DNA of 64,000 nucleotides from positions 1 to 64,000 of the forward strand of contig JAOTOL010001235.1 of the NCBI GenBank assembly GCA_034440575.1. Direction: 5' to 3'. A program made the translations under genes and the position numbers. This document shows, piece by piece, positions 1 through 64,000 of this stretch (positions are counted from its first letter, which is position 1; each line of letters begins with the position of its first letter). The notes beneath the pieces are model-generated. The model was not told where the DNA came from, did no database searches, and saw only the letters and a list, made by a program, of their open reading frames with translations. Source of the stretch: Imbricaverruca yamaguchii. Taxonomy: Eukaryota > Arthropoda > Thecostraca > Neoverrucidae.

Positions 1-25
1 TAACCCCAGCAGACGGATGCGTGTT

Positions 26-451
26 TGCTACCCGGGAGCGCAGGTGAAAGATGTTAGGGATAGGCTGGAGGGAGTAATGAGGGGAAGTGGAGAGGGTGCA
101 ACGGTAATTGTGCAGGTTGGAGTTAACGATGTAGGAAAAATAATACAGAGGAAACAATGAAAGCCTATAGGGCTTTGATAGGTAGTTTAGCAGGAAGTAG
201 GAAAGAGGAGTGGTGACATCCATCCTCCCTATGGTCCATGCAAGCATGGAGTGGTATTCGAGGGCCATTGGGCTCAATACCAGGGTGGCCAACATTTGTA
301 AGGAGCTTGGGGTGCAGTTCTTGGATTTGTGGGGGAGTTTTGGGGGAGGACGGAGATGTTTGCTTTAGATGGATTACATCTGAGCAAGAGAGGAGTGGAA
401 TTGCTCAGCAATAGGTATGAGGAGGCTCTCAACAGGAAACAGGGAAACTAG
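26..451 (+). pseudogene. CR1 ORF1 remnant, SGNH/GDSL esterase C-terminal part
   Basis: Translation pieced across at least two frameshifts gives a run like PGAQVKDVRDRL, then VIVQVGVNDVG (the family's GxND-type block), FLDLWGSFGG, and DGLHLSKRGVELL with the D-G-L-H pair that carries the catalytic Asp and His of SGNH hydrolases. The nucleophile Ser block would lie upstream of the window. It ends at a stop at 449-451, about 60 bases before ORF2. In CR1 elements this ORF1 domain is thought to act on lipid or membrane in ribonucleoprotein handling; here it is broken. Confidence 0.7.
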
Positions 452-509
452 GCAGGACATGGGGGATGTAGCTGATAAAGCATAGCAAGCAATGGAAGGA
501 ATAATTTAT

Positions 510-3283
510 CATGTTTTTATGTCAATGCCAGAAGTGTTAGGAACAAAATTGGGGAACTGCATGCATATATGTTGTCTGAACAGCTAGATTTGGTGTGCAT
601 AACAGAAGCATGGGTTAACGAAAGCATGTTTGGAGACAACTTGCAAGAATTTGAATTGACAGGCTACAACATGCATGCCTATCAAAAAGAGGCAAGGATA
701 GGAGGTGGCATTCTCTTGTATGTTAGGCAAGTAATGAAATGTCATTCCATAGAGGATGGAGTACATAGTGCAGGAGTAGAATCTTTGTGGTTAGATATAA
801 TTCTGAAGAATGGAACAAAATTTAGGATTGGGGCATTCTATATACCTCCAGACCAGAATGAAAACACTGACAGGCTGATGCAGGAAGAGATAAGTAGGAG
901 AGTACAGGAGAGAACTATTTTGTTGGGGGGATTTCAACATAGCAGGATTGGGAAACAAAACAATAGGTGTAAGCAAATCAGAAAGATGTTTCATGGCTTG
1001 TTTTGAGGACAATTTCTTCTTTCAAATGATACACGAGCCTACAAGGGAAAATAAAATATTAGATCTAGTGCTTACTAATGAGGAAAATTTTGTGCAAAAT
1101 GTTAACGTAGGAGAGACCTTTGGTAATAGTGATCACAACATTATACGCTTCTCATTATATGTTGGAAGGGTAGCAACCAACAGAACATTGATTCGAATTT
1201 TACAAAGGGAATTACAGTGAGTTCAGGAGCTTCCTAAGTGAAATTAATTGGGAAGTCATATTGAATGGCTTAGATGCTTATGAAATGTGGACAATGATAA
1301 AAAGATAAGCTATTTCAGGGTCAGGATAGGTTCATTCCCAGTAGGCAAATTAGATCAAACAGGGTTAAGCACCCTTCGTGGCTGACTAGGGAAGTTAAGC
1401 AATTACTGGACTCAAAGAAACAAGCATTCAAGAAACTAAAAGATACTAACTCTGGGTTAAACCTAGAATCATATAGAATAGCTAGAAATAAAGTTAGGAG
1501 GTGTGTTAGAGCATCTAAAAGACTTGCTGAAATCAACTTTGCTCGAGAATGTTCAGCAGGTAATGCTAAGAGATTCTTTAGCTTCTATAAATTTAAGGCT
1601 AAAAAGTGTAGTGTAGGACCACTGGAGGTAGATGGGGAAATAGTGGTTGATGATTGCGACATTGTGGAATCCCTAAGCAAGCAATTCTCATCAGTCTTCA
1701 CTAAAGATAATTCTGGTACAATAGGAACATCTGTAGGCCATGCCATGGCAGGTGATATGCTGGAGGATCTTACAATAACTACAGAAGCCGTAGAGAAGCA
1801 GTTGCAGAATATAAAACCTAATAAAGCTTCCGGACCAGATGAAATATATGCTAGGATCTTAGTAGAGTGTGCTAAAGCTTTAGCAACTCCCTAGGTATCA
1901 TTTTCAGGCGATCTATGGAGTATTCAGAAGTACCTGAAGATTGGAGAAATGCAAGTGTAGTACCAATTTTCAAAAGGGAAATAGGAAGAGTGTAGGAAAC
2001 TACAGGCCAGTCAGTTTGACCTCATTAGTTTGCAAAGTACTAGAAAAGCTGGTTAAACAGAATGTTCAGATTCATCTTGATAGGCACAACCTTTTAAGGG
2101 ATACTCAACATGGATTTCGATCTCAAAGGTCTTGTTTAACTAACCTATTGGAGTTCATTGAGTATGTTACCAAAGAAGTAGACAATGAAAGCAGGATGGA
2201 TGTTGTGTACTTGGACTTTAGCAAAGCTTTTGATAAAGTTCCACATGGAAGGTTAATTCATCAATTACAACAACATGGGATTGTAGGAAAAAGTTCTACA
2301 TTGGATTGAAGCATGGTTGCAGGGAAGGAAACAAAGGGTAGTATTGAATGGATGTAAATCTGGTTGGAAAGATGTTCTGAGTGGAGTGCCACAGGGCTCT
2401 GTTCTAGGGCCCCTCCTCTTTATCATCTTTGTGAACAACATTGAAGTAGGGCTGAGGAATAGAGTGTTCAAATTTGCTGATGACATCAAGCTGGTAGGAG
2501 TGGCTAACAGCAGAGATCAATCTAGTAATATTCAACTAGATTTGGACGACCTAAAAGAGTGGGCTGATCAATGGCAGATGACTTTCAACTATGATAAGTG
2601 TAAGGTTATGCATATAGGGTCTGCAGGCGAGACATTCAGTTATAAAATGGGAGGGAGGGAACTGGATGTTATTGAAGAGGAAAGGGACTTAGGTGTGTTG
2701 GTCTCAAAAGACCTTAAAGCAGAAAAACAATGTATCTCAGCTAGAAATAGGGCACTCAGAATGCTGGGACTCATTAATAGAAGTGTGAAATATAAGAGCA
2801 GGAAGTCATGAAAAAGCTGTACTTAGCATATGTGCGGCCCCACTTGGAGTACTCTGTACAAGCATGGAGCCCCTACCTAGAAAAGGATATAGATATGTTA
2901 GAAAGAGTCCAGCGCAAAGCCACTAGACTCGTCAGTGGATTAAGTAACTTAGAATATGGAGAAAGGCTTAATGCATTAGATATGTACTCACTCAAGTATA
3001 GGAGATTAAGGGAGACATGATTGAAATGTACAAAATTGTTAGAGGGCTAGATCAGGTCAATTTGAATGATGCTCTGCAGTTTAGAGTATCCCATAGGGGT
3101 CATCAATTCAGGTTAGACAAAATGAGGTGCAGGACAGTTAAACGACAACAGGTCTTCAGTCAAAGGGTTGTTGACCAATGGAATAGGCTGCCTGCTGATG
3201 CAGTGGGGAGTCCCTCATTGAATGTCTTTAAAAGTAGGGTGGATAAATTTTTTAGACAGGAAAATGTTGTTTTTGAATTCTAA
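510..3283 (+). pseudogene. CR1 ORF2 remnant: endonuclease and reverse transcriptase
   Basis: Reading starts around NARSVRNKIGELHAYM (510) and goes through the APE endonuclease (ITEAW near 600; GDFN site near 930, where one extra G in a run of six shifts the frame; SDHN near 1130). The reverse transcriptase follows: NYRPVSLTSLVCKVLEKL (2000-2050), DFSKAFDKVPH (2215), SGVPQGSVLGPLLF (2380-2420) and the catalytic FADD (about 2472). The C-terminal thumb and connection region (AYVRPHLEYSVQAWSP) ends in a stop at 3283. At least five frameshifts or stops are visible (near 930, 1220, 1300, 1893, 1980, 2300, 2808 and 3017). RT and EN together would nick the target and prime cDNA synthesis; this copy cannot. 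Confidence 0.9.
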
Positions 3284-3574
3284 CTTGTGATGCATGGGAT
3301 ATTGAGTATTTTCACTAGCTATATAGGGTATAACATTATGCTAGTATTATGTTGTACTATATGGGGTGTACCTAGCAGTGGATTTGGCAACTTCCTTTGC
3401 GATGTCATACTGATGAGATTGGCTGTGGTGGCACAGGTGGAGGGATTGCATGGGTTTGGAATTGATAGGTGTGAACATGTACTTTCTAATATCTTCTAGA
3501 CAGGCTTGACCCAGATGGGCCCTTGTGGCCCTTATTAAGCCTTAACACTTTATGACTTTATGACTTTATCCGCG

Positions 3575-3790
3575 CGCAGAGACGGGTAGTCGAGCCCTCC
3601 CCCCGGTGGCCAGAGCCCTTGCGGGACATTACTTGAACGCATCACATAATCGAGCCCTCCCCGGTGTCAAGAAGCTTTGCGGGGCACTGCCTGAGCGTAT
3701 GCTGTGGTCAAGTCCTCCCCGATGTCCAGAGGCCTTGCGAGGAATATATTTATCTTATGATCTAGTCAAGCCCTCCCGTATGACGCTTGG
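3575..3790. repeat. Degenerate tandem repeat, about 58 bp x 4
   Basis: A block starting TCGAGCCCTCCCC recurs at about 3592, 3650, 3708 and 3765, each followed by a variant of GGTGxCxAGAxGCCTTGCGGGxC. The period is close to 58 bases. It directly follows the LINE tail. Units are visibly diverged, so the array is old. No coding potential is seen. Confidence 0.7.
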
Positions 3791-4549
3791 TTGTGTTCAA
3801 TGCCAATAATTCAAGATGCTCATTCGCGCCAATGGCTGTGCTGAATCAGGGTTTGCTTAGTACGTGATCGAGAACTTGTTCGAGCGCTGGGTATCGCTAC
3901 TACGTAAATACCACCCGACACGCATTGTGACGTATTTTTACGCCGTCGTGAAACATTAATACAAGAATACCTTTGGATGTACCTGCTCATGAACTGGACT
4001 GTGGAAGAATTATGACGGGACAGCTAGATCCATTAGCGATGCGGGGTCAACAGGATTAACCAAGCCCCTGCACCCAGTAATACGCGACAATATGTAATGA
4101 CCAGTGCCAGGGCTGTTCGCTCCTCCAATCAGGGATGGATACACGATTGTTCTCTGGAGGGCACCCCTTCAGGGACATCCATGGTGGTACCCCCTCGAAG
4201 AAAATAGTGACTCGGACGAGCGACACGATATTGCTGGATCCGCCCCTGCCACCACTGAAATTTCCACTGGTGGATCGGTTCCAAGTATTGTCTGAATGAG
4301 AAGTGGCAAAAAGCCACCATTCTGACTGTTGTCTAATCAGGTATGCTTCCTTTGATGAGATAATCAATAAAATAGAATGAGCACTACGTTGCCTAACAAA
4401 CTTCCTATATCTGCCCCTACCCAGCCCATATACAGCTGTTCATAAATAAATGTGTCAAGGATTATAATAAAAAAATGCATAGCAACCACAAAATGAACTT
4501 CCATCATGAGCAAATAAAACAATGTGGGAGATAAAATTGATTCATAAAA
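3791..4549. other. No gene recognised
   Basis: Mixed-composition spacer. The short opposing open frames around 4056-4367 have no recognisable motif and overlap each other. I see no RNA gene and no clear repeat boundaries here. Confidence 0.5.
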
Positions 4550-4810
4550 GTGTTTGGGAAACTAAACAATGGTGCCATCCTTTGTGCTCATTGCACATGC
4601 ATGGCTGGTATTGGTGAGGCATGCCATCATGTTGCTGCAGTTCTGTTTAAAGTGGAAGTGGGAAAGCATCTGGAACATGATCAACAGGCATGCACAAGTG
4701 AGCTGTCTGGGTTGAGCAAGACCAGCCACAAGGTGCAGTTTGCCCGAAACAGGGACATCTCATACACAGAGCTTTCCCATGTCAAGGATCTGGAGTCTAA
4801 ACCAAAATAG
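4550..4810 (+). pseudogene. SWIM zinc-finger gene fragment
   Basis: The frame, with no true start Met (upstream stop at about 4543), reads a SWIM-type zinc finger: AHCTCMAGIGEACHHVAAVLF, the CxCxnCxH pattern, followed by KVQFARNRDISYTEL. This wording is familiar from large metazoan mobile-gene proteins in which a SWIM finger precedes a YqaJ-like exonuclease domain; no such domain follows here, and a stop comes at 4808. CpG is scarce, unlike the DNA just downstream. It is best read as a leftover piece of a multicopy transposon-associated gene. Function in this copy is unlikely. Confidence 0.6.
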
Positions 4811-5589
4811 AAGAGGAAAGGCAGCATGTGGCCAAAATGCACTGTGGATAAGGCCATCAGGAAAAGAATGAGTCAAGCTTAGCATGTATGCTCCAGAGCC
4901 AGTATACTGGCTTGCTATCCAGGCATCTATACTTTTCACACAAAAAAAACATGCATTGAGCAGCTGCCAAAAACAATTCAGATGCAGAAGGTACTTGCTG
5001 ACAAGTCAGTGTGAAGCTGAAAGAAAAGCCACATTGAACTGGTGATGCCACGATGAATCCGTCCAAAGATAAAATCCCTTAATGACTTGACCTATTTATA
5101 TGGTCCTGCTTCCAAACATGGAAGGAAAAGCGTATACTACAATAAGAAATTAATCTTAACATACCTAGCTTTATTCCTGTTCGCTCTCACCCAGAATACT
5201 TACGAAGCACCTCCAGTAACCAGCAAGGCGTTCCTGGAATTAACATAGTTCGTACGGCTAGTCGTACATCACCAGGCATGAGCACGAATGCCTGCCACTG
5301 CATTAAACTATAACGCTTTCCCACAAAATGCCACCCAAGTCCAGACCACCGTTGCACAACCTGCGCACCAAACACCACCGCATACCACGCCTTCCACAAT
5401 ATACTCCGTCGCACGCCTCCCAACACACCCGGCCATACGGCCTTGCACGTGGCTGATTGCGCATTATGGAAGGATTTTAGCCACCACGCAAAAGCATATC
5501 AGCAGCGTGACGTCACAAGGGTTGAAGGTTTTCCTTCATGAGGGCATTCTAATGGAGGGAGGTCACCATTGAGGAAGTCAAGCTTGGCA
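4811..5589. other. No gene recognised
   Basis: AT-rich up to about 5170, then CpG-rich. An open frame at 5288-5572 overlaps one on the other strand at 5187-5426; neither has a known motif. Nothing else supportable. Confidence 0.5.
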
Positions 5590-5747
5590 TCCTCAAAGCA
5601 GAGGCGTCGCCACCGGGTGGGGGAGGGGAAGCGAGGAAAATGGCCCCCACCTGCTATGAAATTTGGGGCGCCGTCCCTTGAAATTTTATGAGGCCCCTAT
5701 CCGAAAATGCACAAGAAACAAGTGAGCAAGGAGGACGACGAAACATT

Positions 5748-5918
5748 TATTGGTTGGTTCACGACACACTTTATGCACATTCACGGCTAATGGCGCCGCC
5801 CACACTGTTTCGCCGGCGGGCCGCGGGATTGGGAAATGTCCTGAGTGGCGCTAGAGTCGAACTCGGAACCTTTGGTACCCATAGCCCGACACCTTAACCA
5901 CTTGGCCATCCCCGCCCC
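5748..5918 (-). mobile_element. tRNA-Ser/Leu-derived SINE (family B)
   Basis: On the minus strand the head reads TGGCCAAGTGGTTAAGGTG, a class II tRNA A box, followed about 40 bases on by GAGTTCGACTC, a B box. A body with GGCGCCATTAGCCGTGAATG follows, then a TGTGTCGTGAACCAACCAATA end. The class II A box points to tRNA-Ser or tRNA-Leu ancestry. Related copies lie at 22827-22933, 29927-30012, 33605-33788 and 48627-48690. Such elements are transcribed from the internal Pol III promoter and moved by a partner LINE. Confidence 0.8.
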
Positions 5919-6526
5919 GAGGACGACGAAACAGAAGATCAAGCTATCAAGGGCGCCCCAAGACTGGAAACGAGGCCCCCGGGAAATGTAATCAGGTCCC
6001 TATAAGAAACGTAGAAGAGAGAGAGAGAGAGAGAGGGTGGGTGGAGGTCTCCAGGACGACAAGGATGCCACCGAGACGGGCAAGAAGCCACCCAGGTTAT
6101 ACAAAAAGACTTCCGATTCGTGGCAGGATATTCTTCATTTGGAAAACGGGGCCTTCAAAGACGGAAAAGGAAGCCCCTACAATGGAAAATAATGAATGAT
6201 ACGAGAGATTTATCAGGACACAAGAGGGAGCTCAAAGATGGGTACGAAGGTCTCCACAGAAATACGAGAAGGCCACTGAGACCAGCCAGGTGAGGCCCAT
6301 ATGTTGGAAGAGGAGAGCCATAGGAGACCTTTGGAAGATTTTGGACTATGACGCAAAAGCACCATAGTAAGGGGATAATGAGCACCAAACATATGTGAGG
6401 AGATCCAAAGACGTGAGAGGAGGCCCATACTTAGAAAAAAAGAGTCACCTATGAGAGGATAGAAGGCCAGGGAAATGAGGAGAGTGCGAACAATTGGTAC
6501 GGAGGCCCTCAGGATTACAAAGGAAA

Positions 6527-6567
6527 GCGCTGTATGACTGAAGCAGTCGAAGCGCCCCTAAGCCCAA
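6527..6567 (+). mobile_element. SINE family A 3' tail remnant
   Basis: The stretch GCAGTCGAAGCGCCCCTAAG followed by CCCAAATAC matches the conserved 3' end of the family A SINE seen complete at 29222-29395. Only the tail remains, embedded in the old satellite. Confidence 0.5.
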
Positions 6568-7534
6568 ATACAAAGGAAACTATAATACGGAAAGGGAGGC
6601 TCCAGAAAATTATAGGGGGCCCTAAGACGGAAGAGAAAGCCAGTGGATATAAGATGAGGTATCATAGACGTAAAGCAGGGCCCGAAGCGGATAAGGTTCC
6701 ACCAAGATGGAAAAGGATGATCCAGAAACGTGGCAGAAGGCTCCTAATTCGGAGGAGGACGACACAAGATTCTAAATGAGACCCATGATGAATTAGGAGG
6801 CCCTTAAAACCGAAGAGAAAGGTCATTGGATAAGAGGCTCACAGGCGAGAAAAAAGGCTCCAAGACGGGTAAGAAGGTCTCTAGGAAATGGCAAGGCAGC
6901 TAAGATAGGAAAGGTTGCTTGCAATTTGGAAGAGGAAGCACCTAGGAGATAACAGGCCACCCTTAAAATGGGAAAATATCGAATCAAAGCGCATAGCAGG
7001 AGGCTCCAGACGTGAGAAGAGGTACGTAACTTGAAAAAAAGACTACTACAAAAGGAAAGGGGGCCCCTGTCGGATTCGAGATGGGTATCTCAAGATGGAG
7101 TATTAGGTCTCCGGGGCCAAATGAGGCTCCGAAGACCGGAATGGGCTCCCTGAAAATGAGAGGAGGCCCTTAAGATGGGAGTGGTAGCAGGTATGGAAGG
7201 AGGTGAGGTTTCTAAAATTGAAGATCCCTCAAGACGTGGAAGGGTTTACCATGACAAACGAGGAGGCCCACGGGCGCGGCAAGGGGCCCTTAATTTAGCA
7301 GAAAATTCCCCTGGAACGTGAGAGGAAGCCCCATGCCATGTTAGAGGGGCCCCATGATGTAGGAAGAGGCCCTCCAAGACGGGAGAGGATGGTCATTGAA
7401 TATGGAGGTGATAGAACACACGAGGAGACATCAAAATCCGGGTTCTCCAGGAAATGAGACAAGACACCTAAGACGCGAGTGAAGGCGCGTAATTTTCAAG
7501 AAGAAGCCCCTAATGTATGGTTTGAGTCGTACTG

Positions 7535-9060
7535 GTGTACTTGAAAATCACGATATGGGCCTCAAAAGCTCCGGCCGGGGCCCCTGAAAATCACGTTGAA
7601 TCTGGGGTATCAAAAGTAACGCCGCCTGAAAATCAGGTCGTACCGTTCTCCGACAGTTCATGGGGTACTCAAGAAGCAGCCGGGGTAAAAAACAATCCGG
7701 GCATGGATAATAACTCTGCGTCCCCAACAATGACGCCAAAAGCCTCCAAAATGTATTGGACGCCCCAAAAGTGTCGTGGTCGCCAAAACTCGCGCTCGGG
7801 ATCCAGGCAAATGACGTCAGGACATAACAGATTACATTAGACTAAATAAAAGTCGCGTCGCAGCCCTTGAAAACACACTGGGGGCTTAACAGGTCGCGCC
7901 GAAACTACACAATTTGCAGCTGCCCCCCCCCCCCACAAAAAAGAAGTTATCAACCGGAATGTCATCTGCGGCCTAAAAAAATGGGATGAAGGTCTCTAAA
8001 AAATGTGTTGTGCACGGGAAAAAAACTTGGTTGGTACTTGCACCAGGAGACTGAAGAATGGTACCGGGACCCACAACTATCACGCAAGGATCGAGAACTA
8101 GAACTCGATGTCCAAAAAGTTCACAAAAAGTTCACACCGAGACTCCATCGAATCGACCCCAACACCGGAAAATTAAGATCAGGCCCGGTAAAAAGACCCG
8201 GTGGGCTTTTGTACTCCGAAAGGTGCCATCGTCTAAAAAGGCTCCTTCGGTGGCCGCATTAGTATATCAAAGGGGCAAATGCCCCATCCCTCCTAAGAGG
8301 AATAGGTTCTCAATAATCGTGCCGGGGTCCCCAAAAATCGTGCCGGGGCCTTCACAAATTGCGTACGGCCACGAAAACATACCGGAGCTTGAAAAATCCA
8401 GGTGAAATACAAAAACTTTTCGCCATGGACTGGAAAAATCAAGCCAGAATTCGAACATTAATAAAAGATCCGGAGAGATCCATAAATATCGCGTTGGGCG
8501 CAGGAACCTGGCGTTGGGTCCCCGAAACCAGGCGCCTAGGCGGGTTAAGTCGCGCCGGGACACATAAAAATCGCACCGAAGCCCCAAAATCGTACTAGGT
8601 CCCACAAATCTGCGTCAGAAGCTCCAAATAAAAGCATAACAGGAGCCGAAAATGCAACTGACCCTTCAAAGCGCGTAGTCCGGAGACAGCCACAGAGCCT
8701 TAACACATGCGCTACAGCCCAAGATAAACATACCAGGAGTTCTAAAATTATTCACCGGAAGCACCCAAGGCACGCAGGGGCCATGCGACAGCACACGAGC
8801 CTGAAAAAGAGGCTTGAGCCGCGAAGAGTAACATGGTCCCAATACGAACAAAAAGAATGGGCAATAAATAACACATCGGATCTTTGAAAACGCCCCGACA
8901 TCTATAAAAAAAATCCTAGGTGCACAGAAAAGCAACAAACCCTAAAACGAGCCGGGAGTTCGAAAAAGTATTGGACCCCTAACAAAAGTAGATTGGATCC
9001 CTGAGACACATCCGTAGACGAAGTAAGACGAAGGTGGTCCCCCCCAAAAAAAAACACTGA
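7535..9060. repeat. Second degenerate satellite, CpG-rich
   Basis: Units centred on AAAATCGTGCCGGGGCCCC and its variants (GAAAATCACG, CAAAAATCGTGCC, CATAAAAATCGCACCG) recur about every 25-30 bases for 1.5 kb. It continues the purine-rich satellite but with a different consensus. The short open frames at 7535-7840, 8005-8405 and 8359-8598 are by-products of the repeat. Confidence 0.6.
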
Positions 9061-10284
9061 GACCGGCCTCCGTTCGGTGGCAAATCTCGGAGCATATTTA
9101 ATCATATATATGAGGTGCAGCAAAGCTCAGCGGTTATCTGCATTTCTTAACCACCATAAAATGTGGAAAGTGGGGACCTAATGATCGAATTTAGCTCATC
9201 GAATTTTCGCAGCGAACGCCCGTACGAATCATTCCGTATGGGATGCTTCGTATCCAATACGGTATCACATCATATATGGCGCAAGTCTATCATGTGGCAG
9301 CAATTAGCAAAACGTAGGAGGCATAGCAGAAACCGTATCATCGCGCGAAGTGTGGCGAATGCGCCGAATGCGCAAAATGGGTGTGCACGTGCACGAACGT
9401 CGGCGTCGTGGCGACCGGGCGCTATAAATTATAATATTTGAAATTGTGAAATTTTACATCTTAAAGTGATCTGCGTAGGTCTAATTTCAGCAGTGTCAGG
9501 TGACTTATCAAGGGATACCAAAAGAAAACCTTGGAATAGGGTGGGGGAGTTAGGGTTGAAATCCGACGAATCAGTAACGGTAGTGGTAGATTGTGGCCCT
9601 CCACAGTACAATTAAGTCGGTCACTAATTATTTTATTTAAAAAGTTCACCTTTGACAAAATAGTGGTCGAAATCTGAGGTTTTTAATGGAGTTGGTGGGC
9701 CGCCCCCAAATACGTTTGCCTCTCCCCTTAACGCAAATATAGGTACGCCAATGGTCCCCCAATAATTTTCAGAAGCATACGCCCATGGAGCAAAGCCAGC
9801 ATCCAGGGGGCAAATTCCCTCTCACAAGCATACAAAGCAACACCGATGCAAATATAAAACGGGTGAAGATGATTTTGTATGCATATTCTTCCTACAAACT
9901 TTATTTTCCGTGATTACAGCCTGCATGATTAGAGCTTCCCAGCTTGAATACCTTCTCAACGACGTCATTTGCGAAACGGTACAACACAGCGAAAACCACG
10001 GGCTTGTCGGCGTAGAATTTGAGGGTTTTGCATTATTTGTGGTTTGTCATTGATTTATTGTTGCATTGTCATTTATGCATTGTTGTTCAATGCTTGTTCT
10101 TGCCGTGAATTTATTTGCTGACGATTTATTATTCTGATTTGTGTGCCAGGTGCCTCGCAGCCAGCACCAAATATTACAATAAATCAATAAATCCTTACGA
10201 TGGCGATCAGAAAACCAATTCAATCTAATTCTCTTTGTCACCTTTCCGAAAGTACAGTCCTAGTACTGATAAATGATCATTTAA
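9061..10284. other. No gene recognised
   Basis: Non-repetitive, moderately AT-rich. Short frames at 9163-9441 and 10047-10241 show no motif. No RNA gene seen. Confidence 0.5.
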
Positions 10285-10400
10285 GCTTGCTTACGACATC
10301 AAGCTGTTGGGAATGGCTAGCAGTAATGATGAATCTAGCTATATGCAATGAGACTTGGTGGACATAGCAGTGGGTTGATCAATGGAAGATATCTTTAACA
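10285..10400 (+). mobile_element. CR1 reverse transcriptase fragment
   Basis: About 115 bases align with 2477-2590 of CR1 copy A around the FADD site: GACATCAAGCTG, GGAATGGCTAGCAG and GTTGATCAATGGAAGAT match the older copy's DIKLVGVANS...ADQWQM region. The catalytic motif is damaged (GCTTACGAC in place of GCTGATGAC). It is an isolated, short internal piece. Confidence 0.7.
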
Positions 10401-10997
10401 CGCGCCCTCAAGGGCCTCTGAAAATTATGCGCACTGGAGGGGGCGGATTCTATAAGGAAGTTTTGCTCCCCAGAGGTTTATCAGACATTTCAAACTTTGT
10501 CTCAGGCAAACTTCCATTTGGCACGTGAATAGACTATAGGACCTCGACGTTTGCGATTTTTAGAACCCCGGGTATAATTTCAATAACTCTCTCCATCTCC
10601 ATCTCAGAGCTCTGATTCCAATACGTCTCTTGACGGCACTACAAAATCCGGCACTCACATATGCACATTTAATTAGTAATTAAATAGCGATAAATATTCC
10701 AGTTTTCCAATAGTGCAGCGTGATGGTCAAATTAGTGTATCAGCCTTCATTAGCACAGATAACTTCATTTGGCACACAGGTTCAATAGCTTCATACATAC
10801 TTCAACAGGCTATCTCACACATATATGCATCCAAGAATTCACACATCGCAATATATTGTTAACAACGTTCTCATACAATCTCTAACTTGTACAAAGGCCG
10901 GTCTCCCAATCACACTAACTCTCATCTCACACGATTTTGTCTTAACAGTCACACAGCGACTACAGTCAGTCTCAGACATACCTCGAGTGGTGAACCC

Positions 10998-11024
10998 GGG
11001 CGGCTGGCCACCGACCAGCCGCCC
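10998..11024. other. Perfect 10-bp inverted repeat (hairpin)
   Basis: GGGCGGCTGG and its exact complement CCAGCCGCCC flank a 7-base loop. It lies in a short CpG-rich patch (10980-11390) whose open frames have no motif. No run of T follows it, so no terminator is implied. Confidence 0.6.
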
Positions 11025-12114
11025 TGTGGCGACCTGTTCGGGCGCAAGGCTCGGCGTCCAGTTAGTTGGAGTGAGAGCGATCCATCTCGCTCTTTAATAT
11101 ACTCTGATCCATCTCGCTCGGCGCCTATATAGCCTCAGGGCCACCGCCCTTGTCCCCATGCCAGGACCACATCATCGTCACACGGTTCTGTGCTGTCTAG
11201 AACAATGCCTGGTGCACTGGACTGCGCCTCGGGTCGCGCTGTCTATCTCAGAGACCAAAGATGGGCGCGCCGTTGAATTTTGGTACTTGCGCCCGCGCCC
11301 CTGCGCCGGCGGCGATGCCCACCTGCGCCGCTATTTTTGGCCCCTGCAGTTGCCACCCGCGCCGCTGCGCCGCTGCGCCGCGCGCCGCTATTAATTAAGT
11401 ATGCCTATACAAAAAATATGTGCAGCACCAAAGTGTCTACCAATTTATCCACCAAAACAGTTTTAGGCTATAAAAAGTCATTTTTAATGAAAATACAACT
11501 TATAATTGGCATCACAGTTACCTATATTCACATTAAAGATTAAACTATGGCCTATGCGTTATGTTGCTCGTCCGGCGGTAAATTTAGCCAGATTGGACCC
11601 GCCCACTGAGTCTGAGATATACCAGACGAGCATTTATAGCGGTAAAATAAATTTCCACAACACGAAAGTAATAGATCGGTGTAACCGCTAAAAGCAGTCA
11701 TTCGTGGCACTCTCTTAATTATTACACTATGGAGATGTTTGATAAAGTTTAGTCATACGTTATAACCCATCGATTTTTAAACATAGTATAGATTTAATCT
11801 TGTTTTAAAATATGACTTAGTTAAAAAAGGTTAACATATCGTTCACTTTCTTGCACAGTTAAATGCAAAAAAGCCTGCCAACAGATCAAGCGGCGAGAAC
11901 GGATCATAGCCTATCACCACAAGAACTGGTGCAGCACTGCAGTCAGGGTAGAGACTAGAGACTCGCACTGTAGTGACAATCAGCTGCTCTAAACGACGCA
12001 AATCTTTACCCTGGATTACAAATTATATGCGCTCTAACAACCATAGGGCGGCATCAGGAGCAATTTCTACTATTTATTTCTGAAGGATTGCAATGAACAA
12101 AACTGAAGTGTCCA

Positions 12115-12117
<3 letters not shown>
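11025..12117. other. No gene recognised
   Basis: A GC-rich patch (to about 11390, with a run of short GCGCCGCTGCGCC units) passes into AT-rich DNA. Frames at 11158-11543 share no motif with known proteins. Confidence 0.5.

Positions 12118-12174
<57 letters not shown>
12118..12174. repeat. (AT)n microsatellite
   Basis: About 28 AT dinucleotides. It sits exactly at the outer edge of the corrupted inverted LINE copy (12175-13639). A similar tract is at 48994-49065. Confidence 0.95.
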
Positions 12175-12177
<3 letters not shown>

Positions 12178-12837
12178 TTAATTAAATATATATATATAAA
12201 TACAAAAAAAAAAAAAAATATATTTAAAAAATATTTTTTAAAATAAGAGAAAACACCAAACCCCACACCAACACCAGTTAAAAGGGAATGAAAAAAAAAA
12301 AAAATTTATAAAAAATAAATATGATTTTATTTAAAACAAAAAAAAGAAAAAAAAAAAAAAAAAAGGACCAAAAAAAAAAAAAAAAAATGTTTGGGGGGTT
12401 GGGGGAAAAAAAAAAAAAAACTACAAATAATAAAAATATTAAGAAAACAAAATAAAAAAAAAAAACAAACAAAAAGGGAAAAGGAAAAAAAAATTTCAAA
12501 AAAAAAAAAAAGGGGAAAGGGAAAAAAAAAAAAAAAAAAAAAAAAAACCCCCCCCCCTCCAAATCACAAAAAACAAAAAAAAAATAAAAAAAAAAAAAAA
12601 ATTATTTATTTAAAAGAAAAAAATAAAAAAAAAAACAAAAAAAAAAAAAAAAAAAAACTCAAAAACCCCTTTCCACCTTTTTAAATTCCCCAAAAAACAA
12701 TATAAAAAAAAAAAAAAAGTTAATGAAAAAAATTTAGACTTTATTAACAATTTTAAAAAAAAACCAAAAAAACCTAAAAAAAAAAAAATAAAACCAATTT
12801 AATTCCAGGGAAAATTTAAAAAAAAAAAAAAATGGGG

Positions 12838-12872
<35 letters not shown>

Positions 12873-13639
12873 AAAAAAGGTAAAAAAAAAAAAAATTCTT
12901 AATGGAGTTCCCAAGGGGCCGAAGGAGGGAAAAAAGGTTCATTAATTTTTTAAAAAAATTTAAAAGTGGCCTAAGCAGTAAAGTTTTGAAATTTGCAGAT
13001 GATTTGAAGGTCTTTAGGGCAATAACAGGTCAGGATGAGCATATCTCTCTGCAAAAAGACTTAGACGAACTTGTGAAGTGGTCCGAAGAATGGCAAATGA
13101 AATTTAACTTTGATAAGTGCAAAATCATGCATGTAGGTAAGCAGCATATGAAGGCTCCATACTTGATGGGTGGCCAAGTGCTATCAGTGACTCAACAGGA
13201 GAAGGATTTAGGTGTTATTCTAAACACAAAATTGGGGGCATCAGAACAGACCAAGGAAGCCAGGAAGAAGGCACTGAGAATGCTCGGGGCAATAAATAGG
13301 AATGTATCATACAGAAGTGAGGAAGTGATCAGGAAGCTTTACTGTGCATACGTCAGGCCACATTTGGAATACTGCATCCAAGCTTGGTCTCCTAGCTATG
13401 AAAAAAGATTGTTGGCTTTTAGAGAGAGTACAAAAAGAGGGCTACAAAAATGGTTAATGGCATAAGCAACCTGGCATATGAGGAAAGATTGAAGAAAATT
13501 GAATATGTTTTCACTTAGATATAGAAGGCTGAGAGGAGATCTCATCGAGGTCTTTAAATTTGTCAATGGTCTGGAGAGGGGATACCTTGGGAAATGTTTG
13601 AATTTAACAGAAATGATGCAATTAGATGTCATAAATTCA
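12175..13639 (+). other. Inverted, progressively corrupted copy of CR1 copy B (likely fold-back artefact)
   Basis: This segment is the reverse complement of about 13935-15400, the body of the minus-strand LINE. Close to the fold (13000-13639) identity is nearly complete apart from homopolymer indels and a few substitutions (it reads FADD where copy B reads FVDD). Moving outward, bases are increasingly replaced by A while landmarks keep order and spacing: AGACTTTATTAAC at about 12736 against GACTTTAGTAAGG, TTTCAAAA...GGGGAAAGGG at 12494-12520 against TTTTCAAGAAAGG...GAGGGAAAG, and ACCCCTTTCCACCTTTTT at 12664 against ACCTCTTGGACTTTTT. The A-rich tract is therefore not poly(A) or simple-sequence biology. 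The encoded pieces (12902-13465, 13499-13723) are LINE RT C-terminal sequence. Confidence 0.8.
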
Positions 13640-16565
13640 AAAAGACATAAAAGACATAAAGACATAAAGATTAGTGCAACTCTGAGCCACAAGGGGCCTT
13701 CTTGGTTGCACTCTGTACACTGAACCAGTTGCCCACCAAATCTGCCAATCAGCCTCCCTGTAATACTGAAAAGCAAGCCCTCTATTCTTATAATGATTGT
13801 CTATGCTGTTTTTAAAGATGTTCAATGTGCTGCTACTGACGATGTTTTTTGGCAGCTGGTTCCAGTGTTCCACTACCCTGTTGGTGAAGAAAGTTTGCCC
13901 TTAACCTTGTTCTGCTGTGGTTAATTTTAATTTGGAATTTATGACCTCTAATTTCATCATTTCTGTTAAATTCAAACATTTCCCCAAGGTATCCCCTCTC
14001 CAGACCATTGACAAATTTAAAGACCTCGATGAGATCTCCTCTCAGCCTTCTATATCTAAGTGAAAACATATTCAATTTCTTCAATCTTTCCTCATATGCC
14101 AGGTTGCTTATGCCATTAACCATTTTGTAGCCCTCTTTTTGTACTCTCTCTAAAAGCCAACAATCTTTTTCATAGCTAGGAGACCAAGCTTGGATGCAGT
14201 ATTCCAAATGTGGCCTGACGTATGCACAGTAAAGCTTCCTGATCACTTCCTCACTTCTGTATGATACATTCCTATTTATGCCCCCGAGCATTCTCAGTGC
14301 CTTCTTCCCTGGCTTCCTTGGTCTGTTCTGATGCCCCCATTTTGTGTTTAGAATAACACCTAAACCCTTCTCCTGTTGAGTCACTGATAGCACTTGGCCA
14401 CCCATCAAGTATGGAGCCTTCATATGCTGCTTACCTACATGCATAATTTTGCACTTATCAAAGTTAAATTTCATTTGCCATTCTTCGGACCACTTCACAA
14501 GTTCGTCTAAGTCTTTTGCAGCGAGATATGTCATCCTGACCTGTTATTGCCCTAAAGACCTTCAAATCATCTACAAATTTCAAAACTTTACTGCTTAGGC
14601 CACTTTCAATGTTATTTACAAATATAATGAACAGTAATGGCCCTAGTACTGACCCCTGGGGACTCCACTAAGAACATTTTGCCATGATGACTTTGTACCA
14701 TTTAGCATCACTCTTTGCTGTCTATCTGAAAGCCACAACTCTATCCATTTTAAGATGCTACCTGCAATACCATGGGACTGAAGCTGTATCATTAACCGTT
14801 TATGGGGTACCTTGTCAAAGGCCTTACTAAAGTCAAGATATGCTACATCAACCTGATTTCCCTGATCAAATTGTTCTGTGGCGAAGTTCAAAAAGTCCAA
14901 GAGGTTTGTGAGACACGATCGTCCTTTTCTAAATCCATGTTGAGTATCTTGAATCAATCTGCTACCTTCCAGATAACTAACTATTCTATCCTTGATAATT
15001 GATTCGAGTACCTTGCAGACTAGGGATGTGAGACTTATTGGCCTATAGTTTTCAACTTTCCCTCTTTCTCCTTTCTTGAAAATAGGAACTACATTTGCCC
15101 TTTTCCAATCGGTTGGAATTTCATTATGTGAAACTGATCTACAAAATATTATACTAAGTTCCTTTTCAGTTTCCCGCAACACCCTAGCATAAATATCATC
15201 AGGTCCTGCTGCCTTATTAGGCTTTATTTTCCTGATGTGATTGTAAACAACATCACTACCAATGAAATCAACATCATTTGTCAGATCCCATGTAACTGAA
15301 CTATGGTGTACGGTCGGCAGATTGGTCATATCTTCCAATGTAAACACTGATTTGAACTGCTTGCTCAGCTCCTCAACCATCTCACTATCATCACCCAATG
15401 TAGTCCCGTTTACTTCCAGTGGACCAATTGTGCTAGAAACTTTACTCAGCTTGTAGAAACTAAAGAACTTTTACTGTCCCCATTACAGTTTCTAGCTAAA
15501 TCCAGTTCCTTTGCTCGCTTTGCTGCTCTGGTTTTTTGCTTCACAGTGTCTCTAGCTTTTCGATACGCCTTTAGATTAATGACATTTGAGGCTTCTTTAA
15601 CAACTCTAAATGCAGTTTTCTTAGCCCTAATTGCTTTTATCACGTCTGGTGTAAGCTATGCTGGCTTTCCTACCCTTCTTTTGCGTCTTTGCTTTTGGGG
15701 GACATGTCTAATCTGAGTTTCCTTTAAGTAAGATTTGAACTTTTCCCACATTTCACAGGCATTTAAATTGGAGAATTCTTCTTCCCATCTGATGGCACTT
15801 AAAGCCGCTCTCATGCCGTTAAAGTCTGCTCTGTTGAAATTTGGAACCTTTACCAAATTATCCTTGATAATTTCCCTTACATGTGCCTTGAATCTAACTA
15901 TGTGATGGTCACTTTTTCCCAGAGTTTCGCCTACAGTCAAGTCTTGAACCAAGTCACTTAAATCCGAGAATACAAGGTCCAAGAATGAACCATGCCTGGT
16001 AGGTTCCGATACAAACTGGTGTAAGAACAGGTCCTCTTCAAGGCATTTCCTGAACATTTTGCATGATGGGGAGCCAACACCAGCATTTTCATAACCTTTT
16101 AGATTAAAGTCACCGAGAATAAGGTACTTCCTCTTAAAGTTTCTACTGATTTCCTCACAAATCACCTTGTCAAGCTCCAGTTGCTGAGAATGTGGCAGGG
16201 TTCCTGATCGGTAGAAAGCTCCTATCCTAAGAGTATTGCTGTTGCCCTTTTCCCACAGTGACATCAAGCCAAATGGACTCCACAGACACATTTTTATCCC
16301 CACCTGCTACTTTTTGAGAACTGAATAAGCTATTCACATAGAGCATTACACCACCCCCTTTCATTGCTGGACCCCTATTGCACGAAAACATATTGTATCC
16401 CTGGATCTCATAGTCCTGTAAGTTATCTCCAAAATATCCTTCACTGACCCATGCCTCCGTAATGCAAACAAAATCCGGTTCCTCCTCAGCAACATAACAC
16501 TTGAACTCATCAAATTTGGAGCGGATACTCTGAGCATTAAACATCATACACTTAACAAATGCTAT
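13639..16565 (-). mobile_element. CR1-type LINE, copy B
   Basis: A minus-strand element runs from about 16565 to an 8-bp-type tail (TCTTTATG units) at 13639-13670. Just before the tail it shares GGCCCCTTGTGGC-like sequence with copy A, so both belong to one family lineage. ORF1 is absent: the copy starts at the ORF2 N-terminus, so it is 5' truncated. Its 3' 300 bases form the loop of the large inverted repeat with 12175-13639. Confidence 0.88.
13660..16547 (-). pseudogene. CR1 ORF2 remnant: endonuclease and reverse transcriptase
   Basis: The order on the minus strand is endonuclease (ITEAW at about 16465, LGDFN near 16115, SDHHIV near 15905), a linker, then reverse transcriptase: KPNKAAGPDDIYAR (15210), NYRPISLTSLVCKVLE (15040), DFSKAFDKVPHKR (14820), SGVPxGxY (14650), FVDD (about 14575; the usual FADD has a substitution), and the C-terminal AYVRPHLEYCIQAWSP (14210). 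Frame breaks occur near 16250, 15650, 15440, 14650, 14530, 14300 and 13880. It is non-functional, though several breaks are single-base indels in homopolymers and could partly be sequencing error. Confidence 0.88.
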
Positions 16566-17954
16566 TAAGTGTAGTCATTCGTCGCACCGTGTCGTACTCC
16601 AGCAAGCTGTTCAGAAATCACATTAATTTTATGAGTAAAAGGTCGAACTCATTTTCTTGGAGCGGCGCCAATGCGAAAGCACCTGGAGTGGCACCTCTGG
16701 CTACAAAATTCGATTGGGCACCTATGGCTGCAAAACTCGAACTGGTGGGTTCGGGAAGGGGCTGAGTGCAAAGCGTCTTTCATTCCAAGGGATATCGTCT
16801 TATTTCATAGGAGCGCCTCGGCGGAAAAAAAATTCGAACTGGTACACTGGAACTTTTTCAAAGGGACACCTTTCCCCGGCCTATGAGACGCCACCTTCCA
16901 CGTGTGGAGCACATACCCTCAGTGCCAGACCCTTTATCCGCCCCTTATCCCCTTCCTCCTAGCCTAACTTTGCCGAACGTAAAAATATAATGATATTTTT
17001 ATCACCTTTTTAAGTGACTGATGACGTTAGTGCTAGTCGCGTAACAACCTGTCTTATTTACATGTAACAAGCGCGTCGTTTTCGTTGACATTGAACCTTG
17101 AAACTGTGAACTATACAGTTTTGGAAGATTACTTGTTTGTGGTGGTGAGTGGGTGTCTTCATATTTTTGATAAAATATGCACTTCAGAGTAATTCTGAAT
17201 GTTTTGTTCTTTTTTTAATGCAATGCTTATTAGCGTGGTTAGCATAATGTGACCAATCATTCACGCTTCAAACGGATAGTTTTAACCTGCTAGATAAATT
17301 ATTACAGGTGGGGCCACATGTTATCTGTGCAAATGCAATTTTTACAGCTTTTTTTGAACAGTTAAAAATTTCAACTTTGAAAAGCTAAACTAACCTAACG
17401 TAACCAAACCTAACCAGTATGTTTGCTTTATGGAGGCAAATTTATTCAAAACTTTTCTTGTTAACACCTTAAAGCACAATAATAACAAAGTTTCCCAAAA
17501 TTAACACAAGCAAAAAACAAATCCTTCAAAAGTGGCTTGAGTTAGGTCAGGCTGAGTGGTGTTTTTCTAATTTAAAAAAATATAATGAAATAAATTGCTT
17601 GAAATATAAAAAAAATTGTATTAAACCACATTATAGGACAAATTTATCATCCATTGTCTTCATCACATTCATAAGCATGGCATTCTGACTTTTTAGAACA
17701 TGTTTTGGATGTTGGCTTTGGGAAAAATTTACAAGAAAAGGAGTTGTAGGTGGGTAATATAACATGAAAATTAATGCTCAAAGGGAAGAAAAAGGGTAAA
17801 TGTGGAGATGAAGGTAAATTTTGATTTTTGCATTTTTTTTTAATGAAGTGCTTTTTGACATTAATAAGACAGTGCCAACACTTATTTTATCTGCAAATGA
17901 TTACTTTTCAATCAATGGAGGTTGATACAATTGATGACATCATAAGCACATACC
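16566..17954. other. AT-rich, CpG-poor spacer without a recognised gene
   Basis: Open frames at 16559-16962 have no recognisable motif. From about 16950 the DNA becomes strongly AT-rich. Short CTAACCTAACG-type runs occur near 17380-17415. No RNA gene seen. Confidence 0.5.
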
Positions 17955-18794
17955 TTAGCCCAGTCCGTCTTTCCGGTCAGATCCTCACACCCCGTCCCAG
18001 GGGCAGTTAGTAACCACCCGCTCTAAAATCCAAATTAAGTATCTCACAAAAATGAAGTAGGTGTTATCAGAAAGTGCTCGGATCAGTAGAGTCTGGATCC
18101 ACCCCCCAAAACAATTTTCCCCCCAAAAGTGACATCACCAGGGGGGCTAGATTTTCACAACTTTTCAAGACTTACATTATGTTTTTGGCTCTGGGGAGTT
18201 CATTTTGTGGGATACATTAAAAAAAAGTTATTTGGAATGAGAAAAGGACAGCGAGATCGATGAGAAATTTATTTTTTGGCACCACAAAAATAAACATTTG
18301 ATTTCTTTTGAAATTTCAAAATTTTGAGTTTTCAAGTTTTCTTTAATTTTACTTTTCTGATGGGCAGAGCAGACTGAGAAACATTGTTGGAAGTCAACTT
18401 GCCCTAATAAAAAATGGTTTAGCCAGAATGCTCTATTTGAACTGCAATTTGGCAAATATGCAAAATTTTTATGTAGTCAAAAACTATAAAATGAAAAATT
18501 TCACTCATTTATTTTGTTGCATCCCTAAGGATAAGCAAATGCTGAAAGTTTCATTAAAATATCTGTATCCGTTAAAGTGTAGCAACTGGTTTAACTTTTT
18601 TTTCAGGTGATCTCACTTGACCTAGACTAACTCATTGACCTTAGATGACCTGACTTAAAAATTTTGAAACAGCATGCCAGATTGATGTGGGAATAGGTAT
18701 GCCAAATTTGGGCACTCTGCTGTATGCTGTTCATCCACTATCAGCAAAAAACATGAGGGGGAGGTTGAAGACCCCCCAAGACAGGATGGGTTAA
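17955..18794 (-). mobile_element. TTAA-bounded MITE (piggyBac-like), copy 1
   Basis: The reverse complement of this segment matches copies at 47312-48148 and 56356-57219 across about 840 bases. Reading on the minus strand it begins TTAACCCATCCTGTCTTGGG and ends, after GGATCTGACCGGAAAGACGG, at a mutated TTAA (CTAA; TTAG at 17955-17958 on the + strand). The ends form an imperfect terminal inverted repeat with core CCCGnnCCGTC. TTAA at each end with CCC-starting repeats is the signature of piggyBac-type insertion; no transposase is present, so it is non-autonomous. CpGs kept in the other copies are mostly TpG or CpA here. Confidence 0.82.
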
Positions 18795-20861
18795 TGGGAT
18801 GATCCCAGCTGTGGCTAGTTTGTTTCTTCCTCTTTGTCACTGGAATTTTGGTTTATGCTTTGATAAAGAAGTTATGAATCTTGGGGCAGTGAAATTTCCT
18901 TTAAATACATACCTTCAAATATATCTCCACAAATACTTGCTCTTCATGCTCTGTTTGATGTGCCCTAAAACCCAAATAACTAACTAACTCTACATGCTCT
19001 GTCACCTGCACCTACTTCTATGTAGTGGGACAGCTGATCTGTGTTTTGGATGTGGATAGTGTTGTCTGACCATAAAATTGTTAGTGTGATTCACTTCAAT
19101 TCAAATAACCTAACCTAACTAAGATTGAAGAAATCATCCACTAAACAACATGTTATTCTACTTATGATTACCAAATTAGCCAGCCACTTTTCATACCATC
19201 AAACACACTGACAACATCGGAACATGCACCACACCAAACCATAACCAACAGAAATGCTGACAACAACTCACCAGACCTCACACCAGCACACTGAACAGCA
19301 GCCTCAGGTCACTATGAATTTGGCCAAGACATCTCCAGAAACATGCTTTCGATCCACCATACAGTGGAAAAAATGACAGCTTTAAGTTTTAAGAGATGTC
19401 ATCTGGAGTCCTGGAGGTCACTGATCAGAATTTGCTTTGTTAGCATTTCCTGTTCTGAAAACTGTTTTTCAACAAACTGATGCAAGGTATTTTTTTATAT
19501 GACTTCATAACCATCAGAAACTTTGAACACATGTTTAGCAGTGTCATACTGCAAACACAAGACCTTGACTGATCTTTTGCTTCACACAATCACATCTGAC
19601 TGTGGAGTGTATGGTAGTGGTGTTTGGTCCATATTCCATATGGAATTGGCTGTGTAGGTAGGGAGGTGTGTGCTCTGAACTGAGGGTGAAGTGTGAATTA
19701 TTTGTGTTTTTTTTTCATTTGGATAGCCTTGTACTGAGACCAACAGTAAAATGAGAGCACATTGCTCCTTTGAGTTATGAGAGATGAAGTTGAGCTGATC
19801 ATCATGACTGCCTGCCTTGCTGTGCCATCCATTGCTCCTAGGCTTTGATTTGACAAAAAATGGCAATGTGTAGTACTGTTTAATACAACAAAGAATGGCT
19901 CTTAAGTGCTCCTGGGTTTTAGACATTGCATGAGATGAAATGTACGGCAATGACCCCTGGCTGAAACATTGAGTAATATAGCATAATCCCTAATGCTACT
20001 TTTGATGTAAGCTCAGCACCTCCTGGTATATTGAGGTTTGTACATTTCGTCTCACTCAAAGTGTAGTACTTGCATATTATGTAGGTAAGGACTAGGTACA
20101 TATCATTTTCCTATCAGCTACCAGTAAATAGATTCCATGCACCAAAAATATTATGTCCATGAAAATGTACTCAGGAAGAAGTCTGTTTGTACTCCAACTT
20201 CCAAACCCAGGATGTAAGTTTCCCACTCTGATTATATGTGATGTGCTATATTTGTGGAGTGAAGATTATGATTTCTTCTGAAGTGAATTTCTTTGCCAAC
20301 TGAAAGGCAATCATTTGTGGAGAAAATATATGGTTGCATGGTCTTACTCATGTCAAAAAGCATCATGTTAGAAACTGAACAAAAGTAAACATTTACCTTG
20401 ATCTCCATATTTACAAAAAAGGGTACCATCACCTAACCTAACATAGCCTACCTTTTAATGTAGGGAAGATAGCCTTTTAATAGCATGGGAAGTTTTTAGG
20501 TGTTCTTTTTCAAGAATTAATAAAAAAACGAGCAACCACACATGTTTTTTTAGGAAGAATATCAATTTTATCAAAATTATTTCACCCCAAAATCCAACTT
20601 CACAGAAAAGTTTAACCGAACTAAACCTAAACCCTCGGTTTGATTCTTCTAGAATGCATATAAAACATGTCTTGTGGGTCCTACCTTCAAGTGCAATAAT
20701 GCAAATGTCAGAAGACTATCAGGAATAGACTGGGGTGTATCTGGGTTTACCATATAGCATAGATAACTGTGAAAGTGCCAAAATTTTGGTGCTGCATGAT
20801 CAACACAGTCAATGTGTCCCTCAATTCCAATAACCAACCAAAGTGCCTAAATTTATTGCAG
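18795..20861. other. AT-rich spacer with SINE-tail remnants
   Basis: Two weak family A SINE tails are visible, at about 18945-18985 (GATGTGCCCTAAAACCCAAA) and 20783-20842 (CAATGTGTCCCTCAATTCC then AATAACCAACCAAAG). CCTAACCTAAC-type runs occur at 19107 and 20434. The frame at 19582-19950 on the minus strand has no motif. An upstream non-coding exon or promoter of the TEX10 gene may lie here, but no signal is clear. Confidence 0.5.
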
Positions 20862-23800
20862 ATAACTTGCCAGATTCAGAATGGGAAAAAGTGCAAAAGC
20901 AAAGAAAGAAAAGAAAGCAGATTTCTCTAAAGTAAAGCTTAAAGTTGGGAAAAAGCTACCAAAAGGTCAGAACTTAACTGATACAAGCTTCAAATCAAAG
21001 AAAATCATCATCAGCAGTCAACTTAAGCAGACTGAAGGTGAACCCCTCACAAGAAGAAAGCTTAGTTTGAAGGTAGGTAAGCATGCATAATGATGAATGT
21101 TGTGTACATATATGTTTAAAATTGTGAACCATGTTTTTAGAACAACTTATTGGCTGCCATATTTAATAACATGATTAAGATGATGTGCCCACTCAATTAT
21201 GTTGCAAATGCTTGTTTCTCACTTGGTAAAATTCTTGTAATTCCTCTGTTGCAACATGACTAATTGATATCCTCCCACCAGTGTATCCTCTCAGTGCCCA
21301 CAGGCCAGACTGCAAAGCATGGCACTTTCAATGAGATCTTGTTAGTACAGGGCAGGTGAGCAGAGGTGAGGATGGTGCCGAGGACAAGCACCTGGTACAG
21401 GCAGGCTGCTAATCCACTAACACTTCACACACAGCTTGAAAAATCAGAAGAAAATCACAATTGGAGAAAACTTCAAAAGCAAACAGAGCATACCATATTT
21501 ATCTCTGTTGCTTGCTGCCAAATTTGTTTACTGCTAAAGCCCTGTTACCAAATGCATTTATGTGTCCTAAATGGTTAAACATGGTATGGTGAGAAGTACA
21601 GAAGCCTTCTTGTGCTTTAATTATGTCTCTGTGTAATTTCGTATTTATTTGATGTGAAAAATGTGTATGTAGAAAAGGCATTTGCCTTAAGTCTCCTGAT
21701 TTTCTTACCTGGTGCATTTTTTAATTTGATGCATGTATTTTATCTTTCTGGTGCAGTATTTTCGCCCTGCTGACGAATTTCGGTGCATATTTTTCACAGA
21801 AAATCCACTGTGCTATGCTTTGCAGGATAGCCTGCAGACCATATCACATGGAGCAAACCACTTCAGTTGGAAAGACAATAGCATGACTGAACTGCATACT
21901 GGTGGGATTCTTCCAACAAACTTGTATAACTTAATGTGACATGGCAGAATCAAAGGATATGGAACACATTTGGCTAGCATCAAGGGACTGGTACAAATAG
22001 TTCAGCCCTTCTGCTGCAAAGTAGAATAAGGTTATGTAGCGCTGAATGGGAAATTATAGCAAATTTATGTTTTAAGGTCTTTTATGAATTCTTGGGATTT
22101 GTCTATGGTATGTTCATGAATATCATATATGACTACTAATTTTCTCTGCAAATGCTTGCTTTTTTGTTGGCAGATAACACCAACAATTGGCTTCCAGTTT
22201 GATAACATATAAAAACAGTGCTTAAAATAATGGTAAATATATAGAAGCTGCTAGGTTAATTTTTCATCCCAAATATGTTTTTCTGGTGCTTTCTGATGCC
22301 ATTTCATTGAATATGAAATTCACCTCATACAATACAACCAGTTCACGTTCGCTATATGATCAGCATGGTCAATGCGCCCAAAAGCCAGTTCAAGTTGAAG
22401 TACTTTTGTCCCAGTAAGTGGTCAGTTCACCAAGAAAAGAACATCAAATTGTATTCAAGTAGGAATGAAAACACCAGAAAAACTTTTTTTTTAACCATGC
22501 AAATACATGTTACCCCTCTTTTCCTCACAAAATATGGGGAAATGTTGGGCAGAATATAGGATTGACACCTTCTTGCCCATTGCTATTCTGAGTCATTGTG
22601 TGTAGCTTCTTCTTTTTTTTTGGGGGGGGGGTCAAATCTAGACCTACAATCTAAAAATGAAGCATGAGTATTTCCAGGTATGGCTGTGACTTTGACATTG
22701 ACATCATCTTGGTGATCAGACAAATCCCAGTCACCGAACAATGCCACATGCATCACTATGCAGCACCAGCTGGCCGTTGGTGGCGTCTGCGCGGGCCATC
22801 ACTGTGGCCGCGACAGTCACCGACCTGGTTTGTTTGTTCGTTCACTGGGTGGTTCTCGGCGCACTCTATGCACGATTACGGCTAATGGCGCCGCCCACAC
22901 TGTTTCGCCGGTGGGCCACGGGATTGGAAATGTTTGTCGGTCACCGAGCGACAGGGATAAATTATTCGTGAAATAGGATGGAATATACCACTTTCTGAAC
23001 ATCCAATCGACATCCTGATCCTCGATGAGTGCTTATGAAGTCCTTGTGTTTCCTTTCGCTATCGATAAGGAATGATGATACACAAACATTTCGCAACACA
23101 ATTTCAGGTGATTATATGTGATGCGATATGGCATATAATACCAGTTTATAGCATGGGTATAATTTTCTCTATCCAGAATATAGCTCTTCCTAAATCATAA
23201 ATCCGAAAACAAATAATAGGTACAGTCATGAATGCCTAAACCATTTGTTCAAACTTGAGTCTGAAGGGTGTCAAAAGCATTTAAAATGACACTAACTCCA
23301 AGCCAAATTTCGACATCCAACTGTGCTTGTTCCGATATCCCACACCTTATGAAAAACCAATATTTCAACCCTGCCGAGCGAACATTGCGACACCGTGGCG
23401 CGCAGGAGCTGCTCTCCCACCTGCGGCACCACAGCGTGCACGTGCGCCAGGACGGCCTCAACGGCGTGCGGGAGCTGCTGACGTCGCACGGCGAGCTGGC
23501 CGAGCCGGCGCTCGGCCAGGTGCTGTCGCCTCTGGCCACCCTGCTGCTCGACGAGGACCCCAAGCTGAGGAAAAGCGCCGTCTCCGTCATATCGGACGTC
23601 GTCGCGCAGGTGGGTCTCCATCAAGCACAGCCGAGCGGTCGTCGGTCAGGCGGGAGGATGGGCAGACGTGACAGGTGTGATGGCTTTGGACACAGCCAAG
23701 ACGTCTTTGGCTGGCTTGCAGACTGTGATGTACAGACAACATGGTATCGGTCATCGGATGCGGCCGAGACGCTATTTGTTGCTATTTATAAAACTAATAT

Positions 23801-26800
23801 GGACTGACGACTTTGAAGAAATATGATTGTTCCTCGTTCGGTGGACGCGGTATGGTATTCGTGCTGAGGTAAGTATCCAACGTGGTCTGATGAAGTCCAG
23901 CTACACGGCCGATATATATTGAAAATATATTGAGGTGAGATGCCTATTGAGGTGAGCAAATACCTCACCAAGTTTTCATATGACATGGTGGACAATCAGT
24001 CATTGATCGGCATGGCACTGAAGGAGCCAATTACGTGTAAGCTGCCCTGTCAAGTTAAAAAAATATTTCGCACAGCCTCCGTGTATGAGATAAGCAATCA
24101 ACTTCAGAAGTGAGCGCCAACCAACGCTGTTTCCCCTCTACGTTCGTGACCCACTTGTCCTGACACGGCCTTCTCGCAGGTGACCGAGGACCAGCTGGCG
24201 CCGTTTTTCCCCGCGCTGGTGACGCACCTGACGTGCGCGATGACGCACATCGGCGCGTCGGTGCAGCAGACGGCGCTGCCGCTGCTGGCCGCGCTGCTGG
24301 GCCGGTTCCCGCGGCTGGTGGCGACGGCCGTCGACCAGGTGCTGCCCACCCTGCTGGAGCAGATCTCGCGCTGCGGCTCGTCCGGCGCCGGCCGCGCGCT
24401 GCTGGCCGACCCGGCCACCCAGCTGTCGACCACCGGCTGGCGGGTGACCGTGCTGCGTCAGCTGGCGCAGGTGGGTCGTGTCTGGCGAGGTCGTGTCGAC
24501 TGCGTCACCCGCTGACCCAGCTGCTGGCCGCCCAGCCTTGGCGGCAAACCCGCTGCTGAGTGGTACCCCGTGGCAATGCTAAATGAATTGTTCGTCGTTA
24601 GGTGTGACATGTTGAAACGGGTGCTGTAGGATGTAGAAATTCGCCATGGAAACGATGTCATTTAACGGAAATTGCAAGATCTTCGAACAAAATTCTGATC
24701 CAACAACCTACTCACGCATGCACCTCTTTCCTTTGTTTTCAGATATCTACTTTAAGGGTATCTATTCAGATATCTATTTTAGCACTAGCAATACGAAATA
24801 CCTGTCGTCATCAACTGATACTGTATAACAGACCACATCATAGGCAATCCATGTTCCTGGAATTTTACTACGGGATGTTTGTGCATCCCAATGCACAGTA
24901 TTGAGTATCAGCATGCTACTTATCAAGAAGGAACTGTTGGAAATTCGATATGGAGACTGCATAACTCATCATGAAGCAGGATGTCGATGCTCCGTTGGGA
25001 GGGATGTCAATTCAGTGTTCAGAATGTGCCGTATTCCACCCTGTTTGACAGCAAATTTACCACTGCCCGGTGGTGACCCGCTGACCCGCTGACCCGGTGA
25101 CCCGCTGACCCGGTGACCCGCTGACCCGGTGACCCAGGTGCTGGCCACCCAGCCCGAGCTGGAGGACCGCTCCGTGGCGGCGCCGCCGACGGTGCCGGCC
25201 GCCGCCTACTGTCCGCTGTACGGGCGGCCGGCCGAGTCGGCTGTGCAGGCGACGGCCGCCGTCGGCCTCGAGCGGCGTCTGCTGACCGAGCCCGCCCAGC
25301 TGCGGCGGTACGCGGCCACCGTGATGCCCCTGCTGTTCGACACGTACCGCGAGGTGGCGCCGCCCGCCGACACAGACGGTACGACACGTACCGCAGGCCG
25401 CCGATACAGACGGTACGACACGTACCGCCGGCTGCCGATACAGACGGTACGACACGTACCGCGTGATACAGACGGGCACTACACTAGCCGCTGGTGCAGA
25501 CGGTACGACACGTACGCCCTGATACCGGTACACGTACCGCGATACGACACACCGCTGATACAGACGGTACGACACGTACCGCCGGCTGCCGACACAGACG
25601 GTACGACACGTACCGCCGGCTGCCGACACAGACGGTACGACACGTACCGCCGGCTGCCGACACAGACGGTACGACACGTACCACTAGCCGCTGATACAGA
25701 CGGTACGACACGTAACACTAGCCGCTGGTGCAGACGGTACGACACGTACCGCCGGCCGCCGACACAGACGGTACGACACGTACTGCCGGCCGCTGACACA
25801 GACCGCCATCCGCCGACACAGACGGTACGACACGTACCGCCGGCCGCCGACACAGACGGTACGACACGTACCGCCGGCCGCCGACACAGACGGTACGACA
25901 CGTACCGCCGGCCGCCGATACAGACGGTACGACACACACCGCCAGCCGCTGATACAGACGGTACGACACGTACCGCCGGCTGCCGACACAGACGGTACGG
26001 CACGTACCGCCAGCTGCCGATACAGACGGTACGGCACATACCACTAGCCACTGATACAGACGGTACGACACATGCCGCTAGCCGCCGATACAGACGGTAC
26101 GACACGTACCGCTAGCTGCCGATACAGACGGTGCGACATGTACCGCCAGCTGCTAATACAGACGGTACGACACGTACCACCAGCCGCTTATACAGACGGC
26201 CAACCGCCGACACAGACGTTACGACACGTACCGCCAGCCGCTGATACAGACGGTACTACACATACCGCCAGTGCAGACACAAACACCGGTGTAGACGGCT
26301 CGCGCTTTAGCTGTGAGCAGCACGGCGTCTCATGTCAGGGGGCCGGCGTTTGGTGCGTCTGTGTGTGGGTCCGATATGTGGGGACGGGTCGGGCTTGTGG
26401 TGTACGTGGAGACGGATCAGACGTGTTGTATGTGGGGATTGGTCAGATAATGTGTTGTATGTGGGGATGGGTTAGGGATGTGGGGGATTGGTCTGGGATA
26501 TGGTGCACGTGGGGAGGGGGTCGGGAATGTATGTCAACATGATAGTCTAGTCTATGGTGCAGGTCTAATCTAGTCTATGGTGCAGGTCAAAGCTGATATA
26601 TGGCAGACACACTGCGATGGGCTGACAGATTAGAGCGGTCTCACACACAGCCAGGCTAGACGAGCACGTGATAGGAGGAGAGTGGGGGGGGCTAGGTGTT
26701 CCTCTCGTGTTGTCATCTCTCTGAATTGCAGCATCTTCTTCCAGATGAATCGATAGAGGCTCGGACGGAGTGACGGTCGGGTGGAGTGTTAACGTTGTCT

Positions 26801-29800
26801 CCTGAACGTGCAGGCAGTCTTCTCTCAGACGAGGCGGCGGAGACGCTGGCGGTTGTGCTGCAGGTGATCGTGGAGCTCCTGCGGCATCTCAAACACCTGG
26901 ACGACACCAAACACACCACTCTGGTGAGGGACGGCACAAAATACACCACTCTGGTGAGAAACGCTATCAAGCACACTACCAGTATGGGCTAAAGTCCAGA
27001 AGAAGAACATTGGGTTGTTTTACAACGTATCTGACAGCAGGGTCATAGTGCGTGGACAACCTCTCACGCACTCTATGTCTTCCGTGCTTTATGCACAGGA
27101 TTTGACACTGCAACAAGAGAGTGCATGCACAGATCGACGGAGGTTGGCTCCCTTGGCAGCGCTCCGTCAAGACATGCGCCTGGTTGCGTCCAATGTTCGC
27201 GGACGTCCAGCAACAGTTGTTCCATAAGCGGATGGCGGCTCGGCATGTGTGGTGATTGTTGTGTTGTTACAATAACCGGTAGTAGCTCGGCATGTGTGGT
27301 GATTGTTGTGTTGTTCCATAAGCGGATGGTGGCTCGGCATGTGTGGTAATTGTTGTGTTGTTACAATAACCGGTAGCAGCTTGGCATGTGTGGTGATTGT
27401 TGTGTTGTTACAATAACCGATGGCGGATCGGCATGTGTGGTGATTGTTGTGTTGTTACAATAACCGATGGCGGCTCGGCATGTGTGGTGGTTGTTGTGTT
27501 GTTACAATAACCGATGGCGCCTCGGCATGTGTGGTGGTCGTCATGTTGTTTCATGAGCGGGTGGCGGCTCAGCACATGGCTAAAATAATGGTTTTTCGTT
27601 AGTGTGAGATGTCGAAACGGACACAGAAGGATGTCAAAATTTGCTTCGGAATTAGTGTCAATTAAAGTGTTTTTGATGTCTTTCGGACTCAAATTTGATC
27701 CAATGGTGTAGGCGCTTACAACCGTACTTTTGCCATTTCCTTTGAGATTCATAATTTAGGAAGACCTGTATTCGGGACAGGGAGAAAATTACTTATGCTA
27801 TAAATTGGTACTGTACGCCATATCACATAGTTAATCCCTTTTCCCGTAAATTACGTTGCGAAATGTCCGTGTATCACCATTCCTTGTTAGGAGCATTGAC
27901 ATGATGCATATAAGCGAGATACTGCTAGAAAGGAGACACGAAGACTTCATAAGCACGCATCGTGGAGCAGGATATCGACGCTTCTTGGAGAAGGATGTCG
28001 ATCGAGTGTCCAGAAAGTGGTATTTTGCACTTTATTTCATGAATAATTTATAATTGGCTCAGCATGTGTGGTGATTGTCGTATTATTACAATAATCCATG
28101 GCGGCTCAGCATGTATGGTGGTTGTACTGTTCCATTAATGGGAGCGTCTGGGCAGATGTGATGGTTGTTGTATTGTTACAATAACCGATAGCGACTTGGC
28201 ATGTGTGGTGATTGTTGTGTTGTTACAATCACCGATGGCGGCTCAGCATGTGTGGCGGTCGTTATGTTGTTCCATCAGCGGGTGGAAGCTCGGCCCGTGC
28301 AGTGGTTCTGGTGCTCCGTTGACGTGGCCGGCCCGGCAGGTGTGGTGGTTGTTGTGTTGTTCCATCAGTGGGTGGCGGCTCGGCCCGTGCAGTGGTTCTG
28401 CTGCTCCGTTGACGTGGCCGGCTCGGCAGGAGTGTGGCTGTGTCGTTCCACTGACGGGCGGCGGCTGGACAGGTGCGCTGGTTCACCGACACGTACCGGC
28501 CCGACCTGCACCGGCACGTGCTGGCGCCGTTCCCCTACTCGCGGCTGGTGGGGCGGCGCACCACGACCGCCTCGGACTCGCCCGGCGGCGCCGACATCGG
28601 CAGCGACTTCATCAACGTGCTGGCGTGCGAGCTGGCGGCCGGACTGGCCGCGCCCGCCGGCGCCGCCGCGCCCGGCCCGGCCCCCCGCACTGGTGTCCTG
28701 CAGTACCTGACAGGTGGGCGCGAGGCGGGTGGGACGGTTACGGTCCAGAGGTGAGACGTGGTGCTGCCGGGCAGGCGGATGTGGGTGGTTCTAGCGGCTA
28801 GAGGCGGGACAGTTACGGTCCAGAGACGAGATGTGGGTCAACCGGGCAGGTGTATGTGGGTGGTTCTAACGGCTAAAGGTGGGACAGTTACGGCTCAGAG
28901 ACGAGATGTAGGACTATCAGGCATTTGGATGTGGGTGGCTGTCAGGGTTGAAAAGATAGACTGTGCCTTGATGTCTCACGTGGAAGGGTCCTCTCATTTA
29001 TCCTCTCATTTTTATCATGTGGAGGTTGAGTGGTGCTGTTTGACAATGAACTACTCTGTGGTTAAAGTGCTGAAGATTTACTGTAGAGTGCGACCTAAAA
29101 CTCTGATGTTGCAGGTTTGAATAAAATATTATCTTCATAGTCGATTAGTCGAAAACAAACTCATCTCCACCTCCATGATTGCAAAATAGAAATACGACCC
29201 CGTAGAGACCGAGCTGGGTGCTCGCGGTAGCTCGGTTGGTAGAGCGTCGGACTCTTGTTCCCAAGATTGTGAGTTCGAATCTCACAGCCGACGGCATTTA
29301 CTGAGTCTTCCCGCGACCAATCGGCGTGAGAGGTTGGCGACGCTGTATGGCCTAGCGGTTGAATGTGGCGTAAAAGAACCCAAGAGCCCGAGCTAGGACA
29401 GTTGGAGAATGTCCAGAGATAAGGCGTAACACTGTCCGGCAGGTGGTAGCGGTGGCTGTAGTTGCCTGGGTGGTGTATGATATATTTGACAGGGGTTGCA
29501 CTACCAAAGGTGTGCTCTGAGCGTTTCCTGTGCGACTCGAGTGGATCAGCCGGTGGAGGAACTATGGATGTGCATATTGTCCAGTCATGAAAACTGGAGC
29601 ATTCCGCTCAAGTCCATGCACACTTTTGCACCAATTGTATACTTACATCTGTGTCTATAGCTAATGGTGAAGGTGAACACAATGCGTTGGTGCTACGTAT
29701 GCATTATGCACGTTCTAGAATTGTTGGCCCAGCTGGATTTTCTTAGTCTAGTGCTCGTCCTAGCTGTGCAGCAGAATGTCGCGTAATGTTTACACATGCA

Positions 29801-32800
29801 GGCCTTGATACCAGCACACAACGACCGTGCAGGCAACTCGTCGGGACGCTATTCTCCATGTAGCATTAAAATGAGTGCAGTGCTGCAAACAAAAGTGGTG
29901 GGATTATCCGACATGGTCAAAGCAGGTACCTCGGTTCGAGCTGGTGCCGTCTCCCTGGAGCGCCATTAGCCGTGCTCGTGCATAAAGTGCGTCGAGAGCC
30001 ACCCAATAAGCAAAAAGTCTCTCCCTGGTCTGTGTGCGTTCCTACCAGGCTATGTACATTGTCGCCAATGCCTCTCCCCAGGCTCGCACGTCAAGTAATC
30101 GTTCTCCTATATTACATTGTGTTGCCCCAACTTCCAGCCCCGACTCTTCGTCAAGTATCTGTCCCCCTGACAACGTTAGACTGTTCTCAGTCCCTCTGAC
30201 GGGTGTATGTCCCCACACTACGTTGGACTGTCCCTCAGTCCCTCTGGCGGGTGTATGTCCCCACACTACGTTGGACTGTCCCTCAGTCCCTCTGGCGGGC
30301 GTTTTCCCCGGATTACGTTATGGTGTCTTGCCGTCCCTCCGGCGGGTGTCACTCTCCCGGATTACGTTATGGTGTCTTGCCGTCCCTCCGGCGGGTGTCA
30401 CTCTCCCGGATTACGTTGGACTGTCCCTTCGTTCCTCTGACGAACGTCTGTCTCAAAGTCTGTCTTGGACTCTCCACCTGTCCCTCTCACTGATGTCTGT
30501 CCTCCGGACTGCGTTAGACTGTCACCCCGTACCCATGACGGGCGACTATTCCGCGGACTGCGTTCAACTGTCCTTCGTCTCTCTGACGGACGTTTGCTTC
30601 AAGTGTTGTTTTGGACTGTCTTCCCGTCTCTGACGGTTGTCTGCCTCAGACTACGTTTGACTCGCGAGTGATCAACTCTGGTCGAAGCGCCCTAAAGCCC
30701 AAATAGCTCCTCATCCTTCTGACGGTCGTCTGCCCCAGACTACGTTAGACTGTCTAACTGTCCCTGTGACGGTCGCTCCCCCGGAGTATCTCGGACTGTA
30801 TTCCCTTCCCCTTGGCGGTCGCTTGTGCCCCAGCCTGCCTATGGTGGCCTGTGCCCCAGCAGACGTGACGGTCGCCTGTGCCCCAGCCTACCTGACGGTC
30901 GCCTGTGCCCCAGCCTACCTGAGGTCGCTGTACCCCAGCCTATCTGACGGTCGCCTGTGCCCCAGACCTGACGGTCGCTGTGCCCCAGCCTACCTGACGG
31001 TCGCCTGTACCCCAGCCTATCTGACGGTCGCCTGTGCCCCAGCCTACCTGACGGTCGCCTGTACCCCAGCCTACCTGACGGTCGCCTGTACCCCAGCCTA
31101 TCTGACGGTCGCCTGTGCCCCAGCCTACCTGACGGTCGTCTGTGCCCCAGCCTACCTGACGGTCGCCTGTACCCCAGCCTACCTGACGGTCGCCTGTGCC
31201 CCAGCCTACCTGACGGTCCCCTGTGCCCCAGCCTACCTGACGGTCGCCTGTGCCCCAGCCTACCTCACGGTCGCCTGTACCCCAGCCTACCCGACGGTCA
31301 CCTATGCCCCAGCCTACCTCACGGTCGCCTGTACCCCAGCTTACCTGACGGTCGCCTGTGCCCCAGCCTACCTGACGGTCACCTATGCCCCAGCCTACCT
31401 CACGGTCGCCTGTACCCCAGCTTACCTGACGGTCGCCTGTGCCCCAGCCTACCTGACGGTCGCCTGTGCCCCAGCCTACCTGACGGTCGCCTGCTCCCCA
31501 GACTACCTGAGCACTGACAGATGCAGCGAGCTGGCACGTGTGTGCCGGGTACTGCGGCGTCTGTTGCGGCGCCCCGCGGCCCTGGCAGGCGGAGCCGGAG
31601 CCACCTCCGACCTGGACGTCGAGGCCCGCCATCAGCGGCTGGCCTGTGTGCGGGCGGCGGCCGAGCGACATGGCCGCGTCCGGTGTGCCGAGCAGGCGAC
31701 TGCGCTCACACAGCTGCTCACCGACGTCGTCTGGCAGGCTGATGCGGCTGATGTTGCTGGGTGAGTGGTGGGCTGACACAGCTGCTCACCGACGTCGTCT
31801 GGCAGGCTGACGTGGCTGATGTTGCTGGGTGAGTGGTGGGCTGACACAGCTGCTGACCGACGTCGTCTGGCAGGCTGACGCGGCTGATGTTGCTGGGTGA
31901 GTGGTGGGCTGACACAGCTGCTCACCGACGTCGTCTGGCGGGCTGACGTGGCTGATGTTGCTGGGTGAGTGGTGGGCTGACACAGCTGCTCACCGACGTC
32001 GTCTGGCGGGCTGACGTGGCTGATGTTGCTGGGTGAGTGGTGGGCTGACACAGCTGCTCACCGACGTCGTCTGGCGGGCTGACGTGACCGGTTGGACCGT
32101 GCTAGCACAGACAGCCACACACGTGCTGCCATCTGTCAGCTATCAGTCAACACATGCCCTTTATGTAGCTTACATTCGCCTACCGACATCATTCCTGCGA
32201 TCGTCGTATGTAGTGAAAGTTGCCACCCTTCCATTTCGCTCTTTATTGATAAAAACTGCGGATTAAGAACTAGCGTATTGCCTGACACGGGACGAATCCA
32301 ATAATATTATATAACGACGCTCAGGCTCATCTGAGGGCCGTTTAGGCTAGTCAGCTTGGGGTGGCCCGGTATTGTAGGGCCCGGGTGTCTACACTGAGCC
32401 CCGGCTGGCGGGGTGGCCCGGTACTCTGTAGGGCTCGACAGTAGGGCTGCCGTGACGGGAACACGGCTGCAGTTGTGCCCTTGGAGTGGAGTTCCTGGAC
32501 GGGGCGCTATGTTCAGGATCCGCACAAGCTGTGCAGAGCTTTGACCCGATCCTGTAAACCACCCGGGTATACATCAGCGCAGAGTTGGTTCGAAGAGCGA
32601 TGGGCGTCTCAGAATTGCATGTCTTGATGCCCGGCAGTTCGTGATCTCTCCTGTGCCACATCTGCCCATCGAACGGGAAAATAAAGGCAGTGAGACAGTC
32701 GTGGTGGTGGCATGCGGTACCCACACTAGCAGTGACCTATGTCATCCATGTAGGTCCATCATGATAGCTATGCAATTGCGTTGTTTTTGAATACCTCTGA

Positions 32801-34919
32801 TTTCGCACAAGCCTTGCCACCCAATCACCTGCGGTAAGTGCAGCGAAATTGTGTACCAATCTGGCATGCAGTTGAACTGAATACAATACAGATGAACTAT
32901 GCGATGGTATTCCCTGTGAAATAGTCACCAAATGAAGCAGGGCCGACAATAAACCGACTAACCATGTTTGTTCGTGTCAGTCGCTACAACTCGTTTCACC
33001 ATTTAAAATCGGTTTTAGTTAACCCAAGCTTATGCCAATTGCCATATCAAAGTTCAATTTCTCTAAATCTGCTAAGAGGTCAAAAAGAGACCCATTAACC
33101 TCGTCATAACAACGGGAATGGGGCTGCCCTGCATCATTGCATCCAGAAATACAAGTGGAGGTTATGCAAAATGGCCCATAATTCCAGAAAGCTCAGGAAG
33201 AAGAGGTGACTTTGACCAGGCGGGGCTTTTCTAACCGGGAAAGGGAATCTTGTAATGTATAGCGACATGACAGTCAGATAAATTATGCATGTTTTGCTCT
33301 CGTTTTAGTGAACTTGATATCTGGGCGCTGTATGACCCAACGGGTCGATGCGCCCTGAAAGCCCAATAACCAACGAAGAGTCTGGATGACTGGAAGTGTG
33401 AATGCACGTTCTGTATATTTACCTATACAAAGCGTATATAATGGGAAGGGACGGTTTCAGGGTAGACAAGTAGGCAGTATTGTAAGATACAGGCTCTGAC
33501 GAAATGTTAATTGATGAAAAATCTAAATACAAAGTATAATAGTGTTGCTTATGTGCATGCTTGGTGAAATATAGGTGTTCACTGTTTGTCATGCCAGGCA
33601 TAGGATTGTTTGTTTGTTTGTTTAATGCGTGGTTTTCGACGCAATTTATGCACGATCACGGTTAATGGCGCCGCCCACAGTTTAGCCGGTGGACCGCTGG
33701 ATTGGAAAATGTTCCGAGTGGTGCAAGTGTTGAACCCGGGACCTTTGGCACCTAGAGCTCAACACTTAACACTTGGCCCCCCCGCTCCATATAGGATTGT
33801 TTGAAGTGGACGTTGAAAATAATTTTCATCGTGTATCATAGCTGATGGCAATCATGGAGAAGGTGTCGAAAACAATGAATTACTGCGCATCTTGTGGCCA
33901 ATCCCATCGCTGACAGTAGTCTCATGTGCTTCTGAAGAAAATACAAAAATGTTCAAAATATAACCAATGCACCTGAAGTTATATTTGGCCTACTCGACTA
34001 CATGTCCGAGCATGGGCATGTTCTATTACGCCACTCGCCCCTCCCCCACCCTCCCCCGTGATGTGACTCGGTGGATCCGTCTATGATCAAATTTATTGAT
34101 CTGAAAGTACAAATCAAGCCGAATGCCTCATGGCAGTGATCAAGTAGTGACCGTCTTGCAAAGCAAGCAAAAATGTGCAGTTCACCTTCCAAAGTTGCCC
34201 GCCCTGTCACCTACCTCAAACCGCCTGCTATTTTTGGTCAAGTGCGTGGGTACAATTCAGTGTTAGGTACAATTATGCTCACCCACCCACTACGCTCCAC
34301 AAATTATACATTTGATCAGCTTTTTTGCCATCCCTCCCATCTTTAGTTAGCCTGGGTACGCTCATGGTTTTTTTTTGCGCATATCGGGACGGTGTTGACC
34401 GTCCTGACCTGTGCAAGGTCAGACCTCAGGTCGAGGTATTCACCGTCCTGACCTGTGTTAGATCGGACCACAGACTGAGGAGTTGACCGTCCTGACCTGT
34501 GCTAGGTCCGGCCCCAGACTGAGGAGCTGACCGTCCCGACCTGCGGCAGGTCTGACGCGGTCGCCGACTGGGCCGCTCAGCTGCTGCCCTCCGTGCGGTT
34601 CCGCACCAGCGACCTGGGCCTGCTGGTGCTGCTGCGCAGGATTGCCGTCATGGGCTGCGGCCAGTTCATCGGCGCTCTGAAGCGAGACGCCGCCAACCTG
34701 CTGGGCACTGCTGTGGCCGCCGCCAACCACGCCAGCGCCGTGCCGTGGCAGCGCGCCATAATTGAGCTGCTGTTTTGGCAGACAGATGTCTCTGCTGACG
34801 CCCAGGCTGCCTTTCAGCAGCTTCTCGCCTCCGAGCACGTCGGCGAAGCTGTGAAAGTGTACGCGCTTGAAGTGCTGGGTGATAAGTATGTGCCGGTGTC
34901 AGTGGATGTGGTCGGCTAA
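20862..34919 (+). CDS. Tex10: TEX10/Ipi1 homologue (whole gene span, 8 coding exons)
   Basis: The spliced product, about 635 residues, follows the vertebrate TEX10 order: a basic N-terminus with DFxKVKLKVGKK, a HEAT-like helix block (VRQDGLNGVRELL...DEDPKLRKSAVSVISDVV), DQLAPFFPALVTHLTCAMTH, a MPLLFDTYREVAPP helix, and RWFTDTYRPDLHRHVLAPFPY. TEX10 is part of the nucleolar PELP1-TEX10-WDR18 complex (yeast Rix1-Ipi1-Ipi3) acting in 60S subunit maturation and ITS2 processing. All seven junctions have GT/AG ends and matching phases (0, 0, 0, 1, 0, 1, 2). Vertebrate TEX10 is about 930 residues; the C-terminal third is not found, so the gene either ends early, has exons I cannot recognise, or is broken. 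Introns hold SINEs, three copies of one unclassified repeat, and many minisatellites, several built from the splice junctions themselves. Exons 2-8 are very GC-rich; exon 1 is AT-rich. Confidence 0.85.
20881..21072 (+). CDS. Tex10: TEX10 exon 1
   Basis: The ATG at 20881 opens a Lys-rich N-terminus (MGKSAKAKKEKKADFSKVK) continuing LKVGKKLPKGQNLTDTSF, closely matching the conserved TEX10 start. It ends AAG|GTAGGTAAG, phase 0, 64 codons. A good acceptor (TTTATTGCAG) ends at 20861, 19 bases before the ATG, so a 5' UTR intron is likely. Codons end mostly in A or T, unlike the other exons. Confidence 0.88.
22827..22933 (-). mobile_element. SINE family B, 3' part
   Basis: On the minus strand it carries the conserved body GCGCCATTAGCCGTAATCGT and GCATAGAGTGCGCCGAGAAC, ending in a (CAAA)-type tail at 22827. 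The tRNA-like head is missing. Confidence 0.7.
22958..23366 (-). repeat. Interspersed repeat X, copy 1
   Basis: The reverse complement matches 27575-28050 and 24580-25065 over more than 350 bases (shared blocks include GACTTCATAAGCAC, TTGCGAAATGT, ATCATTCCTTAT and TAGTGTCAnTTnAAnTG). No coding frame and no clear terminal repeats, so its class is unknown. It ends about 40 bases before exon 2. Confidence 0.75.
23406..23609 (+). CDS. Tex10: TEX10 exon 2
   Basis: Acceptor GGCGCGCAG, donor CAG|GTGGGT, phase 0 at both ends, 68 codons. It encodes ELLSHLRHHSVHVRQDGL and DEDPKLRKSAVSVISDVV, the Ipi1/TEX10 HEAT-like repeats. Codon third positions are almost all G or C. Confidence 0.88.
23610..24179 (+). 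other. TEX10 intron 2
   Basis: About 570 bases with no repeat array at either junction and no recognised element, unlike the later introns. Confidence 0.6.
24180..24470 (+). CDS. Tex10: TEX10 exon 3
   Basis: Acceptor CTTCTCGCAG, donor CAG|GTGGGT, phase 0, 97 codons. It reads VTEDQLAPFFPALVTHLT and CAMTHIGASVQQTALPLL, aligning with the TEX10 segment that runs QISPFFPLV...SAMTHI, and ends GWRVTVLRQLAQ. Confidence 0.87.
24580..25065 (+). repeat. Interspersed repeat X, copy 2
   Basis: It matches copy 3 at its start (GTTAGGTGTGACATGTTGAA) and end (GAAGCAGGATGTCGATGCTC and GTGTTCAGAATGTG). The middle is the most diverged of the three copies and contains local duplications of AGATATCTAnTTT. Confidence 0.65.
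25072..25137 (+). repeat. 8-bp tandem array abutting exon 4 acceptor
   Basis: About eight units alternate GCTGACCC and GGTGACCC; the last becomes GGTGACCCAG and supplies the AG of the exon 4 acceptor. Confidence 0.85.
25138..25378 (+). CDS. Tex10: TEX10 exon 4
   Basis: Acceptor GTGACCCAG at 25137; donor ACG|GTACGA after 25378, phase 1. It encodes VLATQPELEDRSVAAPP then TVMPLLFDTYREVAPPADTD, aligning with the TEX10 helix that ends in EAVPP. The last bases (GCCGACACAGACG) and the donor are the first unit of the 34-bp array downstream, so donor choice is inherently ambiguous; this one is chosen because phase 1 fits exon 5. Confidence 0.8.
25341..26278 (+). repeat. 34-bp minisatellite carrying copies of the exon 4 donor
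   Basis: About 26 units of consensus GATACAGACGGTACGACACG plus TACCGCCGGCTGCC. The exon's own end (GACACGTACCGC...GCCGACACAGACGGTACG) is the founding sequence. Every unit repeats ACG|GTACGA. The embedded GGTACgacacGTACC is a small palindrome. Since 34 is not a multiple of 3, all three frames on both strands stay open for hundreds of bases, giving spurious ORFs such as 25129-26115. Confidence 0.9.
26279..26813 (+). other. Rest of TEX10 intron 4
   Basis: Degenerate GT-rich units (TGTTGTATGTGGGGAT and similar, 26340-26520) are followed by unique sequence to the exon 5 acceptor (GAACGTGCAG). Confidence 0.6.
26814..26923 (+). CDS. Tex10: TEX10 exon 5
   Basis: Acceptor CGTGCAG; starts with two bases completing the exon 4 codon, then SLLSDEAAETLAVVLQVIVE and LLRHLKHLDDTKHTTL. 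Donor CTG|GTGAGG, phase 0. It aligns with the TEX10 helix LQVMQQVLNII-like region. An equivalent donor 30 bases downstream (CTG|GTGAGA after 26953) would add ten residues in frame. Confidence 0.8.
26904..26993 (+). repeat. 30-bp x 3 repeat over the exon 5 donor
   Basis: ACACCACTCTGGTGAG occurs at 26913 and 26943, with a weaker third copy at about 26973. Each of the first two contains the donor. The period is a multiple of three, so the frame stays open until a TAA just after 26989. Confidence 0.8.
27205..27565 (+). repeat. 47-bp minisatellite, block 1 (intron 5)
   Basis: Units of 47 bases around GGCTCGGCATGTGTGGTGAT and TGTTGTGTTGTTACAATAACC, some with TTCCATAAGCGG in place of TTACAATAACCG. 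The same array resumes at 28055 after repeat X, so X probably inserted into it. Confidence 0.85.
27575..28050 (+). repeat. Interspersed repeat X, copy 3
   Basis: The most complete copy, flanked on both sides by the same 47-bp minisatellite. It ends CAGAAAGTGGTATTTTGCAC and TTTATTTCATGAATAATTT. Non-coding. Confidence 0.8.
28055..28472 (+). repeat. 47-bp and longer minisatellite, block 2, running into the exon 6 acceptor
   Basis: It continues block 1, then changes to about 100-bp units holding GGGTGGCGGCTCGGCCCGTG and CAGTGGTTCTG. The real junction GGGCGGCGGCTGGACAG|GTG followed by CGCTGGTTCAC is clearly the last, diverged unit: copies at about 28280 and 28370 repeat the acceptor and first exon codons. 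Confidence 0.75.
28473..28713 (+). CDS. Tex10: TEX10 exon 6
   Basis: Acceptor GGCTGGACAG; reads VRWFTDTYRPDLHRHVLAP and FPYSRLVGRRT, matching the TEX10 LRKNY...FPYVL region, then DIGSDFINVLACELAAGLAA, an Ala-rich loop and VLQYLT. Donor ACAG|GTGGGC, phase 1. Confidence 0.85.
28730..28940 (+). repeat. About 68-bp x 3 array after exon 6 donor
   Basis: GGGACAGTTACGGTCCAGAG recurs at about 28732, 28806 and 28873, with GGGCAGGTGTATGTGGGTGG-type segments between. The CAGGTG core resembles the exon 6 donor but the relation is weaker than for the other exons. Confidence 0.75.
29222..29395 (+). mobile_element. tRNA-Lys-derived SINE (family A), near full length
   Basis: The head has a tRNA A box (TAGCTCGGTTGGTAGAGC), an anticodon loop CTCTTGT that would give CUU (Lys), and a perfect T-arm around GTGAGTTCGAATCTCAC. 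The acceptor stem does not pair, so it is not a working tRNA. The body CCCGCGACCAATCGGCGTGA and tail GGTTGAATGTGGCGTAAAAG recur at 61525-61705 and as tail pieces elsewhere. Confidence 0.8.
29396..30169 (+). other. TEX10 intron 6 spacer with a SINE family B remnant
   Basis: Mostly unique sequence. At 29927-30012 a family B SINE with an internal deletion keeps a B-box-like GGTTCGAGCTGG and the 3' end GCGCCATTAGCCGTGCTCGT. Confidence 0.65.
30170..30790 (+). repeat. About 48-bp degenerate minisatellite
   Basis: Units of the type TCCCTCTGACGGGTGTATGT then CCCCACACTACGTTGGACTG, period 47-48, becoming more diverged toward 30790. Open frames at 30034-30633 arise from it. A family A SINE tail (GTCGAAGCGCCCTAAAGCCC) interrupts it at about 30681. 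Confidence 0.8.
30820..31501 (+). repeat. 27-bp minisatellite carrying copies of the exon 7 acceptor
   Basis: About 25 units of GCCTACCTGACGGTCGCCTG plus TGCCCCA. Each unit contains CTGTGCCCCAG|CCTACCTGA, the same structure as the true junction CTGCTCCCCAG|ACTACCTGA at 31501/31502. The frame encodes the nonapeptide AYLTVACAP and is open from 30766 right into exon 7. Confidence 0.92.
31502..31760 (+). CDS. Tex10: TEX10 exon 7
   Basis: It starts with AC completing the exon 6 codon, then YLSTDRCSELARVCRVLRRL, aligning with the TEX10 LNSKQLNRLLG-type helix, and ends TQLLTDVVWQADAADVAG. Donor CTGG|GTGAGTGG, phase 2. The acceptor at 31501 was preferred over GACAG at 31519 because only it keeps phase. 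Confidence 0.8.
31700..32091 (+). repeat. 68-bp tandem array duplicating the exon 7 end and donor
   Basis: The last 60 bases of exon 7 plus GTGAGTGG are the first of six units, at exact 68-base steps (31708, 31776, 31844, 31912, 31980, 32048). Five units keep GCTGG|GTGAGTGG. Units are over 95 per cent alike by eye, so the expansion is recent. Confidence 0.93.
32092..34396 (+). other. Rest of TEX10 intron 7
   Basis: Unique sequence with a family A SINE tail at about 33312-33378 (GGGTCGATGCGCCCTGAAAG) and a family B SINE at 33605-33788. No open frame with a motif. Confidence 0.65.
33605..33788 (-). mobile_element. SINE family B, near full length
   Basis: On the minus strand: a decayed A box (GGCCAAGTGTTAAGTGTTG), B-box GGGTTCAACAC, the shared body GGCGCCATTAACCGTGATCG and a (CAAA)n tail at 33605-33625. 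Confidence 0.8.
34397..34549 (+). repeat. 44-bp x 3.5 array running into the exon 8 acceptor
   Basis: GACCGTCCTGACCTGTG begins at 34397, 34441, 34485 and 34529, exactly 44 bases apart. The last unit gives GACCGTCCCGACCTGCGGCAG, the exon 8 acceptor; the third gives GTGCTAG|GTCCGG, also acceptor-like. Confidence 0.9.
34550..34919 (+). CDS. Tex10: TEX10 exon 8 (last recognised)
   Basis: It begins with one base completing the exon 7 codon, then SDAVADWAAQLLPSVRFRTS and LLVLLRRIAVMGCGQFIGAL, aligning with the TEX10 segment after the central HEAT region. The frame stops at 34917-34919. Donor-like sites lie just before (CTGG|GTGATAAG after 34878; TAA|GTATGT after 34885), so the exon may splice onward to exons I cannot identify. 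Confidence 0.72.
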
Positions 34920-35079
34920 CGTGTCATTAAGTTGAAATATATGCTCTTCAAAGACGTCCAAGCTGGAAGATCACTGCAGTCGATGCGCCCCTAAGCCCCC
35001 TGAAGACATCCAGTATTGACAATGGTTTAGTTTTAGCGGTATCATACGATCGTTCTTTCCCAGCACACGTTAGGGTTGA
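34920..35079. other. Intergenic or intronic, with SINE family A tail
   Basis: The tail GCAGTCGATGCGCCCCTAAG lies at about 34976-34996. Nothing else. Confidence 0.5.
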
Positions 35080-35981
35080 AATGCATGCTAGTCATCAAGG
35101 ACACCAGACATCTTTGTTTTCGACAAGGCCGAGGGGCGTATGGAGAAGCCCATCCAAAGGTTTCCTACTCGGCGGCAGTGAGAGATACTCACAGGACGAC
35201 CTCATGACGGCAGCATGCGAGCGCTACCCAGCTGCTTGCGGAGTTCAGTGCCATACTCAGCTCATTCGGCATCGTCTATGCCGGCGATAGGTGCAGGCAG
35301 TCGGGCCCCTGACCAGTGGCCTTCACCGGGTAAGGCAAGACGCCCTGACCCCCTGCGCAGAGATGATTTCCCCTCTGTGGCAGCAGAGGTGCAGGCGGCG
35401 GCCGAAAGTGTCTCCTCTTGAGGTGGTAGCAGCAAAAGTCGTCCTCGGTCACTTCGGTGGGCGCATGCTCATATCTCCCTCCTGGATCCGCGTTGCCTTC
35501 TGCAGCGTTCCGACCACTGCTAGTCTAGCTTCCTCCAGCAATCTTTCTTTTGGGCGATTTTGCCCTCCTCCCCGACGAGGCACCGTTGGGCATACAAAAA
35601 AAACTAGGGAGTGCCCGCTCTGCGGCAGGTGCTCATCGCCTGAACATGAAAGCTCACAATGTAGCACGGGCAAACCGTGGTGCACCAACTGTGGAAGCGA
35701 CCAGGCGCCGCACACTAGGTATGACCGGTCCTGTCCGACATATCTCAAGGAAAGAGAGGCCATGTCTATCGAGGTTGCGAGAAACATCAACTAGAGAGGC
35801 AAGGCCGGCTAACGACGCGGCTCACTCGAGGGTATCTTACGCAGCAAACACAAAAGCCAACAAACCCACACTAGCTCTACCAGAAATTCAGAGAGGGAGT
35901 GCCGCGGACCTCCTCGCAACTCGGCGAACTCCGCTCTTTCGGCGTGGCGTGTGTACCACTGACGGAAAGAATTACGTTGCC

Positions 35982-36015
<34 letters not shown>

Positions 36016-37394
36016 TCGTAGCGGTATTGCGACTGGCATCCTACCTGCACATGAAGAAAGGACTTACGACGTATCTGTACCTCGCGTCATCCAATAAGTT
36101 CTGCGCAAGGGAGGTTGCCCGGTGAAATCTCCGCCACTGTCTCCCTGAAGCCAGATGAGGGAGAGTGGCGTGAGGTACAGCGGAGGGAGCGCCGCAACAA
36201 ATCCTCGCCTTCCGCATTGGCACCTACGTCAGCAATCCCTCCATCCATCAATACCCAACCCGCCTCAAACCCTCTCTCATCTCCGAACTTCACTTCCACA
36301 CCCTCAGCACCATCCTATGTACCCAAGTCCTTTCCATCTACTTCCATGCAGCTCCAAGAGACGAAGCTGGCGCCGGATGCCCGTTGCACCATAAAGAGAT
36401 ATTCCGTATTTTGAAAGGATATCCAGACTGAAGCCGTTGCACTCGGCGGCGTCCTTTTAGCTAACCACCACAGTGCACCTGTACACCTGTACCAGTACCT
36501 GTACACAGTGTACCTGTACATGAATTAGTTTTGCAAACCTGTCTACAGGCAGTTGCTACTCATATAAACTTGAATCAACGTGCGCCGACAATTTGTTCCG
36601 TGTGCCTGCTGCCAGGACTCCCTTCCTGTTGCAGATCTCCGTCTCTTATTGCTGGAACTTCCTCCCACAGTTTTACTGCTGGGAGACTTCAACACGTACC
36701 ACACCGTATGGGGATGCCTCGCCAGAAACTCGCGTGGCCGCCTTTTATAATATTTCATTCACGACGAGCCAGAGCCTCTTCTCGTCGGACCTGTCTGGAC
36801 GCCAAACGAGTATATTTCGGCTCCTTTTTAAACACGCTCACCCACCGAACGCCAGCCGCCAAAATATGGATGCGTATTAGCGGCATCGCGGGAAAATTAC
36901 CGTTCGCACCAATACCTGCACTGCATGCAGGAGGTCGGGTCATCTCTGATCCTTCCGCCGTGGCTAATGAAATTGCACTTGCACTATCTGAGCGCAGCCA
37001 AGAGGGAAGCTCTGAGTCACAAATTGCACGCCACCAAGCCCGCCACGAACGCCCCCAAAAGACTTTCCGACGACCGAGGCACTTCCATACAATGCACCAT
37101 TCGCCGCGACTGAGCTGCTTTCCGCCGTTAATGCCCTACGGAGTTATCTGAGGGCCCCGATGACGTGTACAACGACATGCTGAAACACCTGCCTCCCAGT
37201 GCGCTCCAGGTGCTCCTAAAACTTTTCAGCCGGCTATGGGAAAGGGGAGGCTTTCCACACGGTGATGAGGTGAGCGCGATGGGTCGGTAGTGCAATGGAT
37301 CAGATCCGCTCTTGTCGGGCTTCAAGATTGGTATTATTATTTCTTCTCGCCACGAGGGTGGAGCGCTTTCCTCAAAGAAGAAGCGTTTTCCCAT
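35080..37394 (+). mobile_element. Jockey/I-like LINE remnant with an inverted segment
   Basis: On the + strand: ORF1 zinc knuckles (35291-35794), the ORF2 endonuclease with LLLGDFNTYHTVWG near 36670-36720, and the N-terminal RT linker DDVYNDMLKHLPPSALQVLL near 37160-37215, breaking off at about 37262. The next part of the same RT, PPSWREEIIIPILKPDKSG and HYRPIALTS, is on the minus strand at 37262-37394. So part of the element has been flipped. Many stops and a (GA)n run at 35986-36011 confirm decay. Confidence 0.78.
35291..35794 (+). pseudogene. LINE ORF1 (gag-like) zinc-knuckle remnant
   Basis: It encodes CPLCGRCSSPEHESSQC and WCTNCGSDQAPHTRYDRSCP followed by TYLKEREAMSIEVARNIN, the typical pair of CCHC-like knuckles and K/E-rich end of jockey/I/R1 ORF1 nucleic-acid-binding proteins. 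The frame shifts after 35790, where SREARP-type sequence continues in another frame. Upstream coding is unclear. Confidence 0.72.
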
Positions 37395-38424
37395 GTGATG
37401 GAACGCTTTTCCCTAAGTTGGAATAAATATATTTATTTTGATTGCTTGAATATTGATGTGATGTTCTAAAATGTTGGGCAATCCAGGAGCGATGGTGGTT
37501 AGACGATGAAAGTTCGTGCTAAAATGGTCGTGTTTCGCGGCAGCACCTCGCTCATCACAATTCGTTGTACGCTTTCTCCGGGAGAGGGCGGGGGGGGGGA
37601 CAGTCAAATCTTAGGTAGCGAGCGCCCTTTCCTTAAGCTACCCTACCTTTCCTACAAGGATGTAATAAAATTGCACAGCTTACGCTACGGTGATGCATCA
37701 TACATTTTGCCGTTTACCTCACTCATTCCTAATCATTCCTGAGGGGATGACTATATTTTGTACCCAGAATGTTATTGGGATCTGAATTTCACACATGTTC
37801 CACCTGAAATGCCGTTGATATGAAATGTGGTTGGTATGTTGAAGAGTTTAAATATTGCATACGAAGGCAGAATAATACGGAGCGATGGAGGCGTCACATC
37901 ATTCCCGTGATAACGTTTCCCGTGAGAACGTTTCCCGTTAGCAATACGACTGGTACGCGGTTCACGCAAATGTTGCCCATTTGTACGACCATGTCGGGCG
38001 ACTCATCCGGCAAGCAAACGCACAGAAGACGCGTCCACCAAGCACTGTTGGTTCTGTCAAGAGCACACCGATGTAATCTTGTGTGTAATGCGGAGATTAG
38101 GTAAAGGACAATACGTTTGGATAGGATTCGTTCTGGGCGCGCTGTCGTGGACTACGCTGCTTCGCTTCATATCACAACGCAAACAGCACGTGCCATAGTC
38201 CATCTCTTAGTGCTTGCGCTTTTCAAACATGTCGGCATGGGAAAGATCATTTGTTTCGTCCAACTTGGCAGGCAAATAGTTTTTCCACGGTAGTTTTCGT
38301 ACTGCAGATTTGAAATACCACTGTTTTTTACCCCATTTTTATCCTCGATCTTCCCTTTTAGCACGGGGCTGAATGCATTGGGACTTCCCTCTTCCTGTCA
38401 AAATGGCCGGGTACATCACTGTCG
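37395..38424. other. No gene recognised
   Basis: Unique sequence; frames at 37506-37742 and 37820-38104 lack motifs. Confidence 0.5.
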
Positions 38425-38725
38425 GCCAGAACTGAAGGCGGCGCTACCGCCCGCTACTGTCGACCAGAACCGAAGACGGCGCCACCGTCCGCTACTGTCG
38501 ACCAGAACTGAAGACGGCGCTACCGCCCGCTACTGTCGACCAGTACTGAAGACGGCGCTACCGCCCGCTACTGTCGACCAGAACTGAAGACGGAGCTACC
38601 GTCCGCTACCGTCGACCAGAACTGAAGACGGCGCTACCAGCCCGCTACCGTCGACCAGGAACTGAAGACGGCGCTACCGTCCGCTACTGTCGACCAGAAC
38701 TGAAGACCGTCCGTCCGCTACTGTC
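38425..38725. repeat. 38-bp minisatellite
   Basis: About 7.5 units of CTACTGTCGACCAGAACTGA plus AGACGGCGCTACCGCCCG. SalI-type GTCGAC recurs in each unit. The final unit is truncated. Confidence 0.88.
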
Positions 38726-39525
38726 GAAATCCCACACCGAACCGGGATCTCGGAATTGCGTGTCAAGACACGGAGCGCGAGTGTGGTCTTGGTGCCGAGT
38801 CCGATCAGCGCTGCTTGTGCACATCATGTGTCTGATCAGGGTGGCAGTCGGTGGGGTGAGGGGTGGGGTGGGGATGGGAGGGTGGCCGTAGGCCACCCAC
38901 CACCACACCGCTCCTCCCCTGACAGCCATTGGCCGCAGGGCGTGCGGGTGTCCACGTTCCCGTCAGCGCGTGTCTACGTTCCCGTCCACGTTAGTGCGTG
39001 ACCAAGGTCGCCCAGTCACCTCCTGGCAGTCACCCGGTCACCCTTCACCCGTCACCCCAGTGTGACCGGCTGTGTAGTCTCGCGTTCCCTCCCCCGGCAG
39101 CTACCATCTGTCTCGTAGGTTCAAGTAAAGCGTCATCAAGTTGTGACACGTGCACACCGACTGTATTGCTGCGTATCTCAGTCGATCCGTCTCACCTGCA
39201 CTGATTGCTGATGCTATCTGCCCTGTTTCCCCCGTTGCGGCGCTTTTTCACACACCACGGCGGCCGATCGATCTCAGCGTATCGGTAATAGCGTATCCGC
39301 TCCACCGCCACCGCCGCGGCCGCCAGCTGACTCCACGGTCGCCAGCTGACCGCGGCGATTACGGCGCTGCTCAATTGTGGCGCAGTAACGCCATCGGCTT
39401 GGCTTTCTCGCCATCAGTCGAGCTTTCTCTCGATCTATGCAGATCTAGGCGATAGAATCTAAATTTTTCGGTCCGGATATAGATGTCCTGGGCCGCCTGT
39501 GCAGCCCGCTGTGCTGGCAAAGTAC
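38726..39525. other. No gene recognised
   Basis: GC-rich sequence with short direct repeats (GTCACCC-rich, 39000-39070). Open frames on both strands overlap and have no motif. Confidence 0.5.
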
Positions 39526-39950
39526 ACCAGCGGGGTGTCACTGCCCCGCCGCCGGACCTGCTGCTGGGTGTAACTACCCCGCCGCTGAGGGATGTCACTG
39601 CCCCGCGGCCGGACCCACTGAGGGGTGTCACTGCCCCGCCGCCGGACCCACTGAGGGGTGTCACTGCCCTGCTACCGGACCCACAAAGGGATGTCACTTC
39701 CCCGCCGCTGGACCCACTGAAGGGTGTCACTGCCCTGCTACCGGACCCACAAAGGGATGTCACTTCCCCGCCGCTGGACCCACTGAAGGGTGTCACTGCC
39801 CCGCCGCCGGACCCACTGAGGGGTGTCACTGCCCCGCCGTCGGACCCACTGAGGGGTGTCACTGCCCCGCCGCCGGACCCACTGAGGGGTGTCACTGCCC
39901 CGCCGTCGGACCCACTGAAGGGTGTCACTGCCCCGCCGTCGGACCCCGGA
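39526..39950. repeat. 33-bp minisatellite
   Basis: About 13 units of ACTGAGGGGTGTCACTGCCC plus CGCCGCCGGACCC. A multiple of three, so frames 39483-39983 (+) and 39371-39955 (-) stay open with an 11-residue repeat; no start context or domain supports a gene. Confidence 0.9.
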
Positions 39951-41185
39951 TCCACTGAATGGGACAGTTTGCCCTTATACTGAGAAACAGACAGTTTGCT
40001 CTTGTGTATGGTACAGCACCAAACGGAATAATTGTACGCCAGCGGTGTATCGCCACTGCATGTACCTGGCGATTATATCGGCCCCTCCGTGACACAATCT
40101 CCACGTGCGACAACCAACCGGCGTGAAACGTCCGGCAGCCATACACCGCCGCCGGCAGAGACTGGACTTCTTCATCATCATTCCCCAGGGGTTATGTGCC
40201 CTCTCCGACGCATCAACTCTCCCTGTTTGTTTTATTCAGTCCCCTGTGCACCCCATGCTACTTCCGACGTGCCTGCTTCGCCCGCAATGTGTCCTTGCAG
40301 ACTGCAGCCCACTCCTTCCTGTCGACGGTGTTCAAAATTGTGTCCGTGGTGTGCCCGTACTGCCTATCGTGTGCCTTCTGCCCGTTGTGTGCCCCGTTCT
40401 GCGCTCAGTGAACGGGCTGTCGCAGGTGGGTTTTCCCCGTCGTGCACCTACACTGGTCCAAATCCCCCCCACAGTGCACACTCCCGTGCACACGGCAGTC
40501 GCGTCCTCTTCGCCCAGCTCGACAGCGGCAGGCGGGGCAGCGCACATGAGGAGCAGTTGGAGCAGCGTATATGCTAATTGGGACATTAAGCCGGTTAAAA
40601 GGCACTCAACGACGGCGTGCTTGAATTGGACGACTCTGAAGTGGGCTTGAATGGGGTGGCGGTGATCGGCACGAGCGCCAAAATCCCACACCATACAGAG
40701 CACCCTATCTGAACGGAGGGGTGTCAAGCGAATGGCAGTCGTATTGCTGCGTCTAGGGCCGATGTGCCTGATCAGCAGATGTGGCGGCCATTTCAACGGC
40801 CGGTGTACATGGTCAGCAGATGTGGCGGCCACTTCAAATGCCGGCATTCCTGGTCAGCAGATGCAGATGGTCAGCAGAAAAGAAAAACAAGAAACTTGAC
40901 TGGCCAGCGTTAGCTCAAGCGGAAATTTGAGGGACCAGCGTGAGCTGCAAACCGCTATGGCTCCACTTCCTATGTGCAGCTGCTGGCACCCAAATTAACG
41001 CTTGGAAACTCGCAAACAACACAAAACAATCTATTAATAATAATCATAAACAAATTCTGACGGTGCAACGGTAGCGAGGGACCGGTCGCCGGGCTGGCAG
41101 ACTGACCGGTTCCCGTGCCAGCTGTTCGGTGGAGCCATGTGAAGATCGAAGAGCTCGGAGAAAAGTTGTACCGGACACCGCCAAC
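39951..41185. other. No gene recognised; short 47-bp x 2 repeat
   Basis: GTCAGCAGATGTGGCGGCCA-type units at about 40777-40860. A segment 40302-40425 is flanked by CCTTGCAG and CAG|GTGGGT and could be an exon (two frames open), but I cannot match it to any protein. Confidence 0.45.
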
Positions 41186-41189
41186 CTGG

Positions 41190-41415
41190 CTGACCTGGCT
41201 GGTCGGGCTGACATGGCTAACCCAGCTAACCTGGCTGGTCGGGCTGACACGGCTGACCCAGCTGACCTGGCTGGTCAGGCTGACATGGCTAACCCAGCTG
41301 ACCTGGCTGGTCAGGCTGACATGGCTGACCCAGCTGACCTGGTGGTCAGGCTGACATGGCTAACCCAGCTAACCTGGCTGGTCAGGCTGACATGGCTGAC
41401 CCAGCTGACCGGGTT
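41190..41415. repeat. 36-bp minisatellite
   Basis: About six units of CTGGCTGGTCAGGCTGACAT plus GGCTGACCCAGCTGAC. Frames on both strands are open through it. Confidence 0.88.
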
Positions 41416-41734
41416 GGCCTGGCCCGGCACTCTTACGGCGCCACCTGCCCCCCCCCCCTCTCCCCCGGATCGCGGCCGTTGCACGGCTGCGGCCGCGTCA
41501 GTAAGCGGTGTGCGGTTGTTGCAGACCACTTGCAGCGCTGTCGATGGGCGGGCAGCACGCGCCGGCGCGTGCCGTGGCCCCCGGCGGCCAGGTGCGGCGG
41601 TCGCATCGCGGCCGCAGCCACACCACAATTAAACACAATCAAACACGTCGGACACGCGCGTGCTCATCAGAGGGAAGTGCTCCATGCCGGCCTGGTGGTC
41701 AGGCGAGCGGCAGCCGGCCACAGCGACACTGACC

Positions 41735-42606
41735 ACTGACCACCGACCACCGACCATGGACCATGGACCATCGACCACCGACCACCGACCATCGCACCAC
41801 CGACCACCGACCACCGACCACCGACCACCGACCACCGACCACCGACCACCGACCACCGACCACCGACCACCGACCACCGACCACCGACCACCGACCACCG
41901 ACCACCGACCACCGACCACCGACCACCGACCACCGACCACCGACCACCGACCACCGACCACCGACCACCGACCACCGACCACCGACCACCGACCACCGAC
42001 CACCGACCACCGACCACCGACCACCGACCACCGACCACCGACCACCGACCACCGACCACCGACCACCGACCACCGACCACCGACCACTGACCACCGACCA
42101 CCGACCACCGACCACCGACCACCGACCACCGACCACCGACCACCGACCACCGACCACCGACCACCGACCACCGACCACCGACCACCGACCACCGACCACC
42201 GGCCACCGACCACCGACCACCGACCACCGACCACCGACCACCGACCACCGACCACCGACCACCGGCCACCGACCACCGACCACCGACCACCGACCACCGA
42301 CCACCGACCACCGACCACCGACCACCGACCACCGACCATCTACCACCGACCACCGACCACCGACCACGACCACCGACCACCGACCACCGACCACCGACCA
42401 CCGACACCGACCACCGACCACCGACCACCGACCACTGACCACGACCACCGACCACCGACCACCGACCACCGACCACCGACCACCGACCACCGACCACCGA
42501 CCACCGACCACCGACCACCGACCACCGACCACCGACCACCGACCACCGACCACCGACCACCGACCACCGACCACCGACCACCGACCACCGACCACCGACC
42601 ACGAAC
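41735..42606. repeat. Heptanucleotide (CCACCGA)n array
   Basis: About 120 units of the 7-mer with a few variants (GCCACCG, CTACCACC, single-base slips) run 870 bases. Seven is not a multiple of three, so every frame on both strands is open, giving PTTDHRP or WSVVGGR repeats. The minus strand is G-rich (CGGTGGT). Confidence 0.97.
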
Positions 42607-42764
42607 ACTGACTAACGACACCGATCACTGATCACCAATCACGGACAATCTACCACCGACACAGAGCCGATACCGACAATCGACCGCTGAGCACTTACCA
42701 CCGAACACCACCGACCACCGACACAATCATTGCCATATTTTCAGGTATGAAACACCTGAAACAA

Positions 42765-43430
42765 TTTATCCGATGGGCGTAAGAGTACGTTTCATGTGGG
42801 TGCCCAGTCACTGCGGTATCCCAGGAAACGAATAGGCAGATGGTTTTGCAAAAGCCTCATTATAACCACCCAACATAAGAACTACACAATATTGTTGAAG
42901 ACATTAAATCATCAATACAGCACAACATTCGACGTTTTTGGAGTCAAAGCTGGACACAAAATACAAACAAAGCACAATTGCGACTCATCAAACCTGTTGT
43001 CGAACCATGGATATTATCTTTTCAAACAAACCGAAGTGAAAAAGTTTCTATCGGGGTTACGTATATGTCGTGCATTTCACCCATTGGTATACTTGCACTA
43101 CTTCACCTCAGCCCTCATGCCAATCATGCAACACTCTTCTTACAACCACACATATTCTCCTTCATGTTCCGAAATACCATGGCCATCGAAAGACACTGAG
43201 TGTTTTTCCATACACCATACATCATTCCTAATTCTATGTCCACATTATTGGGGGACGATAATCCATTTCTCCTCAACTTACTTTTCATCTTTCTCCACAC
43301 GCAAACCTGTTTCAAGATTTATAGACTGAAATCATGCAACATGGCACTCTATTCTCTTTCCCATTAACGGCACGGAATAGCCTGATGAGGCCGAAGCGCC
43401 TATTTTAATTACACAAACAAACACAGCCGG
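42765..43430 (+). mobile_element. I/jockey-type LINE 3' end with RNase H remnant
   Basis: Near 42790 the + strand reads FMWVPSHCGIPGNE, the hallmark end of a LINE RNase H domain, then FAKASL, and a decayed C-terminal region with YHGHRKTLSVF near 43180. The 3' UTR ends CTGATGAGGCCGAAGCGCCT followed by A-rich sequence at 43382-43430. Confidence 0.75.
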
Positions 43431-43544
43431 CGAGTGCACATTGGTCAACCGCACAGGCAGTCCCCAGCTGCTTCTCAGTATATCACCGACACCACATGCA
43501 GGCTGAGATCGCGCCTTCCACACAGTACTCGGTCATTGTACTGT

Positions 43545-43895
43545 GTGACAATGATATGTGAGAAATGGATTATCGCCCCCCCCCCCCAAAAAAATGTGTG
43601 GGCAGGAAAATTGGAATTTTGCATGCTGCGTGGGAAGACACTGGTATGGAATGGTTGAATGTGTGGTGAATGACAAAAAACACTTTGTGTGTTTCGATGG
43701 CCGTGGTATGTCGAACAATGAAGGAGAATATGTGTAGCTCGGCTCTCCGGCGGCGAATCCGTTGACACATGCATTACGAGGGACCCGGCAACGGCTAGAT
43801 GGAAACAGGTGCGTGCAAACTAACCGCGTGACATGGCGGAATATACAGAGCGCAGCGCTCTGCGACTGTTCCGACCTCCTCCGGGGTTTCTGGAG
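43545..43895 (-). mobile_element. Second LINE 3' fragment, opposite orientation
   Basis: The minus strand matches the + strand element at 43110-43260: YSPS...RPSKHTKCF (around 43690-43740) and the block CGATGGCCGTGGTAT...GAAGGAGAATATGTGT are the reverse complement of 43140-43200. Two related LINE ends lie tail to tail. Confidence 0.72.
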
Positions 43896-46129
43896 GACTA
43901 GCACCAAGTACCTAATATAAATTGACTCCGATGTTTATGATTCGTCAGATATTTGACCGAATAACGCCTCAAAAAGCAGGTCACAGGCAGACATCTGAAG
44001 AGAAAAGCCAACCGGTCTGTCGTTAAGGCACACGTGCGGCGAAAATTAACACGTAAGGACAATGCGTGACGGATCAGGATTTTAATTTTGCATTATGTCT
44101 ACAGAACGAAGTAAAAAAAATGGTGCGACCTACTGGATACTGTGATCTGCACATGAGGAGCTGATGGATACCAAATAACACGGCTGCATAGCCAAAGTCG
44201 GCCCAAATAATTAAAGCAACAGCATAACCGAACAATAGAACGGGCTTTACAAAGCTACTGATATATTTTTATAGCAGCCTCATATTCATACCCAGCTTTC
44301 GAATGGTATGTGTCTCCTCTTTTGACCCATCTCAGCCCTCCCAACGAACGGTAATCGAACGCAGTATCACGCTGCGCCTACCGAAACTCACTGTAGGCTG
44401 AGCCGCCCTGCAGCAGAGTGTTGCGGTGCAGTCTAACCGGAGTTTTAGCAGCATCCTGCGTAAAATGATATTCGAACAGTTGATTTTCCTTCCCCGTGTC
44501 ATATTAGGGCATCTCTTAACGGCAGATGCCAGTCTTCCACATTCAACGGATTGTTTCTATGTAGTAGAGATTTATGGAAGTACTGCACCACTGACGCCCT
44601 CTAAAAACATTCATTTTGTTCTGCAGCAGTTCACCCTGCCAATATGCCCAGCTTGGACAAGCTGCGAGTCGGGCAGTCCCGAGCTTACTCACATGAATAC
44701 GAAGTGGTTGTTCAGGAGCGCCAAAATGTTGCCTTTTTTCAACAGATTCTTCGATCCATCAGAATGATCACAGTGTATCTACGAAGAGCATTACTCGGAT
44801 ATTCAAGATCTCGCTACCCTCTAATGTACTTCGCAAACTACACTATTAGTCCAGGCTGTACTACCCGTACCTATTGCTCGGAGTACACTAATATGCAAGG
44901 TTTTACTACCCTGAGGTTTCAGCACCGATCAATATTCGAAATGTGCCCAATTTTGTAAGCTTGTCCTAGATCATACCCACATCCATGAGGATCAATCCCT
45001 ACCCGGACGAGTTATTTTTACCAGAGATGTAGCCTTCAAACACCCCAGTCCAGTAATCACATGCTTATTTTTCCAATGTCAGGATATCATGGTACATTGC
45101 ATGTGGTTCTGTAAGCTAAGCTTGCTGTCAATGGCTAGTTCAGCGATATTTGCAGGTGATACATCAGGGGTGTCAGTTTGTGTTCGCATATATTCCAAAG
45201 TTCAAAACTTCCAACTTAGAAGTTAGCTTACAAAAATTGACAGTAATCTTCCAAAGCAGTCTGATAAGAACTAAACCTAATCTAACCTAACCTATCCTAC
45301 CATAAGCTTCCACCTTTTAGAAGTTATGCACATTGGAAGATATGAACGCTCCCCTTCAATTTGTACATGCTAAGGGGGACCACTGGTTCCCTTAACCATT
45401 TGTTTGGCTCCATCAATCATCGATCCCCCAATCAGGCTGAAGATCAACCATTGAGCCAATGGGCGTACACTAGGCACAAATGGTTTTCATGCCAACTTTT
45501 GCCATCAAGAATGTCATTACCCACCCCCCACCCCCACCCACCCACGAACTTCATAAAGCGACACTCTTGCGGTACACTAATATCATTAGCTGGGGAATGC
45601 ACCCCCTTCATTTTCAAACACACATAAATTAAGATAATTTCTACCAGAAGAAACCACAATGTGGCATCTGGGAAAGTTAGGCAGGAGCGAATCTAAGAAT
45701 TGTCATTGTGGGGGACATGTTCTCGGAAGAGCGCTTTCTTTGGAAAAATTCGCTGAGCGAGTGATGACCCTCTGAGAGGGTTGCCTTCGACTGACAAAAA
45801 TATCGTCCAATACGGAGGTGTGCAATTGAGACTTCCCGTAACGGTGCCTTTCCCAGTCGGAATGGCTCCACTTTTCCATGGGAGAGGATTGGGCACATGC
45901 CACCAGTGCCTCCCATGCATCTCTCCCTGGAAGAAATAGGTCTACTGCAACCGTTGGTGTGATCTTGGATGTTTTAAACTTGATTGAGCATTATCAGAAT
46001 AATATTTGAGTTTGGTTTACTACGGCGAAATTTCGCCCCTCTTACCGTCCGTAGATAACAGATCGACACAAACTAATCGTTAGAATATCTAAGGACCGGC
46101 GCGTGCTTGTAGTCTGGCAATAGTCCCAA
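43896..46129. other. No gene recognised
   Basis: About 2.2 kb of unique sequence. Frames at 44426-44767, 44644-44958 and three overlapping minus frames at 45677-45920 lack motifs. A CCTAACCTA run is at about 45279-45290. Confidence 0.5.
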
Positions 46130-47304
46130 TAGTTCGTTTTGTTATTTTATCCATGATGCTCTTAAGATCAGAAGAGCTAAAGCACAAATACTAGCTTTGC
46201 TCTCCATGAGCTTATCGGTCTCTGTGGATACTCCACTCAACTCTTCGAAGATTATGCTATTATGAATTGTGACAATTATGCTCCTCACATCCAGAAGCCG
46301 AACGTGTAAGTCCAGAAAGGACCCGGCTATTTCCCTGCTACGGCTGCAGATCTTGTGAGAGATGATGGCACTCGTCGAATTAGATACATTGGTTGACTAA
46401 GAAGACGGACGCAAGGAACAGAGTTCGAGATGTCCGATAATTCATGGCGAACCTGGAAAATAGAGTGAGCGAAATACAGGAAGCTTCCAATTCCTCGGAT
46501 GAGTTGGAACCCCATCCTCTTCAATTCCCACGCCATGGCACTGCGTCCAATTTCCCAGCAGAATGGCTCGTTATTGGATTTCCTTCAGCTGACGGTGTCT
46601 GAGGTGTGACGAATGGAGCGCCGCAGACCCGAGATGGCGCAGCGGGTCAGTTAGTTATTTGGACTTCAGGATGCTTCGACCAGTTTTGATAATCTGTACC
46701 CATAACTTCCATTATAGTGTTTCACTGCTGATAACATTACCTAGTTTGAAATACAATCGCCGACATATAACAACGAAGCAGGCTTCCAGAATACGGAAGT
46801 TTGAGTTGTTCCCCGGAAAATCTTCAAATGTCAGACAGCTCAAGTTCCTTCGCAAAACAATCTGCGGTGACGTGTAAGGTGTTTGTACGTGAGTAGCAGG
46901 TGGTGCACTGTCAGGACTTCCCAACAGCGGGGACACTGGCTTATCCTCTCCACAGAGGAGGTAGTGATGGGTAGCGCAGGTGTGGCCAACGCGTAACCTG
47001 CACAGAGCAACCTCCTCTGGTTTGGACCTACGCCGGTATGACGCCCAATGTTCCAAGTGTGGCTTGATTGTGTGGAGCGTATTGCTAGCTTCTCTCTCCC
47101 ATGCCATTTGCCAGTTGCCAAACAAGAAACTTCAGATCCTGGAGAAGTGATCCCTGTTAGGAAGTGGGCAAATGCGTAGACATGGGTTGCGTGCTGCTCA
47201 CCGAGCCACAGAGTGCGCAGGCTCGTTGCTGGACACCCGATGTGGCTAGGAACCCAACACAAGCCGACAGTTTTTCTGTCTCGTTCTAATGTAATAAGAC
47301 GCAT
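46130..47304 (-). mobile_element. LINE 3' end with RNase H and zinc-finger-like C-terminus
   Basis: On the minus strand VGLCWVPSHIGCP (RNase H end, about 47270-47235) is followed by ATHVYAFAHFLTG, then RRLLCAGYALATPALPITT and CPRCWEVLTVHHLL, the typical C-terminal RLRxGHT...CxxC...H pattern of I/R1/jockey LINEs. One frame shift separates two overlapping reads (46840-47304 and 46712-47125). Sequence down to 46130 is its decayed end and 3' UTR. MITE copy 2 begins 8 bases away. Confidence 0.8.
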
Positions 47305-47311
47305 GGGGATG

Positions 47312-48148
47312 TTAACCCGCGCTGTCCGAGGGGGTCGTTAACGACCCCCCATAAGGTTTTCGGCGGATAGTGAAAGAACAGCGCACGGCAGCGCTCAGAA
47401 ATTTTTCGTACCTTTTTCCACATCAACTTAGCATGTTGTGTCAAAATGAAGTCCGGTCATCTAGGGTCAATGAGTTAGTTAAGGTCAAGTGAGGTCACCT
47501 CCAAAAAAGTTCAACCGGTCGTCACGCTTTAACGGTTAAAGATATTTTAATGCAACTTTCAGCGTTTCCTTATCTTTATGGATGCAACGAAACGTACGAG
47601 TGGAATGTTCCATTTTTTTCGTTTTTGATTACTTATTAATTTTGTATATTTGCCTATTAGAGTTCAAACTGAAAGTTCTGGTTGAAATACACATTTTTAT
47701 CGGTGCAAGTTGACTTCGAACAAAGTTTTTTTTTCGGTCGGCTCTACCTATTAGGAAAGGAAAATTAAAGAAAACTTGAAAACTCAAAATTTTGAAATTT
47801 AAAAACAAAAACAAAAACTTATTTTTGGGTGGCCAAAAAATGTGTGACCCTGGTCGATTTTGCTTTCCTTTTTTGAATCCCAATAATTTTGGCATTTTAA
47901 ACCTCCCCAAAATGAACCCCACAGAGCCACAAACGTAATGTAGGTTGTAAGACTCTAGGGCTCCTGGTGACGTCACTTTTTTTTTGGGGGGGGGACATTC
48001 TGGGGACTGGTGTCTGGCTCTACTCGTCGAGCGCTTTCCGATCGACACCTATCTCGTTTTCGTGCGACACTTAGCTTGGATATTAGATGGGGTCTCTCTA
48101 CCCCCCGCGAGTCGTGGTGTGAGGATCTGACAGGAGAGACGGGGTTAA
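47312..48148 (+). mobile_element. TTAA-bounded MITE (piggyBac-like), copy 2
   Basis: It begins TTAACCCGCGCTGTCCGAGG and ends GGATCTGACAGGAGAGACGG then GGTTAA. It is homologous end to end with copies 1 and 3, and CpGs are kept. A T8G9 run at about 47978-47994 replaces TTTTGGGGAAG of copy 3. It has no coding frame of its own; the minus frame at 47629-48048 is chance. Confidence 0.85.
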
Positions 48149-48992
48149 GTGGAAAATAGATCAAATTCGGTCAGAGTAAAAAAGCTGCTAAGAATATCAG
48201 ATAAGATCGCACATTGGGTGTCCTATGTTGTCATTATGAATCAAAAATCATTATGAATGGGCTGGGGAAGTACAGCACCAGGGCCGGTGAGGTACAGCAG
48301 CAGCAGGGCTGGTGAGGCACAGCACTAGGCCCGGTAAGGTGCAGCCACCCAGTATCTGGACGATAGCATTTCCGGTCCGTCTGGGAGCGTGGCAGTGGGC
48401 GCCGACTCTGGCCGTTATCGCAGTGCCGCTGGGAACATCGGCGTGTTTCGGCACAGCACAAGGCGGCCCTGAGTCGCTATCGAGCCTGTGTTGACACACG
48501 TCGTGTGCCGAGAGCCAGTCAACAGGCAGCCACGTCAGGCGGAGGCGCGAGCGGCGGGGAGGGGGAGGGGGTCCATCACTTCTGGCGGGGTCTGCCGGGC
48601 GTAAGGCCAAGACGGTCGAGCTGCTGTACATTAGCCGTGAATGTGCATAAAGTGTGTCGTGAGCCAAGCAATAAACAAACAAACAAAACAGAGCTGCTGT
48701 ACATGGGTGGCCATACATGAGCGCACTTGTTATTGCAAATCGCATAATTACCATATGGATGATCTTATCTATCATTGGCGTGTTGCAATTTGAGGAAAAT
48801 TGGAACAGTGAAGTAAATTGCGACTTAATTTCTGGTTAAACTATGCCATTTGTGAAATGTCTAGCGCCGCTATATAGCTTGCAATACTAAATGATTCGTC
48901 TATGTTCGACCTAACTCCCCTGTTCTGGTATTCAGGAGCGTAACAGTACAACAGCTGAATCGAACTTGCTTCCCTACCAAAATGAGCTGACG

Positions 48993-48993
<1 letters not shown>
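48149..48993. other. Spacer with short repeat and SINE family B tail
   Basis: At 48258-48350 a unit GGTGAGGTACAGCA recurs about four times at about 26 bases. At 48627-48690 a family B SINE 3' end (ACATTAGCCGTGAATGTGCA) has a (CAAA)n tail. Confidence 0.65.

Positions 48994-49065
<72 letters not shown>
48994..49065. repeat. (AT)n microsatellite
   Basis: About 36 dinucleotides with one TT phase break near 49034. Confidence 0.95.
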
Positions 49066-49068
<3 letters not shown>

Positions 49069-49308
49069 CAGAATTCTTGTAAGCATTGCTCAATCATCAG
49101 CAATATGGGTGTGGTGTGACCTTCATCGACCTGCATTTATATTTAAACATGCATACCTCTTTAGATGTCTGGTATGACATTTGGTGGCTACGGTTGTCGG
49201 ATTCAAGTGTTCAAAACTGAGCACAACGCTTGCGTACTAATTGCGATTTCCTATCGGAATCATCCTTCATTTTAAACCTTAATAACTAACTATGCATTCT
49301 TGAAATGT

Positions 49309-49395
49309 TGGCATGAAATGTTGGGCATGAAATGTTGGCATGAAATGTTGGGCATGAAATGTTGGCATGAAATGTTGGTAGAACATGTTGGCAAC
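49309..49395. repeat. 27-bp tandem repeat
   Basis: GGCATGAAATGTTGG and GGGCATGAAATGTT alternate for about three units. Confidence 0.85.
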
Positions 49396-49909
49396 TTGTT
49401 CGCAAGATTCACTGGAGCAGTTGAGTGCCGTGCTCCCGGTGCGCGCCAGAGCCAGCAGCAGTACGCGCGGTAAACTGACAGCTCACATTATGACCGTGCC
49501 TCACCCGCTGATGCTCCTCGAGCCCCCGTCCCTGTGCAACCAAATATTGACGTAATGGATCGTGTGCACGACAAGAGCCAGGGGTGCGTGCACCATTTGC
49601 GCATCTGTCAATTACGACTCTGGTCATCCTCATGACAAGTTAATGTACCACACCATGCATAGCCATAATTAGAGCCGCGCTCCGTTCAGTGCAGGCAATT
49701 TTCGGGAACTTGTGTGCCGCCTCATAATGAGACGATAAAGCATAGCGCGCTTCTGTTTTTGAGCGTGCGATGCCATATTAAGTGGCGTTTGGCAGTTAGT
49801 GGGGATATTTTTGGCTGGGTTGTTACCAGACATGAAAACTCGCTGAGTCCAGTTGCGGAGACGGGCGTTGTGATTGTCGGCTTCCTGGAAATGTCCTTCC
49901 TGGGATACT

Positions 49910-50220
49910 CAGTGGATACTGCAGGGAACGCAACGGATACTGTGGGGAACACAATGGGTACAGTAGGGAAAGCAGTGCCCATCACAAGGAGCAGAACGGA
50001 TACTGTAGAGAACACAGCGGATACTGTAGGGAAAGCAGCGACCATCACAAGGAACAGAACGGATACTATGGAGAACACAATGGATACTGTAGGGAAAGCA
50101 GCGACCATCACAAGGAACAGAACGGATACTATGGAGAACACAGTGGATACTGTAGGGAAAGCAGCGGCCATCACAAGGAACAGAACGGATACTGTAGAGA
50201 ACACAATGGGCATCAAACGG
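49910..50220. repeat. 63-bp minisatellite with 21-residue open frame
   Basis: About five units containing GGATACTGTAGGGAAAGCAG and CATCACAAGGAACAGAACGG. The frame 49714-50229 carries DTVGKAATITRNRTDTMENT repeats, but the opposite strand is open as well, so a protein is doubtful. Confidence 0.85.
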
Positions 50221-50308
50221 ACAGCTTAAGAAACTAGGATATTTTGAGTGCCTACCTTTTTGTGCCATATGCTCATATACTCGCCAAAATGTGCCATATA
50301 CTCATGGT

Positions 50309-50517
50309 GTTATGCACAAGTGGCATAGTGAGAAAAAATATGTCTTCGAAAACAAATCAATCACCATCGTTTCGACCACAGGCCTTCTACAGGGTAACAT
50401 AATACCACCCTGAAGAGGTATTGTGACACACTGAAGAATACCTGTGGCCAAAACGTTGGTGATTGATTTGTTTCCGAAAAAAATAGTTTTTTTCTCACTG
50501 TGCTACTTGTGCATAAC
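50309..50517. mobile_element. Fold-back MITE with long terminal inverted repeats
   Basis: GTTATGCACAAGTGGCATAG at the left and its near-complement ending at 50517 begin arms of about 85 bases (including AAACAAATCAATCACC and the CGTTTCGACCACAGG / CCTGTGGCCAAAACG pair) around a central loop of some 40 bases. The whole could fold into one hairpin. No coding capacity. Confidence 0.85.
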
Positions 50518-51186
50518 TTGTCCCACTATAACTCATGGCATTGCACCGGCATAAACGATCCCACTATTGCTGTTCTCGAAATGTGTGGACAGCATGTCGT
50601 CCCGTCTCGCCGCTGCGCCGGTGCTTCAACGTCACCTCCGTCTTACCGAACACGTGGCCCGACAAAAAGTCGACGGCATGGCTATTTATCAAATGCACGA
50701 GGCCAAAAAGTGGTCAACACGTCAACGCGTCGCACGGAACAATCATGTCTGACAATGTGCTGACAGCTGAACGGGAGTGAAGGATTGAATGGTACAATTT
50801 CTGCTGTGCAATTGAAGCCGTGTTCAGTTGGCTGCAGTCACACAAACAGCTTCGATGCGTCAACCGCTGTCCGGCAGGACTTCGTCGCCGACACCGGCGT
50901 CGGCGCCGGCGGGGGGTGGTGGTCGGGGGAGCCGTGGCCAGCGCCGTCGCCGCCGACGCGAATGCGCCGACGCCGACGGCCGCCGTGGCGAATCGCGCTC
51001 AAAGCGGCGTCGATGTCGACACAGCTGCGCCATTGTGCACGGGCACAAAAGCGGCGCGGACCGGCGTAGTCCGGGCCGGCGTTGCGGCGTCACCAATGAG
51101 CGTCTAATGAAGCCGCGCCAATGCGATTCCACGGACGGTCTGGCGGTGGTGAGGAGGCTGAACGGCTCTCACCTCAGCACGTCGCC
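50518..51186. other. No gene recognised
   Basis: CpG-rich, with a GC-rich patch CGCCGGCGGGGGGTGGTGGT at 50907 on. The frame 50567-50752 looks protein-like in composition but has no motif. Confidence 0.45.
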
Positions 51187-53438
51187 ACGTGGTCTATTAC
51201 TGTCGTGCCGACACCTTCCCGTGTGGTCTGTCACTGTCGTACCAACACCTCCCTGTGTGGCCTGTCACTGTCGTACCAACACCTCCCCGTGTGGTCTGTC
51301 ACTGTCGTACCAACACCTCCCTGTGTGGCCTGTCACTGTCGTGCCAACACCTCCCCGTGTGGTCTGTCACTGTCGTACCAGCACCTTCCCGTGTGGTCTG
51401 TCACTGTCGTGCCAACACCTCCCCGTGTGGCCTGTCACTGTCGTGCCAACACCTCCCCGTGTGGTCTGTCACTGTCGTGCCAACACCTCCCCATGTTGTC
51501 TGTCACTGTCGCACCAACACCTCCCCGTGTTGTCTGTCACTGTCGCACCAACACCTCCCTGTGTGGCCTGTCACTGTCGCACCAACACCTCCCTGTGTGG
51601 TCTGTCACTGTCGTACCAACACCTCCCTGTGTGGCCTGTCACTGTCGTGCCAACACCTCCCCGTGTGGTCTGTCACTGTCGCACCAACACCTCCCCGTGT
51701 GGCCTGTCACTGTCGTGCCAACACCTCCCCATGTTGTCTGTCACTGTCGCACCAACACCTCCCCGTGTTGTCTGTCACTGTCGCACCAACACCTCCCTGT
51801 GTGGCCTGTCACTGTCGTACCAACACCTCCCTGTGTGGCCTGTCACTGTCGTACCAACACCTCCCTGTGTGGCCTGTCACTGTCGTGCCAACACCTCCCT
51901 GTGTGGTCTGTCACTGTCGCACCAACACCTCCCTGTGTGGTCTGTCACTGTCGTGCCAACACCTCCTTCCCGTGTGGTCTGTCACTGTCGTGCCAACACC
52001 TTCCCGTGTGGTCTGTACTGTCGTGCCAACACTTTCCCGTGTGGCCTGTCACTGTCGCACCAACACCTCCCCGTGTGGTCTGTCACTGTCGCACCAACAC
52101 CTCCCCATGTTGTCTGTCACTGCCGCACCAACACCTCCCCGTGTTGTCTGTCACTGTCGCACCAACACCTCCCTGTGTGGCCTGTCACTGTCGTACCAAC
52201 ACCTCCCTGTGTGGCCTGTCACTGTCGCACCAACACCTCCCTGTGTGGTCTGTCACTGTCGTGCCAACACCTCCCTGTGTGGTCTGTCACTGTCGTACCA
52301 ACACCTTCCCGTGTGGTCTGTCACTGTCGTGCCAACACCTCCCTGTGTGGCCTGTCACTGTCGCACCAACACCTCCCCGTGTGGTCTGTCACTGTCGTGC
52401 CAACACCTTCCCGTGTGGTCTGTCACTGTCGTGCCAACACCTTCCCGTGTGGTCTGTCACTGTCGTGCCAACACCTTCCCGTGTGGCCTGTCACTGTCGT
52501 GCCAACACCTCCCTGTGTGGCCTGTCACTGTCGTACCAACACCTCCCCGTGTGGTCTGTCACTGTCGTACCAACACCTCCCCGTGTGGCCTGTCACTGTC
52601 GTACCAACACCTCCCCGTGTGGTCTGTCACTGTCGTACCAACACCTTCCCGTGTGGTCTGTCACTGTCGTGCCAACACCTTCCCGTGTGGTCTGTCACGT
52701 CGTGCCAACACCTCCCGTGTGGTCTGTCACTATCGTACCAACACCTCCCTGTGTGGCCTGTCACTGTCGTACCAACACCTCCCGTGTGGTCTGTCACTGT
52801 CGTACCAACACCTTCCTGTGTGGCCTGTCACTGTCGTACCAACACCTCCCGTGTGGTCTGTCACTGTCGTACCAGCACCTTCCCGTGTGGTCTGTCACTG
52901 TCGTGCCAACACCTTCCCGTGTGGTCTGTCACTGTCGTGCCAACACCTTCCCGTGTGGCCTGTCACTGTCGCACCAACACCTCCCCGTGTGGTCTGTCAC
53001 TGTCGTACCAACACCTCCCTGTGTGGCCTGTCACTGTCGTGCCAACACCTCCCCGTGTGGTCTGTCACTGTCGTACCAACACCTTCCCGTGTGGTCTGTC
53101 ACTGTCGTGCCAACACCTCCCCGTGTGGCCTGTCACTGTCGTACCAGCACCTTCCCGTGTGGCCTGTCACTGTCGTACCAACACCTCCCCGTGTGGTCTG
53201 TCACTGTCGCACCAACACCTCCCTGTGTGGCCTGTCACTGTCGTACCAGCACCTTCCCGTGTGGTCTGTCACTGTCGTGCCAACATCTCCCCGTGTGGTC
53301 TGTCACTGTCGCACCAACACCTCCCGGTGTGGCCTGTCACTGTCGTGCCAACACCTCCCGTGTGGTCTGTCACTGTCGTACCAACACCTCCCCGTGTGGT
53401 CTGTCACTGTCGTACCAACACCTCCCCGTGTGCGCAGG
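51187..53438. repeat. 34-bp minisatellite, about 66 units
   Basis: Unit ACCTCCCCGTGTGGTCTGTC plus ACTGTCGTACCAAC. A/G, C/T and GGTC/GGCC variants alternate in patterned blocks. Since 34 mod 3 is 1 and no unit holds a stop, all three + frames are open for 790-920 codons. It ends CCCGTGTGCGCAG followed by a short open frame, an acceptor-like arrangement. Confidence 0.97.
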
Positions 53439-53627
53439 ATTGTGGAGGAGGAGAAAAATGTTGGAGGATCTCGTCCACGACTTCATGCGTTAAAATGTGT
53501 CATTATTTCACGGCTTCAATTGGTAATTGAGAGGACGGAACCTTTCCGAGTGCATAAAAAGCTCTGCATATGCGGTGCGTTGTTCCAGCAAAGCAAACAT
53601 GAAGTAGATCATGAGGACATCTCAACC

Positions 53628-53770
53628 ACGCCGTTAGTTGCCAATATCACACCGTCAGTTGTCAATATCACGCTGTCAGTTGCCAATATCACACCGTCAG
53701 TTGTCAATATCACACCGTCAGTTGTCAATATCACGCCGTTAGTTGCCAATCACACCGTCAGTTGTCAACC
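53628..53770. repeat. 21-bp tandem repeat
   Basis: About 6.5 units of TTGTCAATATCACACCGTCAG with TTGCC and ACGCCG variants. Confidence 0.88.
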
Positions 53771-55039
53771 AACGCTGAGTTTAGGTTTTCTGCGGGAAGC
53801 GGATGGACATTTTCGGTCAGCTGCACGATGGTGTTCTGTTACGCTTTTGAGAACAGCCAAATGTGCACTTTTAGTGATACCTGTGCAGTGGCCAGGAGGT
53901 GGGTGTTCTTTCGCTGTTAGACTGCCAGGTTATTTGCTAAGTCAGTTGTAGGTTGTAAGTAATGAGATGAAGGCACGGGCATAAGAGCATGCTGTCAGGT
54001 GGAGCGAAAGCCATTTTTTAAAAAGACGTATGGTAGCTGCAGACTAGAAAGTGAGAACCATGGTCGCTGGCCTCATCATACATCATCATGCATCTACGAT
54101 CACGGCTGCAAGTCTTAAAGAGCGCACCTCACGTGCAGAGGTTCTGACAGAGGTGCTGGCGAAACATCCAGTGTCTCTATCACTCGTCCAACAGCGCCAC
54201 CAAACACCGCAATGTTTTCACACCATTGTCATTGAAACGAGCAGCGGCCCACACAAAACCCGCCGCCGGATCACAAACAGAGGGGGGGGGGGAGCGGCGG
54301 CCCGCCGGCACGGCCAAATGAACAACGTCGCCTCCGGCTCAGTGGCGGCAGGTGGGGGGGGGGGACACCGGCCCTCAGCCCAACCGCCTCCGGAAGGGTT
54401 AAACCCAATACGAGTATTTTCACCGTGATTGACTGTCAGTTAAAACGCAGCTGCCACCTAATGTGATTAGAATTAGTCGTGCGTTAGGTCAGCTAAGGAT
54501 TAGCGCTCGATCGGTCGGGAGGCTCTCCCCCGGCTCTCGTTTTCTCTTTCTCTCGCGACTCGGCTGCCTGGGTGGGGTGAGAACGGCGGGGCAGGAGTGG
54601 GCCGGTCGATCGGCAGATCCGTGCATGCTGGCCATGTCCTGTTCCCGTCTACTGCTCCTGTCTACGTTTCCCGCTACTGTCCCTGATTACCGTCCATGTT
54701 CTGTTACTAGCTACTTTTTCTGTCTGCTGTATCTGGTTATTGTCCGTGTCCATGTTTACGAGGATAGGGGATGCTTGTACTGAAGCACTACATGCGGAAA
54801 GTAATACTCTGGATGCTCCTTGGAAGATATGTTTACCATAGGATGAGAGACATTATTAGTTACACCTCTATTCAGGGGGAAGACACTTCGAATTATTTAT
54901 CACAAGAGTTGTTCAATAGTTGTTTTGCATAGCCGATGCCACAAGTAGAATGTATGCGTAGTTGGCCGAAAATCACTCCACCGATCCAAATTTTCACACA
55001 CATGCTCGTAACGCAGGCTGTGAACAGAATGGTCGAGCA
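53771..55039. other. No gene recognised
   Basis: CpG-rich, with G-runs at 54282-54292 and 54354-54364. Frames at 54051-54428 and 54463-54783 lack motifs. Confidence 0.5.
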
Positions 55040-55935
55040 CACAAGTCTAGACCAACATAACTGTAGTCGAGGGTCCAGCGTGTCGACAATGCTCGACATT
55101 ATCCAGTCTGTAGTCGAGGGCTCAGCCTCTAATCGAGGGCCCAGCCTGTAGTCGAGGGTTCAGCCTGTAGTCGAGGGTTCAGCCTCTAATCGAGGGCCCA
55201 GCCTGTAGTCGAGGGCTCAGCCTGTAGTCGAGGGCCCTAGCCTGTAGTCGAGGGCCCAGCCCTGGTCAGTGGGCCCAGCCTGTAGTCGAGGGCCCACTGT
55301 CGAGGGTCCAGCCTGTAGTCGAGGGTCCAGCCTGTAGTCGAGGGCCCAGCCTGTAGTCGAGGGCCCAGCCTGTAGTCGAGGGCCCAGCCTGTAGTCGAGG
55401 GCCCAGCCTGTAGTCGAGGGCCCAGCCTGTAGTCGAGGGCCCAGCCTGTAGTCGAGGGCCCAGCCTGTAGTCGAGGGCCCAACATGTCGGCAGTGTCTGA
55501 CACCGCCCAGCCTGTAGTTGAGGACCCAGCCTGTAGTCGAGAGCCCAGCCTGTAGTTGAGGGCCCATCCTGTAGTCGAGAGCCCAGCCTGTAGTCGAGGG
55601 CCCAGCCTGTAGTCGAGGGTCCAGCCTGTAGTCGAGGGCCCAGCCTGTAGTCGAGGGCCCAGCCTGTAGTCGAGGGCCCAGCCTGTAGTCGAGGGCCTAA
55701 CGTGTCGGCAATGCTCGACACCGCCCAGCCTGTAGTTGAGAACCCAGCCTGTAGTCGAGGGCCCAGCCTGTAGTCGAGGGCCCAGCCTGTAGTCGAGGGT
55801 CCAGCCTGTAGTCGAGGGCCCAGCCTGTAGTCGAGGGCCCAGCCTGTAGTCGAGGGTCCAGCCTGTAGTCGAGGGCCCAGCCTGTAGTCGAGGGCCCAGC
55901 CTGTAGTCGAGGGCCTAACGTGTCGGCAATGCTCG
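55040..55935. repeat. 19-bp minisatellite with higher-order period
   Basis: About 43 units of CAGCCTGTAGTCGAGGGCC. A spacer variant, AACGTGTCGGCAATGCTCGA with a CACCGCC end, returns near 55077, 55487, 55697 and 55917, marking a higher-order period of about 215 bases in the last part. Confidence 0.93.
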
Positions 55936-56355
55936 GCACATCCCAGCCAGCCGAGACCCTCCCCGTCTTACCACTAGCCGTACTTTGCCCCCCCCCCCGG
56001 AGGTAGACGACAGCAACAACACGCTGGTACACGGCAATAATTGGATTGGACACTGCTCTAATCGGCATATTTCTCGAGGTCTGAATACCTTCTATGACGG
56101 GATGTTGGTTAAAAACTAACACCTATGTTACTAGCTTTATCAGTTCAATGATTCTCTTTCCTCGCCAGATCGTATTTTCAGAATGGAGCAACTTAAAGCG
56201 GGCTTCTGAATTTGACGCTGGCTGGACCTGTCCGGTCACGCAAACAAAGGCGACACTGTCCGGCCATACTGTCCGGCCACACTGTCCGGCCACACAGCCC
56301 GGCCATGCCACCAGCAACTCCTACCCCCCCGCCACCTCATCCCCACACGCGCATG

Positions 56356-57219
56356 TTAATCCGTCCCGTCTCGGGGGGTCTTCAACCGTCCCACGTCAGG
56401 CTTTTCCGCGGATAGTGGACGAACGGCGCACGGCAGCGCGCCCAAATTTAGCATACCTTTTTCCACGTCAATTTCGCACGCTGTTTCAAAATTTTGATGT
56501 CAGGTCATCTAGGGTCAACGAGTTAGTCAAGGCGAAGTGAGGTCACCGCCAAAAACGTTTAAACAGACGTCACGCTTTAACGGATACAGATATTTTAATG
56601 AAACTTTCAGCGTTTGCTTATCTTTAGGGATGCAAGAAAACCTACGAGTTAATTTTATTTTCGTTTTTCAATACTTACACGCATACACGCCCATATATCC
56701 ACAGCACTATATTCAACTTCGCGCATTTGGCAAATTGTAGTTAAAATAGAGGATTTTGGCTAAAGTAAACACGTCCTATTAGGGAAAGTTGACTTCCAAC
56801 AACGTTTCTCGGCCTGCTCTACCCATTGGAAAAGGAAAATTAAAGAAAACTTGAAAACTCAAAATTTTGAAAATATAAAAATAATAATAATTTTTATTTT
56901 GGGGGACCATAAGACTTAAAGCCCTCGTCGATTTCGCTGTCCTTTTCTCATTCCAAATATTTTTTACATATCTTCCAAAAATGCACTCCCTACAGCCAAA
57001 AAACATAATGTAAGTTGTGAAAAGTCCTGAAAATCTACCCCCTGGTGACGTCACTTTTGGGGAAGTTATTTTGGCGGGTGGACCCGGACCCTCCTCGTCG
57101 AGCGTTTTCCGATGACACCTCTTTCGTTTTCGTGCGATCCTTAGTTTGGATTTTAGAGGGGGCTACTAACTGCAAGAGACGGGGTGTGAGGATCTGACCG
57201 GAAAGACGGCGCGGGTTAA
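56356..57219 (+). mobile_element. TTAA-bounded MITE (piggyBac-like), copy 3
   Basis: Starts TTAATCCGTCCCGTCTCGGG and ends GATCTGACCGGAAAGACGGC then GCGGGTTAA. Homologous to copies 1 and 2 throughout, but with a 34-base extra segment at 56682-56715 that is identical to 57954-57987. Confidence 0.85.
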
Positions 57220-57555
57220 TAGCCAGTCCTGGCGCTTGAATATAACCACGCACGGGCGCACGTTAATAACCAGTTCTTCATGCATGTCCGTCCCTGCCTT
57301 ATCTATAGGAGGCTCAGATCGGCCCAGCACATGTGCATCCCTGTCTTGTCGTTCGTCAGTCGGCTGAGATAGCTGGTCAGTCAAGCACAGTATACATGGT
57401 AGGAGCCAAATAATGACAAAGCTGTCGCATTGTGGCGATCCTATGGTCAACGTAGACAACGAACATCAGTGACTTTAGATTGCAGGCACTTGCCGCAGAC
57501 AGCTGACCATTGACCTAGTCTGATTTCCCGCCTGGCGGTAGGTAAGCAGCTGCAG
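57220..57555. other. No gene recognised
   Basis: Short unique spacer between MITE copy 3 and the next LINE. Confidence 0.5.
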
Positions 57556-60101
57556 GTGACACTGGGACTCTCGACACGGTGTGCGGCAGAGGCCAACAAA
57601 GACCATCATTCAAAGCCATAACACTCCGACATAACAACGATACCATCACAGATCAACAGATAGTCGCAGACCTCTTTGCCAACACCTGTCATCATCATGT
57701 AACAACAATACCATCACAGATCCACAGGTAGTCGCAGACCTCTTTGCCAACACCTGTCATCATCATATAACAACAATACCATCACAGATCCACAGGTAGT
57801 CGCAGACCTCTTTGCCAACACCTGTCATCATCATGTAACAACAATACCATCACAGATCCACAGGTAGTCGCAGACCTCTTTGCCAACACCTGTCGTCATC
57901 ATATAACAACAATACCTTCAACACTTCCACTTGACAACGCTGCCCCAATTAGTCATACACGCCCATATATCCACAGCACTATATTCACACTGACGGAACT
58001 ACGATTCGCAATTTCAGAAACAGGCAACACAAGCATAGAACTAAACAACATGCACTGCTCATTCTTCGAACACCTTTCGACACAGACACTATACGCCATC
58101 CTCGACACATACAACAGAACATGGAAAACTGACATATAACATCAATCTTGGCTACACGCCCTTCTCATACCCATCCCTAATCCAAACACTGACCGAATTA
58201 TTTGCGACTTATGCCACCCTATTGCCCAAGCCAGCTCTTTTCATACACTTTTTGAACGCCTTGTTAAAAAACGTCTTCTCTGTATTCTCCAAAAAAAGAT
58301 AATCTCTCCTTTCCAATGAGGCTTCATACCGGACAGGTCTTGTCTCGCCAATCTCACCCATCTTACCATACATATCCAGGAAGTGGCGGCGAGGAAACGC
58401 TATACTGCCACCGTCTTCCCGGACCTAAAACACGCCTACGACACCATCACCTATTACAACATTATTGCAGCACTTGTATAGCATGAGCATACAGGGACCG
58501 CTAGTACATTATCTCCACTTCTGCTCACCAAATCGTTCATTTCAAGTCGAAATTGGACTCACACCTCAAATATTAAATTCCCACCACTGGTTTAATGCAA
58601 AGTTCATTTATCAGCCTCTTCTATTAATTCTCGAGTTAAACTAGGTCATCACAGACATCTCAGTCAAAATTGACCTTTATGCTGACGTCGTCGTTCTATG
58701 GACTTCAAACAAAACACCAGTTTACGCACTTACAACACTACAACGCACTTACAGAACTGCACAACAAACTCCGTTCCTAAGCTTATACGTTGTGTCACAC
58801 AAATATAATTGCATTATTTTCGGCTACAAACAACACACAGATACACAACCATATAGATTAGGCCACACACCCATACCCTTCGTTAGGGCGTGACAATTAT
58901 TAGCCATTACATTTCATCGACGACTCACCCTTTCGCCACACATCTTAAAACATCCAAAAACACACCTTAAAAAGTCAACCTTTTTGAGCATTATCCGGCA
59001 CATCCTGAGGATCTGACCGAAATACACTCACAACTTATTAGACAACAGCCATGTGCTCAATCGCTCAAAATTCGCACTAAACGCAAACACCAACTAATGA
59101 AAGCACAACCACTCAAGACAGCAATAGCATGCCGCATACAACTGCACGCGCACAACCTACACACCACTGTTACCACTCCCCAACCACTCCCACTGCCACA
59201 CGCTTTCTCACAGACAAACCAAAACACACCTACACGGACGTAGAAGTACAGCAACTCTTTCGGCAATTCCTACCACAATACCCAAATTACAACACCATCT
59301 ACACCGACGGCACCAAACCACATACACCACAGCAGACGGGCAGAGCGGTACAGCACCGCTCCGGGTCATCTTGTGCGCCAGTCTGCTGGACACAGCATCC
59401 TCATACACCGCAGAACTATACGCAAATTTATCTTCGTGCACAACTATCTACAACACAAAAATTTGACACAACGTTATAGCTACAAACACCAAATCAGCAA
59501 TACAAGCATAGCGCCATACCATATTTCCAAACACTGTCATTCCAAAATATATCGCAGGCATAACAAATTAAAGCACTTCAACGACCACTTCTTCTTTGAA
59601 TCCTAAGCTTCCTTGAACGTACGTGACAGCGAGCACGCAGACACCAAAGCAAACTTAGCCAAAACACTATTACAAACCACACAATGCCCCTATTCACAAT
59701 GTGACTCCTACCACACAATTCACCAGGTAATCAACCAACGTATTCAACAAAAGCGGGACACCACAAGAACACATGTCCACAAAATACACCCCAAACACGA
59801 ACACTGGAACACCGATAATCAAACCAAAAGACATCAGGAACGCACACTAACAGGCTTACTCATCGGGCACACAAACCTCAATCACTTCATACTGAAACGC
59901 TCACGACAACAATGCACAAAATGTCACCAGCCACCTACCATCAAACAAATACTCAACCGCAGCACCAAGTACACCAACGACAGACAACATATCAAAAACT
60001 ACTACGCCACAAACAATATTCCACTAAACATTGTCATCCTTCTTAACAGTACTACACAAGCATATCTTCCACTTTCTTTCAACTACACACATTTTTCGTG
60101 A
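57556..60101 (+). mobile_element. I-type LINE remnant (RT, RNase H, C-terminal finger)
   Basis: In order: DQQIVADLFANTC (57655), an internal 68-bp x 4 duplication (about 57605-57905), a linker (LTELRFAISETGN), RT pieces NTDRIICDLCHPIAQASSLF, FERLVKKRLL and DRSCLANLTHLT (58190-58370), LKHAYDTITYYN (58428), ADVVVLW in place of YADD (58683), an RNase H start YTDGTK (59302), and a C-terminal HTNLNHFILKRSRQQCTKCH ending at 60101. Stops and shifts are frequent. Codon use is very C/A-rich. Confidence 0.8.
57605..57908 (+). repeat. About 68-bp x 4 duplication inside LINE
   Basis: ATAACAACAATACCATCACA...TAGTCGCAGACCTCTTTGCC...AACACCTGTCATCATCAT recurs four times, almost identical, inside what was LINE coding sequence. 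Confidence 0.9.
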
Positions 60102-61390
60102 CCTGTGATATAAAAGGTGAAAAATGAAATGGTCTGCAAAATGAAATGAAGACAGGAATACCAACTCAGAAAAGCAAACATTAGGTGAGTTAAAAAATAA
60201 AAGAGAGAAAAAAACAAGTGTTAAGAAACACAAACAAAAAGAAACGAACGTTCCACAAAGGGTATAATTTGTTCCTGCAACGTTAACTGTTTTGTGTCGA
60301 TGTACCGTTCCCATCTCACCCTCGACACCCCATACCCCGAACTGGCACCATCCGGACCAGCAACTCGTCACTACCTCATCATATACGGTCTGTCAACAAC
60401 TCCACAACTCCAGATCTACTACAACTCCCTCCAACTCTACTCATTTCTATTCATCTATCTTCAAGACATCATTCAACTACGCCTCCCGTCGACGCCCTTC
60501 AGGCTAACTATGCGAATCATTCTTGCCTACTCTACTTGTCCAAATATTCCTGGCACCACCTTACCCTACCTCTCAACATTGCACAACCACACGCACAGAG
60601 CAACAGCCGACATCACCCACACATTGGCAGGCTGGCTAAATTCAACAATAGGGCCATTCACTCAGACCACTTCAAATGGCACCATGTTCCAGAAAATTGA
60701 ACCAAATGTAACTGTGCACGAGACTAAAATATTCAACCTGATACTCTCCTCAGACCAAACAAACTGCTATCTCGAATGTTTCGGAAATATAGTTATATTT
60801 GGTCTGAGTTCGGGTCTGTTTCCGAATTTGTGCATGCTCGCCAGAGGAAGTGACCTTCTTTTGCGATTCACTGGGTCCCCTGTGGCTGAAGCAGGTTAAT
60901 TCCTTCGCGAAGAGCTTCTTTTAGCCCTACCAACGCAACAAATGTGGCAAACTAGCGCAATGACATTTCAGAGGTCACCCAGGGTCAGTGATCTCATTTG
61001 ACGTCTCGCTTACCTTCTCCGCCGGCAACCACCGCCAACTCCGTCAACATTTGACGGTTGGCGACGTGCACTGTCCTCTCGTACATGCCAGGCTCACGAG
61101 TCTCGGCGCAGGTGCCACATCGAATGTGAATCGATCATTTACCGGACACTGCGTAACCGAGTGAAATCCGTGTTCGCAAAAGCCAGGCGTGCCACTGTGT
61201 GTGCGCGCAAATGTCGGCAGGTCGTGCCAGCTTCTGGCGCGGTATCCGTGAGTTTGTGCTCCGACCTCGGGGACGAGGGGGGGGACGCTGTGAAGGGCTT
61301 AGCGGCGACAGTGGCAGACGACCTTAACCGTCACCTTTCAGTCCGTGGGCCCACGCATCGCGGCTGACCTCACGGCTGACAGCCGCGGCG
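60102..61390. other. Unrecognised ORF region
   Basis: A 201-codon frame (60294-60899) has no motif I know; it could be LINE-derived or chance in C-rich DNA. CTCAGACCAAA (60749) and TTTGGTCTGAG (60798) form an 11-bp inverted repeat. The rest is unique. Confidence 0.35.
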
Positions 61391-61890
61391 CCCCCTTCGC
61401 TCACCCCACCGCAGCTGCCTAGTGTGACCACCACCGACCTTCGGTCACACGCCGTGACCCTACCTGAACTGTCTCGGGTCAACCACACCCCACCCCACCG
61501 CAGCTGCCTAGTGTGACCACCACGATCTTCGGTCGTCTCACAATCGAAAGGTTGTGCGTTCGGCCTCACCTGTCGCTACTCTTCGCCCGCGACCAATTGG
61601 CGTGGGAGATTGGCGACGCTACGTGACTCAACGGTCGATGTGTCGTAAAACCAATAACCAACCAACCAACCAACCAACCAACCAACCAACCAACAAACCA
61701 ACCGATATTGGGTTACACACCGTGACCCGACCTGAACTGTCCCGGACTATCCCACCCCACCCCACCGCGGCCGTGGGGTGTGACCACTGCCGACCTTCGG
61801 TTACACGCCGTGACCCTACCTGAACTGTCTCGGACCATCCCCACCCCACCCCACCGCGGCCGTGGGGTATGACCACCGCCGACCTTCTGC
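61391..61890. repeat. 89-bp minisatellite interrupted by a SINE
   Basis: Units with ACACGCCGTGACCCTACCTG, AACTGTCTCGG and a CACCCCACCCCACCGCGGCC end occur about twice before (61391-61524) and twice after (61706-61890) the SINE at 61525-61705. Confidence 0.82.
61525..61705 (+). mobile_element. tRNA-derived SINE family A with (CCAA)n tail
   Basis: It has a T-arm-like GGTTGTGCGTTCGGCCTCAC, the shared body CCCGCGACCAATTGGCGTGG and GGCGACGCTACGTGACTC, tail GGTCGATGTGTCGTAAAACC, then about nine CCAA units. The A box is not clear. Confidence 0.8.
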
Positions 61891-62039
61891 TGCGCGCCCT
61901 GGTCCCACATGAACTGTCTACTGCCATGCGTGACCTGTTTTCGTCGAGAGCGGTTGGTGTCGACGGCGTAACACTGCTCTCAACAACTTTTTTTTTGCTG
62001 TTATCGGGCTTCGTTTACTTTACCTCATCAATACTTTTG

Positions 62040-63290
62040 TTGTCTCTTGCGTGTTTTCTGCCTCGTAGAACATATTATCTGCTGTTCCACTTGACAAATC
62101 TGGGCCTCGCGATGTCGCTAGTAAGCTCTGCTCTGCGCCTATCTTCCAAGGTGTGTCCAAGTTGTGAGAAAAGGTGGTCTGTGCTCAGCTGTCCTCTTAT
62201 CTGGTCACTAATCACACGCCTGTTTCTTCCCGGCGTGCCTGCAGGCCGTGACTTTCAGGGGAGGACGCCTTCGTCCACGGTGATCCGAGGTGGTTCCACG
62301 GCTACCTCACTAACCGTTAGCAGATGGCGAGGGCCGGCTGCTTATCACCTCCACTATTCCATGGTGTCACACAGAAATCCCTGGCCGGCCACTTGCTATT
62401 CAGCATATTTGCGAATGACCTGCCAGCTTACCTTCTATGCGAACGTCTAGTATACTGTGCCGACAACGCCTAGCTGCTATACTCTGCACATCCTGATAAA
62501 TTACTTGTCTTGAAATCCCAGCAGAAGAGGACTATCCCTCCTGCCCAGTCCTACTTCACATCAAACTCCTTGAAGACGAGCCCCATAAAACCACTGCTAC
62601 CTGTCGGCACGGGCCATTCCCTCAAGAAATCCACATCCTACAAGTACGCCATTGGCCGTCACTTCTAGCCCCCTCGCCATTCGTGAAAATGCTGTGGATC
62701 ACAATGGACCCTGTGATATCCTGGGAGAATCACATATCCAACGTTGCCAAAAAGTATGCACAACTCCATCCTGTTCAGTTTCCACAAAATATGTTACCAT
62801 CTCACAGCCAAGGCTCGCAAACTCTGGATTAAGGGCCACGCCTTCCAACATGTCCTATGCTGTCCCTCCGTTTGGGGTGAGGCCGCCATATGCCACATTG
62901 GAAGAGTGCAGAAGGCGACAGACTTCGCGGCAATGCTCGTCTCTGGGTCTTGCCGTCTCTGGGGCTCGCATCTCGCCGCCACTAACGCCGCTGGACTGGG
63001 CGCAGTGCGCGTGATGCTGTCATTCACAGCGATAACATCGCCGCGTTTAGGACCGACCCTCAACAACGCAGGCAACTAAAACGATCCCGCCTCTATTCAG
63101 GTGGCGGCCGGAAGTCTCGTGCGACGGTGGCTGGGGCTCTGGAGCCTCCGCCCCCGCCTGAGTAAGTCCCGCAGAACTTTCCTCTTCCGGGCAGCCTCGT
63201 CCTGGGACGCACTGCCACCGGCCACCACCGCTTCTGGGACACGAAGCGAGTTTGTTCCAACACTGAACCACAACATCTCCTAAACTGACT
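62040..63290 (+). mobile_element. LINE reverse transcriptase remnant (no RNase H)
   Basis: Decayed RT: GVTQKSLAGHLLFSIFANDLP (62348-62410, from GVPQGSxLGPLLF) and YCADNA (about 62455, the former YADD), then WGEAAICHIGRVQKATDFAA (62872-62930) and a C-terminal SKSRRTFLFRAASSWDALPP ending at 63281. This C-terminus is usual for CR1/jockey relatives lacking RNase H. Several stops. Distinct from copies A and B. Confidence 0.78.
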
Positions 63291-63514
63291 GGGCGTGCCC
63301 CTCAGTGCTTTATCCTTTTACCGATCCTTTACTGCGCCCGCTTACGCTCATTGTTGTGTAGTTTTTATTTTCTACTGTAATAACTCAAACTGCATATTAA
63401 TCCATTCTATGAAACTGGTTTATTGTTAGTGCATCGAATTCAAAATGACTGCCTGAGCTTCAGCTCACGCAAAGTTATTTTAATTCAATGTCCTTGTAAC
63501 AAACATGCAGACGG
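63291..63514. other. No gene recognised
   Basis: AT-rich spacer, probably the LINE 3' flank. Confidence 0.45.
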
Positions 63515-63792
63515 TAGCTGATAATACACAGACAGCAGATGGCTATATATAGACGGCTGCTGACAGTATACAGACGGCTGTTGACAGTATACAGACGGCA
63601 GCTAATACTGTGTAGACGGCGGATGACTATATACAGACGGCTGCTGACAGTATATAGACAGCAGCTAATACTATATAGACGGCAGATGACTATATACAGA
63701 CGGCTGCTGACAGTATACAGACAGCAGCTGGTACTATATCGACGACAGATGACTATATACAGACGGCTACTGGCAGTATACGGATGGATGCT
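63515..63792. repeat. 22-bp minisatellite with 66-bp higher-order unit
   Basis: Three related 22-mers (ATACAGACGGCTGCTGACAG, ATAGACAGCAGCTAATACT and ATAGACGGCAGATGACT types) repeat in fixed order. Both strands have open frames through it. Confidence 0.88.
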
Positions 63793-64000
63793 GCGACGGC
63801 AGGGATGTGGTTTTATATATCTTTGAATGTGTAAATTCCTCCTCAATGTTGGCTTCTCCCCCCCCCCTCTCCCAATAATTTCAACATTTGACATGGGACC
63901 CTTTGGATTGCACCTCCAATCCATTTTGGCTTTCTCATTTCCTTCATGTGCTTTGCTTCCCTTTCTTCCTCACCAAAAAACAAACAAAAATACAGAAACA
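63793..64000. other. No gene recognised
   Basis: Unique sequence to the window end, with a C-run at 63860-63867. Confidence 0.5.

Follow-up and report, generated by a model that had tools for sequence, protein, structure and literature searches.

Mirage-like tandem arrays at exon-intron borders of the TEX10 homologue and other genes of the barnacle Imbricaverruca yamaguchii

Junction-spanning repeats in other animals

Tandem repeats that extend over exon-intron borders have been described in amphioxus as mirages, in the Adh3, globin, troponin C and PGBD5 genes. According to the available parts of the two reports, they comprise many copies bearing AG/GT, differ in length between haplotypes and leave regular splicing undisturbed (PMC3087553, PMC3902484). 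The preliminary description of the locus studied here had called its pattern undescribed, a claim that the amphioxus mirages, as these parts present them, overturn. Like mirages, the barnacle arrays are built from a unit that runs from the exon edge over the splice signal into the intron; they occur at donors and acceptors, carry splice dinucleotides in their copies and differ in copy number between haplotypes, in our case apparent ones. Unit lengths of 10-72 bp are given there for amphioxus Adh3 and of 150-160 bp for the globins (PMC3087553, PMC3902484), compared with 20-102 bp for the junction-straddling arrays of the barnacle. Thus, in the features tested (exon-spanning unit, splice dinucleotides and length difference), the barnacle arrays have mirage anatomy. 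Unlike the amphioxus reports, the present analysis concerns a barnacle, draws on genes that were sampled without choosing for arrays, measures an excess at junctions and includes a single array of 148 copies (9.4 kb). Somatic instability has reportedly been observed at the amphioxus Adh mirages.

Human segmental duplications contain variable internal tandem repeats, some of them at exon-intron borders, which are described as altering gene structure (PMC2812944). The expansion of a minisatellite at an exon-intron border is common to both systems; however, the accessible text places about half of the human repeats in the coding sequence of recent paralogues and discusses the border cases as novel introns (PMC2812944), whereas the barnacle arrays sit in conserved genes that retain their exon structure. 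The Rogers model, cited in the available part of PMC3087553, derives new introns from the tandem duplication of AGGT-bearing exon sequence, and thus also involves a tandem duplication with splice signals inside, but it predicts alike intron ends, which are absent here. The minisatellites of earthworm metallothionein genes are described as intronic, with nothing on junction units in the accessible text (PMC12783039), and the available part of the Capitulum mitella genome paper gives 3.53% repeats and nothing on junctions. Among the titles and abstract openings searched, neither a report of junction repeats in barnacles nor a previous measurement of any junction bias of such arrays turned up. 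As far as this literature goes, mirages were already known from amphioxus, and the barnacle lineage and the measured junction bias are new.

The TEX10 homologue and its arrays

The window, a stretch of 64,000 nucleotides from contig JAOTOL010001235.1, contains on its forward strand a gene whose spliced product, modelled by protein homology, is a TEX10/Ipi1 homologue, with a Pfam Ipi1_N match (E 5.6e-12) and TEX10 chains returned by a PDB sequence search (E 3.3e-24). Two database matches for the protein are both from barnacles, Amphibalanus amphitrite (53% identity) and Pollicipes pollicipes (55%), and a search with Amphibalanus TEX10 finds the gene once in the 767-Mb assembly of 1430 contigs. 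The model comprises eight exons (20881-34919) and 14 splice sites, with GT-AG in every intron and consistent phases, and the residues at the exon joins agree with Amphibalanus TEX10 (e.g., ADTDG/SLLSDEAAETL, YLT/DYLSTDR and KLSLK/ELLSHL, the slash marking the join). The coding part of exon 1 (20881..21072) was placed by the Amphibalanus TEX10 search and by reading of the sequence, and the remaining exons by protein homology: exon 2 (23406..23609), exon 3 (24180..24470; Ipi1_N domain, by Pfam), exon 4 (25138..25378), exon 5 (26814..26923), exon 6 (28473..28713), exon 7 (31502..31760) and exon 8 (34550..34919), which includes the stop codon.

Graded site by site, 4 of the 14 splice sites are crossed by a tandem array. 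The exon-4 donor lies in an array of 34/102-bp units (25358..26271; TRF and unit profile) with 21 nt of exon inside, the exon-5 donor in a twofold 30-bp duplication (26899..26958; TRF) with 25 nt of exon inside, and the exon-7 donor in 5.6 copies of a 68-bp unit (31704..32086; TRF) that take in 57 nt of coding sequence. The fourth crossed site is the exon-7 acceptor, where 26 copies of a 27-bp unit (30816..31510; TRF and unit profile) include 9 nt of exon. Each of these units amounts to nine codons, open and in frame with exon 7, and an open frame of 281 codons (30660-31501) runs through the array into the exon, so that splicing at an inner copy would lengthen the protein by multiples of nine residues.

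Two further sites are abutted. At the exon-4 acceptor, the last 8-mer of an 8/16-bp array (25074..25137; TRF row 25074-25135 and sequence reading) ends in the acceptor AG; the TRF row stops 2 nt short, and the repeat unit is without exon sequence. At the exon-8 acceptor, the TRF row of a 44-bp array (34394..34549; TRF and alignment) ends at 34543, 6 nt before the exon; the family of direct repeats, at 77%, extends 7 nt into it. One site, the exon-6 acceptor, is weak: the TRF row of the nearby 47/90-bp array (27216..28441; TRF and alignment), which is interrupted by an element at ~27575-28051, stops 31 nt short of the junction; a degenerate copy alone extends to it, in a gapped alignment with just one of the two upstream stretches that were compared. 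An array of 75-bp units (28731..28938; TRF) begins 17 nt past the exon-6 donor and leaves it uncrossed. Both ends of exons 2 and 3 are array-free, and TRF finds no tandem array in introns 1 and 2.

The preliminary description had placed at least seven of these borders within arrays and the exon edge and splice signal within the repeat unit. Both statements hold for donors 4, 5 and 7 and acceptor 7, with as much as 57 nt of coding sequence in the unit, whereas acceptors 4 and 8 are only abutted, acceptor 6 is degenerate, and the unit at acceptor 4 departs from the proposed anatomy; the array-free state that it assigned to introns 1 and 2 agrees with TRF. It had also regarded the arrays as independent in origin, and they do look independent, because their units all differ (8/16, 34, 30, 47/90, 27, 68 and 44 bp) and because a junction window was found in another gene's intron in 0 of 504 trials. 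Introner-like mobile introns place the same sequence at the junctions of unrelated genes, and were rejected as a candidate on that same count. When arrays were placed at random but confined to introns, 0.03 touched TEX10 sites were expected against 4 observed, and 0.35 sites within 10 bp against 6 (12 sites in both cases, with intron 1 left out). Under a null that leaves arrays free to straddle, 4 of the 13 TEX10 arrays straddle a junction, compared with 0.84 expected (p 0.005).

Other repeats are present in the window. An element of ~450 bp occurs in three diverged copies, at 22957-23373 (-), 24578-25035 (+) and 27575-28051 (+), in TEX10 introns 1, 3 and 5, respectively; the first and third copies are 68% identical, and for the second the identity is 73% over two short pieces. 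The intron-5 copy splits the 47-bp array, and the intron-3 copy ends shortly upstream of the exon-4 acceptor array. A short dispersed repeat starting GTTTGTTTGTT is found at 22828-22899 and 33608-33679 (86%). In intron 6, positions 29228-29285 (+) match a tRNA in Rfam at 39 bits, with no call by ARAGORN, and may represent the head of a tRNA-derived SINE. Open frames at 479-3280 (+), 12884-13462 (+) and 13836-16574 (-) read by eye as pieces of non-LTR retrotransposons; Pfam confirms RVT_1 only for 2287-2808, and two others were scanned without a Pfam match. The part of the window from 36000 to 64000 consists to 24% of tandem arrays (GC 0.61), including 66 copies of a 34-bp unit (51189-53432) and 134 copies of a 7-bp unit (41727-42660).

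Arrays at the junctions of chaperonin and kinesin genes

Two further gene sets, with 56 introns and 112 splice sites, were picked without regard to repeats. The chaperonin set (Pfam PF00118, CCT1 to CCT8) provides 41 resolved introns, with splice sites set by alignment to PDB sequences, one of them (the second of CCT7) depending on a weak alignment. The kinesin set provides 15 introns, with sites set by hand, in five stretches selected for closely spaced exons, and the kinesin count draws on those five stretches only, out of 126 kinesin exon matches. Left out of the counts were the second CCT6 contig (C89, with C1012 taken instead), an HSP60 stretch with two distant exon matches only (C1399), the single-exon matches C1291, C1365 and C207, and one-sided junctions beside unplaced exons. 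Arrays cross 8 of 82 sites in the chaperonins and 5 of 30 in the kinesins, i.e., 13 of 112 or about one in nine, and with the 4 of 14 in TEX10 the total comes to 17 of 126, divided into 10 donors and 7 acceptors. Straddling arrays have units of 20-102 bp, and 14 of the 17 hold at least 10 nt of exon. A kinesin stretch fetched later and kept outside the main counts (L057) has no straddling array at its approximately seven visible sites. A CCT7 donor beside an unplaced exon, also uncounted, looks amplified by eye, and the CCT1 exon matches are divided by ~62 kb on contig C991, which points to a very long intron or a misassembly.

The largest array was found in CCT6, at the donor that follows LLKQADLYISE: 148 copies of 62 bp (9.4 kb) on C89 and 8.3 copies of 68 bp on C1012. 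The flanks of the donor array are 94-95% identical between the two contigs, and the intron measures 10.0 kb on C89 vs 1.2 kb on C1012, a difference made up mostly of copies of one donor. We take the two contigs as apparent alleles, judging from their sequences; they might instead represent a recent duplicate of the gene. The acceptor of another CCT6 exon is repeated as well, with a 76-bp unit present in 6.6 copies on one contig and 6.7 on the other, and stays uncounted beside an unplaced neighbour exon.

The splice dinucleotides are kept in nearly all copies examined. Copies were scanned in 11 arrays, comprising 10 of the 17 straddling arrays and that of the second CCT6 contig, and GT/AG is intact in 225 of 226 junction-like copies from 10 of them, the eleventh having no scorable copy. 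Since the scanned copies had been selected for their likeness to the junction, they were re-examined by unit: profiles were made for six arrays, and the splice dinucleotide could be located in five. The CCT6 profile of ~149 copies keeps the G in 147 and the T in 146, the 27-bp TEX10 array keeps AG in 26 of 26, and the profile at TEX10 donor 4 has two gaps in the T column. Thus, the array copies examined give no sign that decoy splice sites are purged.

The proteins of relatives suggest which copy is used. Spliced through its exon-adjacent sites, TEX10 is colinear with its Amphibalanus homologue, in which no duplicates are present at the exon joins. CCT5 has three array-borne sites, and when the edge copies are used, its protein aligns without gaps to Amphibalanus CCT5 and to two proteins (95% and 93% identical) whose source contigs, 2.1 and 1.8 kb long, resemble barnacle transcripts. 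On the strength of these relatives' proteins rather than of RNA, we infer that splicing in I. yamaguchii uses the edge copy. The annotated TEX10 of Pollicipes reads differently: as a protein, it has ELLSHLRHYSAYVIVALPLQ followed by ELLSHLRHYSAHVRQ, i.e., two occurrences of the exon-2 start at a distance of 20 residues, and the stretch in between reads like an acceptor. The model, in which counterparts of exon 3 and of the beginning of exon 4 are missing, thus appears to contain a read-through duplicate, presumably of the same kind of junction duplication, at an exon-2 edge that is array-free in I. yamaguchii.

Excess of arrays at exon edges and its possible causes

The bias toward junctions is visible only in counts of array starts, because arrays deep in introns span long stretches, and starts were counted because coverage is weighted by array length. 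By coverage there is no excess: arrays cover 17 of 126 junctions (13%), compared with an intron mean of 14%, and the TRF coverage profile gives 13% at the junction, 21-24% at 20-150 bp and 14-17% at 200-400 bp. When 48-bp windows were searched for a second copy nearby (score of at least 20), one was found for 16 of 126 junctions vs 112 of 756 random intron points, for 9 of 252 exon-internal points, and for none of the 504 comparisons with other genes. Counted by starts, 17 of 70 arrays straddle a junction, compared with 5.1 expected if unit-length duplications start uniformly and are free to straddle intron ends, an expectation that uses present intron length and from which shorter ancestral introns would yield a smaller excess. 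A null confined to introns, which gave 8 vs 0.10 at chaperonin sites (zero gap), was dropped as too strict, since it forbids straddling although straddling duplications would be neutral.

Edge density leads to the same result. With TEX10 excluded, 13 arrays have edges within 20 bp of a junction in 4480 bp, compared with 31 in 77962 bp for arrays at least 100 bp deep, a ratio of 7.3x (bootstrap 95% 3.4-13.2) that becomes 7.2x when L057 is added. Together with the 13 crossed sites in the same genes, this supports a recurrence of the TEX10 pattern in other genes of the genome. By set, there are 10 vs 1.3 expected in the chaperonins and 3 vs 0.49 in the kinesins (bootstrap 0 to 36), i.e., the result is carried by the chaperonins, and the kinesin set is small on its own. 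The excess falls mostly within 20 bp of the exon, in part out to 70 bp, and holds for edges inside exons, too. Outside arrays, GC is 0.62 over the first 20 intron bases and has dropped to 0.47 at 150-200 bp, and the arrays themselves are GC-rich (0.56 vs 0.47). An excess of about 5x and 8x persists within the two upper GC classes, to which 15 of the 17 junction-zone arrays belong, on small numbers and in a crude test that compares array GC with tile GC. Local GC does not seem, on these small numbers, to be the whole cause of the bias.

Our preferred reading, to which we assign a probability of roughly 0.72, is that mirage-type duplications are seeded at exon edges, several-fold more commonly than deep in introns, are tolerated there and grow as minisatellites. 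A local tandem duplication would capture the exon end, the splice signal and the intron start; it would be tolerated, and indeed harmless, because the exon-adjacent splice site would still work and be used, the surplus copies being left as intron. The array may then expand and contract like any minisatellite, probably through slippage or unequal exchange. The bias itself is probably mainly mutational, with exon-edge sequence prone to duplication, and part of the excess could stem from retained exon-adjacent DNA or from introns that were formerly shorter.

In a minisatellite-rich genome, splice sites might simply receive their fair share of arrays, straddling being neutral. The equality of junction coverage with the intron mean is what such an absence of preference predicts, as is the abundance of arrays between 36 and 64 kb of the window (24%), where Pfam matched none of the few open frames that were scanned. 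We nevertheless consider it unlikely, given the 17 of 70 straddling arrays, the 7.3-fold edge density and the excess that persists in the GC-rich classes. Alternatively, arrays could originate evenly and persist near exons, where selection on the exon shields the adjacent DNA from deletion and insertion. The elements inserted in the introns, one of which splits an array, would be in line with such shielding, as would the concentration of the excess within 20 bp of the exon and its partial extension to 70 bp. It is rendered improbable, however, by the excess of edges inside exons and by the match percentages: straddling arrays have a median TRF match of 92% (n=17) vs 82% for deep arrays (n=36; p 0.045, a small sample), and, being more homogeneous, do not look like older survivors.

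Selection could also retain copies as spare splice sites for the robustness of splicing, and the intact GT/AG of nearly all internal copies examined fits this idea. We hold it to be very unlikely, since homogeneity throughout the CCT6 array leaves many neighbouring columns conserved at least as well as the splice dinucleotide, 148 donors are beyond any need, and 109 of 126 sites have no crossing array. The creation of introns by tandem duplication of an AGGT-bearing exon segment, proposed for the mirages of amphioxus globins in the available part of PMC3087553, would make the arrays marks of new introns. It strikes us as highly implausible, because the donor and acceptor windows of a given intron resemble each other no more closely than windows taken from different introns (mean local score of 8.8 vs 8.5 across 63 introns).

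A bolder form of the seeding of duplications at exon edges is conceivable, and we put it forward only tentatively: that, in barnacles, tandem duplications have a mutational hotspot at junctions, through transcription, splicing-linked exposure of DNA or the sharp GC step, that they give rise to hypervariable arrays of dozens to more than 100 intact splice sites in housekeeping genes, and that the habit arose separately in amphioxus.

In the available parts of the reports, mirages have so far been known from a handful of amphioxus genes, and their frequency in the barnacle makes an oddity into a process that can be counted. For those who predict genes, the Pollicipes TEX10 model, which appears to include a read-through duplicate, serves as a warning. 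At the same time, the barnacle arrays constitute a natural test of how the spliceosome chooses among many identical sites and of exon borders as hotspots of mutation.
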